Positions 1 through 64,000 of a stretch of 64,000 nt of DNA are shown here, one piece after another. The notes beneath the pieces were generated by a model that was given only the letters and a program-made list of their open reading frames with translations, was not told where the DNA came from and searched no databases. Where the stretch lies: the NCBI GenBank assembly GCA_032433595.1, contig JASWJB010000052.1:62001-126000 (forward strand), read 5' to 3'. Source of the DNA: Conoideocrella luteorostrata. Its lineage: Eukaryota; Ascomycota; Sordariomycetes; Hypocreales; Clavicipitaceae. Within the stretch, counting starts at the first letter, position 1. The number at the start of each line of letters is the position of its first letter. A program made the position numbers and the translations under genes.

Positions 1-1581
1 TTCTCCGCCCGTAGCCTCCACAGGGGGGGTCTTAGCTCCGGGTCTCATCGCCTTGATTCTTTAACGGTCTTACAATGCCGTAATTATGAGAAAGCAGGAG
101 ATGCTGATCATTCAAACATCGCAGCTTTCGTTGTCCTTTGGAAGGACCTAGTAGTGTTGAGAAGAGAATTGCTTTTGTCTGGAGTATCAGTGCCGTAGAT
201 AGCTAGATTAGTGAGGGAAGTAGTGAGCAGCGGTAAAAGCTATAAGATAACTGCAGGAGGCTTTCGGCTTTGCAAGGGCACGCCGGATACCAACGGAAAC
301 GAAAGGAAATCGCCGGAGTAAACGAGTCCCAAGTTCTAGGCATAAAAGAAGGAATTCCCGTGTATTTAGAAGACATCAGACATCATCAATTCACTACATT
401 TCTACCATTTTCCACTACGTACAATTGCTCTATGAATCTGGCCCCATTGAGGTAACAGAACTAGGAGGAGCTGGAAATTCTTTGGGATGTCGTTGCCAAG
501 AACCTAGAGACGGCGAAGATTCGCAGCAGGTACTTGAGGAAATTTGGGACCCGGCGATCCAGCGTCGCGGCCATAACCCAAGTGATCAAGACGAGAAAAA
601 AAGCGAAGGGAAAAGAGAGAAGCTGACCATAAACAGCGCCAGGCCCTGGCATTGCAATCACGACCAATTCCTCAAGGATCGGCATAACCTCGCCAGAGCT
701 GATGTTACTTCCGCATTCCACGCACACTTTCTGAGCTCAAAGAGCGATTCGACACGGAAGAATAGGGTGAGGATCTTGAATAAAAAACGAGCCAGAAAGA
801 AGGCGACGAGGCTAGCCAATGAGGTCATAAACGGCATGGAGAGCCATGACTGGCAGCATGTCCTAGTAGGATTGTAGATTGTTTGTGTACCTTACCTCAG
901 GTAAGACGAACAGAGGATAAAGTACATCCAGTACCAGCGGATCGCCACTATTCAGATCCGCACTCGCTTTGACTGGCGTGTATTGTGCGGCGGAGCAAGC
1001 TATTCCCAGGGAGACATATCCGCTTCCGACGATACATAGAAACCATTACTCTTCCATACTCGCACTCAAAGACTAGGTGGACGTAGCGTATTGAGGAATT
1101 CTTGGTGAGGTACGTTGTGAGCCTCTGCGGGATAGGGAGGATGTGGCTCCTGTTGTTCGGGGCTAGCGGGCGTGTGCCTCGCACGATAAGCGAGCTATCA
1201 GATGCTTCAGGTGAAGACATTCTGCATGTGTAAGTCGTGTACAGAGGGCGTGATTAAAAGGGTACTAATCGACTTCCCTTGTAAGTAATAGTGTGAAGGG
1301 GCTTTTCCCTTTCTATGATGCTGTGATTCCCTTAAAAAGTGGGGATATCTAGGAATAAGCTTTGTTGAGGGGATTCCTGTTAAGGGGGCTACGAGAGAGG
1401 AGAGAGGGGGGGAAGAAAGAAGGGAATATAAGAGGATGCGTGATAGACGCTCTGCAAGCTTGTGCGTATTTACGTAGATAAATAATATCGTACGTATCAG
1501 CGTTCATCTGCATATTCAGAGGATCCACGAGTCTCGGACGAGGCAGCTTATAGAGGGGCTAAATTAAGATCGTGGTTGTCC
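1..1581. other. No assignable gene; possible decayed coding relic
   Basis: I see no gene I can defend here. On the minus strand between about 1220 and 460 there are protein-like stretches, including hydrophobic ones. They sit in different frames and are joined only by a possible GTAAGG...CTACTAG intron near 860-894. The stretch is either a broken membrane-protein gene or chance. Opposite-strand frames of similar length also exist, so no product is proposed. Confidence 0.3.
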
Positions 1582-1970
1582 TGTTAGCATAGATCTCTTC
1601 AGTGGGGAGGGCTCATCACCAAGTAAATGGCTTAAGTTCGTATGCTGAAGTTCACTATCTCTTCCGTAAATTCCTTGTTGATCTGCGGTATTCAGAGTGG
1701 TAAGTGTATGTGTGTGCAATTTACCACTGATCAGTGTAGGAGGCACAGGGCTTCAGGTGACGAGGGTATCGATACCGGAAGGTGAAGCAAAACATTGTGC
1801 AAAACAATTAATTCATTAGGTCTGATTAGGTCTGTCTAAAAGAGAAGAAGAAGAAGAAGAAGAAGAAGAAGAAGAGTATCTATGCCCGCGCCGTATATAA
1901 GAGGCGCGCCAGGGTGACCACGTGACGTGCCCACGTGCCTGCCCGCGTGCCTTGACGGGATATTCCAACT
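1582..1970 (+). repeat. Dispersed LTR-like repeat, copy 1
   Basis: This copy shares a block with 10433-10768. Both begin TGTTAGCATAGATCTCTT, carry a TATA-like ATGCCCGCGCCGTATA segment followed by a CCACGTG-rich part, and end GGGATATTCCAAC. TGTT...AACA ends are typical of retrotransposon LTRs; here the last base is T instead of A. No internal gag/pol or partner LTR lies next to it, so it looks like a solo LTR. Differences from copy 2 include many C/T and G/A changes, as expected after RIP. A GGACAA/TTGTCC hexamer lies near both ends, but one is offset by several bases, so a target-site duplication is uncertain. Confidence 0.7.
1843..1875 (+). repeat. (GAA)n microsatellite inside LTR copy 1
   Basis: About eleven GAA units lie inside the LTR-like repeat. 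The homologous place in copy 2 (around 10670-10690) is a shorter, imperfect GA-rich run, so the array has expanded in this copy. Confidence 0.85.
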
Positions 1971-2950
1971 AGTACCTTGTCCAAGCTCGAACTCAGTTAG
2001 GACCGTGTCTGGTTAGCAGATGAACATTGCAGTTAGGGAAAAGACATCCTGAACCCCAAGGTTGACTACGGCGGAGGCGAATTTATTAACGAAGTCCTCA
2101 TAGGCCAACAAGTCTGCGCCTGGCTCTGTTGTGAACTCAGAGGCGATCATGCTCCCGCCTGAAGCGGCCTTGAAGTACAGGCCACGTGCGTCGGGACATT
2201 TCTATGGAACTCTGGGGTTGCATAAAATGAAGTCCTCGTGGGCTTTGCTTTTGATGGTTTCATAGACCATGATGCGTCCTTCGGGAATGTCAAAGTGCTT
2301 GTGGATAGGATGGAGAAAAAAAGTTTACGCCAATCTGTGAGAGGCAATGATTCCAAGTAGAATAGAGTGCGCCTTGGCATGCGTGGCTGCAGCCTCTTTC
2401 ATGCCATCAATATGAGGAAGCTTGCTGTACTGGGACGAAGGGAAAGGTCCCTCCTAAAGGCGGACGTTGTTTAGGGAGTTCTTGTAAACAGACATGTTAA
2501 TGGCAGGTTAGGATGCAACGGGAAATGCAATTTCTGTCTTTTGTTTTATGAAGAGAACAAAGAGGGAATAAGAGCAAAATGTAGCAACTAAAAGCAGTCC
2601 CGCGTAAATGCGCAGGAATGTCTTGAATCAAGTAGAGGATAAGTCCGTAATTGTAGGGCAAGTGGAGGAATTGCTGAATAGAGGAAATCCGAGGGACCAT
2701 CCTTGGTTTGAGGATCCGACTTGTACTCTCCAGTTGCGAAGGATCTCAAGGCCTGGAGATCATTGCTGCCCTTCTCCAAGACCCTTGCCGCTTCGTTGGT
2801 CACTATTTTTGAGGTCGCTATCGTCACCACTGGCTTGGATGTGATTGCTGCTCTCATTCGTTGTTGGAGGCCGATGCTTAAGCCCCAAACATCGAAAATA
2901 TTCCAGCAAAGTCTTTCGCAGTGAAATAATATGTCAATGCGGTCAGGCTT
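1971..2950 (-). pseudogene. Decayed coding relic of unknown family
   Basis: The minus strand gives a long protein-like translation from about 2950 down to the edge of LTR copy 1, broken by in-frame stops and at least one frame change. From the N-terminal side one sees a hydrophobic segment (RIYAGLLLVATFCSYSLF) and then stretches such as KLPHIDGMKEAATHAKAH and HFDIPEGRIMVYETIKSK. It runs into the repeat with no stop codon of its own. The most economical reading is a gene cut by the LTR element and then mutated. I cannot name the family. Confidence 0.4.
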
Positions 2951-3218
2951 TCCGCTTTACCTTGGATAATAGAATGCAAGTGTAGCGACGCCACAAAAAA
3001 TGCTGTGCCCGTTGGAATATGTGTCGGTTTTCTGCGAAACGTTAGCGCAAGATCAGCTCACCGTCTAGCCCACAGCGTAACCCAGCCAATCCAAATCGCC
3101 AGGAGAAAATACTATAGTGGAGTGCTGCGCCACGTTACCGATTCTCAATCCTCATTTCACCCAGCGATCTATCATCTGTTCGAAATCGATCCTCCTCCTC
3201 ATTTTGCAATTCTCCGGA

Positions 3219-4217
3219 ATGCCTGAGATTTCTTCTGATACAGACCTCCCCAAATTGCTCGACACGCCGACCAAGCAAGTCAAATGGGCAAAGAGCCTGG
3301 TAACCAAGCATCTAGGCAGCGCTGCAAAGCGGGTCGACAAGCCTCCTATGCAAGGAATGTTCAGTAGGACACTGTTCTTGACCTTAGCAGATGGTCGTGA
3401 GACGGTGATACAGTTTCGCACCGAGCCGCTCGATCTGGACGCGTTTAAGATTGCGAAGAAGGCGCTGGGCTCCGTCGTACCCGATGCCAGAGCTTTGGAG
3501 GACGAGGAGCTTCTCAGAGAGCAGATTTGGGCTTATTGCCTCTCCCGTCTACATGGCAAGATGTGGATCCGCGGGGTTGCCGGTAAGGGCGCAGAAGGTC
3601 GAATTGCTATCAACAGATCCCTCGGCCAGGTTTTTTCCAAGGGCTGCCTCGCTGCCAGCAGCGGCGAGACCGTTAACAACACGATCCGGCCCCATCTGGA
3701 GGCCATCTTGGCATCGCCGCTAGAGGAATTAATTCCTTACAAGCACTACTGTCAGGGTTTCCTCGACCAGCTGGAAGAGCTGGGAAAGCTCCCGCTATGG
3801 GTTGCTCACTACGACTTGAACGAGCTGAACGTCCTAATCGACGAAAACTGCCACGTTACTGGCTGGATCGACTGGGAGCTTTCCACGCCACGACCATTTG
3901 GAGTCGGCTTTGGTCGCATTCATACCCTCGCGGGCGAATACACGGGCGGAGAGTTCTGGATGCCTGACGAATTCGAAGTTGCGGAACGGACCTTTTGGAA
4001 CGAGCTGTTTGAGGGGATGCCAGTAGATACTGCGACAATTTTGAAGACAGAGATTGCTCTCGTCCAGGAAGCAGTTATCTTGGGGACTTTGCTGGACTGC
4101 TTTTTTTTCGAAAACGGGAAAGTTGGCTTTAGCAAGGTTGCTCTGAAGGCTCTACCCAAGTTTCTGACGTATCGAATCCCTTTCGTAAGAGGAAATGAAG
4201 CCCCATACAGATGTTAG
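3219..4217 (+). CDS. APH-family phosphotransferase (aminoglycoside/choline kinase-like)
   Basis: A single exon encodes 332 residues from the ATG at 3219; the frame is open further upstream but has no better ATG. The C-terminal half carries the APH kinase signature: HYDLNELNVLI at about residue 197 (catalytic loop H-x-D-x4-N) and IDWE at about 217 (metal-binding Asp, equivalent to DFG). Fungal members are soluble, poorly characterised small-molecule or protein kinases, often called phosphotransferase family enzymes. The N-lobe is short and its ATP-binding lysine cannot be placed with certainty. Length is normal for the family. It lies alone between relic DNA and a FunK1 kinase. The substrate is unknown; nothing ties it to antibiotic resistance. 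Confidence 0.75.
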   Translation: MPEISSDTDLPKLLDTPTKQVKWAKSLVTKHLGSAAKRVDKPPMQGMFSRTLFLTLADGRETVIQFRTEPLDLDAFKIAKKALGSVVPDARALEDEELLREQIWAYCLSRLHGKMWIRGVAGKGAEGRIAINRSLGQVFSKGCLAASSGETVNNTIRPHLEAILASPLEELIPYKHYCQGFLDQLEELGKLPLWVAHYDLNELNVLIDENCHVTGWIDWELSTPRPFGVGFGRIHTLAGEYTGGEFWMPDEFEVAERTFWNELFEGMPVDTATILKTEIALVQEAVILGTLLDCFFFENGKVGFSKVALKALPKFLTYRIPFVRGNEAPYRC

Positions 4218-5092
4218 AGCCGCGTAGCTAGTTCAACTGATGCCAGGTGTCGCTCGGAGGCGGGATGCCCACTGAGAAGCAGGTAAATCGATCTATATGA
4301 CCCCAGCGCCCTTTTGTTGGCTGAGAGACCACTGTAGCAGTCGGTCTCGGCTGGCGTCTCGTGGTGCGTGCTCCTTACTCAAAACCCTGTTGCCTTGCCG
4401 TAAGTACCCTACTACGACTCGTGCGCGGTCGCAAAAACATTATTTCGGCCTCGGCGTGCCGTGAAATTTCGATCCTCAATGCTCGTCTCTTGTAGTATCA
4501 TTGCTGTTGCCTACCGAACAATCCGCGCGCGCTATGTCGCCCTCATTCCAGGTTGACACTGCCGGTGGTAACATCGTCAATGTCCCGGGCCAAGTTGATG
4601 AAGACTTATGAGCACTCTGCTGGCTCTGTAAGTCTTTGAGCCGAGCCTCAAGGCAAGCCAAGACTACTTCACTCGTAAAGCACGTTCTGTTCTTACAGCG
4701 TGCTCGCGAAAAGGGCATCGCTATGTGAAACGGGATGTCCGTTATCTTTCTGCACGGGGGGCATGAAAAAGTCCAATGCCTGCGTGAACTCTCTCAGTAT
4801 GACTTCAAATCCATTTTAGATCACGTCGCCCCGCTTGCTCTGCGCAATATCATCGTAACCGCCTACCACGGCAGCATGCTTTTCCTTTGCGGCCGATTTG
4901 ACTTTCCTGTTAGTGCGCAGCCTCCCTCAGCCACGAGTCCCGCCTTTCCACCAGCCAATCGCCCCGCCTTCGCACATGGCTCGCGCTAAATCTGAACATC
5001 GCGTGGTTCGTCGCGTCGCTAGGTTTTTTTGTTTACCTCTCCCTGCGGATGTTCGCTAACATATTCTTCTTACCAAACACGGCGCATGTCAA
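4218..5092. other. Intergenic, nothing identified
   Basis: This gap separates the APH-type gene and the FunK1 gene, which run in the same direction. I see only short unsupported open frames on both strands. It should contain the FunK1 promoter. Confidence 0.4.
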
Positions 5093-7375
5093 ATGCCTCT
5101 TACTACGCAACATATCAAGGTCATCACAGAGTATCCGCTCAATGAAACGTTAAACCCCTTCCGTGCGAAGCTCCTGGAGCGCGAGGATGAGAATGCGCGG
5201 GAGGGAGACATTGCTGATCTCCTAGGAGCTCTCGTCGTATCTCAAGCGGCATACAACCTCACTGCTCCAGATAGCAATGGCAATGTGGCAGCTAGACTGT
5301 TTTCTATACAACAACGCGTTCGGGGAGGTGTGATGAAGGTCGATCATTTCAGTCGACTAGTGGACGTTGTCGTCGCCAACTCCCCTGACTCCGACATCTG
5401 GGCGACCGTCTTCAATCTCATCACAGCCCTTAGCCCTTCAACGCCCCCGCGCTCCAGCATCACCCCGACCTTTAAAGCGACACCCATCAAGACGAGCTCG
5501 AGCCGACTTGCCGACAGCGAAACACGCGAAATTGTTGAGGGAGAGCTCTTTGAGGAGATGAAACACTGCACATTTCGCGGTGTGAAGGGATTTCACGACA
5601 AGTTCTTCAACCCCAAGAATTGGAGCAAAGAGGCAGAGGCGTCAAGGAAGAAGATCATGACAGCGCACGACGGAAAAAGGTGGACGGGCTTCCCGACCGT
5701 TACCGACGAAAAGCTGGTCTGGGACTGGCTGCGCTCGCTGGAAGAGTGCGCCCTGGCCAATGCACCGTACAAATTGCATACCACCAAAACCGCCAACCAG
5801 TTTAAGGAACGAAAGGGGCAGATGGACCTCTTCTTTCAGCCAGCAGCCGCGAAGGCAAGTAATATCGTCGAGTATGAGTATAAGAATGTTCTTGTCATCG
5901 GCGAGCAGAAAAAGTCGTACGACAGCGGCAGATTCAAGTCAGATTTCCTTCAGCTGTCTCGCTATGTGCGTGGCGTTTTCGCCGACCAGCCCACCCGTCG
6001 GTTCGTTCACGCGTTCACGCTCTGCGCGTCCAAGATGGAGCTCTGGGTCTTTGATCGGTCTGGGGCGTATAGCTCAGGAGTGCTCGATATTCACGACGAG
6101 CCGGATAAGTTTGCGTGCGCTATTATTGGGTATGCCACGATGGATGACGACGCAATGGGCCTGGCTACCTTTATCGAGCGGGAGAATGGGCATCGGCATG
6201 TCACATTAGACGACTCGAGTGGCAACGAAATAAGGGTCCGACTTGATAGACCGATGATAAGGCAGAAGGCCATTGCTTGTCGGGGGACTGCGTGCTATGA
6301 GACCGAAAATAGCCATGTCGCCAAGTTTTCGTGGGTTTCAGACAAACGGAAGCTGGAGGTAGAACACCTGAGGCTAGCAGAGGACCGAGGCGTCAAGGGG
6401 GTGGCCGGAGTTGTAGCGCACCGTCGGATCACTACCATCGCCGAGCTGCGAAACGGACTAGAGTTCCCAAAACCGCACCCCTTTCGTGGCGAGGCTGTTC
6501 ACTTTGAGGACCTGCCTTCGAGCAACAAGCGCAAATCATCCGATTACACGTCGAGCGACGCGTCTGAAACCAAGAGGCGGCGGTCCAACAGCCAGAAGCC
6601 GAAGCTGGCTAGGGAGCTTGACGACCGGCCGTCCACTAGCAAGGCTAAGCTAAGCTTGTATACGCCTAGCGAGGATTTATGGGAGAATAGGATTTACTCG
6701 TGCCTCGTTGTCACACCGGCCGGCCGCGTTATCAGCGAGTTTAGGACAATTCGAGAACTACTGGAGTCGCTTCGAGATGCGATCAAGGCTCATCAGTCCC
6801 TCTACGAAACCGGAAACATTCTCCATCGCGATATCTCGTCAAATAATATCATTATTACCGAGCCGGAGACAGCTGGTGGTTTCAAAGGCATGCTTATTGA
6901 TCTGGACTTGGCAAAAGTCAAAGACAGCAGCCCAAGCGGAGCGCGGCACCAGACTGGCACGATGCAGTTCATGGCGGTGGAGGTATTACGCACAGTCGAT
7001 CACACCTATCGCCACGATCTCGAGTCGTTTTTTTACGTACTTCTTTGGATGTGTGCGCGCCAATCGTGGCATAATGGATTTGCAGGTAAAGAGACGCCGC
7101 CCAAGGAGAGTCGTCTGCGGAAATGGGAGATTGGAAGCTTCACAGATATCGCGGATGCTAAGGAGGGTCATATGACTGTGAATAGTCTTGAAAGGATTAT
7201 GGGAGAATTCCCAGAGGCGTTCGATTGTGTCAAGCCCCTCTGTCTAAATATCAGGAAGATGCTCTTTCCACTGGATAAGGATGAGAGGATGAACTTTGGA
7301 ACGCCGGCTGGAGACGCGGACCAGCTTTATACCCCCATTATAGCAGCTTATGATGGTTCTATGAACGATTTATAG
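5093..7375 (+). CDS. FunK1-type fungal protein kinase
   Basis: An uninterrupted 760-residue frame starts at ATG 5093. The fungal-specific FunK1 family is indicated by a long N-terminal region (about 1-450) and a C-terminal kinase core. The core has HRDISSNNIII near residue 578, LIDLDLAKV near 600 (DFG replaced by DLD, usual in this family), GTMQFMAVEVLR near 622 and HDLESFFYVLLWM near 645. A basic, Ser-rich linker (RKSSDYTSSDASETKRRR) at about 480-510 could act as a nuclear localisation signal. Family members are abundant in mushrooms and some ascomycetes and are suspected of roles in multicellular development, with substrates unknown. All kinase landmarks are intact, so the gene looks functional. 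Confidence 0.88.
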   Translation: MPLTTQHIKVITEYPLNETLNPFRAKLLEREDENAREGDIADLLGALVVSQAAYNLTAPDSNGNVAARLFSIQQRVRGGVMKVDHFSRLVDVVVANSPDSDIWATVFNLITALSPSTPPRSSITPTFKATPIKTSSSRLADSETREIVEGELFEEMKHCTFRGVKGFHDKFFNPKNWSKEAEASRKKIMTAHDGKRWTGFPTVTDEKLVWDWLRSLEECALANAPYKLHTTKTANQFKERKGQMDLFFQPAAAKASNIVEYEYKNVLVIGEQKKSYDSGRFKSDFLQLSRYVRGVFADQPTRRFVHAFTLCASKMELWVFDRSGAYSSGVLDIHDEPDKFACAIIGYATMDDDAMGLATFIERENGHRHVTLDDSSGNEIRVRLDRPMIRQKAIACRGTACYETENSHVAKFSWVSDKRKLEVEHLRLAEDRGVKGVAGVVAHRRITTIAELRNGLEFPKPHPFRGEAVHFEDLPSSNKRKSSDYTSSDASETKRRRSNSQKPKLARELDDRPSTSKAKLSLYTPSEDLWENRIYSCLVVTPAGRVISEFRTIRELLESLRDAIKAHQSLYETGNILHRDISSNNIIITEPETAGGFKGMLIDLDLAKVKDSSPSGARHQTGTMQFMAVEVLRTVDHTYRHDLESFFYVLLWMCARQSWHNGFAGKETPPKESRLRKWEIGSFTDIADAKEGHMTVNSLERIMGEFPEAFDCVKPLCLNIRKMLFPLDKDERMNFGTPAGDADQLYTPIIAAYDGSMNDL

Positions 7376-7651
7376 AGATGATATAATGTTCTACCCTGTC
7401 TGGAGATTAGCAAGCTCCTTTTCTCCCAGGTAAGGGTAAGTAGATGCGCTCTGAGACCCAGTAGGGTCAGGTGACCTACGTAATGGCAAAATCGAAACTT
7501 GTGATACTCTTATTGATAGGGAGACGCAGAATAAATACCAACTGCTAGTAGCAGCCGAGGCCTGCTGTAACGTATCGGAACGCGGCTCTTAGTGATAATG
7601 AAGTGCTTTTAATTATTGAAATACTTTTATTCCGATGGAGAGATGGGCTAC

Positions 7652-9223
7652 CTACTGGCGATCTGGACACCCTGTTTCGTAGTGGCAACCCAGATCTTTC
7701 AGGAACTTCGCAACGTCATCCAGGCGTTTCTTCTCCGTCTCATTCAAATGCCATTCCGAACTCTCCCGCGCCACCTCTTCGTACGGCCTGCCCGCCATCC
7801 ACAGTGACCACTTCTCCACAGAAGCAATTGCCATGCTCGCCGAAACCTCAAACCACTCAATGTGCTGTTTCCTGCATCGCTCACAGTATATTCGCACTCT
7901 ATGCTCCATGAGCTCTGCATGCACCAATCTCTCGACACGGTGTGCATGTGGTACAAGCTTCGTCGCCGGGTAGATGGCTATAGGCTCTCGATTGCAGTCC
8001 TTTTTCCACTCCTCATGGCGGGTGTCACCTTCGCGCGTGGTGAATCCAATTTTGACGAAACGTTCGTTGCCAGGTACCTTGAATACATACACATAACCAC
8101 TGTTGACTTCATTCTTGGACTTTTTCGAGTCTGTGTTGAGCAATTCCTCCGCAACGCTGCGAATACTCTGGTTGGGGGTCAAGTCTTCTGCCTCGATGTC
8201 ATTTTTTCCAATTACGTCAAATGGACCCGTGTCGAATCCCTTGCCCCAGTAGTCGCTAGGATGCTTGCTCACTTTCCGACTACCTGGGGTAGATGGCGGC
8301 GTTCTGAACGCACATGTGCCTTTGTTGTTTGCCTCAGCTATTGCATTTTCGCTTTCCCGCCTGGCTATTTCATGTTGACAAGCTATCTGGAACCTATTGA
8401 TGGCCGACGTCCACTCGTGCTTACATATAGAAGCGTGCTTTTGATGAACGTGGCACAGCATGTAATAACGCAAAACTGCCACAAGGTCATCCAAATTGAC
8501 ATCGCCATCAGGAGTGGCCGTCGCCATCTGCACCATCTTGCCAATCGTCTTGTCACAAAAGTACTGGTTCTCGCGTTTCACATTGTTCTTGCATGGCTCG
8601 CCCTTTTTTTTCAGAGCCGTACAACTGCTTGGCGCAGGACCTAGAATGCTGCGCAGCCGTCTCTTCAGCGTCGGACTGCGCGGCGAGCCAGGTAGCGCTG
8701 CCAGCCACTCGTCTATTCGAGTCTGGCGAATGGGTGGGTGATCGTGCCAGTGACAGTGTACAAGCTTGGCGAGATTATCTAGATGCGTTTCAATCTGTAG
8801 AGGTGATTCGTTTGGTCGTCGCAGCATTTCGATCAACTTGTCAATTCCTGCCGTTTTCTTTGATGCTACCTTATTCATGCAGCGCTCATTATTTTCCTTT
8901 GAATACGTCTTAATGGCGCCACATCTTCCTTCACCAAGAGATAGTGCTTTCTTCCATGTTTCCAGAACGCGTCTTTCCTCAGCGTCTGCGAGTTCTTCAG
9001 TGGTCTCCGACGCGGTAGGCCCAGTTGTGATCATCGGCTGGGCCTTAGACGGCTCTTCAGTGATTGTGATTCCTGCTTCTTTCGGGGTGACGTCATTTGT
9101 TGTCGTAGTTTCCGCATTCTTTCCGGCAAATATCTCGCGTGTTGCTGGCCCCGGCGAGGTAGGCGGGCTCGGGTAAAAGCTGCCAGGCGAAAGACTTGTC
9201 ACTGTGCTCTCGGATTGCGACAT
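7652..9223 (-). CDS. T5orf172/DUF1766 (GIY-YIG-like) domain protein
   Basis: A single exon of 523 residues starts at ATG 9223. The C-terminal third (about residues 370-480) opens with GYVYVFKVPGNERFVKIGFTT, followed by RHEEWKKDC, HAHRVERLVHAEL and HIEWFEVS. This is the pattern of the T5orf172/MUG113 domain, a GIY-YIG nuclease relative found in phage, bacteria and fungi. The N-terminal half holds two similar Cys-containing modules (near RCGAIKTYSKENNERC and SCTALKKKGEPCKNN), possibly metal binding. The N-terminus is low-complexity, rich in Ser, Thr and Pro. Enzymatic activity in fungi is not established. It is convergent with the FunK1 gene, with about 280 bp between their ends. Confidence 0.75.
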   Translation of the reverse strand: MSQSESTVTSLSPGSFYPSPPTSPGPATREIFAGKNAETTTTNDVTPKEAGITITEEPSKAQPMITTGPTASETTEELADAEERRVLETWKKALSLGEGRCGAIKTYSKENNERCMNKVASKKTAGIDKLIEMLRRPNESPLQIETHLDNLAKLVHCHWHDHPPIRQTRIDEWLAALPGSPRSPTLKRRLRSILGPAPSSCTALKKKGEPCKNNVKRENQYFCDKTIGKMVQMATATPDGDVNLDDLVAVLRYYMLCHVHQKHASICKHEWTSAINRFQIACQHEIARRESENAIAEANNKGTCAFRTPPSTPGSRKVSKHPSDYWGKGFDTGPFDVIGKNDIEAEDLTPNQSIRSVAEELLNTDSKKSKNEVNSGYVYVFKVPGNERFVKIGFTTREGDTRHEEWKKDCNREPIAIYPATKLVPHAHRVERLVHAELMEHRVRIYCERCRKQHIEWFEVSASMAIASVEKWSLWMAGRPYEEVARESSEWHLNETEKKRLDDVAKFLKDLGCHYETGCPDRQ

Positions 9224-10432
9224 GATGCCAGACTTTTTTGAACGAACTTTTTCGTCCTCTCCTTTTGTCCTCTCCAGAAGTGAATTCTTCTGTCAATCTC
9301 ATTGACAAAGTTAGGCCGCCTACTTTACTCCAGACATGTCTCGGACTGCCTCGTGCAGCGGGGAGCCACGCTCAATAGTGGGGCTTGCATCTCCCACACA
9401 TTTTCAGTGTTACGATAGCGTAGACCACAGCACAAGCGCGAAGAGCATACAAAAGAGGCCTTGTTTTCTACAAAAGAGATATGCTTTGCTAGATAAGTAC
9501 TTATAGGCGTGATTTTGCCCTCTATTCCTATGATATGTCCGTACAAGTGAGAGTCCTAGTTTGGTGCCTGGCGCTCACCCCACACGGGCATGTGAGATCC
9601 ACCGCTCTGCACCAGACCCCCCGGGCTGAGAGGGGCTTGGGCAGCTGTGGCTGAAGCCTTCACTAGAAGTCCACCAGCTTGTCAGCTCATGTATGCATGG
9701 CCATCATGCAGGCAGTGCAATGCAAAGCAGAAAGAGTGTCAGAATCAATCGATTTCGCTTCGTCTTTGCGGAAGCTGTATTTAGGTATGTGTGTCCCCAT
9801 AGCGTGATGGGCAGCTAAGTTTCGGGATTTCCATCGTTCCTATGCGTTACTTCTTCGATATTCTTGGCATCTCAGCACCTTGGTGTACAGGAGGGCCAAG
9901 AAAGGCCTGACAAGTCAGAGGTACAGTCCCATCGATTGACAGGGAGCAGACTCTCTGGCAAGAACCACCTGGCAAGCACTATTTCCTGCAAGAGAGACTG
10001 TTGCCCCGGATAGTGGGAGCACTATAGTTATAGTTGCCACGCTGCATAGCTGCCGAAAAGTTGAATCCCATATCAGTTATACCTGAGGTGCTTATTACCC
10101 TCTGCTGCCTGCTAGGCACCAGGTGGCCCCAGGCCACATATATTTATAGCTATTATTACTACTAGTATAAGTAGCAGTGCTCACGCACATAGAGAACAAG
10201 TGATAATTATCGCTTGTTAAAATGATTTAAGTGCTGAAATATTTTCTGCCTACACTTAGGGCGTCCACACTTGTGTTGGAACAATTAACCACTCGACTAT
10301 GGAGCAAAGTGTAGGCCTACTGAATTGTATCCAGTGGCTGTAATTAGGACTTATATTCTACGCAACACACCCCGTCAGGAAAAATGAAGTAAGTCTTCAG
10401 CTTTCCTGGCAAATCCAAGGCTATAGTTATTC
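9224..10432. other. Intergenic, relic-like DNA
   Basis: About 1.2 kb lies between the start of the T5orf172 gene and LTR-like copy 2. I found no gene. The part from about 10140 is AT-rich with TpA-rich runs, as in RIP-affected repeats, but no element could be named. Confidence 0.35.
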
Positions 10433-10768
10433 TGTTAGCATAGATCTCTTTAGTAGGGAGGGCCTATCACTAAGTAAATAGCTTAAGTTCGTGTACTAAA
10501 GATCACTATCTCTTCCGTAAATTCCTTGCTAATCTGTGGTATTCGTAATGGTGACTGTGCAATTTACCACTTCTTAGTGTAGGAAGCACAGGGCTTCGAG
10601 TCGCTGGTACCAGAAGGTGAAGCAAAACAATAAACAACGTAGTCAATTCAGTAAGTCTGTCTAAAAGAGAAGAGAAGGAGAGGAAGAGGAATGCCCGCGC
10701 CGTATAAAAGGAGGCACGCTAGGGTGGCCACGTGATGCGGCCACGTGCCTGGACGGGATATTCCAACA
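10433..10768 (+). repeat. Dispersed LTR-like repeat, copy 2
   Basis: This is the best preserved member of the three-copy family. It starts TGTTAGCATAGATCTCTT and ends GATATTCCAACA, giving the TGTT...AACA ends of an LTR in 336 bp. It contains the TATA-like CGCCGTATAAAAGG and the CCACGTG motifs also present in copy 1. No internal retroelement sequence adjoins it, so it is probably a solo LTR. It ends about 105 bp beyond the stop of the adenylosuccinate synthetase gene. Confidence 0.72.
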
Positions 10769-10873
10769 TAAGCGGAGACAAAGTATTTTGTGCCAGAAGA
10801 TTCGACATTTCCAACATTAGCCCGCATCTCTTGATCTCTTCGCCTCCATCGACTACACTACTATAGACAACTT

Positions 10874-13506
10874 TCAACCCCGCGTAATCGTAGCTTCACG
10901 ATCGGGGCCAGTGCCAATCCACTTGACCTAAAATAGCTAATGTTAGTAATAGGCTACCAAAAACGGAATAGAAAGCATACATTTACTCCAACGAACGTCT
11001 CAATAAACTAGAAGTCCTTAATATCAGTATCTCTCTGCCTAGCCATGTGAAGTGAATAACTAACCTCCACGTAGTTTTTCGCCTTTTGCGGAAGGTCGTG
11101 CCATGTCCTGCAGTTAGTCGTAGACTCCTGCCAGCCTGGGAACTCCTTATACACAACCTCGGCTCGCTCGAGAGCATCTAGGTCGGCGGGGTATGACGAA
11201 AGCTCTTCCCCGTCCAATTTATATGCGACAGCCACTTTAATAGTCTCGAAAGTATCGAGAACGTCCAACTAGAGACCGAGGTCAGCCTGAGGCTTGCAGA
11301 AGAAACGATAGAGAGAAACTACCTTCGTTAGGTTGATGGAATCATAGTAGTTCACAGAGTTAGAGTAGCGGACGATGACGAGGTCGAGCCTTCTCATGAT
11401 TAGCAAGATCCAGGATATCATCAACGTTAAACAGCTCACCATCCACATCGTCTTCTACGGCCAGTTGATGTGCCCTGGGAAATCTGTTAGTCTCCGATGT
11501 ATGAGGATTCCTTCTCGAATAGTCTGACCCATTCGTGTCCAATCTCTTGGAGCTTCGTGCCAACCCTGTCATCTAGTCAGCCTTTGTTCCTGCTGCTCAG
11601 AGTAAAGAGTGCCTTACTCTCCGGTATCTTCAGTCTTGAAGGCACCCGCTCCAACTCGGGTGGTGTCTGTCATTTCTGTTAGGATTGCATCTTGGGTTAG
11701 AGACACTTAACTCACAAGCCTTCACAACACCAATCACCTCCGTCAAAGCCCTTGGGTTCAGAGACAGTCCATTAATGATACCTGCGATGGTTGTCGAGCT
11801 CGACGTAACGAACTAAGACTGTTGTTAGCGACGTAAATCCAGCTTGAATGATGGCAACCTACTGGATATCCTCCATGTGTGATGTCCAACATCAGCGCCT
11901 GTACTCCAGGCGGCATGCAACCGTCCCGAAAGGGTCTCAATCCGCTTTTCCATTTGTAGAAGACAAACTTGAACGAACACCGCGCTTGCGGAGAAAAGCC
12001 AGGCCCCTGAGATACGACGATCCCAGGGCCAACCATAATACTTTGCTCGTTGGCCTGACACTTGGCAAAAGCCTGTCATCTCGATTGTCAGAGCTCAAGT
12101 AGAGGCTAACTGGTGGTACATCTGGTTCAAGGTCGTTGAAACTAAGTCATTGCTCTTGAGTTCGACATTTGCGTCACCTGCCATTGTTTCTGTTCAAATT
12201 GGAAAAAGGATTGAGACCACGGGCCCGGTTACCCAACCCGCCAGCTTGTCAGTATCGAAAGAAATTGCAGAAAGGAGAGAGATCACTTACGTTTGCTCCT
12301 TCAATAAGGATAGACTTCTTATCTTGCTGGGCCTGATACATCAAGGAAGTCGAGTCGACAGTGTACTTTGCCAGGTCGGCCCGATACGTTTCGAATCTCT
12401 TAAGCTCATCATCTACATCGTAGACTAAAAGATCTCCGAATCGCTTGCGATAACCTTGCTCGAGCTGACGTAGCTTCCTCTCGAAGAGCTCAGGGTCAAA
12501 GATCTCCGCAAGGCGGATTCCGTTTCGCTATATAATCGTTAGTGCTATTAAGAAATATAAAGGCGAGATACTAACCGCGTGCTTGCATGAATAAGTAGGA
12601 CCAATGCCGCGCCTGGTTGTTCCAATCTGGCGCGCTGGAGAGAGTCAGCCACGAGGAGGTTTAGAAGAAAGGAGTCTATTAGTTACCTCCGAGCTCGACC
12701 TCCTCAAGGCCGTCGACGGCCACGTGCAGATCCAACACAATGTGGCAGCGGTCAGAGACCACAATCTTGTTCCGTACACCCTTCAATCCTTTGTCCTCCA
12801 ATTCCTGGAGCTCCTTGAAAAAACTCGGCCTGTACGCAGCATCAGCATCTCGGTGGATGTTGTGAAAGACGTTGTCCGGCTGGTCAAGGTGAACGACTCG
12901 GAGGGGCGGCTGTCGGCCAGAAGGACGTGGCAGCGGTCGATAAGGGGGGCATTGATACTGACGCGTAGAAAACCACGTCGGCACCAATCAGGTTCATACT
13001 GTTCAATGCATCAGTATTATTAACACAGACCGGGCGTTTGCTAGGAAATTACCATGACGGGTTGATCAAACCGGAGGGGAGCAGGTGAAAGCTAAGAAAT
13101 GTCAACATCGTTGGCGAATATCGGGTCGTAATGTCTTCGTATGCGCGTACCTATAGGAAACTCCATTGGCGCTATTATGATTAGCAATTGGATCTGATTG
13201 CGTAAGTGTTGGAAAGGTAGGAATAGACTCACACAATCTGATGACCGGCATTGTGTCCACCGGCAGCGCGGGCGCACAGCTGGGCCTTCGGCGCGAGAAT
13301 ATCGGTCAATTTCCCTTTCTGTAGCAATTCGTCAGAGCTCGAATGAATTGAAGCGTCATGGCGAGAGAGGGAGGGAATGTACGCCTTCGTCACCTGAATG
13401 ATCGCATCGGGTTAGTACACGATTCTTCGCTCTTATAGCTGATATCAGAGGGAGATTATTGAAAAGACATACCAAACTGTGACCCCATAACCACAGTGAT
13501 AGTCAT
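10874..13506 (-). CDS. ADE12: Adenylosuccinate synthetase, 18-exon gene
   Basis: This enzyme joins IMP and aspartate using GTP in AMP synthesis. The minus-strand model from ATG 13506 keeps phase throughout and gives 421 residues. Exons: 13473-13506, 13383-13393, 13233-13318, 13151-13171, 13053-13091, 12963-12998, 12687-12829, 12576-12634, 12291-12527, 11863-11898, 11716-11812, 11618-11666, 11529-11565, 11440-11474, 11323-11389, 11065-11268, 10987-11007 and 10874-10927. Family landmarks appear in order: [105 protein letters not shown] and [15 protein letters not shown] and catalytic positions look conserved. The number of introns, with an 11-nt exon, is striking, and several motif positions are unusual (QF for QW, TTRR for TTGR). 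It may be a diverged second copy. Confidence 0.85.
11917..12240. repeat. Imperfect inverted repeat inside intron 9 of the synthetase gene
   Basis: The longest intron of the adenylosuccinate synthetase gene (11899-12290) contains two related arms in inverted orientation. The left arm has TCTCAATCCGCTTTTCCATTTG at 11935-11956; the complement of the right arm (12195-12216) reads TCTCAATCCTTTTTCCAATTTG. Similarity extends weakly on both sides to about 50 bp. A small MITE-like insertion would explain both the arms and the length of the intron. Confidence 0.45.
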
Positions 13507-14041
13507 GATGAGAATTGTGCTGCGAACAATGGCGCAGTGGTTGATTGGTGCTGTGGAAAGACCAGAAAAGAAACAGGACCCCGCGATATGGCTGGGGGAT
13601 GGTGGGGTAGAAAACCCTAGACAAAAATTTCCCTCAAGCTTGGGCAGGCACGTGATGACCTGGGGAGCCAGTTTCCCTGTACTCCATGCTGCACCCGCCC
13701 GGCTGCCTCTTCGGCTGCGAAACTCTCCTCTCGAGCCAGAATATTGACAGGAATATTGAGACGCTTTCCTTCAGCCTGCATGTGAGAGAGACTATGGCAA
13801 AGATGCTATCGCCGTCTTGTCCGCACGAATATGGCACATGGATTTAGAACTTTGTTTGAGTATGACGTAGCATTGCATTCCCGCTCAGCACCCGCCAGTC
13901 CGCCCCAGCCAGGCAGTTTGTTTCCTTTTCTAGAAATAACTAACTAACCCGTTGACCCGTTTGAGTACTCCGTACATTATACGGAGTAGCGTGCTCATGA
14001 TTGAGCTGCCTAGCGGCATCTTGAGGACTGTGATCCACTAT
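13507..14041. promoter_or_regulatory. Upstream region of the adenylosuccinate synthetase gene
   Basis: About 530 bp lies between the synthetase start codon and the Argonaute relic and should contain the synthetase promoter. No specific element was recognised; short open frames here have no support. Confidence 0.35.
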
Positions 14042-14299
14042 TTTGATCCACCAAGAAACACACTGCTCTTCCCAAAAATATTCTCATCTACGACAACGGG
14101 GTTTCTGACGGCCAGTACAACATGGTCCTCTCACAAGAACTTTCCTCAACTCCGCCGCGCATGCGAACAAGTTTACCCAGAAGCCAACACCCAAAATAGC
14201 CTTCCCCGCTTCGCCATCGTGATCTGCGGCAAGCGGCAAAAACAAGATTCTTACCCCACTACTAATCAAGACTGCGTCAAGGCCGATACCGAGCGCTAA
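14042..14299 (+). pseudogene. Argonaute (PIWI domain) gene relic
   Basis: In consecutive frames the plus strand reads LPKNILIYDNGVSDGQYN, then MVLSQELSS, then LRRACEQVYPEANTQ, SLPRFAIVICGKR and, one frame on, KTRFLPH. In Argonaute proteins the PIWI domain has the same order: a YRDGVSEGQ-like motif, a VL..EL segment, a run of basic and acidic residues, and an IV..KRHHTRF.P motif. At least two frame changes and an early stop mark it as dead. It stops at LTR-like copy 3. No other part of an Argonaute gene was found nearby, so this is a fragment only. Confidence 0.6.
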
Positions 14300-14320
14300 T
14301 GATTTGTGTGGGTTACACAG

Positions 14321-14511
14321 GGTGTTGTGCAATATCGGTATCGATACCAATTGCGGTCAAAATGCATATATTTAATAATCTTTGTCTATCTCAAAAGAGG
14401 AAAAAAGTCAAGGTGGGAGACTCGATATCGCCGTATAAATATTCGTGGCCGAAAGGTGACCACGTCACCCGCTCCGTGCTTCCTATTTTGCTTAACGGCA
14501 GGATTCCAACA
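14321..14511 (+). repeat. LTR-like repeat, copy 3 (diverged or truncated)
   Basis: A shorter, strongly diverged relative of the repeats at 1582 and 10433. It keeps GGTATCGATACC, TCTCAAAAGAGGAAAA, CGCCGTATAAATATT, GGTGACCACGT and the end GGATTCCAACA. The end at 14511 abuts a protein-like minus-strand frame without a gap, which independently supports the repeat boundary. The 5' end is not sharply defined. Confidence 0.55.
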
Positions 14512-14732
14512 GTTAGCTCTGACAAGAAATTTGGAACGCCGCCATGAAATTCAACAAGCGCAGCTCTCTCCAGATATTTTCCGTTGCAAGACAGTACAAT
14601 GTTGATGCTTTGTGATAAGTTCTTATGTTCTTCGAGTAAGCTGTCCTTGATTAAAGCCGCAAGCTCACCGCGCAGGACGTCATCAGGCTGAGCAGTCGGA
14701 AGACTAGTGACGCGAAATACGGGACCTTTCAT
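14512..14732 (-). pseudogene. Truncated gene start cut by LTR copy 3
   Basis: From the ATG at 14732 the minus strand is open and protein-like for about 74 residues (KGPVFRVTSLPTAQPDDVLR, LIKDSLLEEHKNLSQSINIV, AALVEFHGGVPNFLSEL) until it meets the terminal bases of LTR copy 3. After that the frame translates only repeat sequence. It resembles the N-terminal segment common to large fungal NACHT or hydrolase-type proteins, but this is recollection rather than a computed match. The rest of the gene is not on the other side of the repeat. Confidence 0.45.
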
Positions 14733-15856
14733 CTTACTAGCTGCAGTTAAAACCGTTTTTGACAAATCGGAAGTGCTAACTAGTGACTCTGCCTGTGTAA
14801 CCGAGTATCCGGTAATATTGTGGATGGCGTGTTAAGGAGAACGGAGAATAGAGTGCGGAAGTCGTCATAGTGAGCCCCACAAGCTGAGAACCTACGTAAA
14901 GCAGCTATGCTGGTGTTACGTGCTGCTGATACGCCACCTGATTTAATGCAGGTCGCCATTTCCGCGGTATCAAAGTCTGGACAGTCTCTCCCAATAAAGT
15001 AAACCTACTGCTCCAGCGCAGCAACACGGATTTTTCGGAGTGATGGAAATAAATAATAAGGTAAGCACTGTAGGATATATATTTAACCTATTATGCTAAT
15101 GAGCTAGATAGGTCGTAGAAGACTTTTCTTCAAGCCTTAGGCAGTCATCGGCGATTGAGGCGGTAGAAAGTATTGATGCGAATTATATGGAAATGGCCCG
15201 ATGTGGCGGCTGAAAAGATGAAAATTATGATGCTGTTTTGTGTATTTTGAAGGTATAATTCCCTAATAAAGCATTAAAGTCTATTTATCTTAGGGTAGGT
15301 CTGCTCTATTTAACTCTGCGCTAGTCCAAGCACCAGCATACCTTTATACTGGTGTAAAATGTGCCATCCCTGGGCAGTGAGCCATGTACATATATTGCAG
15401 CAGCGGAAATTGAGCGGATCCAGAAAGGTATTGGGTGGCGGATCTCACGCACACTGCGATGCTAGTGTATCAAGCACACAGTTCATTTGATCTCGTGACT
15501 TCGTTGCGTATGAGAAGGTCATTTATCTTCAGTTTCAGAAAAACAACAATCAACTTTTTGCTCCCATGGTTTGACTCCTCCTGAAAGAGGATTGAGTGCC
15601 TTGGGTGATTGCACCGTGGAAGACTGGCCATATCATGTGATGAACATCAGAAATTGAGTTGAATCATTCGATCATTATTACTTCAAAGATTTATATTTCC
15701 CTTGCTTTTCCATCTATCCCATTGAGCGATTTGCACGAACTCTGGTTCGCATCATTTTGCGTCTGTTACCCTATATTCAACGTTCCTTGCAAGCTGTTGT
15801 GGGATGTGTGGGGCTTTGGTCAACAAAATAAAAAAGGCTTTTTATATTTCAGTGTT
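14733..15856. other. Intergenic, AT-rich relic DNA
   Basis: No gene is supported. The minus strand from about 15000 to 14810 has a weakly protein-like reading that could continue the truncated gene start next to it. The rest is AT-rich and looks RIP-affected. The 3' end of nitrate reductase follows at 15857. Confidence 0.35.
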
Positions 15857-18606
15857 CTAGAAAACAAACATGTCTTCTTCTCGCCATCCTAATTCTAATA
15901 ATATGTTTTGGGTCGCCTCTTCCAAAGCCTTTGGGCCGCAAATTAGCACCATGGCTGTCTTACCGTTTGTCTCAGGAGACCTGACCTCCTTAGCTAGGAG
16001 ATCCTTATCAATTCTACCTCGTCGCCCTGCCCAAGTTTTGCTTGGCTGCGAGAGACTGTGAAGCAGGCGGATCCTGCCATTTGCTTCGTGAACTAGAGCA
16101 TCCATCTCGGATCGGCACAGAATATCCTCCTCGCGACGGTTGCCATTCAATACAAGGCAGTCTGTCTTGTCGCTCGCCCCGTCCGCTACTGAACGGACGA
16201 CTTGATAGATAGGAGTCACCCCCGTACCACCACAGATTAAGATGAGGCGCTTCACCTGGCGTATCTTGCCGGAAATGCGACACATGCCGCCGCCGACGTA
16301 CTCGAACTTTCCAAGGGGGCCTTTGAAGTCGACAAAATGCCCCACCGGAATGCTGCCGAGGGCTTGCGTCATTCTGCCACCTTTCTGGGTCGGCGTGTCG
16401 TGATAAATTTTTACCACAAACTCCAACGTACCCGTGGCATCTCCACGCGAAATGGGTGTGTAGGCTCGAATGATTGCCTCGCGAGACGCAGGGTCTCGCA
16501 GACGCATCAGCACATGCTGTCCCACAGGCAGGCCAATTTTCTGTTGTTCAAAATCGAGTTTGAAAGTGAACATCTTACTCTCAGGCGATACGTCGATCTT
16601 TGATTCCAACAACGCCGTACTCCATTTCTTTGGCTGTAAAAATACCGGTCGGGTAGCGTCGCGCTCTGCTTCTGCAGTCCGGTTGGCAAGGGCAGCATGG
16701 GAAGTTGCGTCTAAGGTGCCTATGTGGTATATGGACATCATAGCCTTGGCGTTTTCGCTGTCTGCACATATGTAAAGGGTTAATCAATTATTGGCAGTGA
16801 ATTTGTCTAAAGGTGTGGTTTGCGACGGGACATACGGATGGCCAGAAACTCCTCGGTGCAGTCTTGTGCCGCCGCAGCAAAGATGGACGTCGCACCTCCT
16901 GGATGACTATCGAGATAGGATGTTCCGTCGTATACGTGACCTTGGACGACGAACCAAGGCTCGGACTCACCGCTGTGTTCCACGAGCTCTGACATGGTGA
17001 TCGCCCGTTGGATGGTGGGATTCACCATGCTAATTATTTTTTCGGACTCCCTGGCATCCACCAAGCCGCCTTCCTTCAACGTCCTTTCTCCCCACAAGCC
17101 ATTGGCAAGATTACCTCCTGCCTTTTTGACACGTTCCATCCAACCGCCCGGCATGAGTGCTGGCTGGGTCGGATGTTCGAAGCGGAGGAATTGGCCCTCC
17201 TTGTGAATAACGACACGAAACCAGGGGTTATTCATCATGCCCAGTACGCTCCAGTACATATCCCTAGGTTGAACCATCATACCATCATCCATGGCTCTGA
17301 TCATAATGTCGGCTGAACCGGCGAGCTCGTCGACGGAGATGTCCAATTCCCAAAAGCACCAACAGAAGCTCGTTTCTCGCCAATGCACGTCCATCCTACC
17401 ACCGTAGAGCACGTCTTCGTCCCGGGCCTTGCGGTAGACGTCCTCTAGGTATTCTATGGACGCAAGACGCCACGTTGTGCCTCGATCAAGTGTTACTTCC
17501 ACGCGAGTAATGCGTCTGCCGCCTCCGCCGTAGGCATACCCCCGAGCTTTGTATATTTGGACGTTGTCGCGCAAACAGAGCCTCTCTTCATGTCGAGGGT
17601 AGCATGTCGCACTATTGACATTTAAGTCGTAAATGGCATACCGTTCATCTTTCCACGTGTCAGGCAAGTCGGCGCTGGCCTCCGGAGTGATGGTGGTTGG
17701 CAACACCCGGTTATCATAGATGTGGTACCAATTGTCACTGGGCTCACTGGTTACGATAATCTTCTTCAGCCATTTAACACTTCGCCCACCAATCTGTCCC
17801 GGGATAACGACGCGTACAGGCTTGCCATGGTCAGGATGCAGAGTTTGGCCATTCATTCTATGCGCCACCATGATGCCCTTCTCGGCATTGAGACACCAGC
17901 TGAGCCTGACAGAGGTTCCGTAATGCCCATTAGGCAACTTATCGGCACCTTCGAAGCACACATAGCGCGCTCCGTGCGTTGGTTTCACGCGGGCCAACAG
18001 GTGGCCGATAGGGACGCCGGTCCACAGAGCCGTCGACAAGCCGGCAGGACCCCACGAGAAGCCTTTGGACTTTCGGACGATGTTCTGTTCCTTCCTACGG
18101 TTGCCTGCGCAGACCAGCGTTACTGGATAGGTGACTTGGTCGAAGGTTTGAACGAGGTCCCGGACGTTTAGCGTCATGGGATGCTGCACCTTACCCTCCA
18201 CCGTGAATGTCCAGTCGAGAATGTCATCGTCTCTGCAAACAGGGACGTGGCCGTGGTTTCGCACAAAGTGTAGATCCTCACTGGTAAGGAAGCCCTCGTC
18301 GTAGAGGTCGGTCAGCGGTGGTTCGCAGTTGAGAGGATGCACTCCTGTGAGGCGTATGAGGCGCGCGTCGCGCTGCACATGGCTGTCGGGTGTCTTGAGA
18401 TCCTGTGTCTGGACGGATTTGACTCGATTTTCAGGCGGGAGAGGATAGCCATCGGAGAACTTCTTTCTGGGTGGTATACGGAGGGAAAAGACGTCATGGC
18501 TGGGTTTCCTGAGCCCGTCTCTTACTTGAGAGCGTTTTGCGCTGCCCGCCAGAGTTGGGGGAGCACGAGGGAAAGAGCCAATGCTGGCGATTGGGTCTGC
18601 TGTCAT
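15857..18606 (-). CDS. niaD: Assimilatory nitrate reductase [NAD(P)H]
   Basis: Reduces nitrate to nitrite in the cytosol. Exons are 16836-18606 and 15857-16761, with one intron (GTATGT...TGTGCAG) in the heme domain, giving 891 residues. The ATG at 18606 is used because the frame further upstream begins only with TTG. Domains in order: sulfite-oxidase-type molybdenum cofactor domain with the Mo-ligand Cys in LVCAGNRRKE (about residue 160); Mo-cofactor dimerisation domain; cytochrome b5 with SHPGG (about 570) and the second heme His in FLAIHSENA split by the intron; FAD domain with RAYTPIS (about 690); NAD(P)H domain with CGGTGVTPIYQVV; and the C-terminus ICGPKALE...MFVF. All key residues are present. 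It diverges from the nitrate transporter. No nitrite reductase gene is in the window. Confidence 0.96.
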
Positions 18607-19466
18607 GACGAGTCGAGAGGGATCGTTGCAGAAACGATCCCTCTGGCACTTTCTGACTTTTACAAGTGAGCATTCACGGGTTTGTGGGCGCAATGGTGCG
18701 CCATGAAGAAAATAAAAGGCTCGGCAATAGCAACAGAGCTTCCTACAAGTTAGTTATTAATATCAATCGGGAGTGGCTTGTTGAGCCGATTTGGGACCAG
18801 GCTAACCACTTGCACCGTCGATTCCGTCAGCAATGCGGAGCTTTCATGCACCGGGCCAGACCTATTCAGGCTACAGAGTAACCAAGGCTAGCTGTCAGCA
18901 TGCCGCTTTAGCCGTACCGCACTTGGCGCTAATGGCTCCTTACCAGGGCAGAGGCATGTCCGGTAATTACGAAGTCTGGCTTGGTGCGAGCAAGAAACCC
19001 GTCGTTTCCAACGTTCATGAAAGATTGGAGTGTTGGCCAACTGCCCCGAACGCTCAAGTCTGCGGTCTAGCTTACCAGCGGGGAAAGGCGAGGGCGGTGT
19101 CTGGAGGGAGGGCTAGCCGTGTCTGGGTGCATCTCCGGCTCCATGTCAGAAGGCCTTGCCATGCAATGACAGAGCTTCGTGCACGGCTCACATGGTGCGG
19201 TACGTGTATTACTAAACAATAGGGCGAGCGTGGTCACTAGTGGCTCGTTATCGTTCACTGGATGCCACGCATTGCAGGGGCTGGCCGTGTCCTGTCACCT
19301 CCATCATCATATATGTATCGGGAGCAACACAAACTCGCTTCACATGATGTGAGAGCACCTCTCACTACCGGTCAGCTAGCTGGCAACTACGCCGATCCAT
19401 GTCGAAGCATTTTGGCTCGGGAATCTCTATAATTGACGAACTAGTAGTCCTCGCCAATTGATCACC
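18607..19466. promoter_or_regulatory. Shared divergent promoter of nitrate reductase and transporter
   Basis: The 860 bp between the two start codons should drive both genes. Fungal nitrate genes are usually controlled by a GATA factor (AreA/NIT2) and by NirA/NIT4. I see one good GATA-type site (TTATCG at 19248-19253, complement CGATAA) and no clear NirA site, so the regulatory assignment rests on gene identity and arrangement. The end next to nitrate reductase holds a perfect hairpin, listed separately. Confidence 0.6.
18616..18644. promoter_or_regulatory. niaD: Perfect 12-bp inverted repeat just upstream of the niaD start
   Basis: AGAGGGATCGTT (18616-18627) is followed by a 5-base loop and its exact complement (18633-18644). 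The near arm ends 10 bases before the nitrate reductase ATG. In RNA it would form a stable hairpin in the 5' leader; in DNA it is a dyad that could bind a dimeric regulator. There is no T-run, so it is not a simple terminator. Confidence 0.6.
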
Positions 19467-21182
19467 ATGGGTTTCAAGATCGCTACGCTGTGGCAGACGC
19501 CAGAGATCAACCCTATCAACGGCAAGGCACGGTCTATCCCAGTTCTCAACCCGTTCGACAAGCATGGGCGTGTATTCTTCTTTTCCTGGCTGGGTTTCAT
19601 GGTTGCGTTCCTGTCGTGGTGAGCTATTGCAGTCCGACTTCCTCCTGATATCTACCTGCATGAGAGCACGAGGGCTAATTCTCTCGGAGAACAGGTATGC
19701 GTTTCCGCCGCTGGTATGAGAAGCCGTTTCATATCCCCGTGACGGAAAGGCACTAACTAAGTTACTCCAGTTGACTCTCACCATTAAGAAAGATCTCCAT
19801 CTCTCGCAGAACGAGATTGCCAACTCCAACATTGTCGCCCTCACTGCTACGTATGGAAACTCCTGCCCCAGACCAACGTGGCCCTTGTCTCGAATAAATT
19901 GCTTATGCTAAACGACAGCCTTCTCATTCGGATCGTGGCCGGCCCTGCGTGTGATTATTTTGGGCCCAAAGTCACTTTTGCCGCCTGCCTTTTCCTTGGA
20001 GCCGTGCCTACTGCCCTAGCCGGCACCGTGAAGTCGGCATCTGGACTCATTGTTCTCCGATTCTTTATTGGCATCTTGGGTGGCACTTTCGTCCCCTGCC
20101 AGGTATGGACGACGAGTTATTTTGACAAAAACGTCGTCGGCACGGCCAACGCGCTCACAGCAGGTTGGGGCAACGCTGGTGGCGGAGTGACGTACTTTGT
20201 CATGCCCGCCATCTATGACTCCCTCATTGCCGACCGGCACTTGACGCCGGCTGTTGCCTGGAGGGTGGCATTCGTCGTGCCCTTCATCCTCATCGTTGCC
20301 ATTGCTGTAGGCATGCTGACCTTGTGCGATGACTGCCCGACCGGACCTTGGTCTAGTCGCCACCACGCTGTCAATCGCAACGTCGAGGTTCACGGGCCAT
20401 CATCAGCTGACGGTGCGTTCAATGTCGCCGACAATAAGGTCGGCAGCGGGGCCCGGTCCGTCGCAGAGACCAATGCCTTACGCCCGCATAGCAAAATGTA
20501 TAATCTCGACGCGGACACAAGCGATCTCGGCGCTGCCAAGGGCGAGGTTGTGCGAGACCCCACCTGGCACGAGGCACTCAGAGTCTCCCTCAGCCCGCAA
20601 ACCATCGTCCTGGCTGCCTGCTACATGTGCTCGTTTGGCGCTGAGCTCGCCATCAACTCCATCCTCGGCGCTTACTACTTTGAGAACTTCCAGTATCTAG
20701 GTCAGACTGGTACGGGGCGCTGGGCCGCCATGTTTGGCCTTGTCAACGTCGTGTTTCGCCCCCTTGGTGGTATTGTTGCGGATATTATTTACAGGAGAAC
20801 TGGTAAGGTGTACACCAAAAAGATTTGGATCCACTTGCTCGGCTTCGGCACCGGGGCTTTCCTCATCATCATCGGTGTCCTCGATTCCAAGACTCCCTCG
20901 GTCATGTTCGGCCTGGTGGTTGGCATGGCGTTCTTTCTAGACGCCGGCAACGGCGCCTGCTTTGCCCTCGTACCTCACGTGCATCCGGCTGCAAATGGCA
21001 TTGTCTCCGGCATTACAGGCGCTGCGGGCAACTTTGGAGGAATCATTTTCGCAATTATCTTCCGTTATATGGGAACTCATTTCGGCCAGACCTTTTGGGC
21101 TATCGGTGTCATCACCATTGGCATTAACTTGGGGTTTTCATGGATTAAGCCAATTCCCTTCGGTCAGGTTGGCGGCCGCTAG
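19467..21182 (+). CDS. nrtA: Nitrate/nitrite transporter, NNP family (MFS)
   Basis: Imports nitrate across the plasma membrane with protons. Exons are 19467-19618, 19695-19713 (19 nt), 19771-19850 and 19919-21182; all phases agree and give 504 residues. The protein has about 12 membrane segments. Family marks are [17 protein letters not shown] in helix 1, [11 protein letters not shown] after helix 2, the nitrate signature [32 protein letters not shown], and its counterpart [17 protein letters not shown] near the C-terminus. A cytosolic loop of about 90 residues follows helix 6, as in fungal CrnA-type transporters. It is head-to-head with nitrate reductase, which fits co-induction by nitrate. 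A short copy of its fourth exon lies at 22648. Confidence 0.94.
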
Positions 21183-22964
21183 ACATTTTGCATGTCTTAT
21201 GATAAACGAGAGCACATGAGGCGAGGCGGCGGGCGACAGGAGCAAATCCGCATTTGATTGGACGTGACAATCCTCAACATATGCACGCCTTGCTCGCTTT
21301 CGTATGGTCGTCTAGTTTCAGTTCAATACTTGTTGTATTTTGTCAAAAAAGAAAAAAACATAGACTGTGTGTCCCTTGCAGAGGCACGTTACGCCCAGTG
21401 ACACCGTCCTTTGTCCCGGGTGTTTTGTAGAGCCACCATTTCTATAGACTAGGAGACGCTTCTGCTCTACAAAGCGCTAGCTGTGACTAAATCCAGTCAG
21501 ATGTGTTTTTGGTTGTCGTGGACCCTCAGGTCCGCTTTACACCATCTATTCCCATCCCTGTTACCGGTGGAGCTAGACCCGGCCAAATCTATTTCACCTA
21601 GCCTGGAGCCGTTTGTCGCCCAGCAGGAGTTTGAGAGCCTGTGTCGCATGGGGATTAGTCTCGGCCGAATTCCGAGCGGTTACACGAGACTATACGGAAC
21701 ACGCGGAGGAAACCAAACGAGACTAATAATATTCACTCGGGCCGGAATTCTATAATCCACATTAGGTCTAGCCATTGTGAGCATGGCTCGTTTTGTAGCT
21801 TCAGGTGAATGGATTTGCGTTGAGCATTGATAGAGGCTGTGGAGGGTAGCTTGCGCAACTTTGGTTCCATCAACTTGCGGTCATGAAGATCGTCAATTCA
21901 TTGAGAGATGTTCTGCAACTTCGCAGACCAGCAGGCAGTCATGGATCGCTGATGCGGCACTATTGTCCGGCAGCTTGCCCCGCGAGCTTCATGGGCAGTT
22001 ACAACCAGAGTGCATGTGTTGCAAACTGTGGTTCCGTTTTCTGAAGAGAATGAGTTCGTCTTTGGATGGTTGGGAACACCCAACCCGTTTGTACCGTCCA
22101 GGATTAGTTGGAGGCACCACACCATGTAGCGTGAATAAACGAGCAGAGGGGCAGGAGTGGGGAAAGGGGGGGGAGGGGAACTATGGAATTAGACAATGGG
22201 TGAAGAACACTAGCGATGACCGTTGCCAGTACGGAGTACAATGCCAAAATGTACAAAAGAGTTAGAAAGTTCATTACCCGCAAAATGAAAATGTAACCAA
22301 ATGTAGATTAAAGCTAGAATACTATATCATGGAGTGGCAAACTTGTTACATTTGTTGAGCGGGGGCTGTAAGTAACTGCTTAAAAGCTCTATTGAAGTTA
22401 TTTGAGAAGACTCCTAGCCTTATTATAGAGTACTCTCCCCATACTCGCTCCAAAATCGCCTCTGAACACAGTAATAGGTTTTTTTACTCATACAGCGCGG
22501 GATTACCGATGGAGCTCTATACTTGCGACAACCTCCCGCGCAGCAAGCCACGGAGGAACACATTGCCGGTCACAACGGTGGCTCGAACGTATTAACTTGT
22601 GAAAAAGAGTGCTTCATGACTAACAAAGGCCCATGGGTGGCTGGCGGCAGCCTTCTTATTCGGATCGTGGCCGGCCCTGCATGTGATTACATTGGGCCCA
22701 AAGTCACTTCCTTGTCGAGCCGGGTCGCTCAAGTTCGGCACTTAAAGCTGTCGTAGGTTACGTGAAAATTACTTAGCACAATGGATCCAACAGCTGTTCC
22801 AATAGCCGTTCCTTCGCGACATGTATGCTCGGTTAATTATCGGCTATATAGAGAGCTTGTTTTTGTTCTCTTTCTTCTTGGCCCAATCGTGTTTTGCCTC
22901 CCATCCTTTAGCAATATCAATTAACTAAGTCTCAAGGCTCGCCCCGCCTTCAGGCTCGACCACA
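21183..22964. other. Intergenic with stray transporter fragment; otherwise empty
   Basis: About 1.8 kb follows the transporter. Apart from the 63-bp exon copy (listed separately) I see no gene. There is a G-rich run around 22157-22180 and a 10-bp inverted pair (ATTAGTCTCG near 21655, CGAGACTAAT near 21718). The last 150 bp are presumably the promoter of the next gene. Confidence 0.4.
22648..22710 (+). pseudogene. Duplicated fragment of the nitrate transporter exon 4
   Basis: The 63 bp match the start of exon 4 of the transporter (19916-19978) with only a few changes, mostly transitions, and translate [18 protein letters not shown]. Similarity begins at the intron/exon junction (CAG plus exon) and ends soon after KVTS. 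It has no promoter, no flanking transporter sequence and no function I can propose. The preceding GTGGCTGGCGGCAGC also occurs at about 23972. Confidence 0.8.
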
Positions 22965-23862
22965 ATGGATGGCCCCTCAGCTTCGGCGATTATGAACGAG
23001 TTTTCCTTGTCAAGCGCAGCCTCCCCGAGAGCACATGGCAAGCTCACGCTCGGCGACTACGAACCCGAGCCCTGCGATGCAGACGAAACGCTGGAAGCCT
23101 TAAAGCTCATCCGCATACTAGAGGAAGCCGGTATTGACTGCTGTTTCTGCGGCGTGTCTGCGCTCATTTATTATGGTGCTGAAAGAGTGCGAGACGTGCG
23201 TCTACGTTGTATATATATGTGCCTCGATTTCTTATATTGACCTCGATTAACAGGAGTGGGAGCTTTGTATTCCGACACAATTAATGCCCAAGGCTGAGTT
23301 GCTACTGAAAACAGGACGTTTCGCCGAAACGTATCTTTCAGGACTACCTAGCCCTCACCCCCAACCACAGTCGCTCAACCACACCTACCCTCGGTTCCAG
23401 AAGCGGGGAAGCGATTTTCAGTTTGTGCTGACGCCTTCTTGGGATGTTCACCTGACGTGTGAGCCTTATAGCATTCAAAGAAGTCAACTCGGACTCCCCT
23501 ATCCCAGGCTAGGTGTCTTGCTTCAAAGCTACTTAGAGACTACAAATCGGGTATCTCTATGTGATGCTGTTGACGGTGCAAATGTCCCGGAAGATTGGGG
23601 ACATGCGAACCTAGACCTAGAAGGCACAAATGACCTGCAATGGGTAGCCAGGATGAATGACGCGATACTTGCCACCCGCCGGGAGAAGTCCTTACTCGGG
23701 TTAATACCGACTGTCAAGATCAGCAAACGGGAGTTGTGGGCAAAGACGATACAAGAGAAAGGCGATAGGCTGGGATGGACTAGGCCAAGCGACATATTCG
23801 CAACTCGCTTTCGCCTACATGGCTCGCCCGATCCATGGTTACATGATCAGTGTACTTACTAG
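22965..23862 (+). CDS. Hypothetical fungal protein, nucleotidyltransferase-like
   Basis: Two exons, 22965-23195 and 23254-23862, keep phase across a 58-bp intron (GTGCGT...TTAACAG) and give 279 residues. The N-terminal part (GIDCCFCGVSALIYYGAERVRD, then EWELCIPT across the junction) resembles the small fungal proteins with a minimal nucleotidyltransferase-like fold, in which this segment corresponds to the G-G-x-A-L-x-Y-x-G core followed by D-x-E/D. The remainder has no motif that I recognise. No signal peptide or membrane segment is visible. It stands alone between intergenic DNA and a dead transposon. The function is unknown and the fold assignment is tentative. Confidence 0.65.
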
Positions 23863-24479
23863 TGTTTGCTAATGCGGCAACTCGCTTTGCTGGGGCAATG
23901 CCAGCCAATATTATTCACAAGTGTTTTTTGACGGGGTGAAGAATCTTAATGCAAGGATATAAGTACTCGTAGGTGGCTGGCGGCAGCATACATGCTGGAG
24001 GAACAGTGCGATCTTTACGCAGAGCGTTATAGTAGCCCTTAAATGCAATCCCATTTGCCGCTAAGTAAGTCTTGGACTTATATCTGACCCGCTGCCCTGG
24101 TTTATACTCACTACCGTGCCAAAAGTGGCTAGGAGCCGCTTAGCAGTACCTAAGCCTGCACCTGTCCACTGTAGAAATTTACGTATTGCTTTCTGTTTTG
24201 TTCCGAGATAAACTTAAATTAGGGCAAGGTAGTAGCGGCCAAGCAGCTGCGCTATCCATAGCTATAAAAGTTTCCCGCCGTCTAACCTGGAGCCGAAGTT
24301 TAATGTCTATAATCTGCTAGCTACCTTGTGCAAGAGGCAAGGAAGGTTTACCAAATTCTGGATCAATAGCATCATCCTTTTGTAGAGTATTATCCAGCTT
24401 ATCAGCAACCTTATTTATTTGCCGTAATGTTGTAGGAGTCTCAAAGTCAGAGGAATTATAATTAGACGGGACTAAAGAA
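23863..24479. other. Intergenic DNA next to transposon relic
   Basis: No gene seen. The sequence is AT-rich and may include the 3' part of the transposon at 24480-25570. Confidence 0.35.
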
Positions 24480-25570
24480 GGTGTCTATTGTGGCGCTCTT
24501 CGTACAAGCTCTCAATTACGGATTGCGAATTGAAAGGTGAAATTCCAGTTTTTTAGAAGGTAGAGAGCATATTACTGGCCTTCAAAGCTTTTTTTCGTAC
24601 ATTTTGAATGCAGCCAAGGAATTCAAGCTTCGTGATACTCGGCGCCCCGTTGCTGGCTATCATATCAAGCGTCTTAGCACGATAATGCTTCAAAGGCCGA
24701 CAAACCATAACATCAAGCGGTTGAAGGACATGTGTAAGGTGTGGTGGCATAACGAAGGGAATTATATCATTTAATAGACAGAATTGAATAAATTCGAATG
24801 CATAATGTGACCAGTGGCCATCAAGGATTAGCAGGCGACTCTTGCTAATTGGCGGCTTTGCGTGCTGATGAAAATGCTTTATCCAAGCAAAAGTAATCTC
24901 GTCACTAGTATAACCTGATGATGATAACACTATCTTAGTCTCGGGATGAAGCTCTTCCGGATGCTACCACTGTTCCATGTGTTTTTGCCCTGTAAGGATA
25001 TGGAATGCTGGAATATATTGTCCACCGCTAGAGATAGCTTCTATTGTAGTTGCAAATTTCCGGTTTTCAGGCATACTAAGCAGATGTGCCTTTTTACGCC
25101 TTGTGACAATAAATTGGTTCTTTCCGATACTTATGCGGAATCCTTTCTCGTCCATATTCCATATGTCCTTATTAGGAATCCCGTAACTAGTCTTAATATC
25201 ATATAGCTGCTGAAAATAGCTAGTACCCCTCGTGATATTCTCAGCTTCGTACCGATTCGAAATTGAGCTTCTTCTGGAGATTTTTTTTATCCGTGACGTT
25301 AATTAATGCGCGTAGTCCAACGCGTGCCAACGCACTCGGGATTGCCGGATACTGCTGATAATAACCTCTCTTTCAGAATAGAATTTGCAGCTTCTTTAAT
25401 AAGCTCGGGTCGTACAGCAAAGTCAATATCGTCAAGCCGGTCAATACAACGGCATAATGGAACCTCTTCTTCGTCGGATAGCTTCAAATGTGTGGCTTTA
25501 CGCCCTCTCAAAGGTTGAATTCCCTGAATTCATCGTTGGAGCCGCCGCATCCTGCTACACAATGCGTGTC
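24480..25570 (-). mobile_element. Dead pogo/Fot1-like transposon (transposase pseudogene)
   Basis: Three minus-strand blocks add up to a Tc1/mariner-superfamily transposase of the pogo/Fot1 type. First comes a CENP-B-like helix-turn-helix part (25299-25511, around PLCRCIDRLDDIDFAVRPEL). Then comes the start of the DDE domain (DIWNMDEKGF and downstream, 25155-24964). The last block is the DDE remainder (24930-24553) with LLILDGHWSHYAFEF, PPHLTHVLQPLDV and the segment after it. An in-frame TAG at about 24961 separates the second and third blocks, and the first block is in a different frame. It cannot make a full transposase. Terminal inverted repeats were not identified, so the ends are approximate. 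Confidence 0.8.
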
Positions 25571-25970
25571 CGCGAGCGTGTTACTATAGCCTAGTATTAT
25601 TAGTTATTACTCTCCGGCAGGGTTATTTTGTGGTTCAAACTCTTCGACGTCTACGCCCACTTGATATACCCGGTTTAGAGGCTAGCATGAAAGTAATTTC
25701 CTTCATCTGAATACTACTGTAATGTTACAAAGAAAACTTCTATTTGAGCATATAGCTAGAATAAGTTCTTGTGGATCACAATGCCGTACTTCTTAGCTTA
25801 GTATAATAATTTTGCTAGATTACTAATTATTCTGTTTTAAGCAATGCAAATGATGCAGTCCAGCATTATAGAAATAGAAATGCATAAAACAAGATTATAT
25901 AGAGGTCCATGGATCGAAACATCGAACCACATGTCATGGTTTGCCTTTACTACACAGCCTCCACATACTC
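25571..25970. other. Intergenic
   Basis: About 400 bp of AT-rich sequence between the transposon relic and the 3' end of the first cluster P450. Nothing identified. Confidence 0.4.
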
Positions 25971-27786
25971 CTAATAAGCGTCTGTCAACCGAAGGTAGCA
26001 TTCTTTTGGTGCCGTAACCAGAGAATCATATGTATCCCAATTAACAATCTCGCTGGGGACATCTTCGAAGTTGAAACACCAAACAAGAACACTTAGAACG
26101 ATTCTCAGCTCGAGGTATCCCAATCTCTTACCCCAGCAGCCTCTATTCCCGGCGCTGAAAGACAAGGTCGGGCCAGCCAAGGCATCGAAGACTAGCTGAC
26201 CCTTGTCGTCTGTTTTCAACCATCTCTCTGGCATAAAGCCTTCGGGGTCCATATCGTCCCAGTTTGCGCGAATATGCTTGTGCGATCGAGAAGATTCGCT
26301 TCTCAAGCTCTCTTCAACTGAGACGGATGGCCTGTTCATGGATGGACCCGTAAGGTTCAAGAAGACGGGGGTATCGACAGGAACGGGAGATCCAAGGATT
26401 ACAGTGTCTCTCCTGGTCACAACCATGATGGTTACAACAGGGCAATCATGTCGCAGGACTTCCTCGAGGAATGCGTCCAGATACGCCGAGTGCTTGATTA
26501 GTTCCTGCGCTGTAGGTAGGCGTTTTCCCCTCCAAGCGTCGCTGTAGGTCTCTCGCAGATTGTCACGAATCTTCACCTGCTCCCCCGGATGGGCGACAAG
26601 TCTCCGCAGAAGCCAGGACAGAGTACCTGCGGAAGTGTCGTGGCCGGCGATGAGATATCCATAGATCTGGTCGCGGATGCGAGGATCATCGAGCTCTGTT
26701 ACGCGACCTTCCTTGTCGGCAGCCTTTATCTGTTGCTGTATTACATAGTCAAGTGCGCTCTCTGGGCTTCCGTCCGCGCGGAGTCTCGGGACCGCTTCCG
26801 CGATTTGCGAGTTAATGTAGCCCCGAAGAACACGTTGGGCATTGCGCACTGACGGTCGTAGTTTGTTGATGCGATGGTACAGCGTCGGCCAAGGCTGGTA
26901 AAAGCCTTTCCAAAGCGACTCTTCATCAGTGGTCAACGCAACAAGCTTGGTAGATCTCTTTAGTGCAGGAAGCTTGATAGGCTCGCCGATTTTACCGTTG
27001 CCTGTTAGTGATTTGTCATTTTCGAACTGGCGAAGATGCAAAAGCTGTTGCTTGACGTCGCCACCAGAATGCCCGAGCCCCGTAGCGGCACTGAGGATTG
27101 CGTCGAAGGAAAACTCAATTATATCCTCAGATGCGCAGAAAGGACGGCCTTGGGCGATGCGGTGTTTCAGTCGCCAAAGCTCCATGAGATTGACGGCAAC
27201 ATCGTAGGCTCTTGGTGCCGATACCTGTAAACTATATTAGTTATTGTCGTGGTGGTGGTAGAGATACCGCCCCGTTCCATTTTCGAGAAGAAAAGGTTTT
27301 CATTTCACTCACCGAATGTAAGAATGTGGGCGTCATGACATGCTTAACGAGATCTCTGGTGCTCTTGAACCGGGAGTCGAATGTTTCCATGGCAGGGTGA
27401 GCATGCGGAAGAATGCCACGAAAGACGTCGACTTTTTTGCCTCTCTTGAAATCTGCCTCTCGGTGCATGAGAATGTCATTGGCCTCTCTGAAATCCGATA
27501 TCAGAACGGTCGGCCTCGCAAAAGGGCCGAGGAAGATTTGCACAGCAGCCGACTTGTGACGATGCGCTTGCTCGAGGAACCAGGGACGAATGCTTGCACC
27601 ATTTTTCTGCCTCTCCTGGATCTCAGGCAGGTCGCCAGCGAATTTATTTGCCGCCTTAATGTTGTACGGTATCCCGGGTAGTGGTGTGCGAAAAGCCTTC
27701 CGGTACAAGAAGTATACGAAAGCAAGGATGCCAGCTGTGACGACCGCGACGTAGTGCGGCGTTTCGTCCGACGTATTTTGCGCCAT
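25971..27786 (-). CDS. Cytochrome P450 monooxygenase (cluster member)
   Basis: Exons 27313-27786 and 25971-27224 are joined across an 88-bp intron, giving 575 residues from ATG 27786. A membrane anchor (VAVVTAGILAFVYFLY) near residue 13 is followed by Pro-rich PLPGIPYN, the standard ER-bound layout. P450 marks: I-helix AGHDTSA, ExxR in EEVLRHD, PERW, and the heme-binding FSAGNRGCWGKRLG near residue 510. All essential residues are present. It is a typical class II enzyme using NADPH-P450 reductase. It is divergent from the SDR gene, with a 914-bp shared promoter, at what appears to be the left edge of the biosynthetic cluster. The substrate is unknown; a tailoring oxidation of a prenylated phenol is the contextual guess. 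Confidence 0.92.
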
Positions 27787-28700
27787 GATTGATTGTCGAA
27801 AACGAGGATATGAAATATGAAAAGATAAGCACCTTGATCGGCTTTTTGTATCTATGTATTCTTCAATCTCGAGCCACAATCAGGGAGACGGATTGTATGA
27901 GCCTGGCTGAACCTCGACTAGTGGGCCGAGGTTTTTACAGAGAACTGGCGCCAAAAAGAAGAAGAAAATAAGAAAAAAAAAATTCGAGAGGGGAGGAGAA
28001 AAAAAGGTAGCAAATATGACAGGAAGACTGACAAGGAGAGGGCAATTCTTCATGTCCGAGACTTTTCCTCGTTGTGTTGCAGAAAATTAGCAGCCTCTCG
28101 CGTCAGCGTTAGCCAGTAGCCATGCCAGCCAGTGCTGTCTGCCGGTGCCACAGCGTGCTATCTATCAGCACTACTGAGAAGTACTTCCCTCCTCCCTGCG
28201 TACAAAAGCCCCGCTAGACAGACCCCTATCCCGCTATTCTTGCCCCACGCCTCGTACCTGTACGGTGGGGGGCATACTTGTACCCTGTACCTCCGTTGCC
28301 CCGTTCAGCCAGAGTTAGGGCGGGACGCTGCGCCGCGAAATCCGCAGAGCAAACCAGTAAGAACCTGTGCGGCCAACCAACACGCGCAAAGTCCGCAGTT
28401 GTTGGTGGATTGCGGCTTATCGTGTACGGTTCCACGGAGTCCAGCACCGTGCCTCGACCTAACATAATATTTCAGAGGAAAAGCGCAAGCCATCTCCGAG
28501 CGGGACCAGATCTCTCTCCTCATTCTTCATCTTCATCTCGTTCTGCCAGCCTAAGCAATACAGCACCTCACTATACACAGGCATTTAGTCTACTGCATTC
28601 ATCCGCACCTCCATTGGCTTTCTGCCTCGTCGTCGCGCACACACACACCACACACACCCACGCGCGCCCACACTCACTCGCAAACAGCAACCTTCTAGCT
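27787..28700. promoter_or_regulatory. Divergent promoter of cluster P450 and SDR genes
   Basis: The 914 bp between two divergent start codons includes an A-rich run near 27955-28010 and a CA-rich run (28637-28672) shortly before the SDR start. No regulator site was recognised. Confidence 0.45.
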
Positions 28701-29798
28701 ATGGCGCCGCCGCAATTCGACGTCACTCCTGAAAAGGAGGGTGGTGTTTTTAGCTTCTTTTCACGTCAATTATCCTTCACTCCACAGCCCGTTACCGACG
28801 TGTCTCTTGCGGGCAAAACTGCTATTGTCACCGGCTCCAATACTGGCGTCGGCCTCGAGGTTGGCCGTCAGTTCCTGGATCTTGGTCTCAGCAAACTCAT
28901 CCTTGCTGTTCGAAACGAGGAGAAGGGCCAGGTCGCTTCTGCTAATTTGTCCAAGGGACGAGATGGCAAGGCTACCATAGAGGTGTGGAAGCTGGACCTT
29001 GCTTCGTACGATTCTATTGTGGCTTTTGCAGAGAGAGCCGCTACTCTTGAACGGATGGACATCGCTGTCATGAATGCAGGTCTGGTTATGACCAAGGCGG
29101 AATTAAACAAGAGCACCGGCCACGACGAGACAATCCAAGTTAATTATTTATCCACGGCCCTACTGACTACTCTTCTTCTCCCCGTTGCTAAGGCTAAGCG
29201 ATCTGCACAAGGAGATGAACCAAGTCGCATTACTGTAACATCTTCAGATGTTGCTGCTTGGACCTCCTTCAAGGAGAAACATAGCGATCCCCTTCTCCCC
29301 GCATTTAACAAACCAGGCGGCAATCCTACTGATCGAATGATGGTTTCTAAGCTCCTGGGCCAGTTTTTTCTGGCCGAGCTTACGAAGCGAGTTCCCTCAT
29401 CAGTTGCCGTTATCAACTGCGCTACACCGGGTATGGTACATGATTCACAATTTAATCGTCAAGTTGATGCTACCTTTGGTGGCAAGATTGCCAAGGTCTT
29501 CATGCGACGAATTGGTTACAGCAGTCCAATTGGCGCTCGACACATCACGGATGCTGCTGTCAAGCACGGCGAAGCGTCGCACGGCCAGTACCTATCAACC
29601 CAAAAGTTGAAACCGTAAGTCTTCATTGGATGGTTTGGCTTGGTACGAAGCGCAATGCTAACATGAGTGATCTGCAGCATGGCACCCATCATTTACACCG
29701 ACGAGGGGAAGAGAATATCTGAGCGATTATGGAAGGAGACTATGGCTGAGTTTTCATTTGCCAAGGCCGAGGGCATAATTGCCGAGGTCAGCAAATGA
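28701..29798 (+). CDS. Short-chain dehydrogenase/reductase with altered active site
   Basis: Exons 28701-29614 and 29678-29798 join in phase to give 344 residues. The frame is open upstream, but ATG 28701 is the first Met placed sensibly before the fold. The NAD(P)-binding motif TGSNTGVG near residue 48 and NAG (MNAGLV) are present, followed by the catalytic Ser region TVTSSDVAAW. Where the family has Y-x-x-x-K the sequence reads RMMVSKLLGQFF: the Lys is kept but the Tyr is Met. The protein may therefore be inactive, use another residue, or do a non-redox job. The enzyme resembles the fungal retinol-dehydrogenase-like SDRs common in secondary metabolism. It is next to the P450 (divergent) and a cupin gene (convergent). 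Confidence 0.88.
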
Positions 29799-30074
29799 TA
29801 CCAAGAAAAATCACGTTGTATTTGCTATATTTCGCCGTGTTATTGGCGGGATCTGACCCAAACACGAGGTAGGACCAGTGAGCGTAAATTTTATGATATC
29901 AACTGTTTATTTGCTCAAATACTTTGTTCGCGCAGCCTTTGCATCACATCCCTGAAGAACAGTCCCGAACGAAAATGGTATGCATGGTCCCCCCTCAACA
30001 CCTTTCATTATGCGGGCGACTTGGATTCTGAATAAAACAAAAAACTCTATTCGCTTGTAACTAAACCCGGAATG

Positions 30075-30951
30075 CTACTCATTCTTCTTCAGCGAGCGAT
30101 CGGCAAACCGACGCTGGAAAAATGATGTCTCCATCTTACTGCAAGCCAAATCCCAATCCGTAGTCCACTTGCGGTAAAAAGGCTGGTAACCCAAAATGCC
30201 GCCCAACCAGCGGCCAACGACTACTCCGATTGCCATGGAGATGCTCTGGCCGAAAGGAACCCAAGGGGGAAGAGAAACGTATGTGCCGCCAGCGTCGAAT
30301 GTCTGTGTGCACAGGCAGAAAATTAGTTTCTATTTGCATAACCCTGGACGGCCAAATGACTGCGGGAAGGGAGAGACTTACCGAAAAGAGTTGGATAAAC
30401 GACAACTTCTCGCCATGCACTACAAACTGGTCTTGGTACTTGTACCAGTTCTCAAAGAAGACAGGATTAAGCTCGAAGATTTCGTCAGTCTTCTTCCCTG
30501 ACAAGAGGAACTTGACTACGGTGCCACCATCCTTTTGATCTGACAACGGCATGGGATAGGAACGGTGGTCGACAAACGGCTTGATGGGGTATCGGCCATC
30601 CTTGGGGTTCAGGACGATTTCTCTGCCTTCAATTTCTAGGCCCAATGTACCTTGGATGGATTCGATATACTCTTCCTGCATGTGGAAGTGCAGAGGCGGC
30701 TTCTTGACAAAAAACTCCTTGCCCTTTTCCAGATCGAGCGAAATTTCAAGGGCAAAGGAACGGTCTGGATGCGAGACGAGACGGCCCTCGACTGCTCCGT
30801 TGAGGCTAGGTATGAGGTGGATACATTAGCAGCTGTGAAGAAGCTTTGGCCACGACCTCGCGGAGCTTGGCTGGCCGACCAATTATCGTCAAACTTACAC
30901 TGTGACACGCGTGTCATTGTCCGTGTATCTCATTAATTTTGCGTCAGACAT
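30075..30951 (-). CDS. Cupin-fold protein with hydrophobic C-terminal part
   Basis: Exons 30899-30951, 30382-30805 and 30075-30302 agree in phase and encode 234 residues. The first half is a single small beta-barrel: PPLHFHMQEEYIESIQGTLG is the classic cupin motif 1 (metal ligands H, H, E), with a second motif less clear around PMPLSDQKDGG. The second half (VSLPPWVPFGQSISMAIGVV and onward) is hydrophobic and Gly-rich and may form one membrane or interface helix. Such proteins in fungal clusters act as cyclases, isomerases or dioxygenases; none of these can be chosen here. It starts divergently from the BBE oxidase gene and is convergent with the SDR. Confidence 0.78.
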
Positions 30952-31805
30952 GTTGGCAAAGCTGTGATGTCGGAGAAATAATTGCTTCGAATGACTCCAG
31001 ATGATGGAGCTGGTTCAATCCGGCGCAAAGTGTCAAAGGTGGGAAGGCTACGATGTTCTTGCCAGCTGCGAGAAAACAGCTGCGATTATCGGACAGCAAA
31101 GCTTCAGCAGTGAGAGCAAGGCACGGCACAAAGACAAAAATAAAATAAAAAATTCAACCGGGATTCGCACGTTGGGCCGCGCGGAACCCCGACCGAGGGG
31201 TGGATGCCGACAAATACGTGTTTAAAATCTCACATCAGAAACAATGCCCGTTGGCCGCGTTGGGCGAATCAGGATTTGTGCCGTCTGATGGTTGCGCTCA
31301 TCTACTGTAGTACATACTGTGCCTCGCTCGTATGCCACGCGTATTTTTCATTACTTTTAAGTACTGAGTAAGGCTTATGCAGGGAAACAACAGCTCGGAC
31401 AAGTGGGCCAATATTGTATCCTATTATATTCTCTCGCATGGTATATCCTGGCTACCATCACTAGAATAACGGATGTTCTTACGTTCACCCCCCTCAGTAT
31501 CCACCCCCGTGACTAACAAGCTAGTACCCGTAGGATCAGCCTCATTCAGCTTCTGTGCGAATGCTGACGACTTACGGCTTGGCGAGACTGCGATTATGGA
31601 ACCGATGCCACGGCGCAATCGCGGGAAACCAGGTAAGATGACTCGTCGTGTCGCAAAAACCCCTTGCGTTAGCCACAACGCGGCGGTGTCACATCGGGGT
31701 GCGCCATCCACATGAGCCTGCATCTAAATACTCGTCAAGCCAAGTCATAGCTCGGGCGTTTGATACCCAGAGGGTTCAACATCTAGGATCCTAAAAGAAG
31801 TCATC
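30952..31805. promoter_or_regulatory. Divergent promoter of cupin and BBE oxidase genes
   Basis: The 854 bp between two start codons. A protein-like minus-strand frame at 31424-31723 is not ATG-supported and has no family I recognise, so it is not annotated. No regulator sites identified. Confidence 0.4.
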
Positions 31806-33656
31806 ATGAGGTGTATCTACAGTACCCTAGCTTTGCTGTATGCGTCTACCGCTGTCGCGGCTACCACAGTTGATGGGCTGGAACCTCTGTCTCGCCATCG
31901 GAAGCGAAGCGTAGAAAGTGCTTGCCTGGCAGCTCAGAAAGCTCTTGGAAACGATGTCGTGGATCTTGAGCCTCTCAACCAAACAGTGGTCGACAACAAC
32001 TGGTAAGCACGAAACATTTCTTCCCAATTGATGAATACCTAACTGACACCTTTAAGGTCCGTGGCTTGCGTTCGGGAACCATTCTGCATAGTCAGCCCCG
32101 TGACGGCAGAGCAAGTGTCCAAAGCAGTCAAGATTATCTCCTCTCATGGAGTTAAGTTTGCGACACGGAGCGGCGGCCACTCTCCGAACCCGGGCTGGGC
32201 TAGCATTAGCAAGAGTGGCATCCTGATTAATATGTCGGGACTCAACAAAGTCACTGTATCTAGCGACAACAAAATTGCAAGAATCGGCCCCGGTCAGCGC
32301 TGGGGTGCAGTGAACTCAATTCTTGAAACCAAGGGCTTAGCGGTCGTTGGCGGCAGAGAGCCAGACGTTGGTGTCGCTGGGCTGATTCTAGGAGGTGCGT
32401 CATTCACACAATTTTCTGTTTCTGTGGCATTTTGTTCATGCTGACATTTTGGAATCAGGCGGATATCATCACTTTTCGGGCAAGTATGGTCTTGCTGCCG
32501 ATAATGTGGCCAATTTTGAGGTGAGGAACTCGTCCAGAATCTGTCATGAAAACCTCGAGTTTGAGGCTAACGGCTCATGTCCAGGTTGTTACAGCCGATG
32601 GATGCATCAAGAATGCCAATGCCAAAGAGAACAGTGACCTGTTTTGGGCTCTCAAGGGAGGCGGTTCCAACTTTGGCATTGTGACCCGATATGACCTCGA
32701 AACAATCCCCGTCTCAAAAATCTGGGTCATGGGCATCGTTTATTCTCCATCGCAAGCCCTGGAAGCCATAGATGCCTTCACTGCGTGGCAAAAGAATGGC
32801 GCGTCTGATCAGCTATCCACAGTTACGTTCCTCGTCGGTCTCGACTCGGTTATTGTTGGACTAATCTATTTGGAGCCTGCTGTAAAGCCAGAAGCTTTTA
32901 AGCCTTTCTACGGGCTGAAGCCTCTTCAGGTGCTCGTTCCACCAACGAATGTCAGTTATACCTTTTTGGATCAAATAGCCAATGGCGGCGTTTTCTCCAC
33001 GACGCGTGAGCGGTAAGCCAGGGCTTCTTTTCAACTGCTTGTTGAATTATTTTTCTTCTTATTTTCTAACGATTATTTCAGCCATGACTACCGTGGCGTA
33101 AGTTCCAAGATTGATGCCGACACAACCAAGGCAGTTTATCAATACTGGCTACCCAAGGCCCAGGCTGCTAAGGCATCAGCTGGAGTTAACCAGACTTTTG
33201 CCATACAACACGTCCCGAAGAACTTGGTTGATGCTGGCCGCAAAAATGGCGGCAATCCTCTCGGTCTGACAGCTGAAGACCAGCTATGTATGTTTTTTTC
33301 CTGCTTTCTAGGCTCTCTTTGTCTCTTTTATTCGCTCTACCCATTTGGACATGATGCGGACTAACACACGACTCTACAAAGGGTGGACTACTCTCGTTGA
33401 CTGGGAGCACGCGACGGATGACGAGACTGCACGATCCGCATCCATTGAGACTACAGACTACTGGAAAAAGTTGGGAAAGGAGCGTGGCCAGCACTTGCCG
33501 TTCATTTTCATGAATGACGCTTCACGCGACCAGAGCCCAATCAGCACTTACGGCGCAAACAACATTAATAGACTAAAGCAGATTGCAAAGAAGTACGACT
33601 CCAAAGAGTTTTTCCAGAAGCAGCAAAATGACGGCTTTCTTCTCCGCAAAGTTTAA
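31806..33656 (+). CDS. Secreted FAD-linked oxidase, berberine bridge enzyme-like
   Basis: Six exons (31806-32002, 32057-32394, 32459-32520, 32585-33012, 33082-33287, 33382-33656) give 501 residues with all phases consistent. The N-terminus ([17 protein letters not shown]) is a signal peptide, so the enzyme works in the secretory pathway or outside the cell. The VAO/PCMH FAD domain is shown by [13 protein letters not shown] (His for covalent FAD), [17 protein letters not shown] and [14 protein letters not shown]. The site of the second, Cys-linked FAD attachment in bicovalent relatives appears to lack Cys, so only the His bond is expected. A berberine-like C-terminal patch follows ([20 protein letters not shown]). 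Relatives perform two-electron oxidations and oxidative ring closures, including chromene formation on prenylated phenols. Confidence 0.92.
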
Positions 33657-35111
33657 GCCACCATCATTGCAGGGGCTGCCTAATGTGATATTTTATTTTG
33701 GACCAATTAGAGAACAATTTTAGAAATATATAGTCCATAATTCACAATATTCTTGAGCAACTATGATTTCGCAGCAGTAATTTAATAGTCGAGTGACTTA
33801 CTAGCAATACAGAATTTAGTAGCAGCAGCAGTAGGCAATGTAGCAATAGTAGTGGGAATTCTGCAGCAGCAACTTAGTAGGAGGAGGAACAGGAATCTAC
33901 ATTCTCCAGTTGGCCTAGTATGTAAGCGGCCATAATTCGCGACACACCCCGAGAAAACCCAGGCAGGCGGGCTCGGGTTCTATGTTCGTTCCTACTTAGA
34001 CTCTGCTCCTCCTATAACATTATCATAACATCCCGTTTTTGAACGCGGAGCTACACCGGTATTGTGGGTTGATGGTGGTAGTGGAACAACAATCGTTTAG
34101 TCCCTGGTTAGGGTTAACAAACCACGACCGCTTTTCTGGATTGCACACCAAAGGACACAAGATATGTAACGTAGCGTTTCTGCAGGTAAGACTCAACTCA
34201 GCAGCCGAGTGCTCCGGCAGCCCAAAGATAAGGCCAGCCTCGTTGGTAACGTAATGCAACACGAAGGGTATGAATCCAGTTTCTTCCAGAAGCCAGCTGG
34301 TCCGGTTGTGCTTATGCGGCTTACCCGATAGCTCCTAGCGCCATGCAAGTCGCAATGGGATACGGAGTACGGAGTAATGCGGTCCAAAATGCGCGCCGGG
34401 AATTGTGGCGGCGGCTTAGCGGTATTGTTTCCCGCCGACCAAGATCTCCACACAATAATGACCCGCACGGAGCAGTTGGAACATGACTATTGCCGCGGGC
34501 CGGCTTGGCCCACGCCCCGGTCCGCTACGTATACGCCTCTTATCTTGAGCCTCGCGGCCCTCAACAGTCACCGTCAGCATTAGCCACATGGCATGGCATG
34601 GCACAGCATGGCAGAAAATTTAGAGCGACATACTCCATGCTTTCGCATCCAATACGAATACGCAAGCCGTTATCTCACTCTTGTTTGCGTAAGAATGACT
34701 CCTTGCAGTGTAGCAGGTAAGTGAGCCGAGTCCTTGCTTACGCTCTATTCGAGGTTGATGTCGAGAGAAGTACCCGTGACTTTTAGGCAGCTGACATGTA
34801 TCTTGCTTCACAGGGCGCGCGGAGACTCGTCCCCGCCAGAGGGATGAAATGACTGTTTCCTCCGCGTTAAGCTGCCTATCGTGGCATGCCTGCTTGCGTA
34901 TACCGTTCTCGGTGATAGGGTTGCCTTGTCGGTCTGCGTTCTATAATCTCTGTAACTTCCGCTCCCTCACCTGCAAACCGCCCGAAATAGCTTCAACAGC
35001 GACTATATTCGTTATTTTATTTATTTCCCTCTTGAACTTTGAATCCTCTCCCTCAACTACAGATGGACGTAACGATACAGACGACAAGATAACACAGAAA
35101 CCTGTGTCAAA
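33657..35111. other. Intergenic region before the dehydroshikimate dehydratase gene
   Basis: About 1.45 kb with CAG/TAG-rich short repeats near 33800-33890. No gene recognised; the short frames at 34023-34720 on both strands lack family support. The last few hundred bases should be the promoter and leader of the following gene. Confidence 0.4.
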
Positions 35112-36227
35112 ATGCCTTGCCAACTGGCCATTACTTCGATATCGCTAGGGCGAAGTGGCGCCGGCCACGACTTTGTCCACAAAATGAACGTGGCTCAGCA
35201 ATACGGATACACTGGAATCGAGCTGTTCCACGATGATCTGGCCACGATAGCGCAGCAGCTTCCCGGGGGTATGACCAGTCTAAACGAGCTGGAGGCTGCA
35301 CACATTATATATCGCATATGCCAACAACGAGGCCTCTCCATCATTTGCCTACAGCCGTTTTGGCACTACGAGGGCTTGCTTGACCGCAAGCAGCACGAGG
35401 CTCATATTGAGAAGCTCATGTGTTGGTTCCAGCTTGCTGCCGCCCTCAGAACCGACATGATCCAGATTCCCTCCAATTTCCTGCCCTCGGACCAGCTCTC
35501 TGTAGACCCCGACATCGCCGTTGCCGACTTGCGCAAGGTGGCGGACTTGGGACTGGCCCAGCAGCCGCCTATTCGCTTTGTCTACGAGGCTCTCGCCTGG
35601 GGCACTCGCTGTGACACATGGGAGGAGAGCTGGCGAGTCGTCCAGGAGGTGGACCGTCCGAATTTCGGCCTTTGCCTCGATACATTCAACATTGCGGCGA
35701 GGGTGTGGGCTGACCCAACCAGCCTGACTGGTTGCAACCCAGATGCCGACCGACTTCTGGACGAATCGCTCCAGAGAATGGTCGATACGATTGATGCCTC
35801 CAAGCTGTACTGTGTGCAGGTCATCGACGCTGAGCGTCTTACTGCTCCGCTAGTCGAGGGCCACGAGTTCTACGATGCAGCACAGCCCGCTCGCATGAGC
35901 TGGAGCCGCAACTGCCGTCTATTCTACGGCGAAAAGTCTAGAGGAGCCTTCCTGCCCATAGACAGAATCGCCAAGGCTATTTTCCACAACCTTGGTTACG
36001 AGGGCTGGGTTAGTATGGAACTCTTCAACCGCAGGATGGGCCATACAGATGCCGGTGTTCCACGTGAACTCGCCGCCCGGGGAGCGTCATCATGGAAAAG
36101 ATTGCTCTGGGATATGGACATGCAGACTGACTGCCAGATTCAGAACAGCTTTGTTTCCAGTGTCTCATGGATCTCAAAGAAGCCCAGCCAGCTTGAAATG
36201 CCGACGTTTGAACCTTTAATAATTTAG
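35112..36227 (+). CDS. 3-dehydroshikimate dehydratase
   Basis: Converts 3-dehydroshikimate to protocatechuate (3,4-dihydroxybenzoate). One exon encodes 371 residues, the usual length for the fungal qa-4/qutC type. It is a TIM barrel of the AP-endonuclease-2/sugar phosphate isomerase superfamily: GYTGIELFHDDL (about residue 35), CLQPFWHYEGL (about 80), IRFVYEALAWGTR (about 155), FGLCLDTFNIAARVW (about 185), YCVQVIDAERL (about 235) and GYEGWVSMELFNRRM near 300. The acidic and His metal ligands expected in these strands are present. In quinate catabolism this gene sits with quinate genes; none are here. Its neighbours are prenyl, methyl and hydroxyl transfer enzymes plus a DAHP synthase, which points to making an aromatic starter unit instead of degrading quinate. 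Confidence 0.93.
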   Translation: MPCQLAITSISLGRSGAGHDFVHKMNVAQQYGYTGIELFHDDLATIAQQLPGGMTSLNELEAAHIIYRICQQRGLSIICLQPFWHYEGLLDRKQHEAHIEKLMCWFQLAAALRTDMIQIPSNFLPSDQLSVDPDIAVADLRKVADLGLAQQPPIRFVYEALAWGTRCDTWEESWRVVQEVDRPNFGLCLDTFNIAARVWADPTSLTGCNPDADRLLDESLQRMVDTIDASKLYCVQVIDAERLTAPLVEGHEFYDAAQPARMSWSRNCRLFYGEKSRGAFLPIDRIAKAIFHNLGYEGWVSMELFNRRMGHTDAGVPRELAARGASSWKRLLWDMDMQTDCQIQNSFVSSVSWISKKPSQLEMPTFEPLII

Positions 36228-37042
36228 TTTATATTTGTGTCGTTGAAATATGAATTTATTGTATTGACTTTGTTTGATTACTTTTTTTTAATACAGTGTG
36301 GTAGGCAACTTGTGCCATGTAGCATTCTAGCCGTGCATGGGGGCTCCTTGTTTTTCTTCCTCGTATGGTGCTGTTGCGTTATGTGCCTTCATTAGTGAGG
36401 GAAGGAGCAATTTGGCAACAGTGGAAATAGGCGGAATAGATAGATTTGAGAGTGCAAGCAGTGATATTGATAGATGATGTTCTTGACTTGAATAATACCC
36501 TCTGACAGGCATCGTGACCCTTCTTTATAGACCTTCAGCGACCGGGAAATTCCCTGGAATTCAGGTGCCTCAGGCCTATCTTCCTTGGCATCGTGCCACC
36601 TTTCCCACTATCGTATGATTCTAGCTAATACGAGGCATCAGGACCTTCTGAAGGTGCCACTCTAATCTCAACAGGTGCCTGTCTATTTGATGGCGCCTCC
36701 CACTATCTGGCAGCATATGCCCCTGAATGCGTTAAAGCTATTCGGGTGCATCGCGACCCCATAACACTATGTTCGTCTAAAGGACCGCAGAGTTACATTT
36801 AGCCGCACGTGTCAAAAGCCGCCTGTCGCAGGGATACGGGCTCCGTACCGATTCATATGCAGGCAGTTTATGGAACTATTACCGTCGGCTAGTATTGCTT
36901 GCAGTATGGGTACCATTGGTTCACGCACCATTCTATTGGCTGCTGAGCGCTGAGGATGGTGCGTTAATGGAGCGTTTACGGGCATTGCAGGGAAAGGGCA
37001 ATAATAATAACAGTGATAATCTTTCTACGCCCTAAATTAAGT
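36228..37042. other. Intergenic
   Basis: About 800 bp between convergent dehydratase and O-methyltransferase genes. Around 36560-36720 there are short recurring phrases (CCCACTATC, AGGTGCC) that may be remnants of a repeat. No gene seen. Confidence 0.4.
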
Positions 37043-37937
37043 CTAATCCATAAGTCGGGTGATATTTACACCATCCCAAAGAGGGCAAAGCCAGTTCTCC
37101 AGGCGGTCCGTCTCCGTCACGATCCGGTTGTATTGCCGCAAAGCCAAAACGTCCTCCGATTTCCAGTACTCGGATCTGTGTGGCCCAAAGTTATATTGGC
37201 GCCATGGGTTATCTTCACTATCATCTGCCACAAAGCCACATCGCAGGACGTTATCGCCCACGATGAGGCCGCCCGGACGGAGCAGGCGGTTCTTGGACCC
37301 CGGCTGAGACGACTTGAGAATGGCTTTAAGATAGTCAGGGTAGCCCGACTTCTGAGCATCAATGAAAATCATATCATAAGGCTCGTCAGGAGCAATGGTT
37401 GGCAGGCTATGCAGTGACAGTGAGAAAAGACGTCGGAAGAAAAACTTTGGGGATTTGTTTGGGGACTAGGCGAGGGGAACGTACGTTTTTAGTGCGTCGC
37501 CGACAAGAACTTCAATATTTTGGATGCCGAGCTCCTCAAATGTCTCTTCCGCCTTCTTGGCAAAAGTAGGGTCGAACTCAAGACCAGTGACCTTGCCCTC
37601 AGGGCCGACTGCGTGACTCCACATCAGACTTGACAGACCAACGTAGACGCCTACTTCCAGGACTGTATCGGGTTCCTTGTTAGTTTGAGTTCTACTAATG
37701 TATGATTTGGGTTGGGTGCGCACTTCTCTTGGCTCCTACTGCCTTTGCCAGGAACTGCATGGCCTGCGCCTGGGAGACGGAGAGCATGTAGTTTGCAGTC
37801 TTGGGTAGCGTTTCACGAATGTGCGCATGGTAATCAACAATGCTCCTGGGGATCTTGGTGCTATGTGCTTTGGCGTATTCACCGATGCGCGTCCCAACAC
37901 GCTCATTAGGATACAGAATCGGGGAGTCTTCCTTCAT
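37043..37937 (-). CDS. Class I O-methyltransferase (catechol/caffeoyl-CoA type)
   Basis: Three exons (37724-37937, 37485-37662, 37043-37406) give 251 residues in phase. The acceptor splice at GATACAG was chosen because it restores ILEVGVYVGLSS, the SAM-binding motif I of this family. Further marks are VTGLEFDP, PYDMIFIDAQKSGY (motif with metal-binding Asp) and GGLIVGDNVL (metal-binding Asp-Asn). The fold and size match the Mg-dependent small OMTs that methylate catechols, soluble in the cytosol. Protocatechuate from the dehydratase gene next door is a catechol and is a reasonable substrate, giving vanillate or isovanillate; a later prenylated catechol is equally possible. The gene is convergent with the dehydratase. 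Confidence 0.9.
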
Positions 37938-39928
37938 GATGCCTTTGTGTAATTGGTTTAACTTGGATAGTGCAATGGGTGAAAGTGGAAAACAACGGAA
38001 AAAGGCATCTGTTGCACAAAAGAATGGGTGATGCTTTGGGGAGAAAGGTTTGTTCTCGAGGTTCTTAATTACATAATCACCCTTGGGCTTGGATGGCTAG
38101 GCTTACTCGGCCTAATTCCATTCGGGAGGCTGTTTCTATTTCTCATCATGTGCCGGTCGGGCGGCGGGCTGCTGGAACATACGAATTTCTGCTTTCAATT
38201 TCGGGGTTCCAATGGACACGCCACTCATCCTGAATGGTGGAAGATTCACATGGATTCGCTCACGTCAGCTTATAGTTGCTGCAGCGGACTGTGCAAACAC
38301 AAATACTCTTGGCCTCAGCTTGCAGTATACAGGAAAGAATACAACAGAAGGGGACTCGCGCCTACTGACGGAATAATCACTCAGCCTTGTCTTCAGATAC
38401 ACAAGACTACGCTAAAATGCCCCCCTTCCATCCTGTTTCCCCACAGGGTGTGCGATACCGTTCCAGAACGCCCCGCGGGAGGCAGCGCCCAAGCCGAAAT
38501 CTAAGACAATCTGAGTCAGCGACGTAGGTGGGCAACTAAGTTGCGCGATTTGTTCCGCCCGGGTGGTTCAACTAATAGAATCCGCCGGCCTGCCAAATCG
38601 AGTTAAGTCCGGCCAATCTTGGCAATGATGACTGTGCAACACGATATGGGTTGTAGTATTATGGAACTTCCTTTTCACTTGTCAGCCCTTGGCTCGAGAA
38701 CGGGTCCGCTATCTGAGGAAAGCTGGATAGAACAAGTGGACCTGTCATGGAGTGTCGTACAACCCATCCTATCATGTTCACCGTCCTTTGAAAGGCTTCC
38801 TTGGATATGATAGAACCACGCTCAGAGACATGTTCCTATTTTTATCCTCATTATCATTTTTAGTATTGGCGGTTGAGAATCACGGCCTTCGTAATATAGA
38901 CCCATCAAATGGCATTCCCTGTAATTGGTGAGTAATCGCAAGCCAAGGTTGACTCATTCGACGGCTTGAAACGGTGTGTTGGTGACATACTACAGATACG
39001 ATCCATACGATACACTTGTATGCGTTGCAACCGATACCCCAAGAAGTCCCGGCGCGCCCTAGGAAGGATCTCATGCAGGAGGTGCGGCACACATAGCGTC
39101 CATGATTCTTCATGTCAGACGAGGATTCGACTAATCTCCTCTGTATTACCCGCTTATCACGCCCTAATGGACCCCTATTTGATCCCCAATCTTGGGCTGT
39201 GCAGTTACTAGTTACGCGTTCGCCATGTGGACCGTAGGGTGCCATGTGCCACGTACCATCGATTTTGGCTTACTGGCACCAAAATCCAAAGGTCGGGTTC
39301 GGACTGACATGCAGACATGGTGCATTGACACTAACTAGCCCTTGACCCTAATCCGCATGGCGTTTTGTTAGCTGCATACGTTCCTTCGGCTTTCGCTGGG
39401 CGGGGACTCGAAATTTGACGCGAGCGCTATTAGCTTTACGTATCGTCAAAGTCCCTGTATGGTATTTCGTACAGCATACCGTAATCGACATGGTTATCTC
39501 GTATCGCGAGTATGCCAGGCTGAGATGCCACGTTTCTCCCACACGGCCCACAGTGATGAGTCTTCAACCTGAACGTGCGTGGTTAACTGGATAGGTCATG
39601 ATTAATGCGTTATTTGTCCCACTGGTCAAATTAGCCGGCTTTCAGGCTTACTATTGCACGCGTCTTACTCGGTACCCTGCACAAGATAAGCATCGTGCAC
39701 TGTTATCTTCTACAAGATGCACTAATGTATGATGGAGTTTGCTAGCACAACTAGTTTTTGCATTCTCATCCGCTATCTTGATTCCAAAACACCTCTGGGG
39801 TGCAAATCTAAAAAAAAAAAAATAACCTGTCATTCTTTGTTGTCTTCATCATTTTGCACAACCGTTCTAATATCTGACAGTACCCCAAATAACTAAGATC
39901 CACCACTTGCTTTGATAAAGTCTTTCTT
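37938..39928. other. Intergenic; nothing firmly identified
   Basis: About 2 kb between the O-methyltransferase and the prenyltransferase, both on the minus strand. I find no open frame with recognisable protein character longer than about 60 codons. It may hold relics too decayed to name. Confidence 0.4.
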
Positions 39929-40956
39929 TCAGACAACAACGTAGTTGGCCACCAGGCCAGCCACAATGGACGTTCCGGTAAGCCAGAATCCATTCGCAAA
40001 CCACATCCAGCAACTTGCCGGGTCCTTGAGGTCAACCAGGGCCACCATGGCGCCCACCGAAGACGCACATCCGCCAACTGTAATCAAGAAATACAAGGGA
40101 CCCATCTCGCCGTAGACGCCAGAGTAGTACAACAGCAGGGTCATAACCATGACAAGTGTCCATAAAAAGGGCTTGGCGTAGCCATTGATCAGAACCGCAA
40201 GGCTCTTGACGCCTACCTTCATGTCATCTGCCAGATCCTGATGTGCGTAGATGATATCGAACAGTATAACCCACAAGACAGACCCCAGCAGCAGGCAGAC
40301 GGTCGACGTGTCCGCCCATGGCTTCTCAACTCCCATGGCTGAACTGCCAATCATGATGCCCCAGGTCAGGCAGAAGCCGAGCACAACCTGCGGCAGATGC
40401 GTGTGTCGCTTGGCAAAAGGGTAGTAGATAGTGCCAATGATGGTTGGGAATGTAGCTATAGCCGTGTCGTACGGCAAGAGTAGCAGACAGGCAGCGGCTA
40501 AAGCGGCTTTGTGCAGGCAAAGATAAAGGCCGCTCTACGGCTGATTGCACCGCGCGGGATAGGTCGAGTCTTGGTGCGCTCAATCTGCGCATCAATCGGC
40601 GCGTCCACCAGGTCATTCCACGCATGGCTGCTGTTGTTGCAGAAAAGACTGCCCACCAAGAGGACTCCAGAAACATAGAGCACGCTCTCAATGGAGCCGT
40701 GTGTCATGCTTGCAGCGTGAATCACGCCAAACAGGTGAGGGAGGTAGATGAGGATGAATCCTGCTGGCGGACTCAGACGTGATAACTGAACGTACGGAAT
40801 CCATGCTTTTGGCAGACGGTTCACCCAACCGCCAGCGTGTACGCCTCCATATTGCTGGGAAAGAGGCTTCTCAACTGGAACGTCCAGAGACTTGGACGTT
40901 GGAGTTAGTGAAACTTCAGGAGGCTTCACTTGATGCAGCACTTGCGTTTGATTCAT
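39929..40956 (-). CDS. UbiA-family aromatic prenyltransferase with apparent frameshift
   Basis: Transfers a prenyl chain from its diphosphate to an aromatic acid in a membrane; relatives include ubiquinone COQ2. From ATG 40956 the frame runs to about 40508; the rest (from about 40507 to 39929) continues in another frame, and together they give about 342 residues. Motif 1 is NDLVDAPIDAQIERTKTRPIPRG, motif 2 is YAHQDLADDMKVGVKS; both Asp-rich Mg/diphosphate sites are intact, with about 8-9 membrane helices. At the junction the frame-1 text ends FIFACTK and then hits a stop, while the alternative frame reads ALAAACLLLLPYDTA. One added base in the ACAAAG run restores it. An intron (GTGCAATC...CTTTAG) is possible, but it would delete conserved helix sequence. 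Assembly error or inactivation cannot be told apart here. Confidence 0.85.
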
Positions 40957-41501
40957 TGTAGAGTGTAGAAGCTGCCGTTCAATTGTGGAAACGAAGGGAT
41001 CAATATAAAAATGCACGTATAATGATAGAGCTACATCAAATTTACGGGATGGAAGGCAGCTTTATCTTTTCTCTCCGAAGACAGGGATAGTGCAAGCCCT
41101 GATGACTTGATCTGAGACTTATATGCTTCCGTTCTCCTCGGCACAAAACTACCAATGTATATTAAAACGGGGATCCCCGAAAAAAGTGCTGTCTAGGGTA
41201 TCATGCCGTCTAAAAGCACAATAATGCCGTCAGCCGTGGCTGGCTAGACCCCTTCCAGGGGGTGCAAGAAACTGTTCGGTTTCGTCGGCAAACACCCCCG
41301 CGTGAGCATTAGTCCACAGCCTTGGCCAGCGGAGACGACCCACACATGCCATGTCAGACTAAATGGAATGTAGCATCTGTTCTACTCCTTCGCAGTGGCT
41401 AAATCTATTAGAGGGTTTCTTCCTTTCTTTCCAGACCTGAGAGCATAGCGAAAAAAGTAACTCTGTATTTACAATCTCTCACAGGACCGAGAGAAAGCAT
41501 C
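40957..41501. promoter_or_regulatory. Divergent promoter of UbiA and second P450 genes
   Basis: The 545 bp between the two start codons of divergent cluster genes. No specific site was recognised. Confidence 0.45.
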
Positions 41502-43374
41502 ATGGCTATCTTGTTGGACCGGGTAACTCAGGCAGGGGGCCAGTTTACTGTCCCCTTCGTACTTCTAGGGTTGAGTGTCCTGTTCATCGTGTATTCACGC
41601 ACATGTCGCGCACAGGTACCGACTCTCACAGAACTTGTTCCATTGTATAACACGTATCAATACCTGACAGATGTTGGGACATTCATGGACCGTGTCACGT
41701 AAGAAGCGCGCGCTGTACGCCACCATTCGTGTAAACAGTTGAGCTAACCTCATCACAGCGAAACGCTCAATGCACACAAGAGCAATCTGGTCAAATTCCG
41801 CATCGGCTTCAGGGATGCCTATATTGTCACAGGGCCTAAAAATGTTCAGAAAGTGTTTGGCCCACCAAACGTCGTGGACGGAAATTTTATCCAGCTCATT
41901 CTCATGGACAAGCACTGGGGAATGACCAAGGACGAGATAGGTAAATTTGCCAACGACAAGTCTGGCAGACTCAAGGACCCGGCACCTGGCAAGGAGGGCA
42001 CGCCCGAAAGCCATCGTTATTGGCTCGGCCATGATCGTCTTTATGCAGACTTTCTCACTAAACGTCACTTCTCGGACTCGCTGGCAGCCTCCTTTTACAA
42101 GCTTTTCTCGCAGCGGCTGGACCAACAGCCTCTGAATGAGTGGAGAACTGTCTCTCTGTTTGACCTTCTCAAGACAGGAATGGCCGAGGCTGCGGTTGTC
42201 TCCTTGTTCGGCTCAAAGATCATTGAGCTCAATGATGGCTTTACGAAAGCCTACTGGGATTTTGACCACATTGCAGGAACCCTGGTCTGGGGCTTGCCCA
42301 ATTGGATGAGACCCGGTCCTGTCCGAAAGCACACACGTCTTCATGAGATGACGAGGAAGCACATTGATTCCGCGTGGGAGCACTTCAATTGGGATGGACC
42401 CGAAGCGGAAACGGATTGGGAGCCGCATTTTGGCTCCCGCTTGTCCCGTGAGACTGCCAAATGGCTCCGGGAAAAAGGCATGTCGAACCATGCCATTGCC
42501 GGTCATACATTGGCCTCTCTATTTGGGTGAGTCGAATTGGAGAAACTAGATGATGTGGTATCATTTGCTGACCACCAATCACACAGTCTTAATGGCAATA
42601 CAGTGCCTGTTACGGCCTGGGCTCTTATGGAGATCATCAAAGATAAGGACCTGTTCAATGCGGTGCGCCAAGACGCGTTGCCGTGTTTTGAGACCAACCA
42701 GGAAACTGGAGAGCGCAGTGTCGATGCCCAAGAACTTATCTCAAGCCCCTTGCTGCAATCGATTTACGTCGAGACCATGCGTTTGCACGTGTCGTTCAAC
42801 GTGTCTCGAGAGGTTCTTCAAGACATCGAAATCGACGGTGTCATTGTCGGAAAGGGATCACTACTACAGTCTTCCTCACAGATCGCACACTACGAAGAGG
42901 ACGTCTGGGCTGTTGAGGGCCATCCTGCATCCGAGTTTTTCGCCCGCCGCCATATCAAGTATGTGTCTGTCGAGGACGACTCTGGCCATCTGACGAAAAA
43001 GGAGCAGTTCTCTATGAAGGGTCGACCCAGCTCATTCTTCCCTTACGGTAAGCACGCACGAACCCTTCCCCCAACGACAATGCTTACACATAGCGTCCCC
43101 GTCTTCATCATTCACCTGTTTTACAAGAATGCTAATGTGTTTCTGCTCGGCAGGAGGAGGCTATGTTATGTGCCCTGGGCGACATTTTGCTAAACAGGAG
43201 ATTATAATGGCAATTGCTACCATAGTAACTAAGTTTGATGTTGATTTCGTTGAGTGGGTAAACGAGGATGGAACGAAATCAGACAGGCCAGCCCAAGATG
43301 ATAAGAGATATGCTGGGTTTATAGCCATGTCTCCAGATCGGGAGATGAAGATTCGCTGGGCGAGGCGACATTAA
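41502..43374 (+). CDS. Cytochrome P450, CYP7/CYP8-like class
   Basis: Exons 41502-41698, 41759-42526, 42587-43047 and 43154-43374 join in phase to 548 residues. A membrane anchor (FTVPFVLLGLSVLFIVY) starts near residue 15. The I-helix reads SLFGLNGNTVPVTAWALMEI, lacking the usual acid-Thr pair and instead having Asn-Thr-x-Pro, as in vertebrate CYP7/CYP8 enzymes and their fungal relatives. ExxR is VETMRLH and the heme loop is FFPYGGGYVMCPGRHFAK with the Cys ligand. All structural residues needed to bind heme are intact. Relatives do hydroxylations or, without the acid residue, rearrangements. It is divergent from UbiA and upstream of the monooxygenase fusion, so it is likely part of the pathway, acting after prenylation. 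Confidence 0.92.
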
Positions 43375-43760
43375 AACACACTAGTTCGTCTTTGTTTTCT
43401 TCATTTTCTCTCTATAGTGTAGATATTGTAGCTGCAAAGACGAACATCCTAGACCTAAGATAATAAATTTTGTGTAGGTCTGCTGCTCCCTACTCTTTTG
43501 CGGACTCTTTTACATTAGCTAAGTCTATGTATGTGCGAATATGAATCTCTCTCCTGGTGCTATGCGTGGACTATGTTAGAGGTTATGCGGCTGAGCATGC
43601 CCAAGTGGAGACTCCACTCAAATCTATAATAATACTCAGCGTGGCAGGGCGAACGCGGTCTAGACGGGGCGTTTCCCCTTGCTTACCCTTGCTGCATCTG
43701 ACGCGCTGACACACTTACGAGATAATAATGACCCCCGGCAAGCTTATCGTCCTGGCGAGG

Positions 43761-43781
43761 TACACGGTACACGGTACACGA
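43761..43781 (+). repeat. Three tandem TACACGG units
   Basis: TACACGG, TACACGG and TACACGA follow each other directly, about 380 bp before the monooxygenase-DAHP synthase start codon. It could be a regulator site array or a small slippage product. Confidence 0.6.
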
Positions 43782-43870
43782 GGGATTTAATGAGAATAGG
43801 GCATATCTTACCCTTGACGAACAATTAGCCTCTCTCTTTACATGCACACACCATTAGCCTTTACTTCACA

Positions 43871-43888
43871 CCCCCCCCCCCCCCCCCC
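43871..43888 (+). repeat. Poly-C tract (18 C)
   Basis: An uninterrupted run of 18 cytosines lies about 275 bp upstream of the ATG at 44162. Similar but shorter runs occur at 60315-60325 (C) and 61766-61775 (G). The length is prone to sequencing and replication slippage. Confidence 0.9.
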
Positions 43889-44161
43889 AACCCTTACTCA
43901 CTGCCACGAGAAGTTTTTGCCACGAGTCTCCCTGGGCTTAATCCTCCGGCTTAAACTTGGAAAAATATCCCCGAAACCAGCGGAAGCCACGCAAAGATTC
44001 CCAGTACACAGCCTATATATCCAATCCTTTCGGGTATACGCCTCTCTACAGCATCTTTTCTTCAGATAATTCCATCCAAAACGCTGCTTACACCACATGA
44101 GTTTCTATTACTAAATTTTTGGAAAAAAATTTAAACATCATTGATTCAAATAGACTGTGTC

Positions 44162-47100
44162 ATGGAAACTCTGCGTGACTCATGGCCTCACGTTGGTCGT
44201 CAGGCCATCAAGCCTTTGAGTGTAATAGTAGTAGGGTCGGGCATCGGCGGACTGACTGCAGGTATAGCTCTTGCCCAGACCGGCCACCGCGTCACGATAT
44301 TTGAGAGTGTCCCGAAAATCATCGAGGTTGGCGCGGGCATACAGCTGGCACCCAATGCGTCACGTATTCTCCACAGACTAGGCGTCTTGCAGGAGGTGAT
44401 GAACCACGCTTCTGTCCTCACAAGAGTTAGCATCAGGTATCTGCAACCCTAACTCTGCAGGTGCGTTTCCTTCAGCTAACACAGTATTCAAGACGTTACT
44501 CTTCTGACAATGAAATCGGTACAACCCCCATGATGCCTTCCAACGGACACAGGTACGGCGCACCCATGGGCGTTATACATAGAGGAGATTTACAAAGAAT
44601 ACTTCTCAACGCAGCCAAGCAAAGCGGGTGTCAAATATTCACGCATCATACTGTTGTTGCGGTCGACCCGAGCTTCTCAGCTCGAGTTCAAGTCCATAAT
44701 CACAAGACTGACAAGGTCTTCTGGTGCTCCGGCTGCATGGTCATTGCCGCTGACGGCACCAAGTCTGTAATCAGAAAACAAATGGCGTTATCAAATGGAT
44801 ACAAAGACCAGCCCATGGAAACCTGCGATGCAGCGTACCGTCTACTAATCCCGAGAAAAAAGATTGAGCACAACCCAATGCTATTAGAGATGTTGGACCA
44901 GAACGTTGCAATGCGGTACATGGGACCAGGCGGCCACGTTATGGCATACCCATTGAAGAACAACTCTCTCTACAATATTGTTCTTCTGCATCCGGCAAAG
45001 CAAAGCCACCCAGTGGCTGGAGCCGGAGCGAAAGACTCCTGGACCAGTAAGGGCGACCGTCGAGAAATGCTGGACTTCTACAGCGGCTGGTCCCCGGCTA
45101 TCCGAGAATGGATAGAGCATGCAGATGAAGATATCTTGGAGTGGTCACTGTACTTGTATCCAAAGATACCGAAATGGGTTCAAGGCAGCGTCGCCCTAAT
45201 CGGCGATGCTTGTCATCCTATGCTCCCGTACGTTGCTCAAGGCGCCGCCAACGCAATAGAGGATGCAGTAGTGCTGGCTACAGCCCTGACATGTACGCCA
45301 GATGTCCAGCTTGCATTGAATCTATACGAGAAGATCCGAAAGGACAGAGGTGAAAAGATCGCGGCAAGTGCAACTGTAACGGCCAAGGTATTGCACCTGC
45401 CCGACGGCCCCGAGCAAATAGCAAGAGATGCTGCCATCAGGATAGCACACAAGGGAAGCGAGCACCCGGACAAATGGGGCAATGCGCACTGGCAAGACTT
45501 CATGTGGGGAGTGGATGTCATGAAAGATACAATCGATAGCTGGAATACGCTCGTAAAGAAAATGGCATTGGCAAGACGGCAGCAAAGCATGCAAAGGTCA
45601 TATTCCTATACTCTCTTTTTACGGCTCAACCGGTACTGGCCGCTCACATACCTCGGCGGCTTCTCGGCTACGCGTTCCAAGGAGAAGGGATTGAAAACCG
45701 TTACCGTGTCCCAAACGAAGATGGTTTCAAAGCAAGACCTCAGGTCGCCCAAGGGCTTACTGAGCCCGGTCAATTCATGCATCGCCAAGGAATCTAGCAT
45801 TCCACTGGACTGGGATATTTCGTCGTGGCGCTCCAAGCCTATTAAGCAAGATCCCAGCTATCCCGACGTCGCCAAAGTGTCATCGATCGTCGGCCAGCTA
45901 CAGCACCTTCCTCCCATCGTCAACCTGAACGAAATCCTCGCCCTCAAGAAAAATCTGCGCGACGTTGCCGAAGGAAAAGCCTTTTTACTCCAAGGTGGCG
46001 ACTGCGCCGAGATGTTTGAGTATTGTCGCCAAGACGACATCGAGTGCAAGCTCAAACTGCTCCTCCAAATGAGCATCGTTCTCGCCAAGGGTACCAAAAA
46101 GCGTGTGGTGTGCGTCGGGCGTATCGCAGGGCAGTATGCAAAGCCAAGATCCTCCCCCATGGAGGAAGTTGACGGCAAAGAGATGCCCAGCTTTAAGGGA
46201 GATATTCTCAATGGACATGCCAGCAACCAGCGGGAGATTGATCCCGACCGGCTACTCAGGTGAGCTTCCGCACACCACCCTGTCTGTTGTCGAACGCCGC
46301 AAGTTCCTAACAGAGTATTTTTAGAGCCTATTACCATTCAGCAGCAACTCTGAATCATATTCGTCACACCACTTCTTCCGGTATGGAAGACTTCCATCAT
46401 TCCCTAGACTGGGAACTTGGACGCGCTTCTGGCAAGTATCCAGGTGTCACCTCAAACATGCAGGATTCGTTACAAGCTCGGTGCGCCGAAAACTGTAGCT
46501 CAGAAAAACTAGAGCCGATGGAGTTCTACACCAGTCACGAAGGTCTACTTCTGGAATACGAGTCGGCGCTTACGCGCCCCTGGGTAAAGCAGACCTTACC
46601 AAAGGACACAACTCTCGGACCAGGGTCCAGGGAAAAGGAATTTTATACTACTTCAGCGCACTTTTTATGGATTGGAGACCGTACACGCCAACTTGATCAC
46701 GCACATGTGGAGTTCTTTCGTGGCATTGCGAACCCCATTGGAGTCAAAATCGGCCCTATAACGCGCCCGTCTGATATCATCCGTCTTGTACGCGTCTTGA
46801 ATCCATCCAAGGAGCCCGGGAAAATCACACTCATCACACGTCTTGGTTCTTCAAAGGTACCCTCCCTGCTCCCCGCCCATATCCGCGCTGCTGAGGACTC
46901 CGAGTACCGCCGCTGCATCGTCTGGCAATGCGACCCGATGCATGGCAATGGAGTATCAACCTCAGCGGGTATCAAAACGCGTCATTTCAACGACATCTTC
47001 CAGGAGCTCCAAGAGACTTTCCATGTTCATAGAGAGGAAGGAAGCTACCTCGGAGGCTTGCACCTTGAGCTCACTGGGGATGCCGTTACCGAATGTGTAG

Positions 47101-47222
47101 GAGGAAGTGAGGGTTTGTCCGAGGACGACTTAACCAAGAACTATAAGTCATTCTGTGATCCAAGGTTGAATAATACTCAATCTCTTGAGATGGCGTGTCT
47201 TTTCGCAGATTTATATTCTTAG
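44162..47222 (+). CDS. Fused FAD monooxygenase and class II DAHP synthase
   Basis: Exons 44162-44436, 44493-46259 and 46325-47222 (phases consistent) give one 979-residue protein. Residues 1 to about 450 are a group A flavin monooxygenase of the salicylate hydroxylase type: VVGSGIGG (FAD, residue 24), AADGTKSVIRK (about 176) and GDACHPMLPYVAQGAANAIEDA (about 329). After a 70-residue linker, about 530-979 is a complete plant-type DAHP synthase: DWDISSWR, FLLQGGDCAEMF, RAYYHSAATLNHIR across the last intron, HFLWIGDRTRQLDHAHVEF, CDPMHGNG (about 884) and HLELTGDAVTECVGG. No stop codon separates the halves. DAHP synthase makes the first shikimate intermediate; the monooxygenase could decarboxylate and hydroxylate a benzoate. 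Met 502 (45721) could start a separate protein, but the first half would then lack a stop. Confidence 0.88.
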
Positions 47223-48506
47223 TCGAGATAAGGATGAATCCTAAATAAATGCACAACGTGGAGCAATTGGAATTTTCTTTTATTTGAGACTTCGCATTGC
47301 CTTTTTCTTGTTACGAGCGACTTTTGTTGGATATAAGACATGATAATAACTTACTGAATGAACATTTAGTGAGCTCAGACTTTTGCGCTATGGCGCAACG
47401 ATATTTAATCCGACAACTTTCTTTCTAAATTCAGGGGGCGTAGGTGAGGCTTATGTTCGCGAGCCCTGCGCGAATCAAATCGCGTCCAAATCTAAGAAAA
47501 AGATAAAGGACGTGCAGGTGTTTGCTATCAAGGATGGTAGTAGTAAGTAGCAGCTCTTTTGCCTCTATATTAATGGCCAGAGGCACTGTCGCGGCTGTCA
47601 GCGGGTATTTCTTACTGCGGGCCAGGGGACGTTGCCTAACCAGGCAATTTCCCCAACTAAGCAAGCCATCAATTTGGGACGCGGCCAAGTCTCGTGAGAC
47701 TCTCTTAGCCTCTCCATTATTGGGATACTTCTGTCCCGGCGGAACCAATTCATTAGTACCATACGGAAATGCATTTTAACGTCGTGATTACACGTGGCTT
47801 CTCCAGTCTGTAATTTTGTATTTTCGAAGAGATGGTATTTAAGTCCTGTCTGGAAATAAATTACAGCATTATGACCTTCAAATGACGAATATTTCTATTG
47901 TTCTAGATACTAGTAAATGCCTCAAATTTGCACACCAGCAACGAGCTGGAAATTTAGTCGCAAGCCACGATGCGCGGCAATAGACAACAATAAGAGGCAC
48001 CAACAGCTAGCTCAAGCCACCAACAACGAGCTGAACAGAACAATATTGAATTCGACGAATTCAGCTTGGTCAGGAAGGAATGCCTCGATTGAAGGCATCG
48101 GGAGAGGAATTTCATGTATAAATCTCGTCAATTAGATGGAAATCAAGGACATCTTTCCACTGCACGCATCAGAGTTCCGTAGCTGCTCACATTGTGACAC
48201 AGACCTTACAGTCTCACCACTATTTGCAACCAGGTATATAGTCCGACCGCTACACCTTTCCCAACCTTGGGCACATTATCTATTGGCCCGCAGTCATGGT
48301 AATCTTTTTATCTCAAATAGTTAACGTGCGACTGGCTACGAGTCGAGGCGAGGTTACCAAGTACGGGTCTAGCTCTATTTCTCTAACTACCGTGTTCCTC
48401 TGGCTGCTCGTAAACGGCGCAGTTGACATTGGAAGCTACTGGGCGATAACCACTAATTATTGCTAAATATTGGCTACTAGATCTGTAAAAAGATCGTACT
48501 CAATCT
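47223..48506. other. Intergenic; right edge of the cluster
   Basis: About 1.3 kb, AT-rich, between the fusion gene and the 3' end of the vWA/alpha-kinase gene. No open frame with protein character. I take this as the right limit of the biosynthetic cluster. Confidence 0.4.
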
Positions 48507-51020
48507 TTACCAAAGCCGCCCTGAAATTTCTTTAACATCGCTACACCTGGTCGTCTCCCACAGACCACCCCCAACACCCACCGCCACCGTCGTGTCCTCC
48601 TCCCGATGCTCTTCACAAACACTGGGGCACTCCTCTCCCTGGCTCTCGCAATAAAACCTCGAAACTTCAAATGTATGATTCGACCCCGGCGCCACGCAGG
48701 TGACCTCTGTTCTAGTCGCCTTGAGCTGTGGAAAACACCCATCGCACCAGTTACAACCAGGGTAGTCTAGCGACGTATTCGCTGTAGCGAGACGAATGAT
48801 TTTGCGGCAGAGCTTGTTGGAGCAGCAGACAGTCGGGTCCATCGCCGGCCATGTCTCTCGGAAAGAAAAGCTGCCCGAAATTATCATTTTCTTGTTGCTG
48901 AGGAGGCCGAGATTGCGGCAGGTTTCTTTGCAGGTGTGCATGGCAAAGAAGAATTTGAAGCCGTCTTCGTTGAGGTTTGTCTTGCCCAGCTTGAAACGTT
49001 CTGTGTCACGGGTTTGAATGGCTGGGTCGGTCAAGGAGTAACAAGCGCCTTGGAGGTCTGTGACGAGGAAATGGCCCCATGACCGCTCAAAGGTGAAGTG
49101 CGAAAACGCTTGCGCAATCTCATTCAACGGATCGTCGTCGTCGTCTAGTACGTACGCCCCATTGCTGTTGTACTTGACGTACTCGCCATCGATGAATGGC
49201 TCCAGCGATAGACGTCCCCTTGAAGCGTGCGATTTGTCTTCCAAGCAAAGGGTTGTGATGAAATCAATTGGCTGAGAGGACTTGACAAGACCATTGAACT
49301 CGAGCGCAAAGGCTTTGCAGAGAGCCTGCATGCGCATGTCCTCAACCAAATTGGCGAGCGACTCCTCGGGATCTTTGAAAGATTTGAGGACAAATCTGCT
49401 GGTTGTCGAAGCAGGCCGGGCATACGCTGCCACACGAACGGATCCTTGGGCGAATGGCTTGGAGCGGGCCGTTATGTTGAGCTTCACTAGCCCAAGCTTA
49501 ATGTTCTCATCGTTGTCCATCATGGCATTTAAAGTATCAGCACTATGAACCGCGAGGTCAATGCAATAGCCCTCGACGGAGAGAGTTTGATCCAACCACC
49601 CGGGGGTATTCCAACGCGGGGGGGCCGTCTCGAGCGGGATGTCGGTAGCAGCGCCGTCTTCGACGATTGCGGTGAGACGTGGACTTTTGACGCCGCGAGG
49701 GCCGGAGGCGCGGTCAGTGCTGCTTTTGCTGCGGCTGAAGGCCAGCGATAGACGGTTTGCGGTGCGCGAGACGGAGGCGGTGATTGTGCTGACAACGAGA
49801 TGGCGGAGAGTGTCATACGTAGTGCCCAGTTGCATCTCCTCGAAAAGCAGCCCGGTGCCTGCAGCTGTCTTCTTGGCTCGTGACTTGGCCAAGATGAGCG
49901 AGTCGGCTGTCCTGGTGTGGTAGGCGTTCTTGTGGTGAAGCTTGGCGTCTGCACCAGCCGAGGCAGTGGTGTAGACTTGGCTGAACTTGAGAGCCATGCG
50001 GTCGGTGGACGAGTTGACGCGGAGGAGAGCGTAATTGACCTTGAGCTTGACCAATTGCTCGAGCAGATTCTCATGGGTCAGACCGTGAGGCTCGCTAGCT
50101 GTGCGATAATAATAGTCATCCTTCTCCTTGAAGTCATGCAAAGTGTGACCGTGGGGAGGAGCATCAGCGATGTGCACAAGACAGCGAGTCTGCTGCTGCC
50201 AAGAGGCGTTGATGGCCTGTTTTATCCCACCCAGTACATCTTCTGGCATATCACTGCCACCGCTTGCGCTCAGTGTAGACAAGAAGTCATGCACGTCGGC
50301 CACAGAGGTGGTAAAGTCAAGAAACTCAATATTCGGGTCGTCGTCATGATCCTTGTACCCAACCACGGCAATTCGCACGCTTGATTCATTAAGAAACGCA
50401 TCCTTGATCTGACTGACAATTGATCGAACCTGGTGCTTTGCCGCTTCAATGTAACTACTCATGGATAAGGTTGTATCCATCAAGAACAGCAAATCGGTCG
50501 AACAGGATTCTCTGAATAAATCGGACTTGCCGCGGGGCCGCATCGCAGCGTTTGCGCGGTCGACTTCAGACTTTAATTCACGGAGTCGGCTCTTTGCATC
50601 GGCGGCAGAGATGGCGCCGCCGTCTTTGACCTTGGTCGATGCTGCGGACGGCTTGGTCACGGAGGCATAATTGCTCCGGTACGAGGGCGGCTGGCCCCTA
50701 TCAGTAGTAGTAGGGACGGCCCCGCGGACGATGGATGCTCGGAGTAGGTCGTCGGCGGCAGAAGAAGTTGCCGTCTTGGAGGAGTCTCTGGTGCGAGTGA
50801 TGGTTGCTGAGGATGGCGGGGGGGCAGATGGCGTCTTCGAGATTGACGCTGCCGCCGCCGCCGCCGATGCTGCTGCTGCCGAGGTGTTTAGCTTGCTGGT
50901 GAGCGATTGACGGAGGAGGTCGTCTGCGAGTTTGCGCATGCTCTCTTTCGAGGAACCCTTGCCGGCCACGCTGGCGCGCGTGTAAGACGCCGAAGAAGGA
51001 TCACCAGACGATTTCTTCAT
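48507..51020 (-). CDS. vWA domain/alpha-kinase protein (VwkA-like)
   Basis: An uninterrupted frame of 837 residues from ATG 51020. The first 160 residues are low-complexity (Ala/Ser/Thr-rich, including a run of Ala). A von Willebrand A domain follows: STDLLFLMDTTLSMSSYI carries the MIDAS DxTxS metal site, then IRIAVVGYKDHDD and GGSDMPEDVLGGI. From about residue 490 there is an atypical alpha-kinase domain (MHCK/eEF2K family): FVLKSF (ATP lysine), LEPFIDGEYVKYNSNGAYV, FTFERSWGHFLVTDLQG, LTDPAIQT, GKTNLNEDGF and the zinc-binding HTCKETCRNL. A Cys-rich tail follows. The layout matches Dictyostelium VwkA-type kinases, which act on myosin or membranes. Targets in fungi are unknown. It is not obviously part of the cluster. 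Confidence 0.9.
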   Translation of the reverse strand: MKKSSGDPSSASYTRASVAGKGSSKESMRKLADDLLRQSLTSKLNTSAAAASAAAAAASISKTPSAPPPSSATITRTRDSSKTATSSAADDLLRASIVRGAVPTTTDRGQPPSYRSNYASVTKPSAASTKVKDGGAISAADAKSRLRELKSEVDRANAAMRPRGKSDLFRESCSTDLLFLMDTTLSMSSYIEAAKHQVRSIVSQIKDAFLNESSVRIAVVGYKDHDDDPNIEFLDFTTSVADVHDFLSTLSASGGSDMPEDVLGGIKQAINASWQQQTRCLVHIADAPPHGHTLHDFKEKDDYYYRTASEPHGLTHENLLEQLVKLKVNYALLRVNSSTDRMALKFSQVYTTASAGADAKLHHKNAYHTRTADSLILAKSRAKKTAAGTGLLFEEMQLGTTYDTLRHLVVSTITASVSRTANRLSLAFSRSKSSTDRASGPRGVKSPRLTAIVEDGAATDIPLETAPPRWNTPGWLDQTLSVEGYCIDLAVHSADTLNAMMDNDENIKLGLVKLNITARSKPFAQGSVRVAAYARPASTTSRFVLKSFKDPEESLANLVEDMRMQALCKAFALEFNGLVKSSQPIDFITTLCLEDKSHASRGRLSLEPFIDGEYVKYNSNGAYVLDDDDDPLNEIAQAFSHFTFERSWGHFLVTDLQGACYSLTDPAIQTRDTERFKLGKTNLNEDGFKFFFAMHTCKETCRNLGLLSNKKMIISGSFSFRETWPAMDPTVCCSNKLCRKIIRLATANTSLDYPGCNWCDGCFPQLKATRTEVTCVAPGSNHTFEVSRFYCESQGEECPSVCEEHREEDTTVAVGVGGGLWETTRCSDVKEISGRLW

Positions 51021-53435
51021 CGTAGTACCTGTGTTACGTAGAGTATAAGACCTAATTAAAGCTACTGGAGTAACCTTTAATAGGCATACAATTTTGCTCC
51101 AGCGGTTGAGCGGTTAATTGTTCCAACAAACTTGTGCTCTTCAATGAAGTAATGTGCCGTTGAGGAACACGAAGCTCAACCTCAGTCCACAGCGACGGGA
51201 TCCCACGCTCATATCAAGCAATCCGTCCACGACAGCCTAGTCCAGCCAGCGCCTGCTCTAGATGCACAAAGCTGCCCGGCTCAATCATGTACGGGGGTGC
51301 ATTTACACAACTCCCCCCAGTCCGACCGACGGTTGCCTGAGAACCGCCAGCCCAGTCACTGTCGCGGCCTAACCACGTTGCCCGGTCCGCGCCACCGTCA
51401 GAACCAATGTTCAAGAGGCTGCCGAAAGCTTATCATGCCCTAGCGACCGACCGCTCGCTGATTCTGATTAGCACCCCCACCGAGTATATGTATACGCAGC
51501 CCCGTCTGATAGTTTGTCCAGGGTCCGTCAATCATCGTGTCTTGCGGCTGAGGAGTTGGGATGGCGTTGAAGCTGACAGCGGGGCCTCCCGCGCCAAGCC
51601 CCAGAGAATTGACAATTTTGGCAACTGCGCCATGGACGATCAATCAGGTAGAGATGACTACAGAGAGCGAGTGAGCTACATCGCATGAAAGACTTCCATA
51701 GGCAGCCTCCCTACGTAAGCCCCGCAACGACCAAATCGCACACAACATTGCTGCGGCACAATGCTTCACCATAGAGAGGTATCTGTGTGTGCTGAAGTGC
51801 TGTGCGCCTAGGTAAGCCAGTTTCCCCACTCCACCGGATAGGATACACCATACAATACGTCTTTGCATGACGCTAACCACAGGGCGAACCAAGGCGAACC
51901 AAGGCGAACCAAGACGAACCAAATACATGGTAGATATTGACCAATATTTGAGCTGCGGGCACTGGGCACTGCGGGTAACTAGCCCTGCTGCCCACTTGGT
52001 TTCTTACCAAATTGGCCACTGCTCAACCCGTTAACCCACAGAACAAGGCGAGAAAACAGAAAACCACTGTTTTCATAGCATTAGATCAACACTGTGGTGA
52101 TGTGCTGCTACCGGCAAAATGGCCTTCTCGAATCTCTATTGCATGTGACTGCTTGTACAAGTGTCGCCAAACATTCATGTTTACCGGCTCCATGTTCCCC
52201 AGTGCGCCAGCTCACAAGAGCTACGTGCACCCTATCTAACCCGTTAGGTCTGCGGGGGGTGACAATGCGATTGATTACTGACGATTCTGCCGTCGCTGAG
52301 GCCCCATCTCTGGTGACCTAACGGAGCAATAAAATGCTGTCCTCACCACACTCACTACTTCGTAGTCGCTTGAGACATCCGAGTCAAACCTTGAAAAAAA
52401 AAGAAGGGGGGGCGTTGGGCGGGGGCCAGGACTTTTGGAAAAGTATCAATCAGGCAATAGACAGATTCGAGACATACAGATATTCTGATGGAGGCGGCCA
52501 ATCATGGGGAACGAAGTACCACACCCTCCTGCCCACCGCGCAGAGGCGCCCGTGGCTTACAGGCCGAAGATGCAATCAAGGCCAATCATGGACAGTGAGG
52601 CAGCACATTTGTGACCAGCAATGTTTAGCAAAGCCAGTGACGATAGCACAATCACGGCCCAAGCAAACATATGGTTTTGTATTCCGCCACATGGCTGCGG
52701 GCTTTATTGCCTGTTTCCATCCATTCTCCGTCCTCAGCCCGTCTCTACCTCTGCTCGTCTGCTTGCGCTATGCAACAAACAAGGTCACACCCACACACAG
52801 CCGATTCTCGGGTAGAAGGCCTTTATTTGTCAAATTGTTTTTGGTATGACAGCTACGATGCCTGACACGCCATACATAGTATACTCCGTACGGAAGCCTA
52901 CAAAGCGGTGCATACCATACGACTCCACGGAACGTATACCCTACCTGGAAGCTACTGATGTGCCCAGCACCGCGGTAGCACGCTGCATGATCTGATCCTG
53001 CTTACGCTATGAATGAGCCACCGAGAAGATGTGAATATTGTTCAAGCAGAGGGTTTGGAGGGTGTTCTGGCCTGGCCTTCTCGCCTCCAATCACAGGCCT
53101 TGAATATAGCGACGGCAGTTGTGCCATGTTTGCTGGCCGCACGGCTGACGCAACCAACGTTGAAAATCGCTCAAGGCTCGAGCACACTTGAGTTGCAAAT
53201 AGGGACATAGGAGTTTACAGAGACTTGATTAAAAATGTGCATCATTGCATTCATATTACTTTATAGAGCAGCTACAATAAATTCATTCGTCTGACATTTT
53301 CATGTGGCAAGGGACTACTACTACGACGACCTGGTCGCCTTCTAGTCCTTCCATTGCATTGACAACAGTCCGCAGATCAAACGATCAACTACATCCCTTA
53401 ATCCAAGGAATCCTATGCTAAACGCCTCCAAAACC
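51021..53435. other. Intergenic; nothing identified
   Basis: About 2.4 kb between the divergently placed kinase start and the end of the next minus-strand gene. Apart from a 10-bp tandem repeat (51881-51920) I see only short frames with low-complexity composition. No gene is proposed. Confidence 0.4.
51881..51920 (+). repeat. Four tandem copies of a 10-bp unit
   Basis: AGGGCGAACC, AAGGCGAACC, AAGGCGAACC and AAGACGAACC in direct succession. A small minisatellite with no known role. Confidence 0.8.
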
Positions 53436-56400
53436 CTATATGCTATCCACATTCGTATCGTGAAAACCGTCATGCGCTAACCACTTCTCAGCCAGTTCCG
53501 GCGGCATCCCACAATATCCCTCCGGCTGCTTAACACCTCTTCCCGGTTCCTGCGGTCTGTACATTCGGTCGTCCAATTTACCAGTATCTCGCAAAATCCG
53601 GATCATCCTTTCCGACCCGTTGACCTCTTTATCTAAACTTAAGAGGGAACTAATGTACTTACTAAGCGAGTACACAATGCCCTCTCGGTCGGTGTACAAA
53701 TACCGATCGTTTCGTTTGGCATCTTTGGCTACCTCGAGGGCTTCCAGCATGGCTTCTAATATGTCAGGTCCGTTGTCGATGGCGAAATGGAGTACCGTTT
53801 TTTGCCGCCTGCGCCAGGAGAGATCTGTTCGCTGTGCGAGCAGCTTCATTGTTCGTTTTTGTCTGTCTTCGAATTTTCCATTTGCGTTAGCGACTTTGCA
53901 CCACGGACGCGCCTTGGAGTAACAAGCCAACGCAAGGGGAATCATCATTTCAAAGTTTTCCCCCGGATGGTCCGCGCTGTGGCGCTTGAGAAGCCACTGA
54001 ACGAAATCTGGCAGCGCAAGCAGAGCTGCTGTGTGTAGCGATTCATCGTCTACATCTTCACCACACCGTAGTGCGCTGTAGGCCTCAAAATTGCCGAGGT
54101 ATAATGCTGCCTGGCCGAGACGGGGGTCATGATCGAATATTTTTTCGAAATTTGGCTCTGCTGGTTTCTGGCTAAGGTACGAGAACGAACGACGTGGGAT
54201 GACAGAAGTTGTGATTGTACTCCTGTGCTGCTTGAGAAGGGCCTCGAGGACGGAAGTTCGGCTCGGATCGAGCATGCAAGCAAATGCTGCTGAGACTTGC
54301 GACTTGGGCGTGAGGTATAGAGGTTTCGCTAACCAATGTCAGTGCCGGATGCGATTGAGGAGCATGAAATAAGCTTGCCTTCTTGCCCTCGAGCGATTAG
54401 AGCCAGTAGCGTGCGGTTCGAGATCTTCTTAACCTGGAACAACGCCCACAGCAAAGGCGTGACTGCCTCAACCGCCCAATGCTTACACAACGACCATTTC
54501 AACAACTTCCCTGCCGGTGCTCCGTACCCCAGCAACTTCTTTACCAGTGACCCTCCATCTGGGAATTTGAGCATAGCCTCGAACAACAACTTCGGATCTT
54601 TGATGCGTGCCGCCGACGGTGCGAGTGTTTCCATGCACATGCCCAGCCACTTGACAACGTCCTTCTCCTGAGAGCAACGCTCTAACAGAGCACGAATGAC
54701 TGTATCAACTTCTGCGTAGAGACACATTGCCTTGAAAGCAGTGCCATTTCCAGCGTCGCACGCCAATGTGAAACATTTTGCCCCGTCTTCATTGGGATTG
54801 GCGCCATGCGCAAGCAGAAATTGGATTGCGGCAATGTCTTGACCATCCTTGAGTGTGTCGATGAGTGCCTGGCCTAGAGCCTCCTTGGTAATATTATGAT
54901 TCAGTAGACAGCGATAAATACTTAACTTCGCCGCAGGCTTCACTGCTGAAGAAGTACGAGCCAGTTGAAACGCAGCCTCGGCAGCATTCCCATCCTTGAT
55001 GTGCTTGGCCAGCAACTCCATAATTTCCGTACCAGCTTTCAGTCTGAACGAGAGCTTCAGCGGTAAGAATTCCTCGAATTCTACTTCAGCGCCGTGTTCA
55101 AGTAAAAGTTTTGGCAAGGCAATATCAGTTAGGCCTGCGTCTTCTAACGCGCTAACGAGGGCTTCTGAGACGGGGTGTCCTCGAATCTTCCCGCCGCTGA
55201 GCATTGTCTCGTAAACCCAGAGACGACGATCGGCCTTCATCGGCGTCACGCGCGCGTGGACGAACAATTTCCACATGGCATTATCGGCTTTGCAGTTGAG
55301 GACCAACAGTTCGAACAGTTCTTTGCTGCTCTTAGCGAGCGCGGCTTGAAGGTCCCGGAGGCTGACTTTGACACGACGTGCGATAAGTAGTTTCGGGAGG
55401 AGAATTGAATCGCTGAATTGATTAATGCTGTTGTAGAGCAAGTCTGTCATTTCGGCCGTTTTGAGTCCGGTCTCGGAGGCGAGGAGGAGGTCCAGTACGG
55501 CTTCTTTTTGTGACTGAACCAGCTTTGGCGATGCCAACGCTGCAAAGCAGGACCTGCTAATGGAGGATCCATTGGGGCGGTAGGATAGGAGAGTCTCGAG
55601 TACTGCGGTGGAGCTGACTGACATTGCGGCAGCAATTCTTAGAGCCTTGCCACCATTCGCATCGACGGACGCTCCGCGCCGCAATAGAAGCCGCAGACCT
55701 ATCTGATCCCCACCCTCCGAAAGAGCCTCCATGGTCTCCTCAAATAACGTATCGGACTGGCCAATCTCCACGAAGCGGGCTTTGTCTAAAAGCAAAGTCA
55801 TCATATCAAGCTGAACGTGCCGGGGCATCGCGTTATGCGTAGCAATGAACGCAGTCCGCATGGAGCTACTACTCAAACTAGAAGACGAAAGGATTATCCT
55901 AAGAAGGGAAGCATTATGCTCTTCCACAGCTATCCGGGGAATTGCTCCATTGTGAATATTTACATCGAGGCCGTGGCGCAGGAAGCATGGGATGATTGAA
56001 GTCAAGTGTTGGCTTCCCTTGAGCTGCTCTGGTGTGCATACCGCGTTGACTGTGGCTGCGCTCACAGAGGCTGCTGACTCGAGGACTAGCTCGAGGGCTT
56101 CGGCATTGAAGCTGCTCGCGATAAAAATGGTGGAGAGAAGTCTCTGCAAGCTAACTGGCTGCAGTGGACACGCTTTGCAGAGAACGGCGAGCATGGAGTA
56201 ATTTGAATTGGCCCAAGCTGCGATGTAGGCGCCACCTTGAGAGTGGTTTGCATTTGTGCCATGTTTGATCAGCAGACGCGCAATGTCCTCAGTGCGAGGT
56301 CTGTCGGAGCCGGCGACCAGGATGAGGGTTCCGCCCAACGGCGGTCCTCCCGCTCCGTGTTGTAGCAGGAGTTCGATGATGGAGTATGTCACATCATCGC

Positions 56401-58333
56401 CGTGCTCTGAAATCCGAGCAAAGGCCAGCGGCACAGCTTCGGACACAAGGGCGGCATGTGGAGATGCTTCGCAGAGGAGCCTGATGACGGCGATATTGCC
56501 TTGCTGGATGGCGATCTGGAAGACGTTTCGCCCACCATCGCTGCCGACGTGAATCAAGATTTTGTATTCGAGCATGATTCGGATGAGTTTGAGGTCGGGA
56601 TTCGATGACTCAACTGCGCAGACAAGCGCACTAACAAGGGCCACTTTCTTGACGCCTTTGTTGGCGAGGATCCGGACTACTTGCCGTCGAATGGCGTTGT
56701 CGGTAATGTTCATCGCCACGGGCAGCACCGGCGAGAGTTGCTCGCTGCTGATGTTCTTCTGTAACAAGGTCTGCAGCATCTCAATGTCCATAGTATCGAG
56801 CGTAGCCCTAATTGCAGCGGCCGACTCGAACGAGATCAACGCGCCCATTTCCAGGAGCGCATCGACAACCCGCCGACATTTCTTCTTCACCGCGCAGACG
56901 AGCTTCCGGTCCAACGCTGGGCCCTGTAGACTCTTTGACGCATCAGCGAATATGCTGAGAAAGCGGAGCATGTCGTCCTCTGACGCAGACTCTGGGACGA
57001 ATGACACCAGCCTAGATGCCTCATCAGATGTAATATTGGTATAAGCCATGATTTCCAAAACGGGAAAGTCCATCCTTGCCACCACTGCTTGGATGGAGAT
57101 TGATGGACGGATATCGGCGCTAACGAGAAGTCTAATCATAGGAAGTCGTCCCTCGAGAATACTCTGGTTTATCTCACGCCGTAGAGCGTCCCCATTTCTA
57201 AGTAGACCGACTTGGTTGAGTAGAGAGTAGAGAGTATATCGTGTCTGCTGGTCCGCGATGACGGAGACACGCTGACATGCTTGCATAGCGATATCCTCAT
57301 GCTCTACACGATCGCCCGTGGGGCTCAGGAAGCATGCAGTGTCTTTACTGGCCACTCGCTTGCACGTCGCTAGGTAAGCGAGAAGCACTGCAACCGCGGC
57401 GGTGCTCTTCGCCTCGAGCTCTTTGAGGAGGAGCTGTCCGCTCGCGATCCACGAGCAATGGTCCACGCATTGGAGCAAAATTTTTGGTGGCCTCCTCCCC
57501 TCAGCAGCGGCTGTAATCTCCGCCTCGAGGCAGTACTGCCAGTCCTCGACATTCATTCCATTCGGCGCCGACAGGAGCAGCTTCACGACGTCAATGTCGC
57601 CTCGCTTCACGTATTCACGAATGAGGTCTCTGTTCATGGAGAGGATTGCGGCACCGAAACTGACCAGGATGTACACAGAGTTCATGTCCCGCTTTTCAAG
57701 AGCAACCTTGAATGCCTGGTTCATCAGCGCCTGTTCTGTACCGAGTTGGCACATTAAGCGGATGTACTCTGTGTTTCCTTGCTGGATAGCAACCCCTAGC
57801 CAATACGCCATGCCATGGGACGACGAGGTAGACCGGCGAAATATGCTGGATTGTCGCTTTTGAAGCTTGCTGTCGTGGAAGTGCCCCCATAGCTCATCCA
57901 GCGAATGCAAATTCTCCACGGACGAGAGGATTGCGTATGCGACGCGTATATCAGGGAGTGGATTCAAGGCAAGTAGAGCGTCGAAGGCTTTGCCGACTTC
58001 GTGTTTTGTGAAGGTCCATTTTCCTTCGTCGAGTCTTAGATTTTTTCGGCTAGGAATACGCAGCAGATGGCGTTTTTGTTGGTCGGGTTGGCGGTAACCT
58101 GGATCGCTCGTACGTGCCCATACGAGCCATGTCCTCGCGGTGGCACGATGTTCGTCCGTGACGAGAGCTTCAAAGTCATAGTCGTCGGGTCTGGCGAGTC
58201 GGACAAGCGGGTCGGGAGGGGAGAGGCCGGCGTGGTCGAGGAGGGTCGCGAGTTTGGTGTCGCTGGGGGTGGCGGTGGGAGTGAGGATTGAGCCGACAAT
58301 CGTGCTCGTAAGGGAGTCATCGTTGCTGTCCAT
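53436..58333 (-). CDS. Large helical-repeat (ankyrin-like) protein
   Basis: Two exons (54334-58333 and 53436-54289, intron GTTAGC...TCTCAG, phase conserved) encode 1617 residues from ATG 58333. Apart from the N-terminal 130 residues, the whole protein is built of degenerate units of about 30-35 residues with ankyrin-like phrases: LLLQHGAGGPPLGG, LLIKHGTNANHSQGG, LLLRRGASVDANGGKAL, LLLEHGAEVEFEEF, FLLAHGANPNEDGAKCF and KLLGYGAPAGKL. These form a scaffold for protein binding. No catalytic, NACHT or heterokaryon-type domain is seen; the last 280 residues hold no repeat unit that I recognise. Such solo repeat proteins in fungi are often former ends of NLR-like immune receptors, but no such domain lies upstream here. 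Function unknown. Confidence 0.85.
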
Positions 58334-61300
58334 CCTCCTCCCGTTTTATCAGCAACAATAACGCATTAATTAAATTCAAGATGGACTTTGGTGAAGTAAA
58401 TTGCCCATCAAGTTTAGAGGCAGTGCGAATAAACGCAGTGGCGCACAGAGAGAGAGAGAGAGAGCAGCTGAAAAACCGACAAATCCAGCACCAATCGATA
58501 GCCGTGGAAAAGGTCCGTCCCGAAGGCGCAGAACGCCATCAATAAAGCCCAGCAAAGCGCCAAAAAGGCAGCAAAAGCAAGACGAGGCGTTGCGGCAGAG
58601 CCTGTTCACGCAGCCCGTCGCCGCTCAGCCCAACTTTTGACCCCTGACAGGCTTGCCCCTACGGACTCCCAATCACTTGGGCGAGACCTGGGGACAATTA
58701 GGTGGTACAAACTAGCCAACGAGGCTGCAAAAGCGGCTTTCTGTACAACGCAGTGGCAACGCCGCCCGCCCCTGCAAAACGCCGCAGCTCGCTACAGCGA
58801 GAAAAGAGAAAACGTGCAGGAGCCGGCCATCTCTTGTTGGATCGGCTTTAGGAAACGATAACAATAAAAGCCCGTTGCAAGACATGGAAATTGATCTCTG
58901 CTGAATAGGCCTACTGCAAGGCATGGGATGCACCGGAGGAGATATTGCCTTGGGAAGTTTGAACTTGGCTTCGTGGTACATGCGTTGCCCGATCAAGCCT
59001 GCACGGCCCGTCAAGTATACCCGCTGCAAGGTGCGTCAGCACTAGCAGGCCTTCCGCCGGCTTGTCTGGGGCCGGCGACCTCCTACGACCCTACGATCTA
59101 AAATAGCTTTGCCACCGTACTAGGCAAAGCTCCAGGGCCGCCCAATGACGGGCACAATTCGTACCGCAGCTTTTCCATAGTGTGCGGCTGAGCCGATGCT
59201 GGTTATCGCGCTTTGTCTAATAGGCGCTGTGCCACAATGCCTCAAGGAACCGAATGGTCCTCCCGTCGAAGCGCAGGCCAGTGAGTTTCTGCCGATGCCT
59301 CGGACTCAGTTGATATAACCGGAACACGACAGCTAACAGTTTCCGCTGGAGGATCATATACTTTTGCGTGCTTGATAGCGGCCGTACTAGTGTAAATGGC
59401 TCTAGTGAGCTTGAAGTGGCTCGCACGCTTTTGAGCCAACGACGAACATTGCAGCTGGTTCCACGTACTATTTCGTCGCAACGTTCCGTCGTCGGGTTCG
59501 CCGAATCTAGCAGCTGCGCGATCGTAGTCTCATCTTCCGCCGTGCTTACTAAACTATCTTCGAAGCCCAGTATGCCACGGCTTACGAGGCCAGGTGGCGG
59601 CAGCGCGGCTCGCTAGCCTGGTAAGAAGATCATTTTCGACAGCACATTTCGGTCTCGTCCTTGGAACATTGCTTCCCAGTTAGTCCTTTCTGTACACGGG
59701 TGCAGCTCCCCATACGCTAGAGTGGAGCATTCGCCTTCTTTTCCTAAAGAAGTATAAGGGGCTCTCTCTAAGAATTGATATCAATAATATCTATGTCTGT
59801 GTTATATCCAATGTAACCCCTTAAATGCAATTTCTCTGCAAGACGTATAATAGAGTGGGTTAACATTCTCTCATTGACTGACCCTTTTTCATGCAACTAG
59901 CGCTCTGTTCTCGCGGTAGCCAAGCCAGACTTGATACACTATGTTAGTATCTGACCTGGTACTATGGACAGGCGATAGTTGCGAGTTATTAGCGCCTGCG
60001 ATAACAAAGGAAGTGAGAAATTCTAATTAAATGTAACCAATTTATTTAATATTAATGTAGAAATGCAAACGCCGCTTTTGGAATCAACTCTTAATTATAA
60101 CCTAAATAGTTTGCTGAAATAGCTGTGAACACAAGTAACGCATAAATCTAAGCCGGTAGTTTTAGTGGTCTGACTCTAATGCTAATTAACTGCGATAGAT
60201 TCCCTGAGGAATTAAGAGCAAGAATGCAGATATAGCTAAAGACTTATATAACCACTCGGTAAATGAAATGTAAACATAGCGTGCTTGATTTAGTATACCA
60301 CCGCGGGAATATTACCCCCCCCCCCGAGCTGTCCCCCTCTTGTAACCAGCTGCTAGGACGAGAGAGAGCTGCCGTAGACTCATATTGATCCTGGTGGGAT
60401 GTAACTCCCGACAAACAGCAACACCACAAATATGGATTAGAGCGTTTTCTAGCATATTTTTTAACAGCTCTGAGTAGAGCTACTGGTATAACCTCTTGTT
60501 TATTTACCGGAACATAAGACTGCGCTGGAGGAAGGAACCCTCCGCGAGACCGTTTCAATTAGTAAACTTTAAGTCATATAACATAATATTGCGACTGCGG
60601 AGTAGAAGTAACAGTATCCCGACCCAAATTCTAAATCTAAAAGCTAAGACATCGTAGAATGCTAGGTACCATTGCTTGCTCTATTTTCGTCGCGATAGCG
60701 CCTAATTATCTTGAACCTTTATGTTGGTCTTAGCACACTCCTCAAAGCTTGCCCACAGTCTTGTCTCTGACGGCCTCATCTCTAACTGCCTCGTCTCGAG
60801 CTGCGACAGCCCATGGTAGCGCGGTACAGCCATGGCAATCCACTGCGCCCGGCGCTCGATGTAGAGTTAGCCCGGGCTCGGGACAAGAATGCCGGTGCTT
60901 TCCTCATTGAGAAGGTCAACTAGGCCTTAACGTAAACTATCCTCGCTATTAACCGAGGCGCTGCCGGACTAAATTGCCGGGGCCATTGTAGGGGCTCCGT
61001 TCAGGCTCTATCCGGAAGGAGGGGGATAGCTGGTGGAAGGGGGAGAAGAGGAAAACGGGTAGAGGAGAATATTGTTAAAGATTGTGAGGACGAGGTTAGT
61101 GGTAACTACTTTAGACTTAGTAATACCCTATGCTCGCCGCAAGGCGGGAGCTACAGCCCTAGAGGAGAAGGAAAAAGGAGTCAGCGAAGCAGAAGAGCTA
61201 GGAGGAGTTTTTGCCCACCCCCCCGCTGTGAGGCATTCCCAGGGTTAGCCCGGAGGATTAAGTCCCGACAACACTGTCCGGTCCAGTGAATGTGGCAATC

Positions 61301-62094
61301 GTGCTGCCTCGGTAGTGACTTTTCATTAAGTCTGTGCAGAGACTGCTCAAGCCTAAGGATAAGTCACCGTTATTGGTAGAGGGTGGATTGAGGTAGACGA
61401 TGGGATTGTTTCAAGATTAGTGCAGTATGCTCCGTAGGACATTTAATCCCTATTGCTTAACTAATCAGCGCTCCGAGGTCGGGCCGAAGCCTTGAATTTT
61501 AATCCCGCACTGGCCTAGGTCCTCCGCAATGTTACAACAGCGGCAATGGGCCGTAGATCCCCTTCGCACCAACGTGAGGACACGCCCTGCTAAATTGGAA
61601 GTGATGCTGTCTTGAGGTGCGCCGATGGAGAAAATAATCCTTGCTGCTGAGTATTGTAAATTAGTTAACTTCGGGGGATCATGAATCCGCATTTTCGGGG
61701 CATTTGGATAGCGTAGGCAGCCCGGATGTTGTTATCCTCGGTCGCGCGCTATAAAATGGCGAGACGGGGGGGGGGTTGAAAGGGGGGGTATTTAAGTCAA
61801 GGGCTTTGGTCGAGGACAGTGGAACTTAACCCGGCTTGAAACTGCCACGCAAAATCGAGGGCAAATAAAGCGCTGCGCCAATAATTGATTATCCCAGTGA
61901 TCGATATCTGCTATTAGTGGGCGGGTGGCCAGAGACGCCGTTCGAGGCGAGTTCTATGTCTTTGTGTATATATATGTGCGCTAGGTCGGATATTGTATTT
62001 ATGTTTATCGTTGCCTGCTCATTTTAGACAGCTCTCGTTTGTTTAAATTTCTCGTCAATAGTTGTAGCCAACAAAATTACGCCCTCGTAGCGCT
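58334..62094. other. Gene-poor stretch, decayed DNA
   Basis: About 3.8 kb with no recognisable gene. A GA microsatellite (58447-58464) lies just upstream of the repeat-protein start and may be in its promoter. From about 59700 on the sequence is AT-rich with short homopolymer tracts (C at 60315-60325, G at 61766-61775) and many stops in all frames, as in old RIP-treated repeats. The last few hundred bases should be the promoter of the P450 at 62095. Confidence 0.4.
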
Positions 62095-63798
62095 ATGGCT
62101 GTATTATTTCAGTTTGCTGAACTGCTGGTTCTAACCACGGCAAGCTTGGGATCGTTGGTAATTCTCTGCCTGGTGTCGGAATACTTTCTGGCTTCACCGT
62201 ACCCTCCCCAAATACCTCTTATCCGTGAACCTGAAGGAGCAAGGAGCTTCAGCATCCGTACGAGGCTAGCTTTCTACACGGATTGTCAGACCATGTTTCG
62301 TGAAGCCTATGAGAATGTGAGTACGGCCTCCACTGCGCAACCGTCAGCTAAATAGCTTCGCTCACTTGGACTTAGTATTTAAAACGGGGCAGTCCTATTG
62401 TGATCCCCGGCCTCGGCCTCCGTCACGAGGTTCTCATGCCCTCGCGGTACATGCCATGGGTTTTGAGTCAACGTGAGAGCGAGCTAAGTTCCGCTCAAGC
62501 GTTTGTTGAAATTGATCAGGTCCGCTGGGTGCTAGGGGACAACCGCTATGTGGCAGACCCATGGCATGGCACCCTCGTCAGAACGGATATGAGCCATGAT
62601 TTGGAGAACATCTGTGCAGCATTGAACGATGAACTCCAGATGGCATTTGACGAATATTTCAGCGCTGACTCGGATAGCTGGAAAGACATTGACCTTCTGA
62701 ACACGGTTCGTTGGATAGTGGCTCGGGCAGCCAGTCGGTTTACGATTGGTCTCCCACTCTGTACGACAGGCTCCTGCTCAATCATGCTATAAACCAAGCT
62801 AATCAATTGTAGGCCGAAATAAGGAATACCTGAGATTGTCGCTGGAAACTGTTGACGGCCTAATTCTCAACGCAGGTGCAACTGGCGGCGCGCCGAGGAT
62901 CCTGCAGCCGTTGGTTGGCGCCGTTGTGAATTGGAATGTCCGCAGAAAGATTAAAAGAATGAAGAGGCTTTTATCGCCAATTTGGGGAGAACGCATTGTC
63001 GCGTTGCAGAATAAACGCGATAATAAGGAACCACAGGATTACTTCCAGATGATGGCTCGCTACGCGCTAGAACACCGACCCAATGAGTTTGTGGACCTTG
63101 ACGCTATGACGCGGCGTTTAATTGCAGCTAATTTTGGCTCTATGCATCAAACGAGCATCCAGGTAACTAATATGCTTCTGAATATTGTGGGATCCGACCA
63201 CGAGTACAACACAATCGCGGCCCTCCGGAAGGAGTCTCGCGAGCTGGTTAAAAATGGTGCAAATACCAAATGGACTAAGTCCGATATTGCCAAGATGATC
63301 AAATCAGACAGCGTTGCTCGTGAAACATTGCGTCTACATTCATTCGGGGGTCGTGCCGTCCAACGCAAGGTTATGTCTGACAGCTGCGCTACACCAGACG
63401 GCTACCATCTCCCAAAGGGCACCATTATCTCGTTCTTGGGCCAGCCAGCACAAACAGATAGCAACCTGCTAGACAACGCTTTGAAATATGATCCCTTTCG
63501 CTTCTCTCGGCTCAGGGAGGACACCACAAAGAAACAAAAAAAATTGAATTTCGTCACAACTGGACCTGAGTATTTGTCTTTTGGGCACGGAAGACACGCA
63601 TGTCCCGGCCGCTTCCTCGTTGATTTTGAGTTAAAGATGATTATTTCTCATGTTTTAGGCCGCTATGATCTGGATTTCCCACCTGAATATGAGAAAAGTC
63701 GCCCCCCGAATTACTGGCTCGCGGAAGTAGTGTTCCCACCCAAAGATGTGAGAATCAGAGTTAGGAAAAGACCAGAGAGTGAAAGTGTCCTAAACTAG
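62095..63798 (+). CDS. Cytochrome P450, ent-kaurene oxidase-like group
   Basis: Exons 62095-62316, 62376-62760 and 62813-63798 join in phase to 530 residues. A hydrophobic anchor (VLTTASLGSLVILCLVSEYF) near residue 12 is followed by PYPPQIPLI. I-helix IAANFGSMHQTSIQVTN (with His-Gln-Thr), ExxR in ARETLRLHSF, and heme loop LSFGHGRHACPGRFLVDFELK are all intact. The FGxGxHACPGRF type is common in fungal terpene and indole-diterpene clusters. It is separated from the upstream cluster by about 15 kb containing unrelated genes, so it may start a different cluster to the right of the window, or be a stray pathway gene. The substrate cannot be inferred. Confidence 0.92.
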
Positions 63799-64000
63799 GC
63801 CAATTAGCACCCTTATTTAGTCATTTATTTTGCCTAGAGGAAGACGCTCTTTCCCCTCTGGAGCCAGCAGGCCAATGGCAGACGCAGATTCATAGAGGTT
63901 TTAGGCCATGACCTAACCCATGCTGCATTATTTTGCTTGGCCCTGTTTTTATCGGATCATTATCGTGCATAGCAGAAGTTATAAGATACACAAAGACGCC

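What the first reader, a model, noticed from the sequence alone, without database searches (positions are those of the whole stretch)
44162..47222. Single gene joining a flavin monooxygenase to a class II DAHP synthase
Seen: one open frame runs from a complete group A flavin monooxygenase through a linker into a complete plant-type DAHP synthase, with phase-consistent introns in each half and no stop between. Known: DAHP synthase is the entry to the shikimate pathway, and salicylate-hydroxylase-type enzymes can decarboxylate and hydroxylate benzoates. Inference: one polypeptide carries the first step that makes the aromatic carbon and a late step that modifies it. I do not recall this domain pair. 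If real, it would be a dedicated precursor-supply fusion, possibly escaping feedback control of the primary enzyme.
Basis: partly seen in the sequence, partly recalled or inferred. Interest (0 to 1): 0.88.

Follow-up and report, generated by a model that had tools for sequence, protein, structure and literature searches.

The report
Fungal fusion: first-step and late-step enzymes
In a scale-insect fungus one gene encodes a single protein that joins the enzyme opening the aromatic (shikimate) pathway to a late enzyme that reshapes aromatic acids, and its pathway-opening half keeps its catalytic residues while residues where tryptophan would switch it off are changed, which suggests a built-in precursor supply for one natural product.

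Summary
The fusion is real. Three exons (44162-44436, 44493-46259, 46325-47222) encode 979 aa: a group A flavin monooxygenase, an ~80-residue linker and a complete class II DAHP synthase; the join lies inside one exon. NCBI's Conoideocrella luteorostrata protein is identical, and 7 of the other 86 hits carry both domains in this order. The first half's nearest solved structures are decarboxylative 1-hydroxylases (VibMO1, vanillate 1-hydroxylase, GsMNX1). The DAHPS half shares an intron position and phase with the genome's other class II enzyme. It keeps 47 of 48 columns invariant in 65 standalone enzymes; the one lost is the Ala192-equivalent of the mycobacterial tryptophan site. The Lys123-equivalent is Cys in 7 of 8 fusions. 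Neighbours (dehydroshikimate dehydratase-like, O-methyltransferase, UbiA, P450) suggest a prenylated-hydroquinone pathway. Best reading: a tryptophan-desensitised precursor supply tied to a decarboxylative hydroxylase. No activity was measured. Against it: the neighbouring UbiA frame is broken here, the DAHPS half is degenerate or lost in six relatives, and the wider divergence of the tryptophan-site segment is not exceptional for this protein among all 65 controls.

The parts
44162..47222 (+). fusion gene, 979 aa, exons 44162-44436, 44493-46259, 46325-47222
   Evidence: identical to NCBI QQS21_003837
44162..45561 (+). monooxygenase half (about residues 1-448): GSGIGG at 25, GDACHP at 329; VibMO1/MNX1 type
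45562..45804 (+). linker (about residues 449-529); residues 472-528 pLDDT under 50, a predicted helix runs to 479; inside exon 2
45805..47222 (+). class II DAHP synthase half (residues 530-979); C596, H887, E929, D959 at the metal-ligand positions (ligand identity recalled for the M. tuberculosis enzyme)
46111..46113 (+). Cys632 at the place of M. tuberculosis Lys123, which salt-bridges the tryptophan carboxylate
   Evidence: role from passages of PMC4851294
46386..46388 (+). Glu702 at the place of M. tuberculosis Ala192 (tryptophan site); the only invariant column lost
   Evidence: role
46260..46324 (+). intron 2, phase 2, same position and phase as in the class II DAHPS paralogue on contig C41
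41502..43374 (+). cytochrome P450 (start and exons chosen by eye from the frames)
39929..40956 (-). UbiA prenyltransferase; two overlapping frames (40498-41061 and 39929-40534), frame broken where they overlap; the NCBI model skips about 28 residues present in five relatives
37043..37937 (-). O-methyltransferase (Methyltransf_3); Pfam run on the last 130 codons only, start chosen by eye
35112..36227 (+). 3-dehydroshikimate dehydratase-like TIM barrel (AP_endonuc_2; NCBIfam QuiC 85 bits, far below its cut-off of 1200; PDB 5hmq 63 bits)

Best explanation
A single bifunctional protein for an aromatic meroterpenoid pathway. The C-terminal DAHP synthase condenses PEP and erythrose-4-phosphate to feed the shikimate pathway; it comes from a duplicated hypocrealean class II enzyme that was fused, kept its catalytic core and lost residues by which tryptophan would shut it down. 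The cell's own enzymes carry DAHP to dehydroshikimate or chorismate. The clustered dehydratase-like gene would draw dehydroshikimate to protocatechuate (or chorismate gives 4-hydroxybenzoate); UbiA prenylates the acid; the N-terminal flavin monooxygenase then replaces the carboxyl group by a hydroxyl to give a prenylated hydroquinone that P450 and O-methyltransferase modify. Fusing both halves ties precursor supply to the pathway in expression and stoichiometry. Shown by sequence: one reading frame, both complete domains, residue changes, neighbours, relatives. Inferred: both activities, the loss of tryptophan control, the substrates, the order of steps and the product.
For: Architecture. First half nearest to vanillate 1-hydroxylase, VibMO1 and GsMNX1 by sequence and fold. 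Unfused homologues with 64-69% identity lie within one or two gene numbers of UbiA genes: F66182_890/891 and DL768_005468/005470. The DAHPS half keeps 13 of 13 chosen active-site residues and 47 of 48 invariant columns; the one lost is the tryptophan-site Ala; in leave-one-out controls the median standalone enzyme keeps 48 of 48 and the lowest 46 of 59. The Lys123-equivalent is K or R in 64 of 65 standalone enzymes and Cys in 7 of 8 fusions; with seven further DAHPS rows that my length filter had dropped, 70 of 72 are K/R and 71 of 72 Ala. Precedent: PA1901, a type II DAHPS of the phenazine cluster insensitive to aromatic amino acids (passages of PMC6435475).
Against: UbiA next door is frame-broken in this assembly, so the pathway may be dead in this strain. 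The DAHPS half has lost catalytic residues in Lecanicillium saksenae (30 of 48 invariant columns kept) and Cordyceps militaris, is truncated in Beauveria brongniartii, a remnant in Cordyceps fumosorosea and in the unnamed P0220, and undetected in Cordyceps javanica, so it is dispensable somewhere. Divergence of the whole tryptophan-site segment is a weak argument: 43 of 65 standalone enzymes also diverge more inside it at p under 0.05, and 8 of 65 show a larger drop than the window protein. Asperpentyn supplies its acid from phenylalanine by PAL. Tryptophan control of the fungal paralogue was not tested; the site is mapped by alignment to M. tuberculosis, and the Ala192 contact is through the backbone. 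The fused FMOs are not one clade in the best tree, though one clade is not rejected (p-AU 0.07-0.11). In B. gryllotalpidicola UbiA and fusion share a contig length but are 25 gene numbers apart.
Confidence: 0.64

Rival explanations
1. The DAHPS half is a passenger on its way to becoming a pseudoenzyme or scaffold; only the monooxygenase half matters.
For: Degenerate, truncated, remnant or undetected DAHPS halves in six relatives that keep the monooxygenase half (P0004, P0007, P0008, P0010, P0013, and P0220, itself a partial row); UbiA frame broken in the window.
Against: In this species and in B. gryllotalpidicola 47 of 48 invariant columns and 13 of 13 active-site residues are kept although about 36-41% of all aligned positions differ from the paralogue. 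Random decay would not spare the core and strike a tryptophan-site residue.
Confidence: 0.22
2. The fusion is a dedicated supply enzyme, but the acid is made through chorismate and 4-hydroxybenzoate, or comes from phenylalanine, and the dehydratase-like neighbour is not part of the pathway (a variant of the best explanation, not exclusive of it).
For: VibMO1 acts on 3-prenyl-4-hydroxybenzoate and AtyG on its enyne derivative eutypinic acid; asperpentyn uses PAL (passages). The dehydratase-like protein lies far below the QuiC cut-off and has a 51% paralogue elsewhere in the genome.
Against: The dehydratase-like gene lies within the same 12 kb, and a vanillate 1-hydroxylase is the closest solved sequence of the monooxygenase half.
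Confidence: 0.35
3. The monooxygenase half is catabolic (vanillate or 4-hydroxybenzoate breakdown) and the fusion has no biosynthetic role.
For: Vanillate 1-hydroxylase and GsMNX1 come from wood-rotting fungi (their catabolic role is recalled).
Against: A DAHP synthase partner makes aromatics rather than degrading them; the gene sits with UbiA and P450, and unfused homologues lie near UbiA by gene number.
Confidence: 0.07
4. Gene-model or assembly artefact: two separate genes.
For: A Met exists at 502 (45721); no transcript evidence was available.
Against: One exon spans the join; seven further database proteins carry it; no Met in the B. gryllotalpidicola linker.
Confidence: 0.02

Closest known systems
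VibMO1 and AtyG (decarboxylative flavin monooxygenases of vibralactone and asperpentyn clusters)
   Same: Group A FMO fold; VibMO1 (8gsm) is among the three nearest solved structures; UbiA and P450 neighbours as in the aty cluster (passages)
Type IIB DAHP synthase PA1901 of the phenazine cluster (Pseudomonas aeruginosa)
   Same: Class II DAHPS devoted to secondary metabolism and insensitive to aromatic amino acids (passages)
   Different: PA1901 lacks helices alpha2a-alpha2b; the fusion keeps that segment with a 5-residue gap and changed residues, and is fused to an FMO
Class II DAHPS paralogue, contig C41 (478 aa; housekeeping role assumed)
   Same: 64% identity, same intron position and phase
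   Different: Standalone; has Arg at the Lys123 place and Ala at the Ala192 place
3-dehydroshikimate dehydratase QuiC
   Same: TIM barrel match of the neighbour gene
   Different: Far below the model cut-off; function not shown

Membership tests
Class II DAHP synthase | Full-length DAHP_synth_2 domain over the Pfam cut-off | tested here: met
   PF01474 1-438 of 438, 594 bits, cut-off 27
Class II DAHP synthase | NCBIfam equivalog TIGR01358 score over its prokaryotic cut-off of 614.7 | tested here: inconclusive
   517 bits; standalone fungal enzymes also fall short: paralogue 568, Thelonectria 565; fusions P0002 456, P0004 257
Class II DAHP synthase | Metal and substrate residues | tested here: met
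   13 of 13 chosen positions, 47 of 48 invariant columns; identity of ligands recalled
Class II DAHP synthase | DAHP synthase activity | not testable with these tools
   needs assay
Type IIA (tryptophan-regulated) | Basic residue at Lys123 and Ala at Ala192 of the tryptophan site | tested here: not met
   Cys632 and Glu702; roles from passages of PMC4851294
Type IIB (PA1901 type) | Absence of helices alpha2a-alpha2b | tested here: not met
   segment present with a 5-residue gap
VibMO1/MNX1-type decarboxylative 1-hydroxylase | Sequence and fold nearest to this group | tested here: met
   8x38 243 bits, 8gsm 239, 8r2t 209; next 8rqh 156; fold ranks
VibMO1/MNX1-type decarboxylative 1-hydroxylase | Decarboxylation plus 1-hydroxylation | not testable with these tools
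   needs assay
UbiA-type meroterpenoid cluster (aty-like) | UbiA prenyltransferase gene, intact | tested here: not met
   UbiA present but frame broken in this assembly
UbiA-type meroterpenoid cluster (aty-like) | P450 and VibMO1-like FMO beside UbiA | tested here: met
UbiA-type meroterpenoid cluster (aty-like) | Cupin epoxidase and SDR | tested here: inconclusive
   weak Cupin_2 match in 30136-30825, E 0.12, below cut-off; adh_short in 28218-29618, E 9e-15

The most novel reading that the evidence does not exclude
[quoted passage not shown] the fusion arose in Hypocreales and its DAHPS half was later degraded or lost several times, so it records both the making and the unmaking of a hard-wired precursor supply.
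Probability: 0.53. Interest if true: 0.78.

Novelty: new variant of a known kind. Interest (0 to 1): 0.67.

Why it matters
Secondary metabolism competes with amino-acid synthesis for aromatic carbon. Bacteria solve this in phenazine clusters with an unregulated DAHP synthase. Here a fungus appears to have reached the same end by another route: fusing the entry enzyme to a pathway enzyme and changing tryptophan-site residues while sparing the catalytic core. It predicts which few residues carry tryptophan control in fungal class II enzymes, offers a natural part for making aromatic products, and marks a kind of cluster without PKS or NRPS that mining rules may miss (the last point is my inference).

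Tried and rejected
Intron 1: other splice choices were rejected by eye for the wrong phase; the NCBI model agrees with the one kept. My first exon-3 start was one base off and gave stops; corrected. Separate-gene and assembly-artefact readings were rejected (see full report).

Segment test. My first control for divergence of the tryptophan-site segment used only 8 of 65 standalone enzymes (three of the eight had p under 0.05). On checking all 65, 43 have p under 0.05 and 11 under 1e-4; P0002 and P0003 show a larger drop than all 65, but the window protein and P0004 are exceeded by 8 of 65 (the six largest listed drops are rows only about 48% identical outside; plants where named). Among the 27 standalone enzymes with 58-72% identity outside, the inside identity is 35-61%, the window protein's 36%. 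I therefore no longer lean on the segment, only on the single residues, and lowered the best explanation from 0.66 to 0.64, the novel case from 0.55 to 0.53, and raised the passenger rival from 0.20 to 0.22.

FMO tree: I expected the fusions to form one clade; the best tree needs 3 changes, and trees holding them together are 15-18 log units worse but not rejected, so one origin is possible, not shown. DAHPS tree: fusions group with weak support, 60/83, with very long branches for P0004 and P0007.

Literature: 10 searches. By titles and abstract starts none of the listed papers treats this domain pair; some searches were aimed at it. The library is open-access only and the lists were capped, so absence there is weak. 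One search used poor terms and led nowhere. One AlphaFold job was run: mean pLDDT 74.8, pTM 0.49, so domain placement is not interpretable. The cupin-like neighbour is a weak match and is not claimed. No dN/dS was done: no relative's DNA was fetched. Synteny in other fungi rests on gene numbers and shared contig lengths only.

Full report
What is there. The gene at 44162-47222 (+) has three exons (44162-44436, 44493-46259, 46325-47222) and encodes 979 residues without a stop. Residues 20-207 are the best FAD_binding_3 stretch, and 532-975 match the whole class II DAHP synthase model. The join, codons 448-530, lies inside exon 2; it is open in 109 of 5000 mononucleotide shuffles. The same 979-aa protein is in NCBI as QQS21_003837 of Conoideocrella luteorostrata, a Clavicipitaceae pathogen of scale insects whose draft genome (Illumina, SPAdes) was annotated by funannotate with protein evidence (PMC12352038, first of two parts read).

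Is it a true fusion? Of 87 proteins found with the whole query (only the 7993 candidates sharing most words were scored), 8 carry both Pfam domains in this order: the query itself, Beauveria gryllotalpidicola (974 aa, 58%), B. thailandica (883 aa), Lecanicillium saksenae (955 aa, 46%), Cordyceps militaris (642 aa) and three unnamed fragments, P0005, P0006 and P0009. P0005 and P0006 end at the intron 2 position and P0009 two residues past it, as single-exon readings would. The Met502 that could start a separate DAHPS has no counterpart in the B. gryllotalpidicola linker. Different species and gene callers give the same architecture.

Origin of the halves. The genome holds one other class II DAHPS (contig C41, 478 aa, modelled) and, by two adjoining matches, apparently one class I DAHPS gene. 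The fused domain is 64% identical to the C41 protein, and their introns share position and phase (phase 2, in the codon before Ala-Tyr). In a tree of 30 DAHPS rows the fusions group together weakly (60/83) and lie with the C41 paralogue, Thelonectria and one unnamed row, apart from the 19 other rows at 99/97; the root is not inferred. The monooxygenase half has unfused homologues, among the best 120 of 5258 hits: Tolypocladium (70%), Monosporascus (69%), Fusarium (64-65%). By gene numbers some lie near UbiA genes: F66182_890 (UbiA) and 891 (FMO); DL768_005470 (UbiA) and 005468 (FMO). In the FMO tree (38 rows) the fused and remnant rows are not one clade in the best tree, but one clade is not rejected (p-AU 0.088, 0.073 and 0.108 for three versions).

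The monooxygenase half. The best solved sequences are vanillate 1-hydroxylase (8x38, 243 bits), 8gsm (239) and 8r2t (209), then a gap to 156 bits. The fold search names 8gsm VibMO1 and 8r2t 4-hydroxybenzoate 1-hydroxylase GsMNX1. VibMO1 carries out oxidative decarboxylation of prenyl 4-hydroxybenzoate, and AtyG does so on eutypinic acid in the asperpentyn cluster, though not on the simple prenyl acid (passages of PMC12356543 and PMC11574748). I infer the same reaction class here; the substrate is unknown.

The DAHPS half. All 13 chosen active-site positions are kept in the window protein and in B. gryllotalpidicola, and all 10 visible ones in B. thailandica. Sixty-five of the 77 hits P0011-P0087 matched a DAHPS profile over more than 300 positions in one stretch and served as the standalone set; 12 were dropped, of which seven do carry DAHPS. 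In these 65 plus the paralogue 48 columns are invariant. The window protein keeps 47 and B. gryllotalpidicola 47; each loses only the Ala at the place of M. tuberculosis Ala192 (A to E, A to N). B. thailandica keeps 42 of 44, with the same Ala lost. In leave-one-out controls the median standalone row keeps 48 of 48; the lowest are 46 of 59 and 48 of 54. Placement is plain in the window protein (SSGMEDFH against ASGIADLH) and gapless from the preceding anchor in the two Beauveria rows, where a shift by one residue, which would restore an Ala, cannot be excluded. In M. tuberculosis the indole of bound tryptophan hydrogen-bonds the Ala192 carbonyl and its carboxylate salt-bridges Lys123 (passages of PMC4851294). 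The Lys123 place is K or R in 64 of 65 standalone enzymes and Cys in 7 of 8 fusions, Arg in the eighth, P0009. With the seven dropped DAHPS rows added, K/R holds in 70 of 72 and Ala in 71 of 72; the row that breaks both, P0085, is itself a predicted fusion with an aldo-keto reductase domain. The segment around these sites (paralogue 171-226) is 36% identical to the paralogue inside against 66% outside in the window protein, and 25/63%, 17/60% and 13/44% in the three other long fusions, but 43 of 65 standalone enzymes also diverge more inside at p under 0.05 and 8 of 65 drop further than the window protein, so I rest on the single residues. Loss of tryptophan binding is inferred, not shown; the NCBIfam cut-off for the family is missed by the fusion and by the standalone fungal enzymes alike.

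Decay elsewhere. L. saksenae keeps only 30 of 48 invariant columns and has lost the Cys, His and Asp metal-ligand positions; C. militaris has lost the Cys and ends early; B. brongniartii is truncated. C. fumosorosea keeps a remnant of profile 208-269 (E 9e-5). The unnamed, partial P0220 ends in 28 residues that match the DAHPS C-terminus, ungapped score 69 against at most 45 in 2000 shuffles. C. javanica shows no DAHPS match and is instead joined to a beta-lactamase domain in its gene model. Thus the entry half is dispensable in some lineages, yet the window species is among those with an intact core.

Neighbours. Upstream lie a P450 (about 41502-43374), UbiA (39929-40956, minus), an O-methyltransferase (about 37043-37937, minus) and a dehydroshikimate dehydratase-like TIM barrel (35112-36227). 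The UbiA reading frame changes between two overlapping frames at 40498-40534. Fourteen single-intron GT-AG models (32-152 nt) would give an open frame, but each removes coding sequence from a region that has no gap in the five relatives fetched; the NCBI model drops about 28 residues. Intact homologues exist. Either the strain's pathway is broken or the assembly is wrong there.

Mechanism. Best reading: the fusion makes DAHP under pathway control and outside tryptophan control, the common shikimate enzymes carry it on, and the same protein's first half decarboxylates and hydroxylates the prenylated acid. The chemistry of supply (protocatechuate by the dehydratase-like neighbour, 4-hydroxybenzoate by chorismate, or phenylalanine) is open.

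Novelty. A pathway-dedicated, amino-acid-insensitive class II DAHPS is known from the phenazine cluster (PA1901, passages of PMC6435475; also passages of PMC5493349), and decarboxylative FMOs are known. Their covalent union, and desensitisation with the helices kept, appeared in none of the listings of my ten literature searches of an open-access library; databases name the protein hypothetical or aldolase. I rate it a new variant of a known kind.

Noticed in passing
39929-41061 (-): UbiA prenyltransferase gene with a broken frame between 40498 and 40534; the NCBI model bridges it by an intron that removes about 28 residues present in five relatives
   Followed up: partly
P0010 (Cordyceps javanica, 909 aa): The same monooxygenase joined to a beta-lactamase domain (PF00144) where the DAHPS half would be; a new fusion or a gene-model join
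   Followed up: no
P0085 (unnamed, 879 aa) and P0084: P0085 joins an aldo-keto reductase domain to a class II DAHPS; it has Val at the Lys123 place and Arg at the Ala192 place, and P0084 also has a non-basic residue (Val) at the Lys123 place: another DAHPS fusion with changed tryptophan-site residues
   Followed up: partly
P0220 (unnamed, 358 aa): Monooxygenase that ends in a 28-residue remnant of the DAHPS C-terminus: a footprint of a lost fusion
   Followed up: yes
48507-51113 (-): Alpha-kinase joined to a von Willebrand A domain, 868 aa single frame
   Followed up: no
15857-21182: Two adjacent minus-strand frames with molybdopterin, Mo-co dimer, Cyt-b5 and FAD/NAD domains (nitrate-reductase-like, recalled) beside an MFS transporter
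   Followed up: no
30136-30951 (-) and about 28700-29800 (+): Weak cupin match and a short-chain dehydrogenase; a cupin protein and reductases make epoxyquinones in the asperpentyn cluster, so they may belong to this pathway
   Followed up: partly
54329-58345 (-): 1338-aa ankyrin-repeat protein in one frame
   Followed up: no
7652-9292 (-): Protein with a T5orf172/MUG113 (GIY-YIG-like, recalled) domain next to a fungal-type protein kinase at 5060-7375
   Followed up: no
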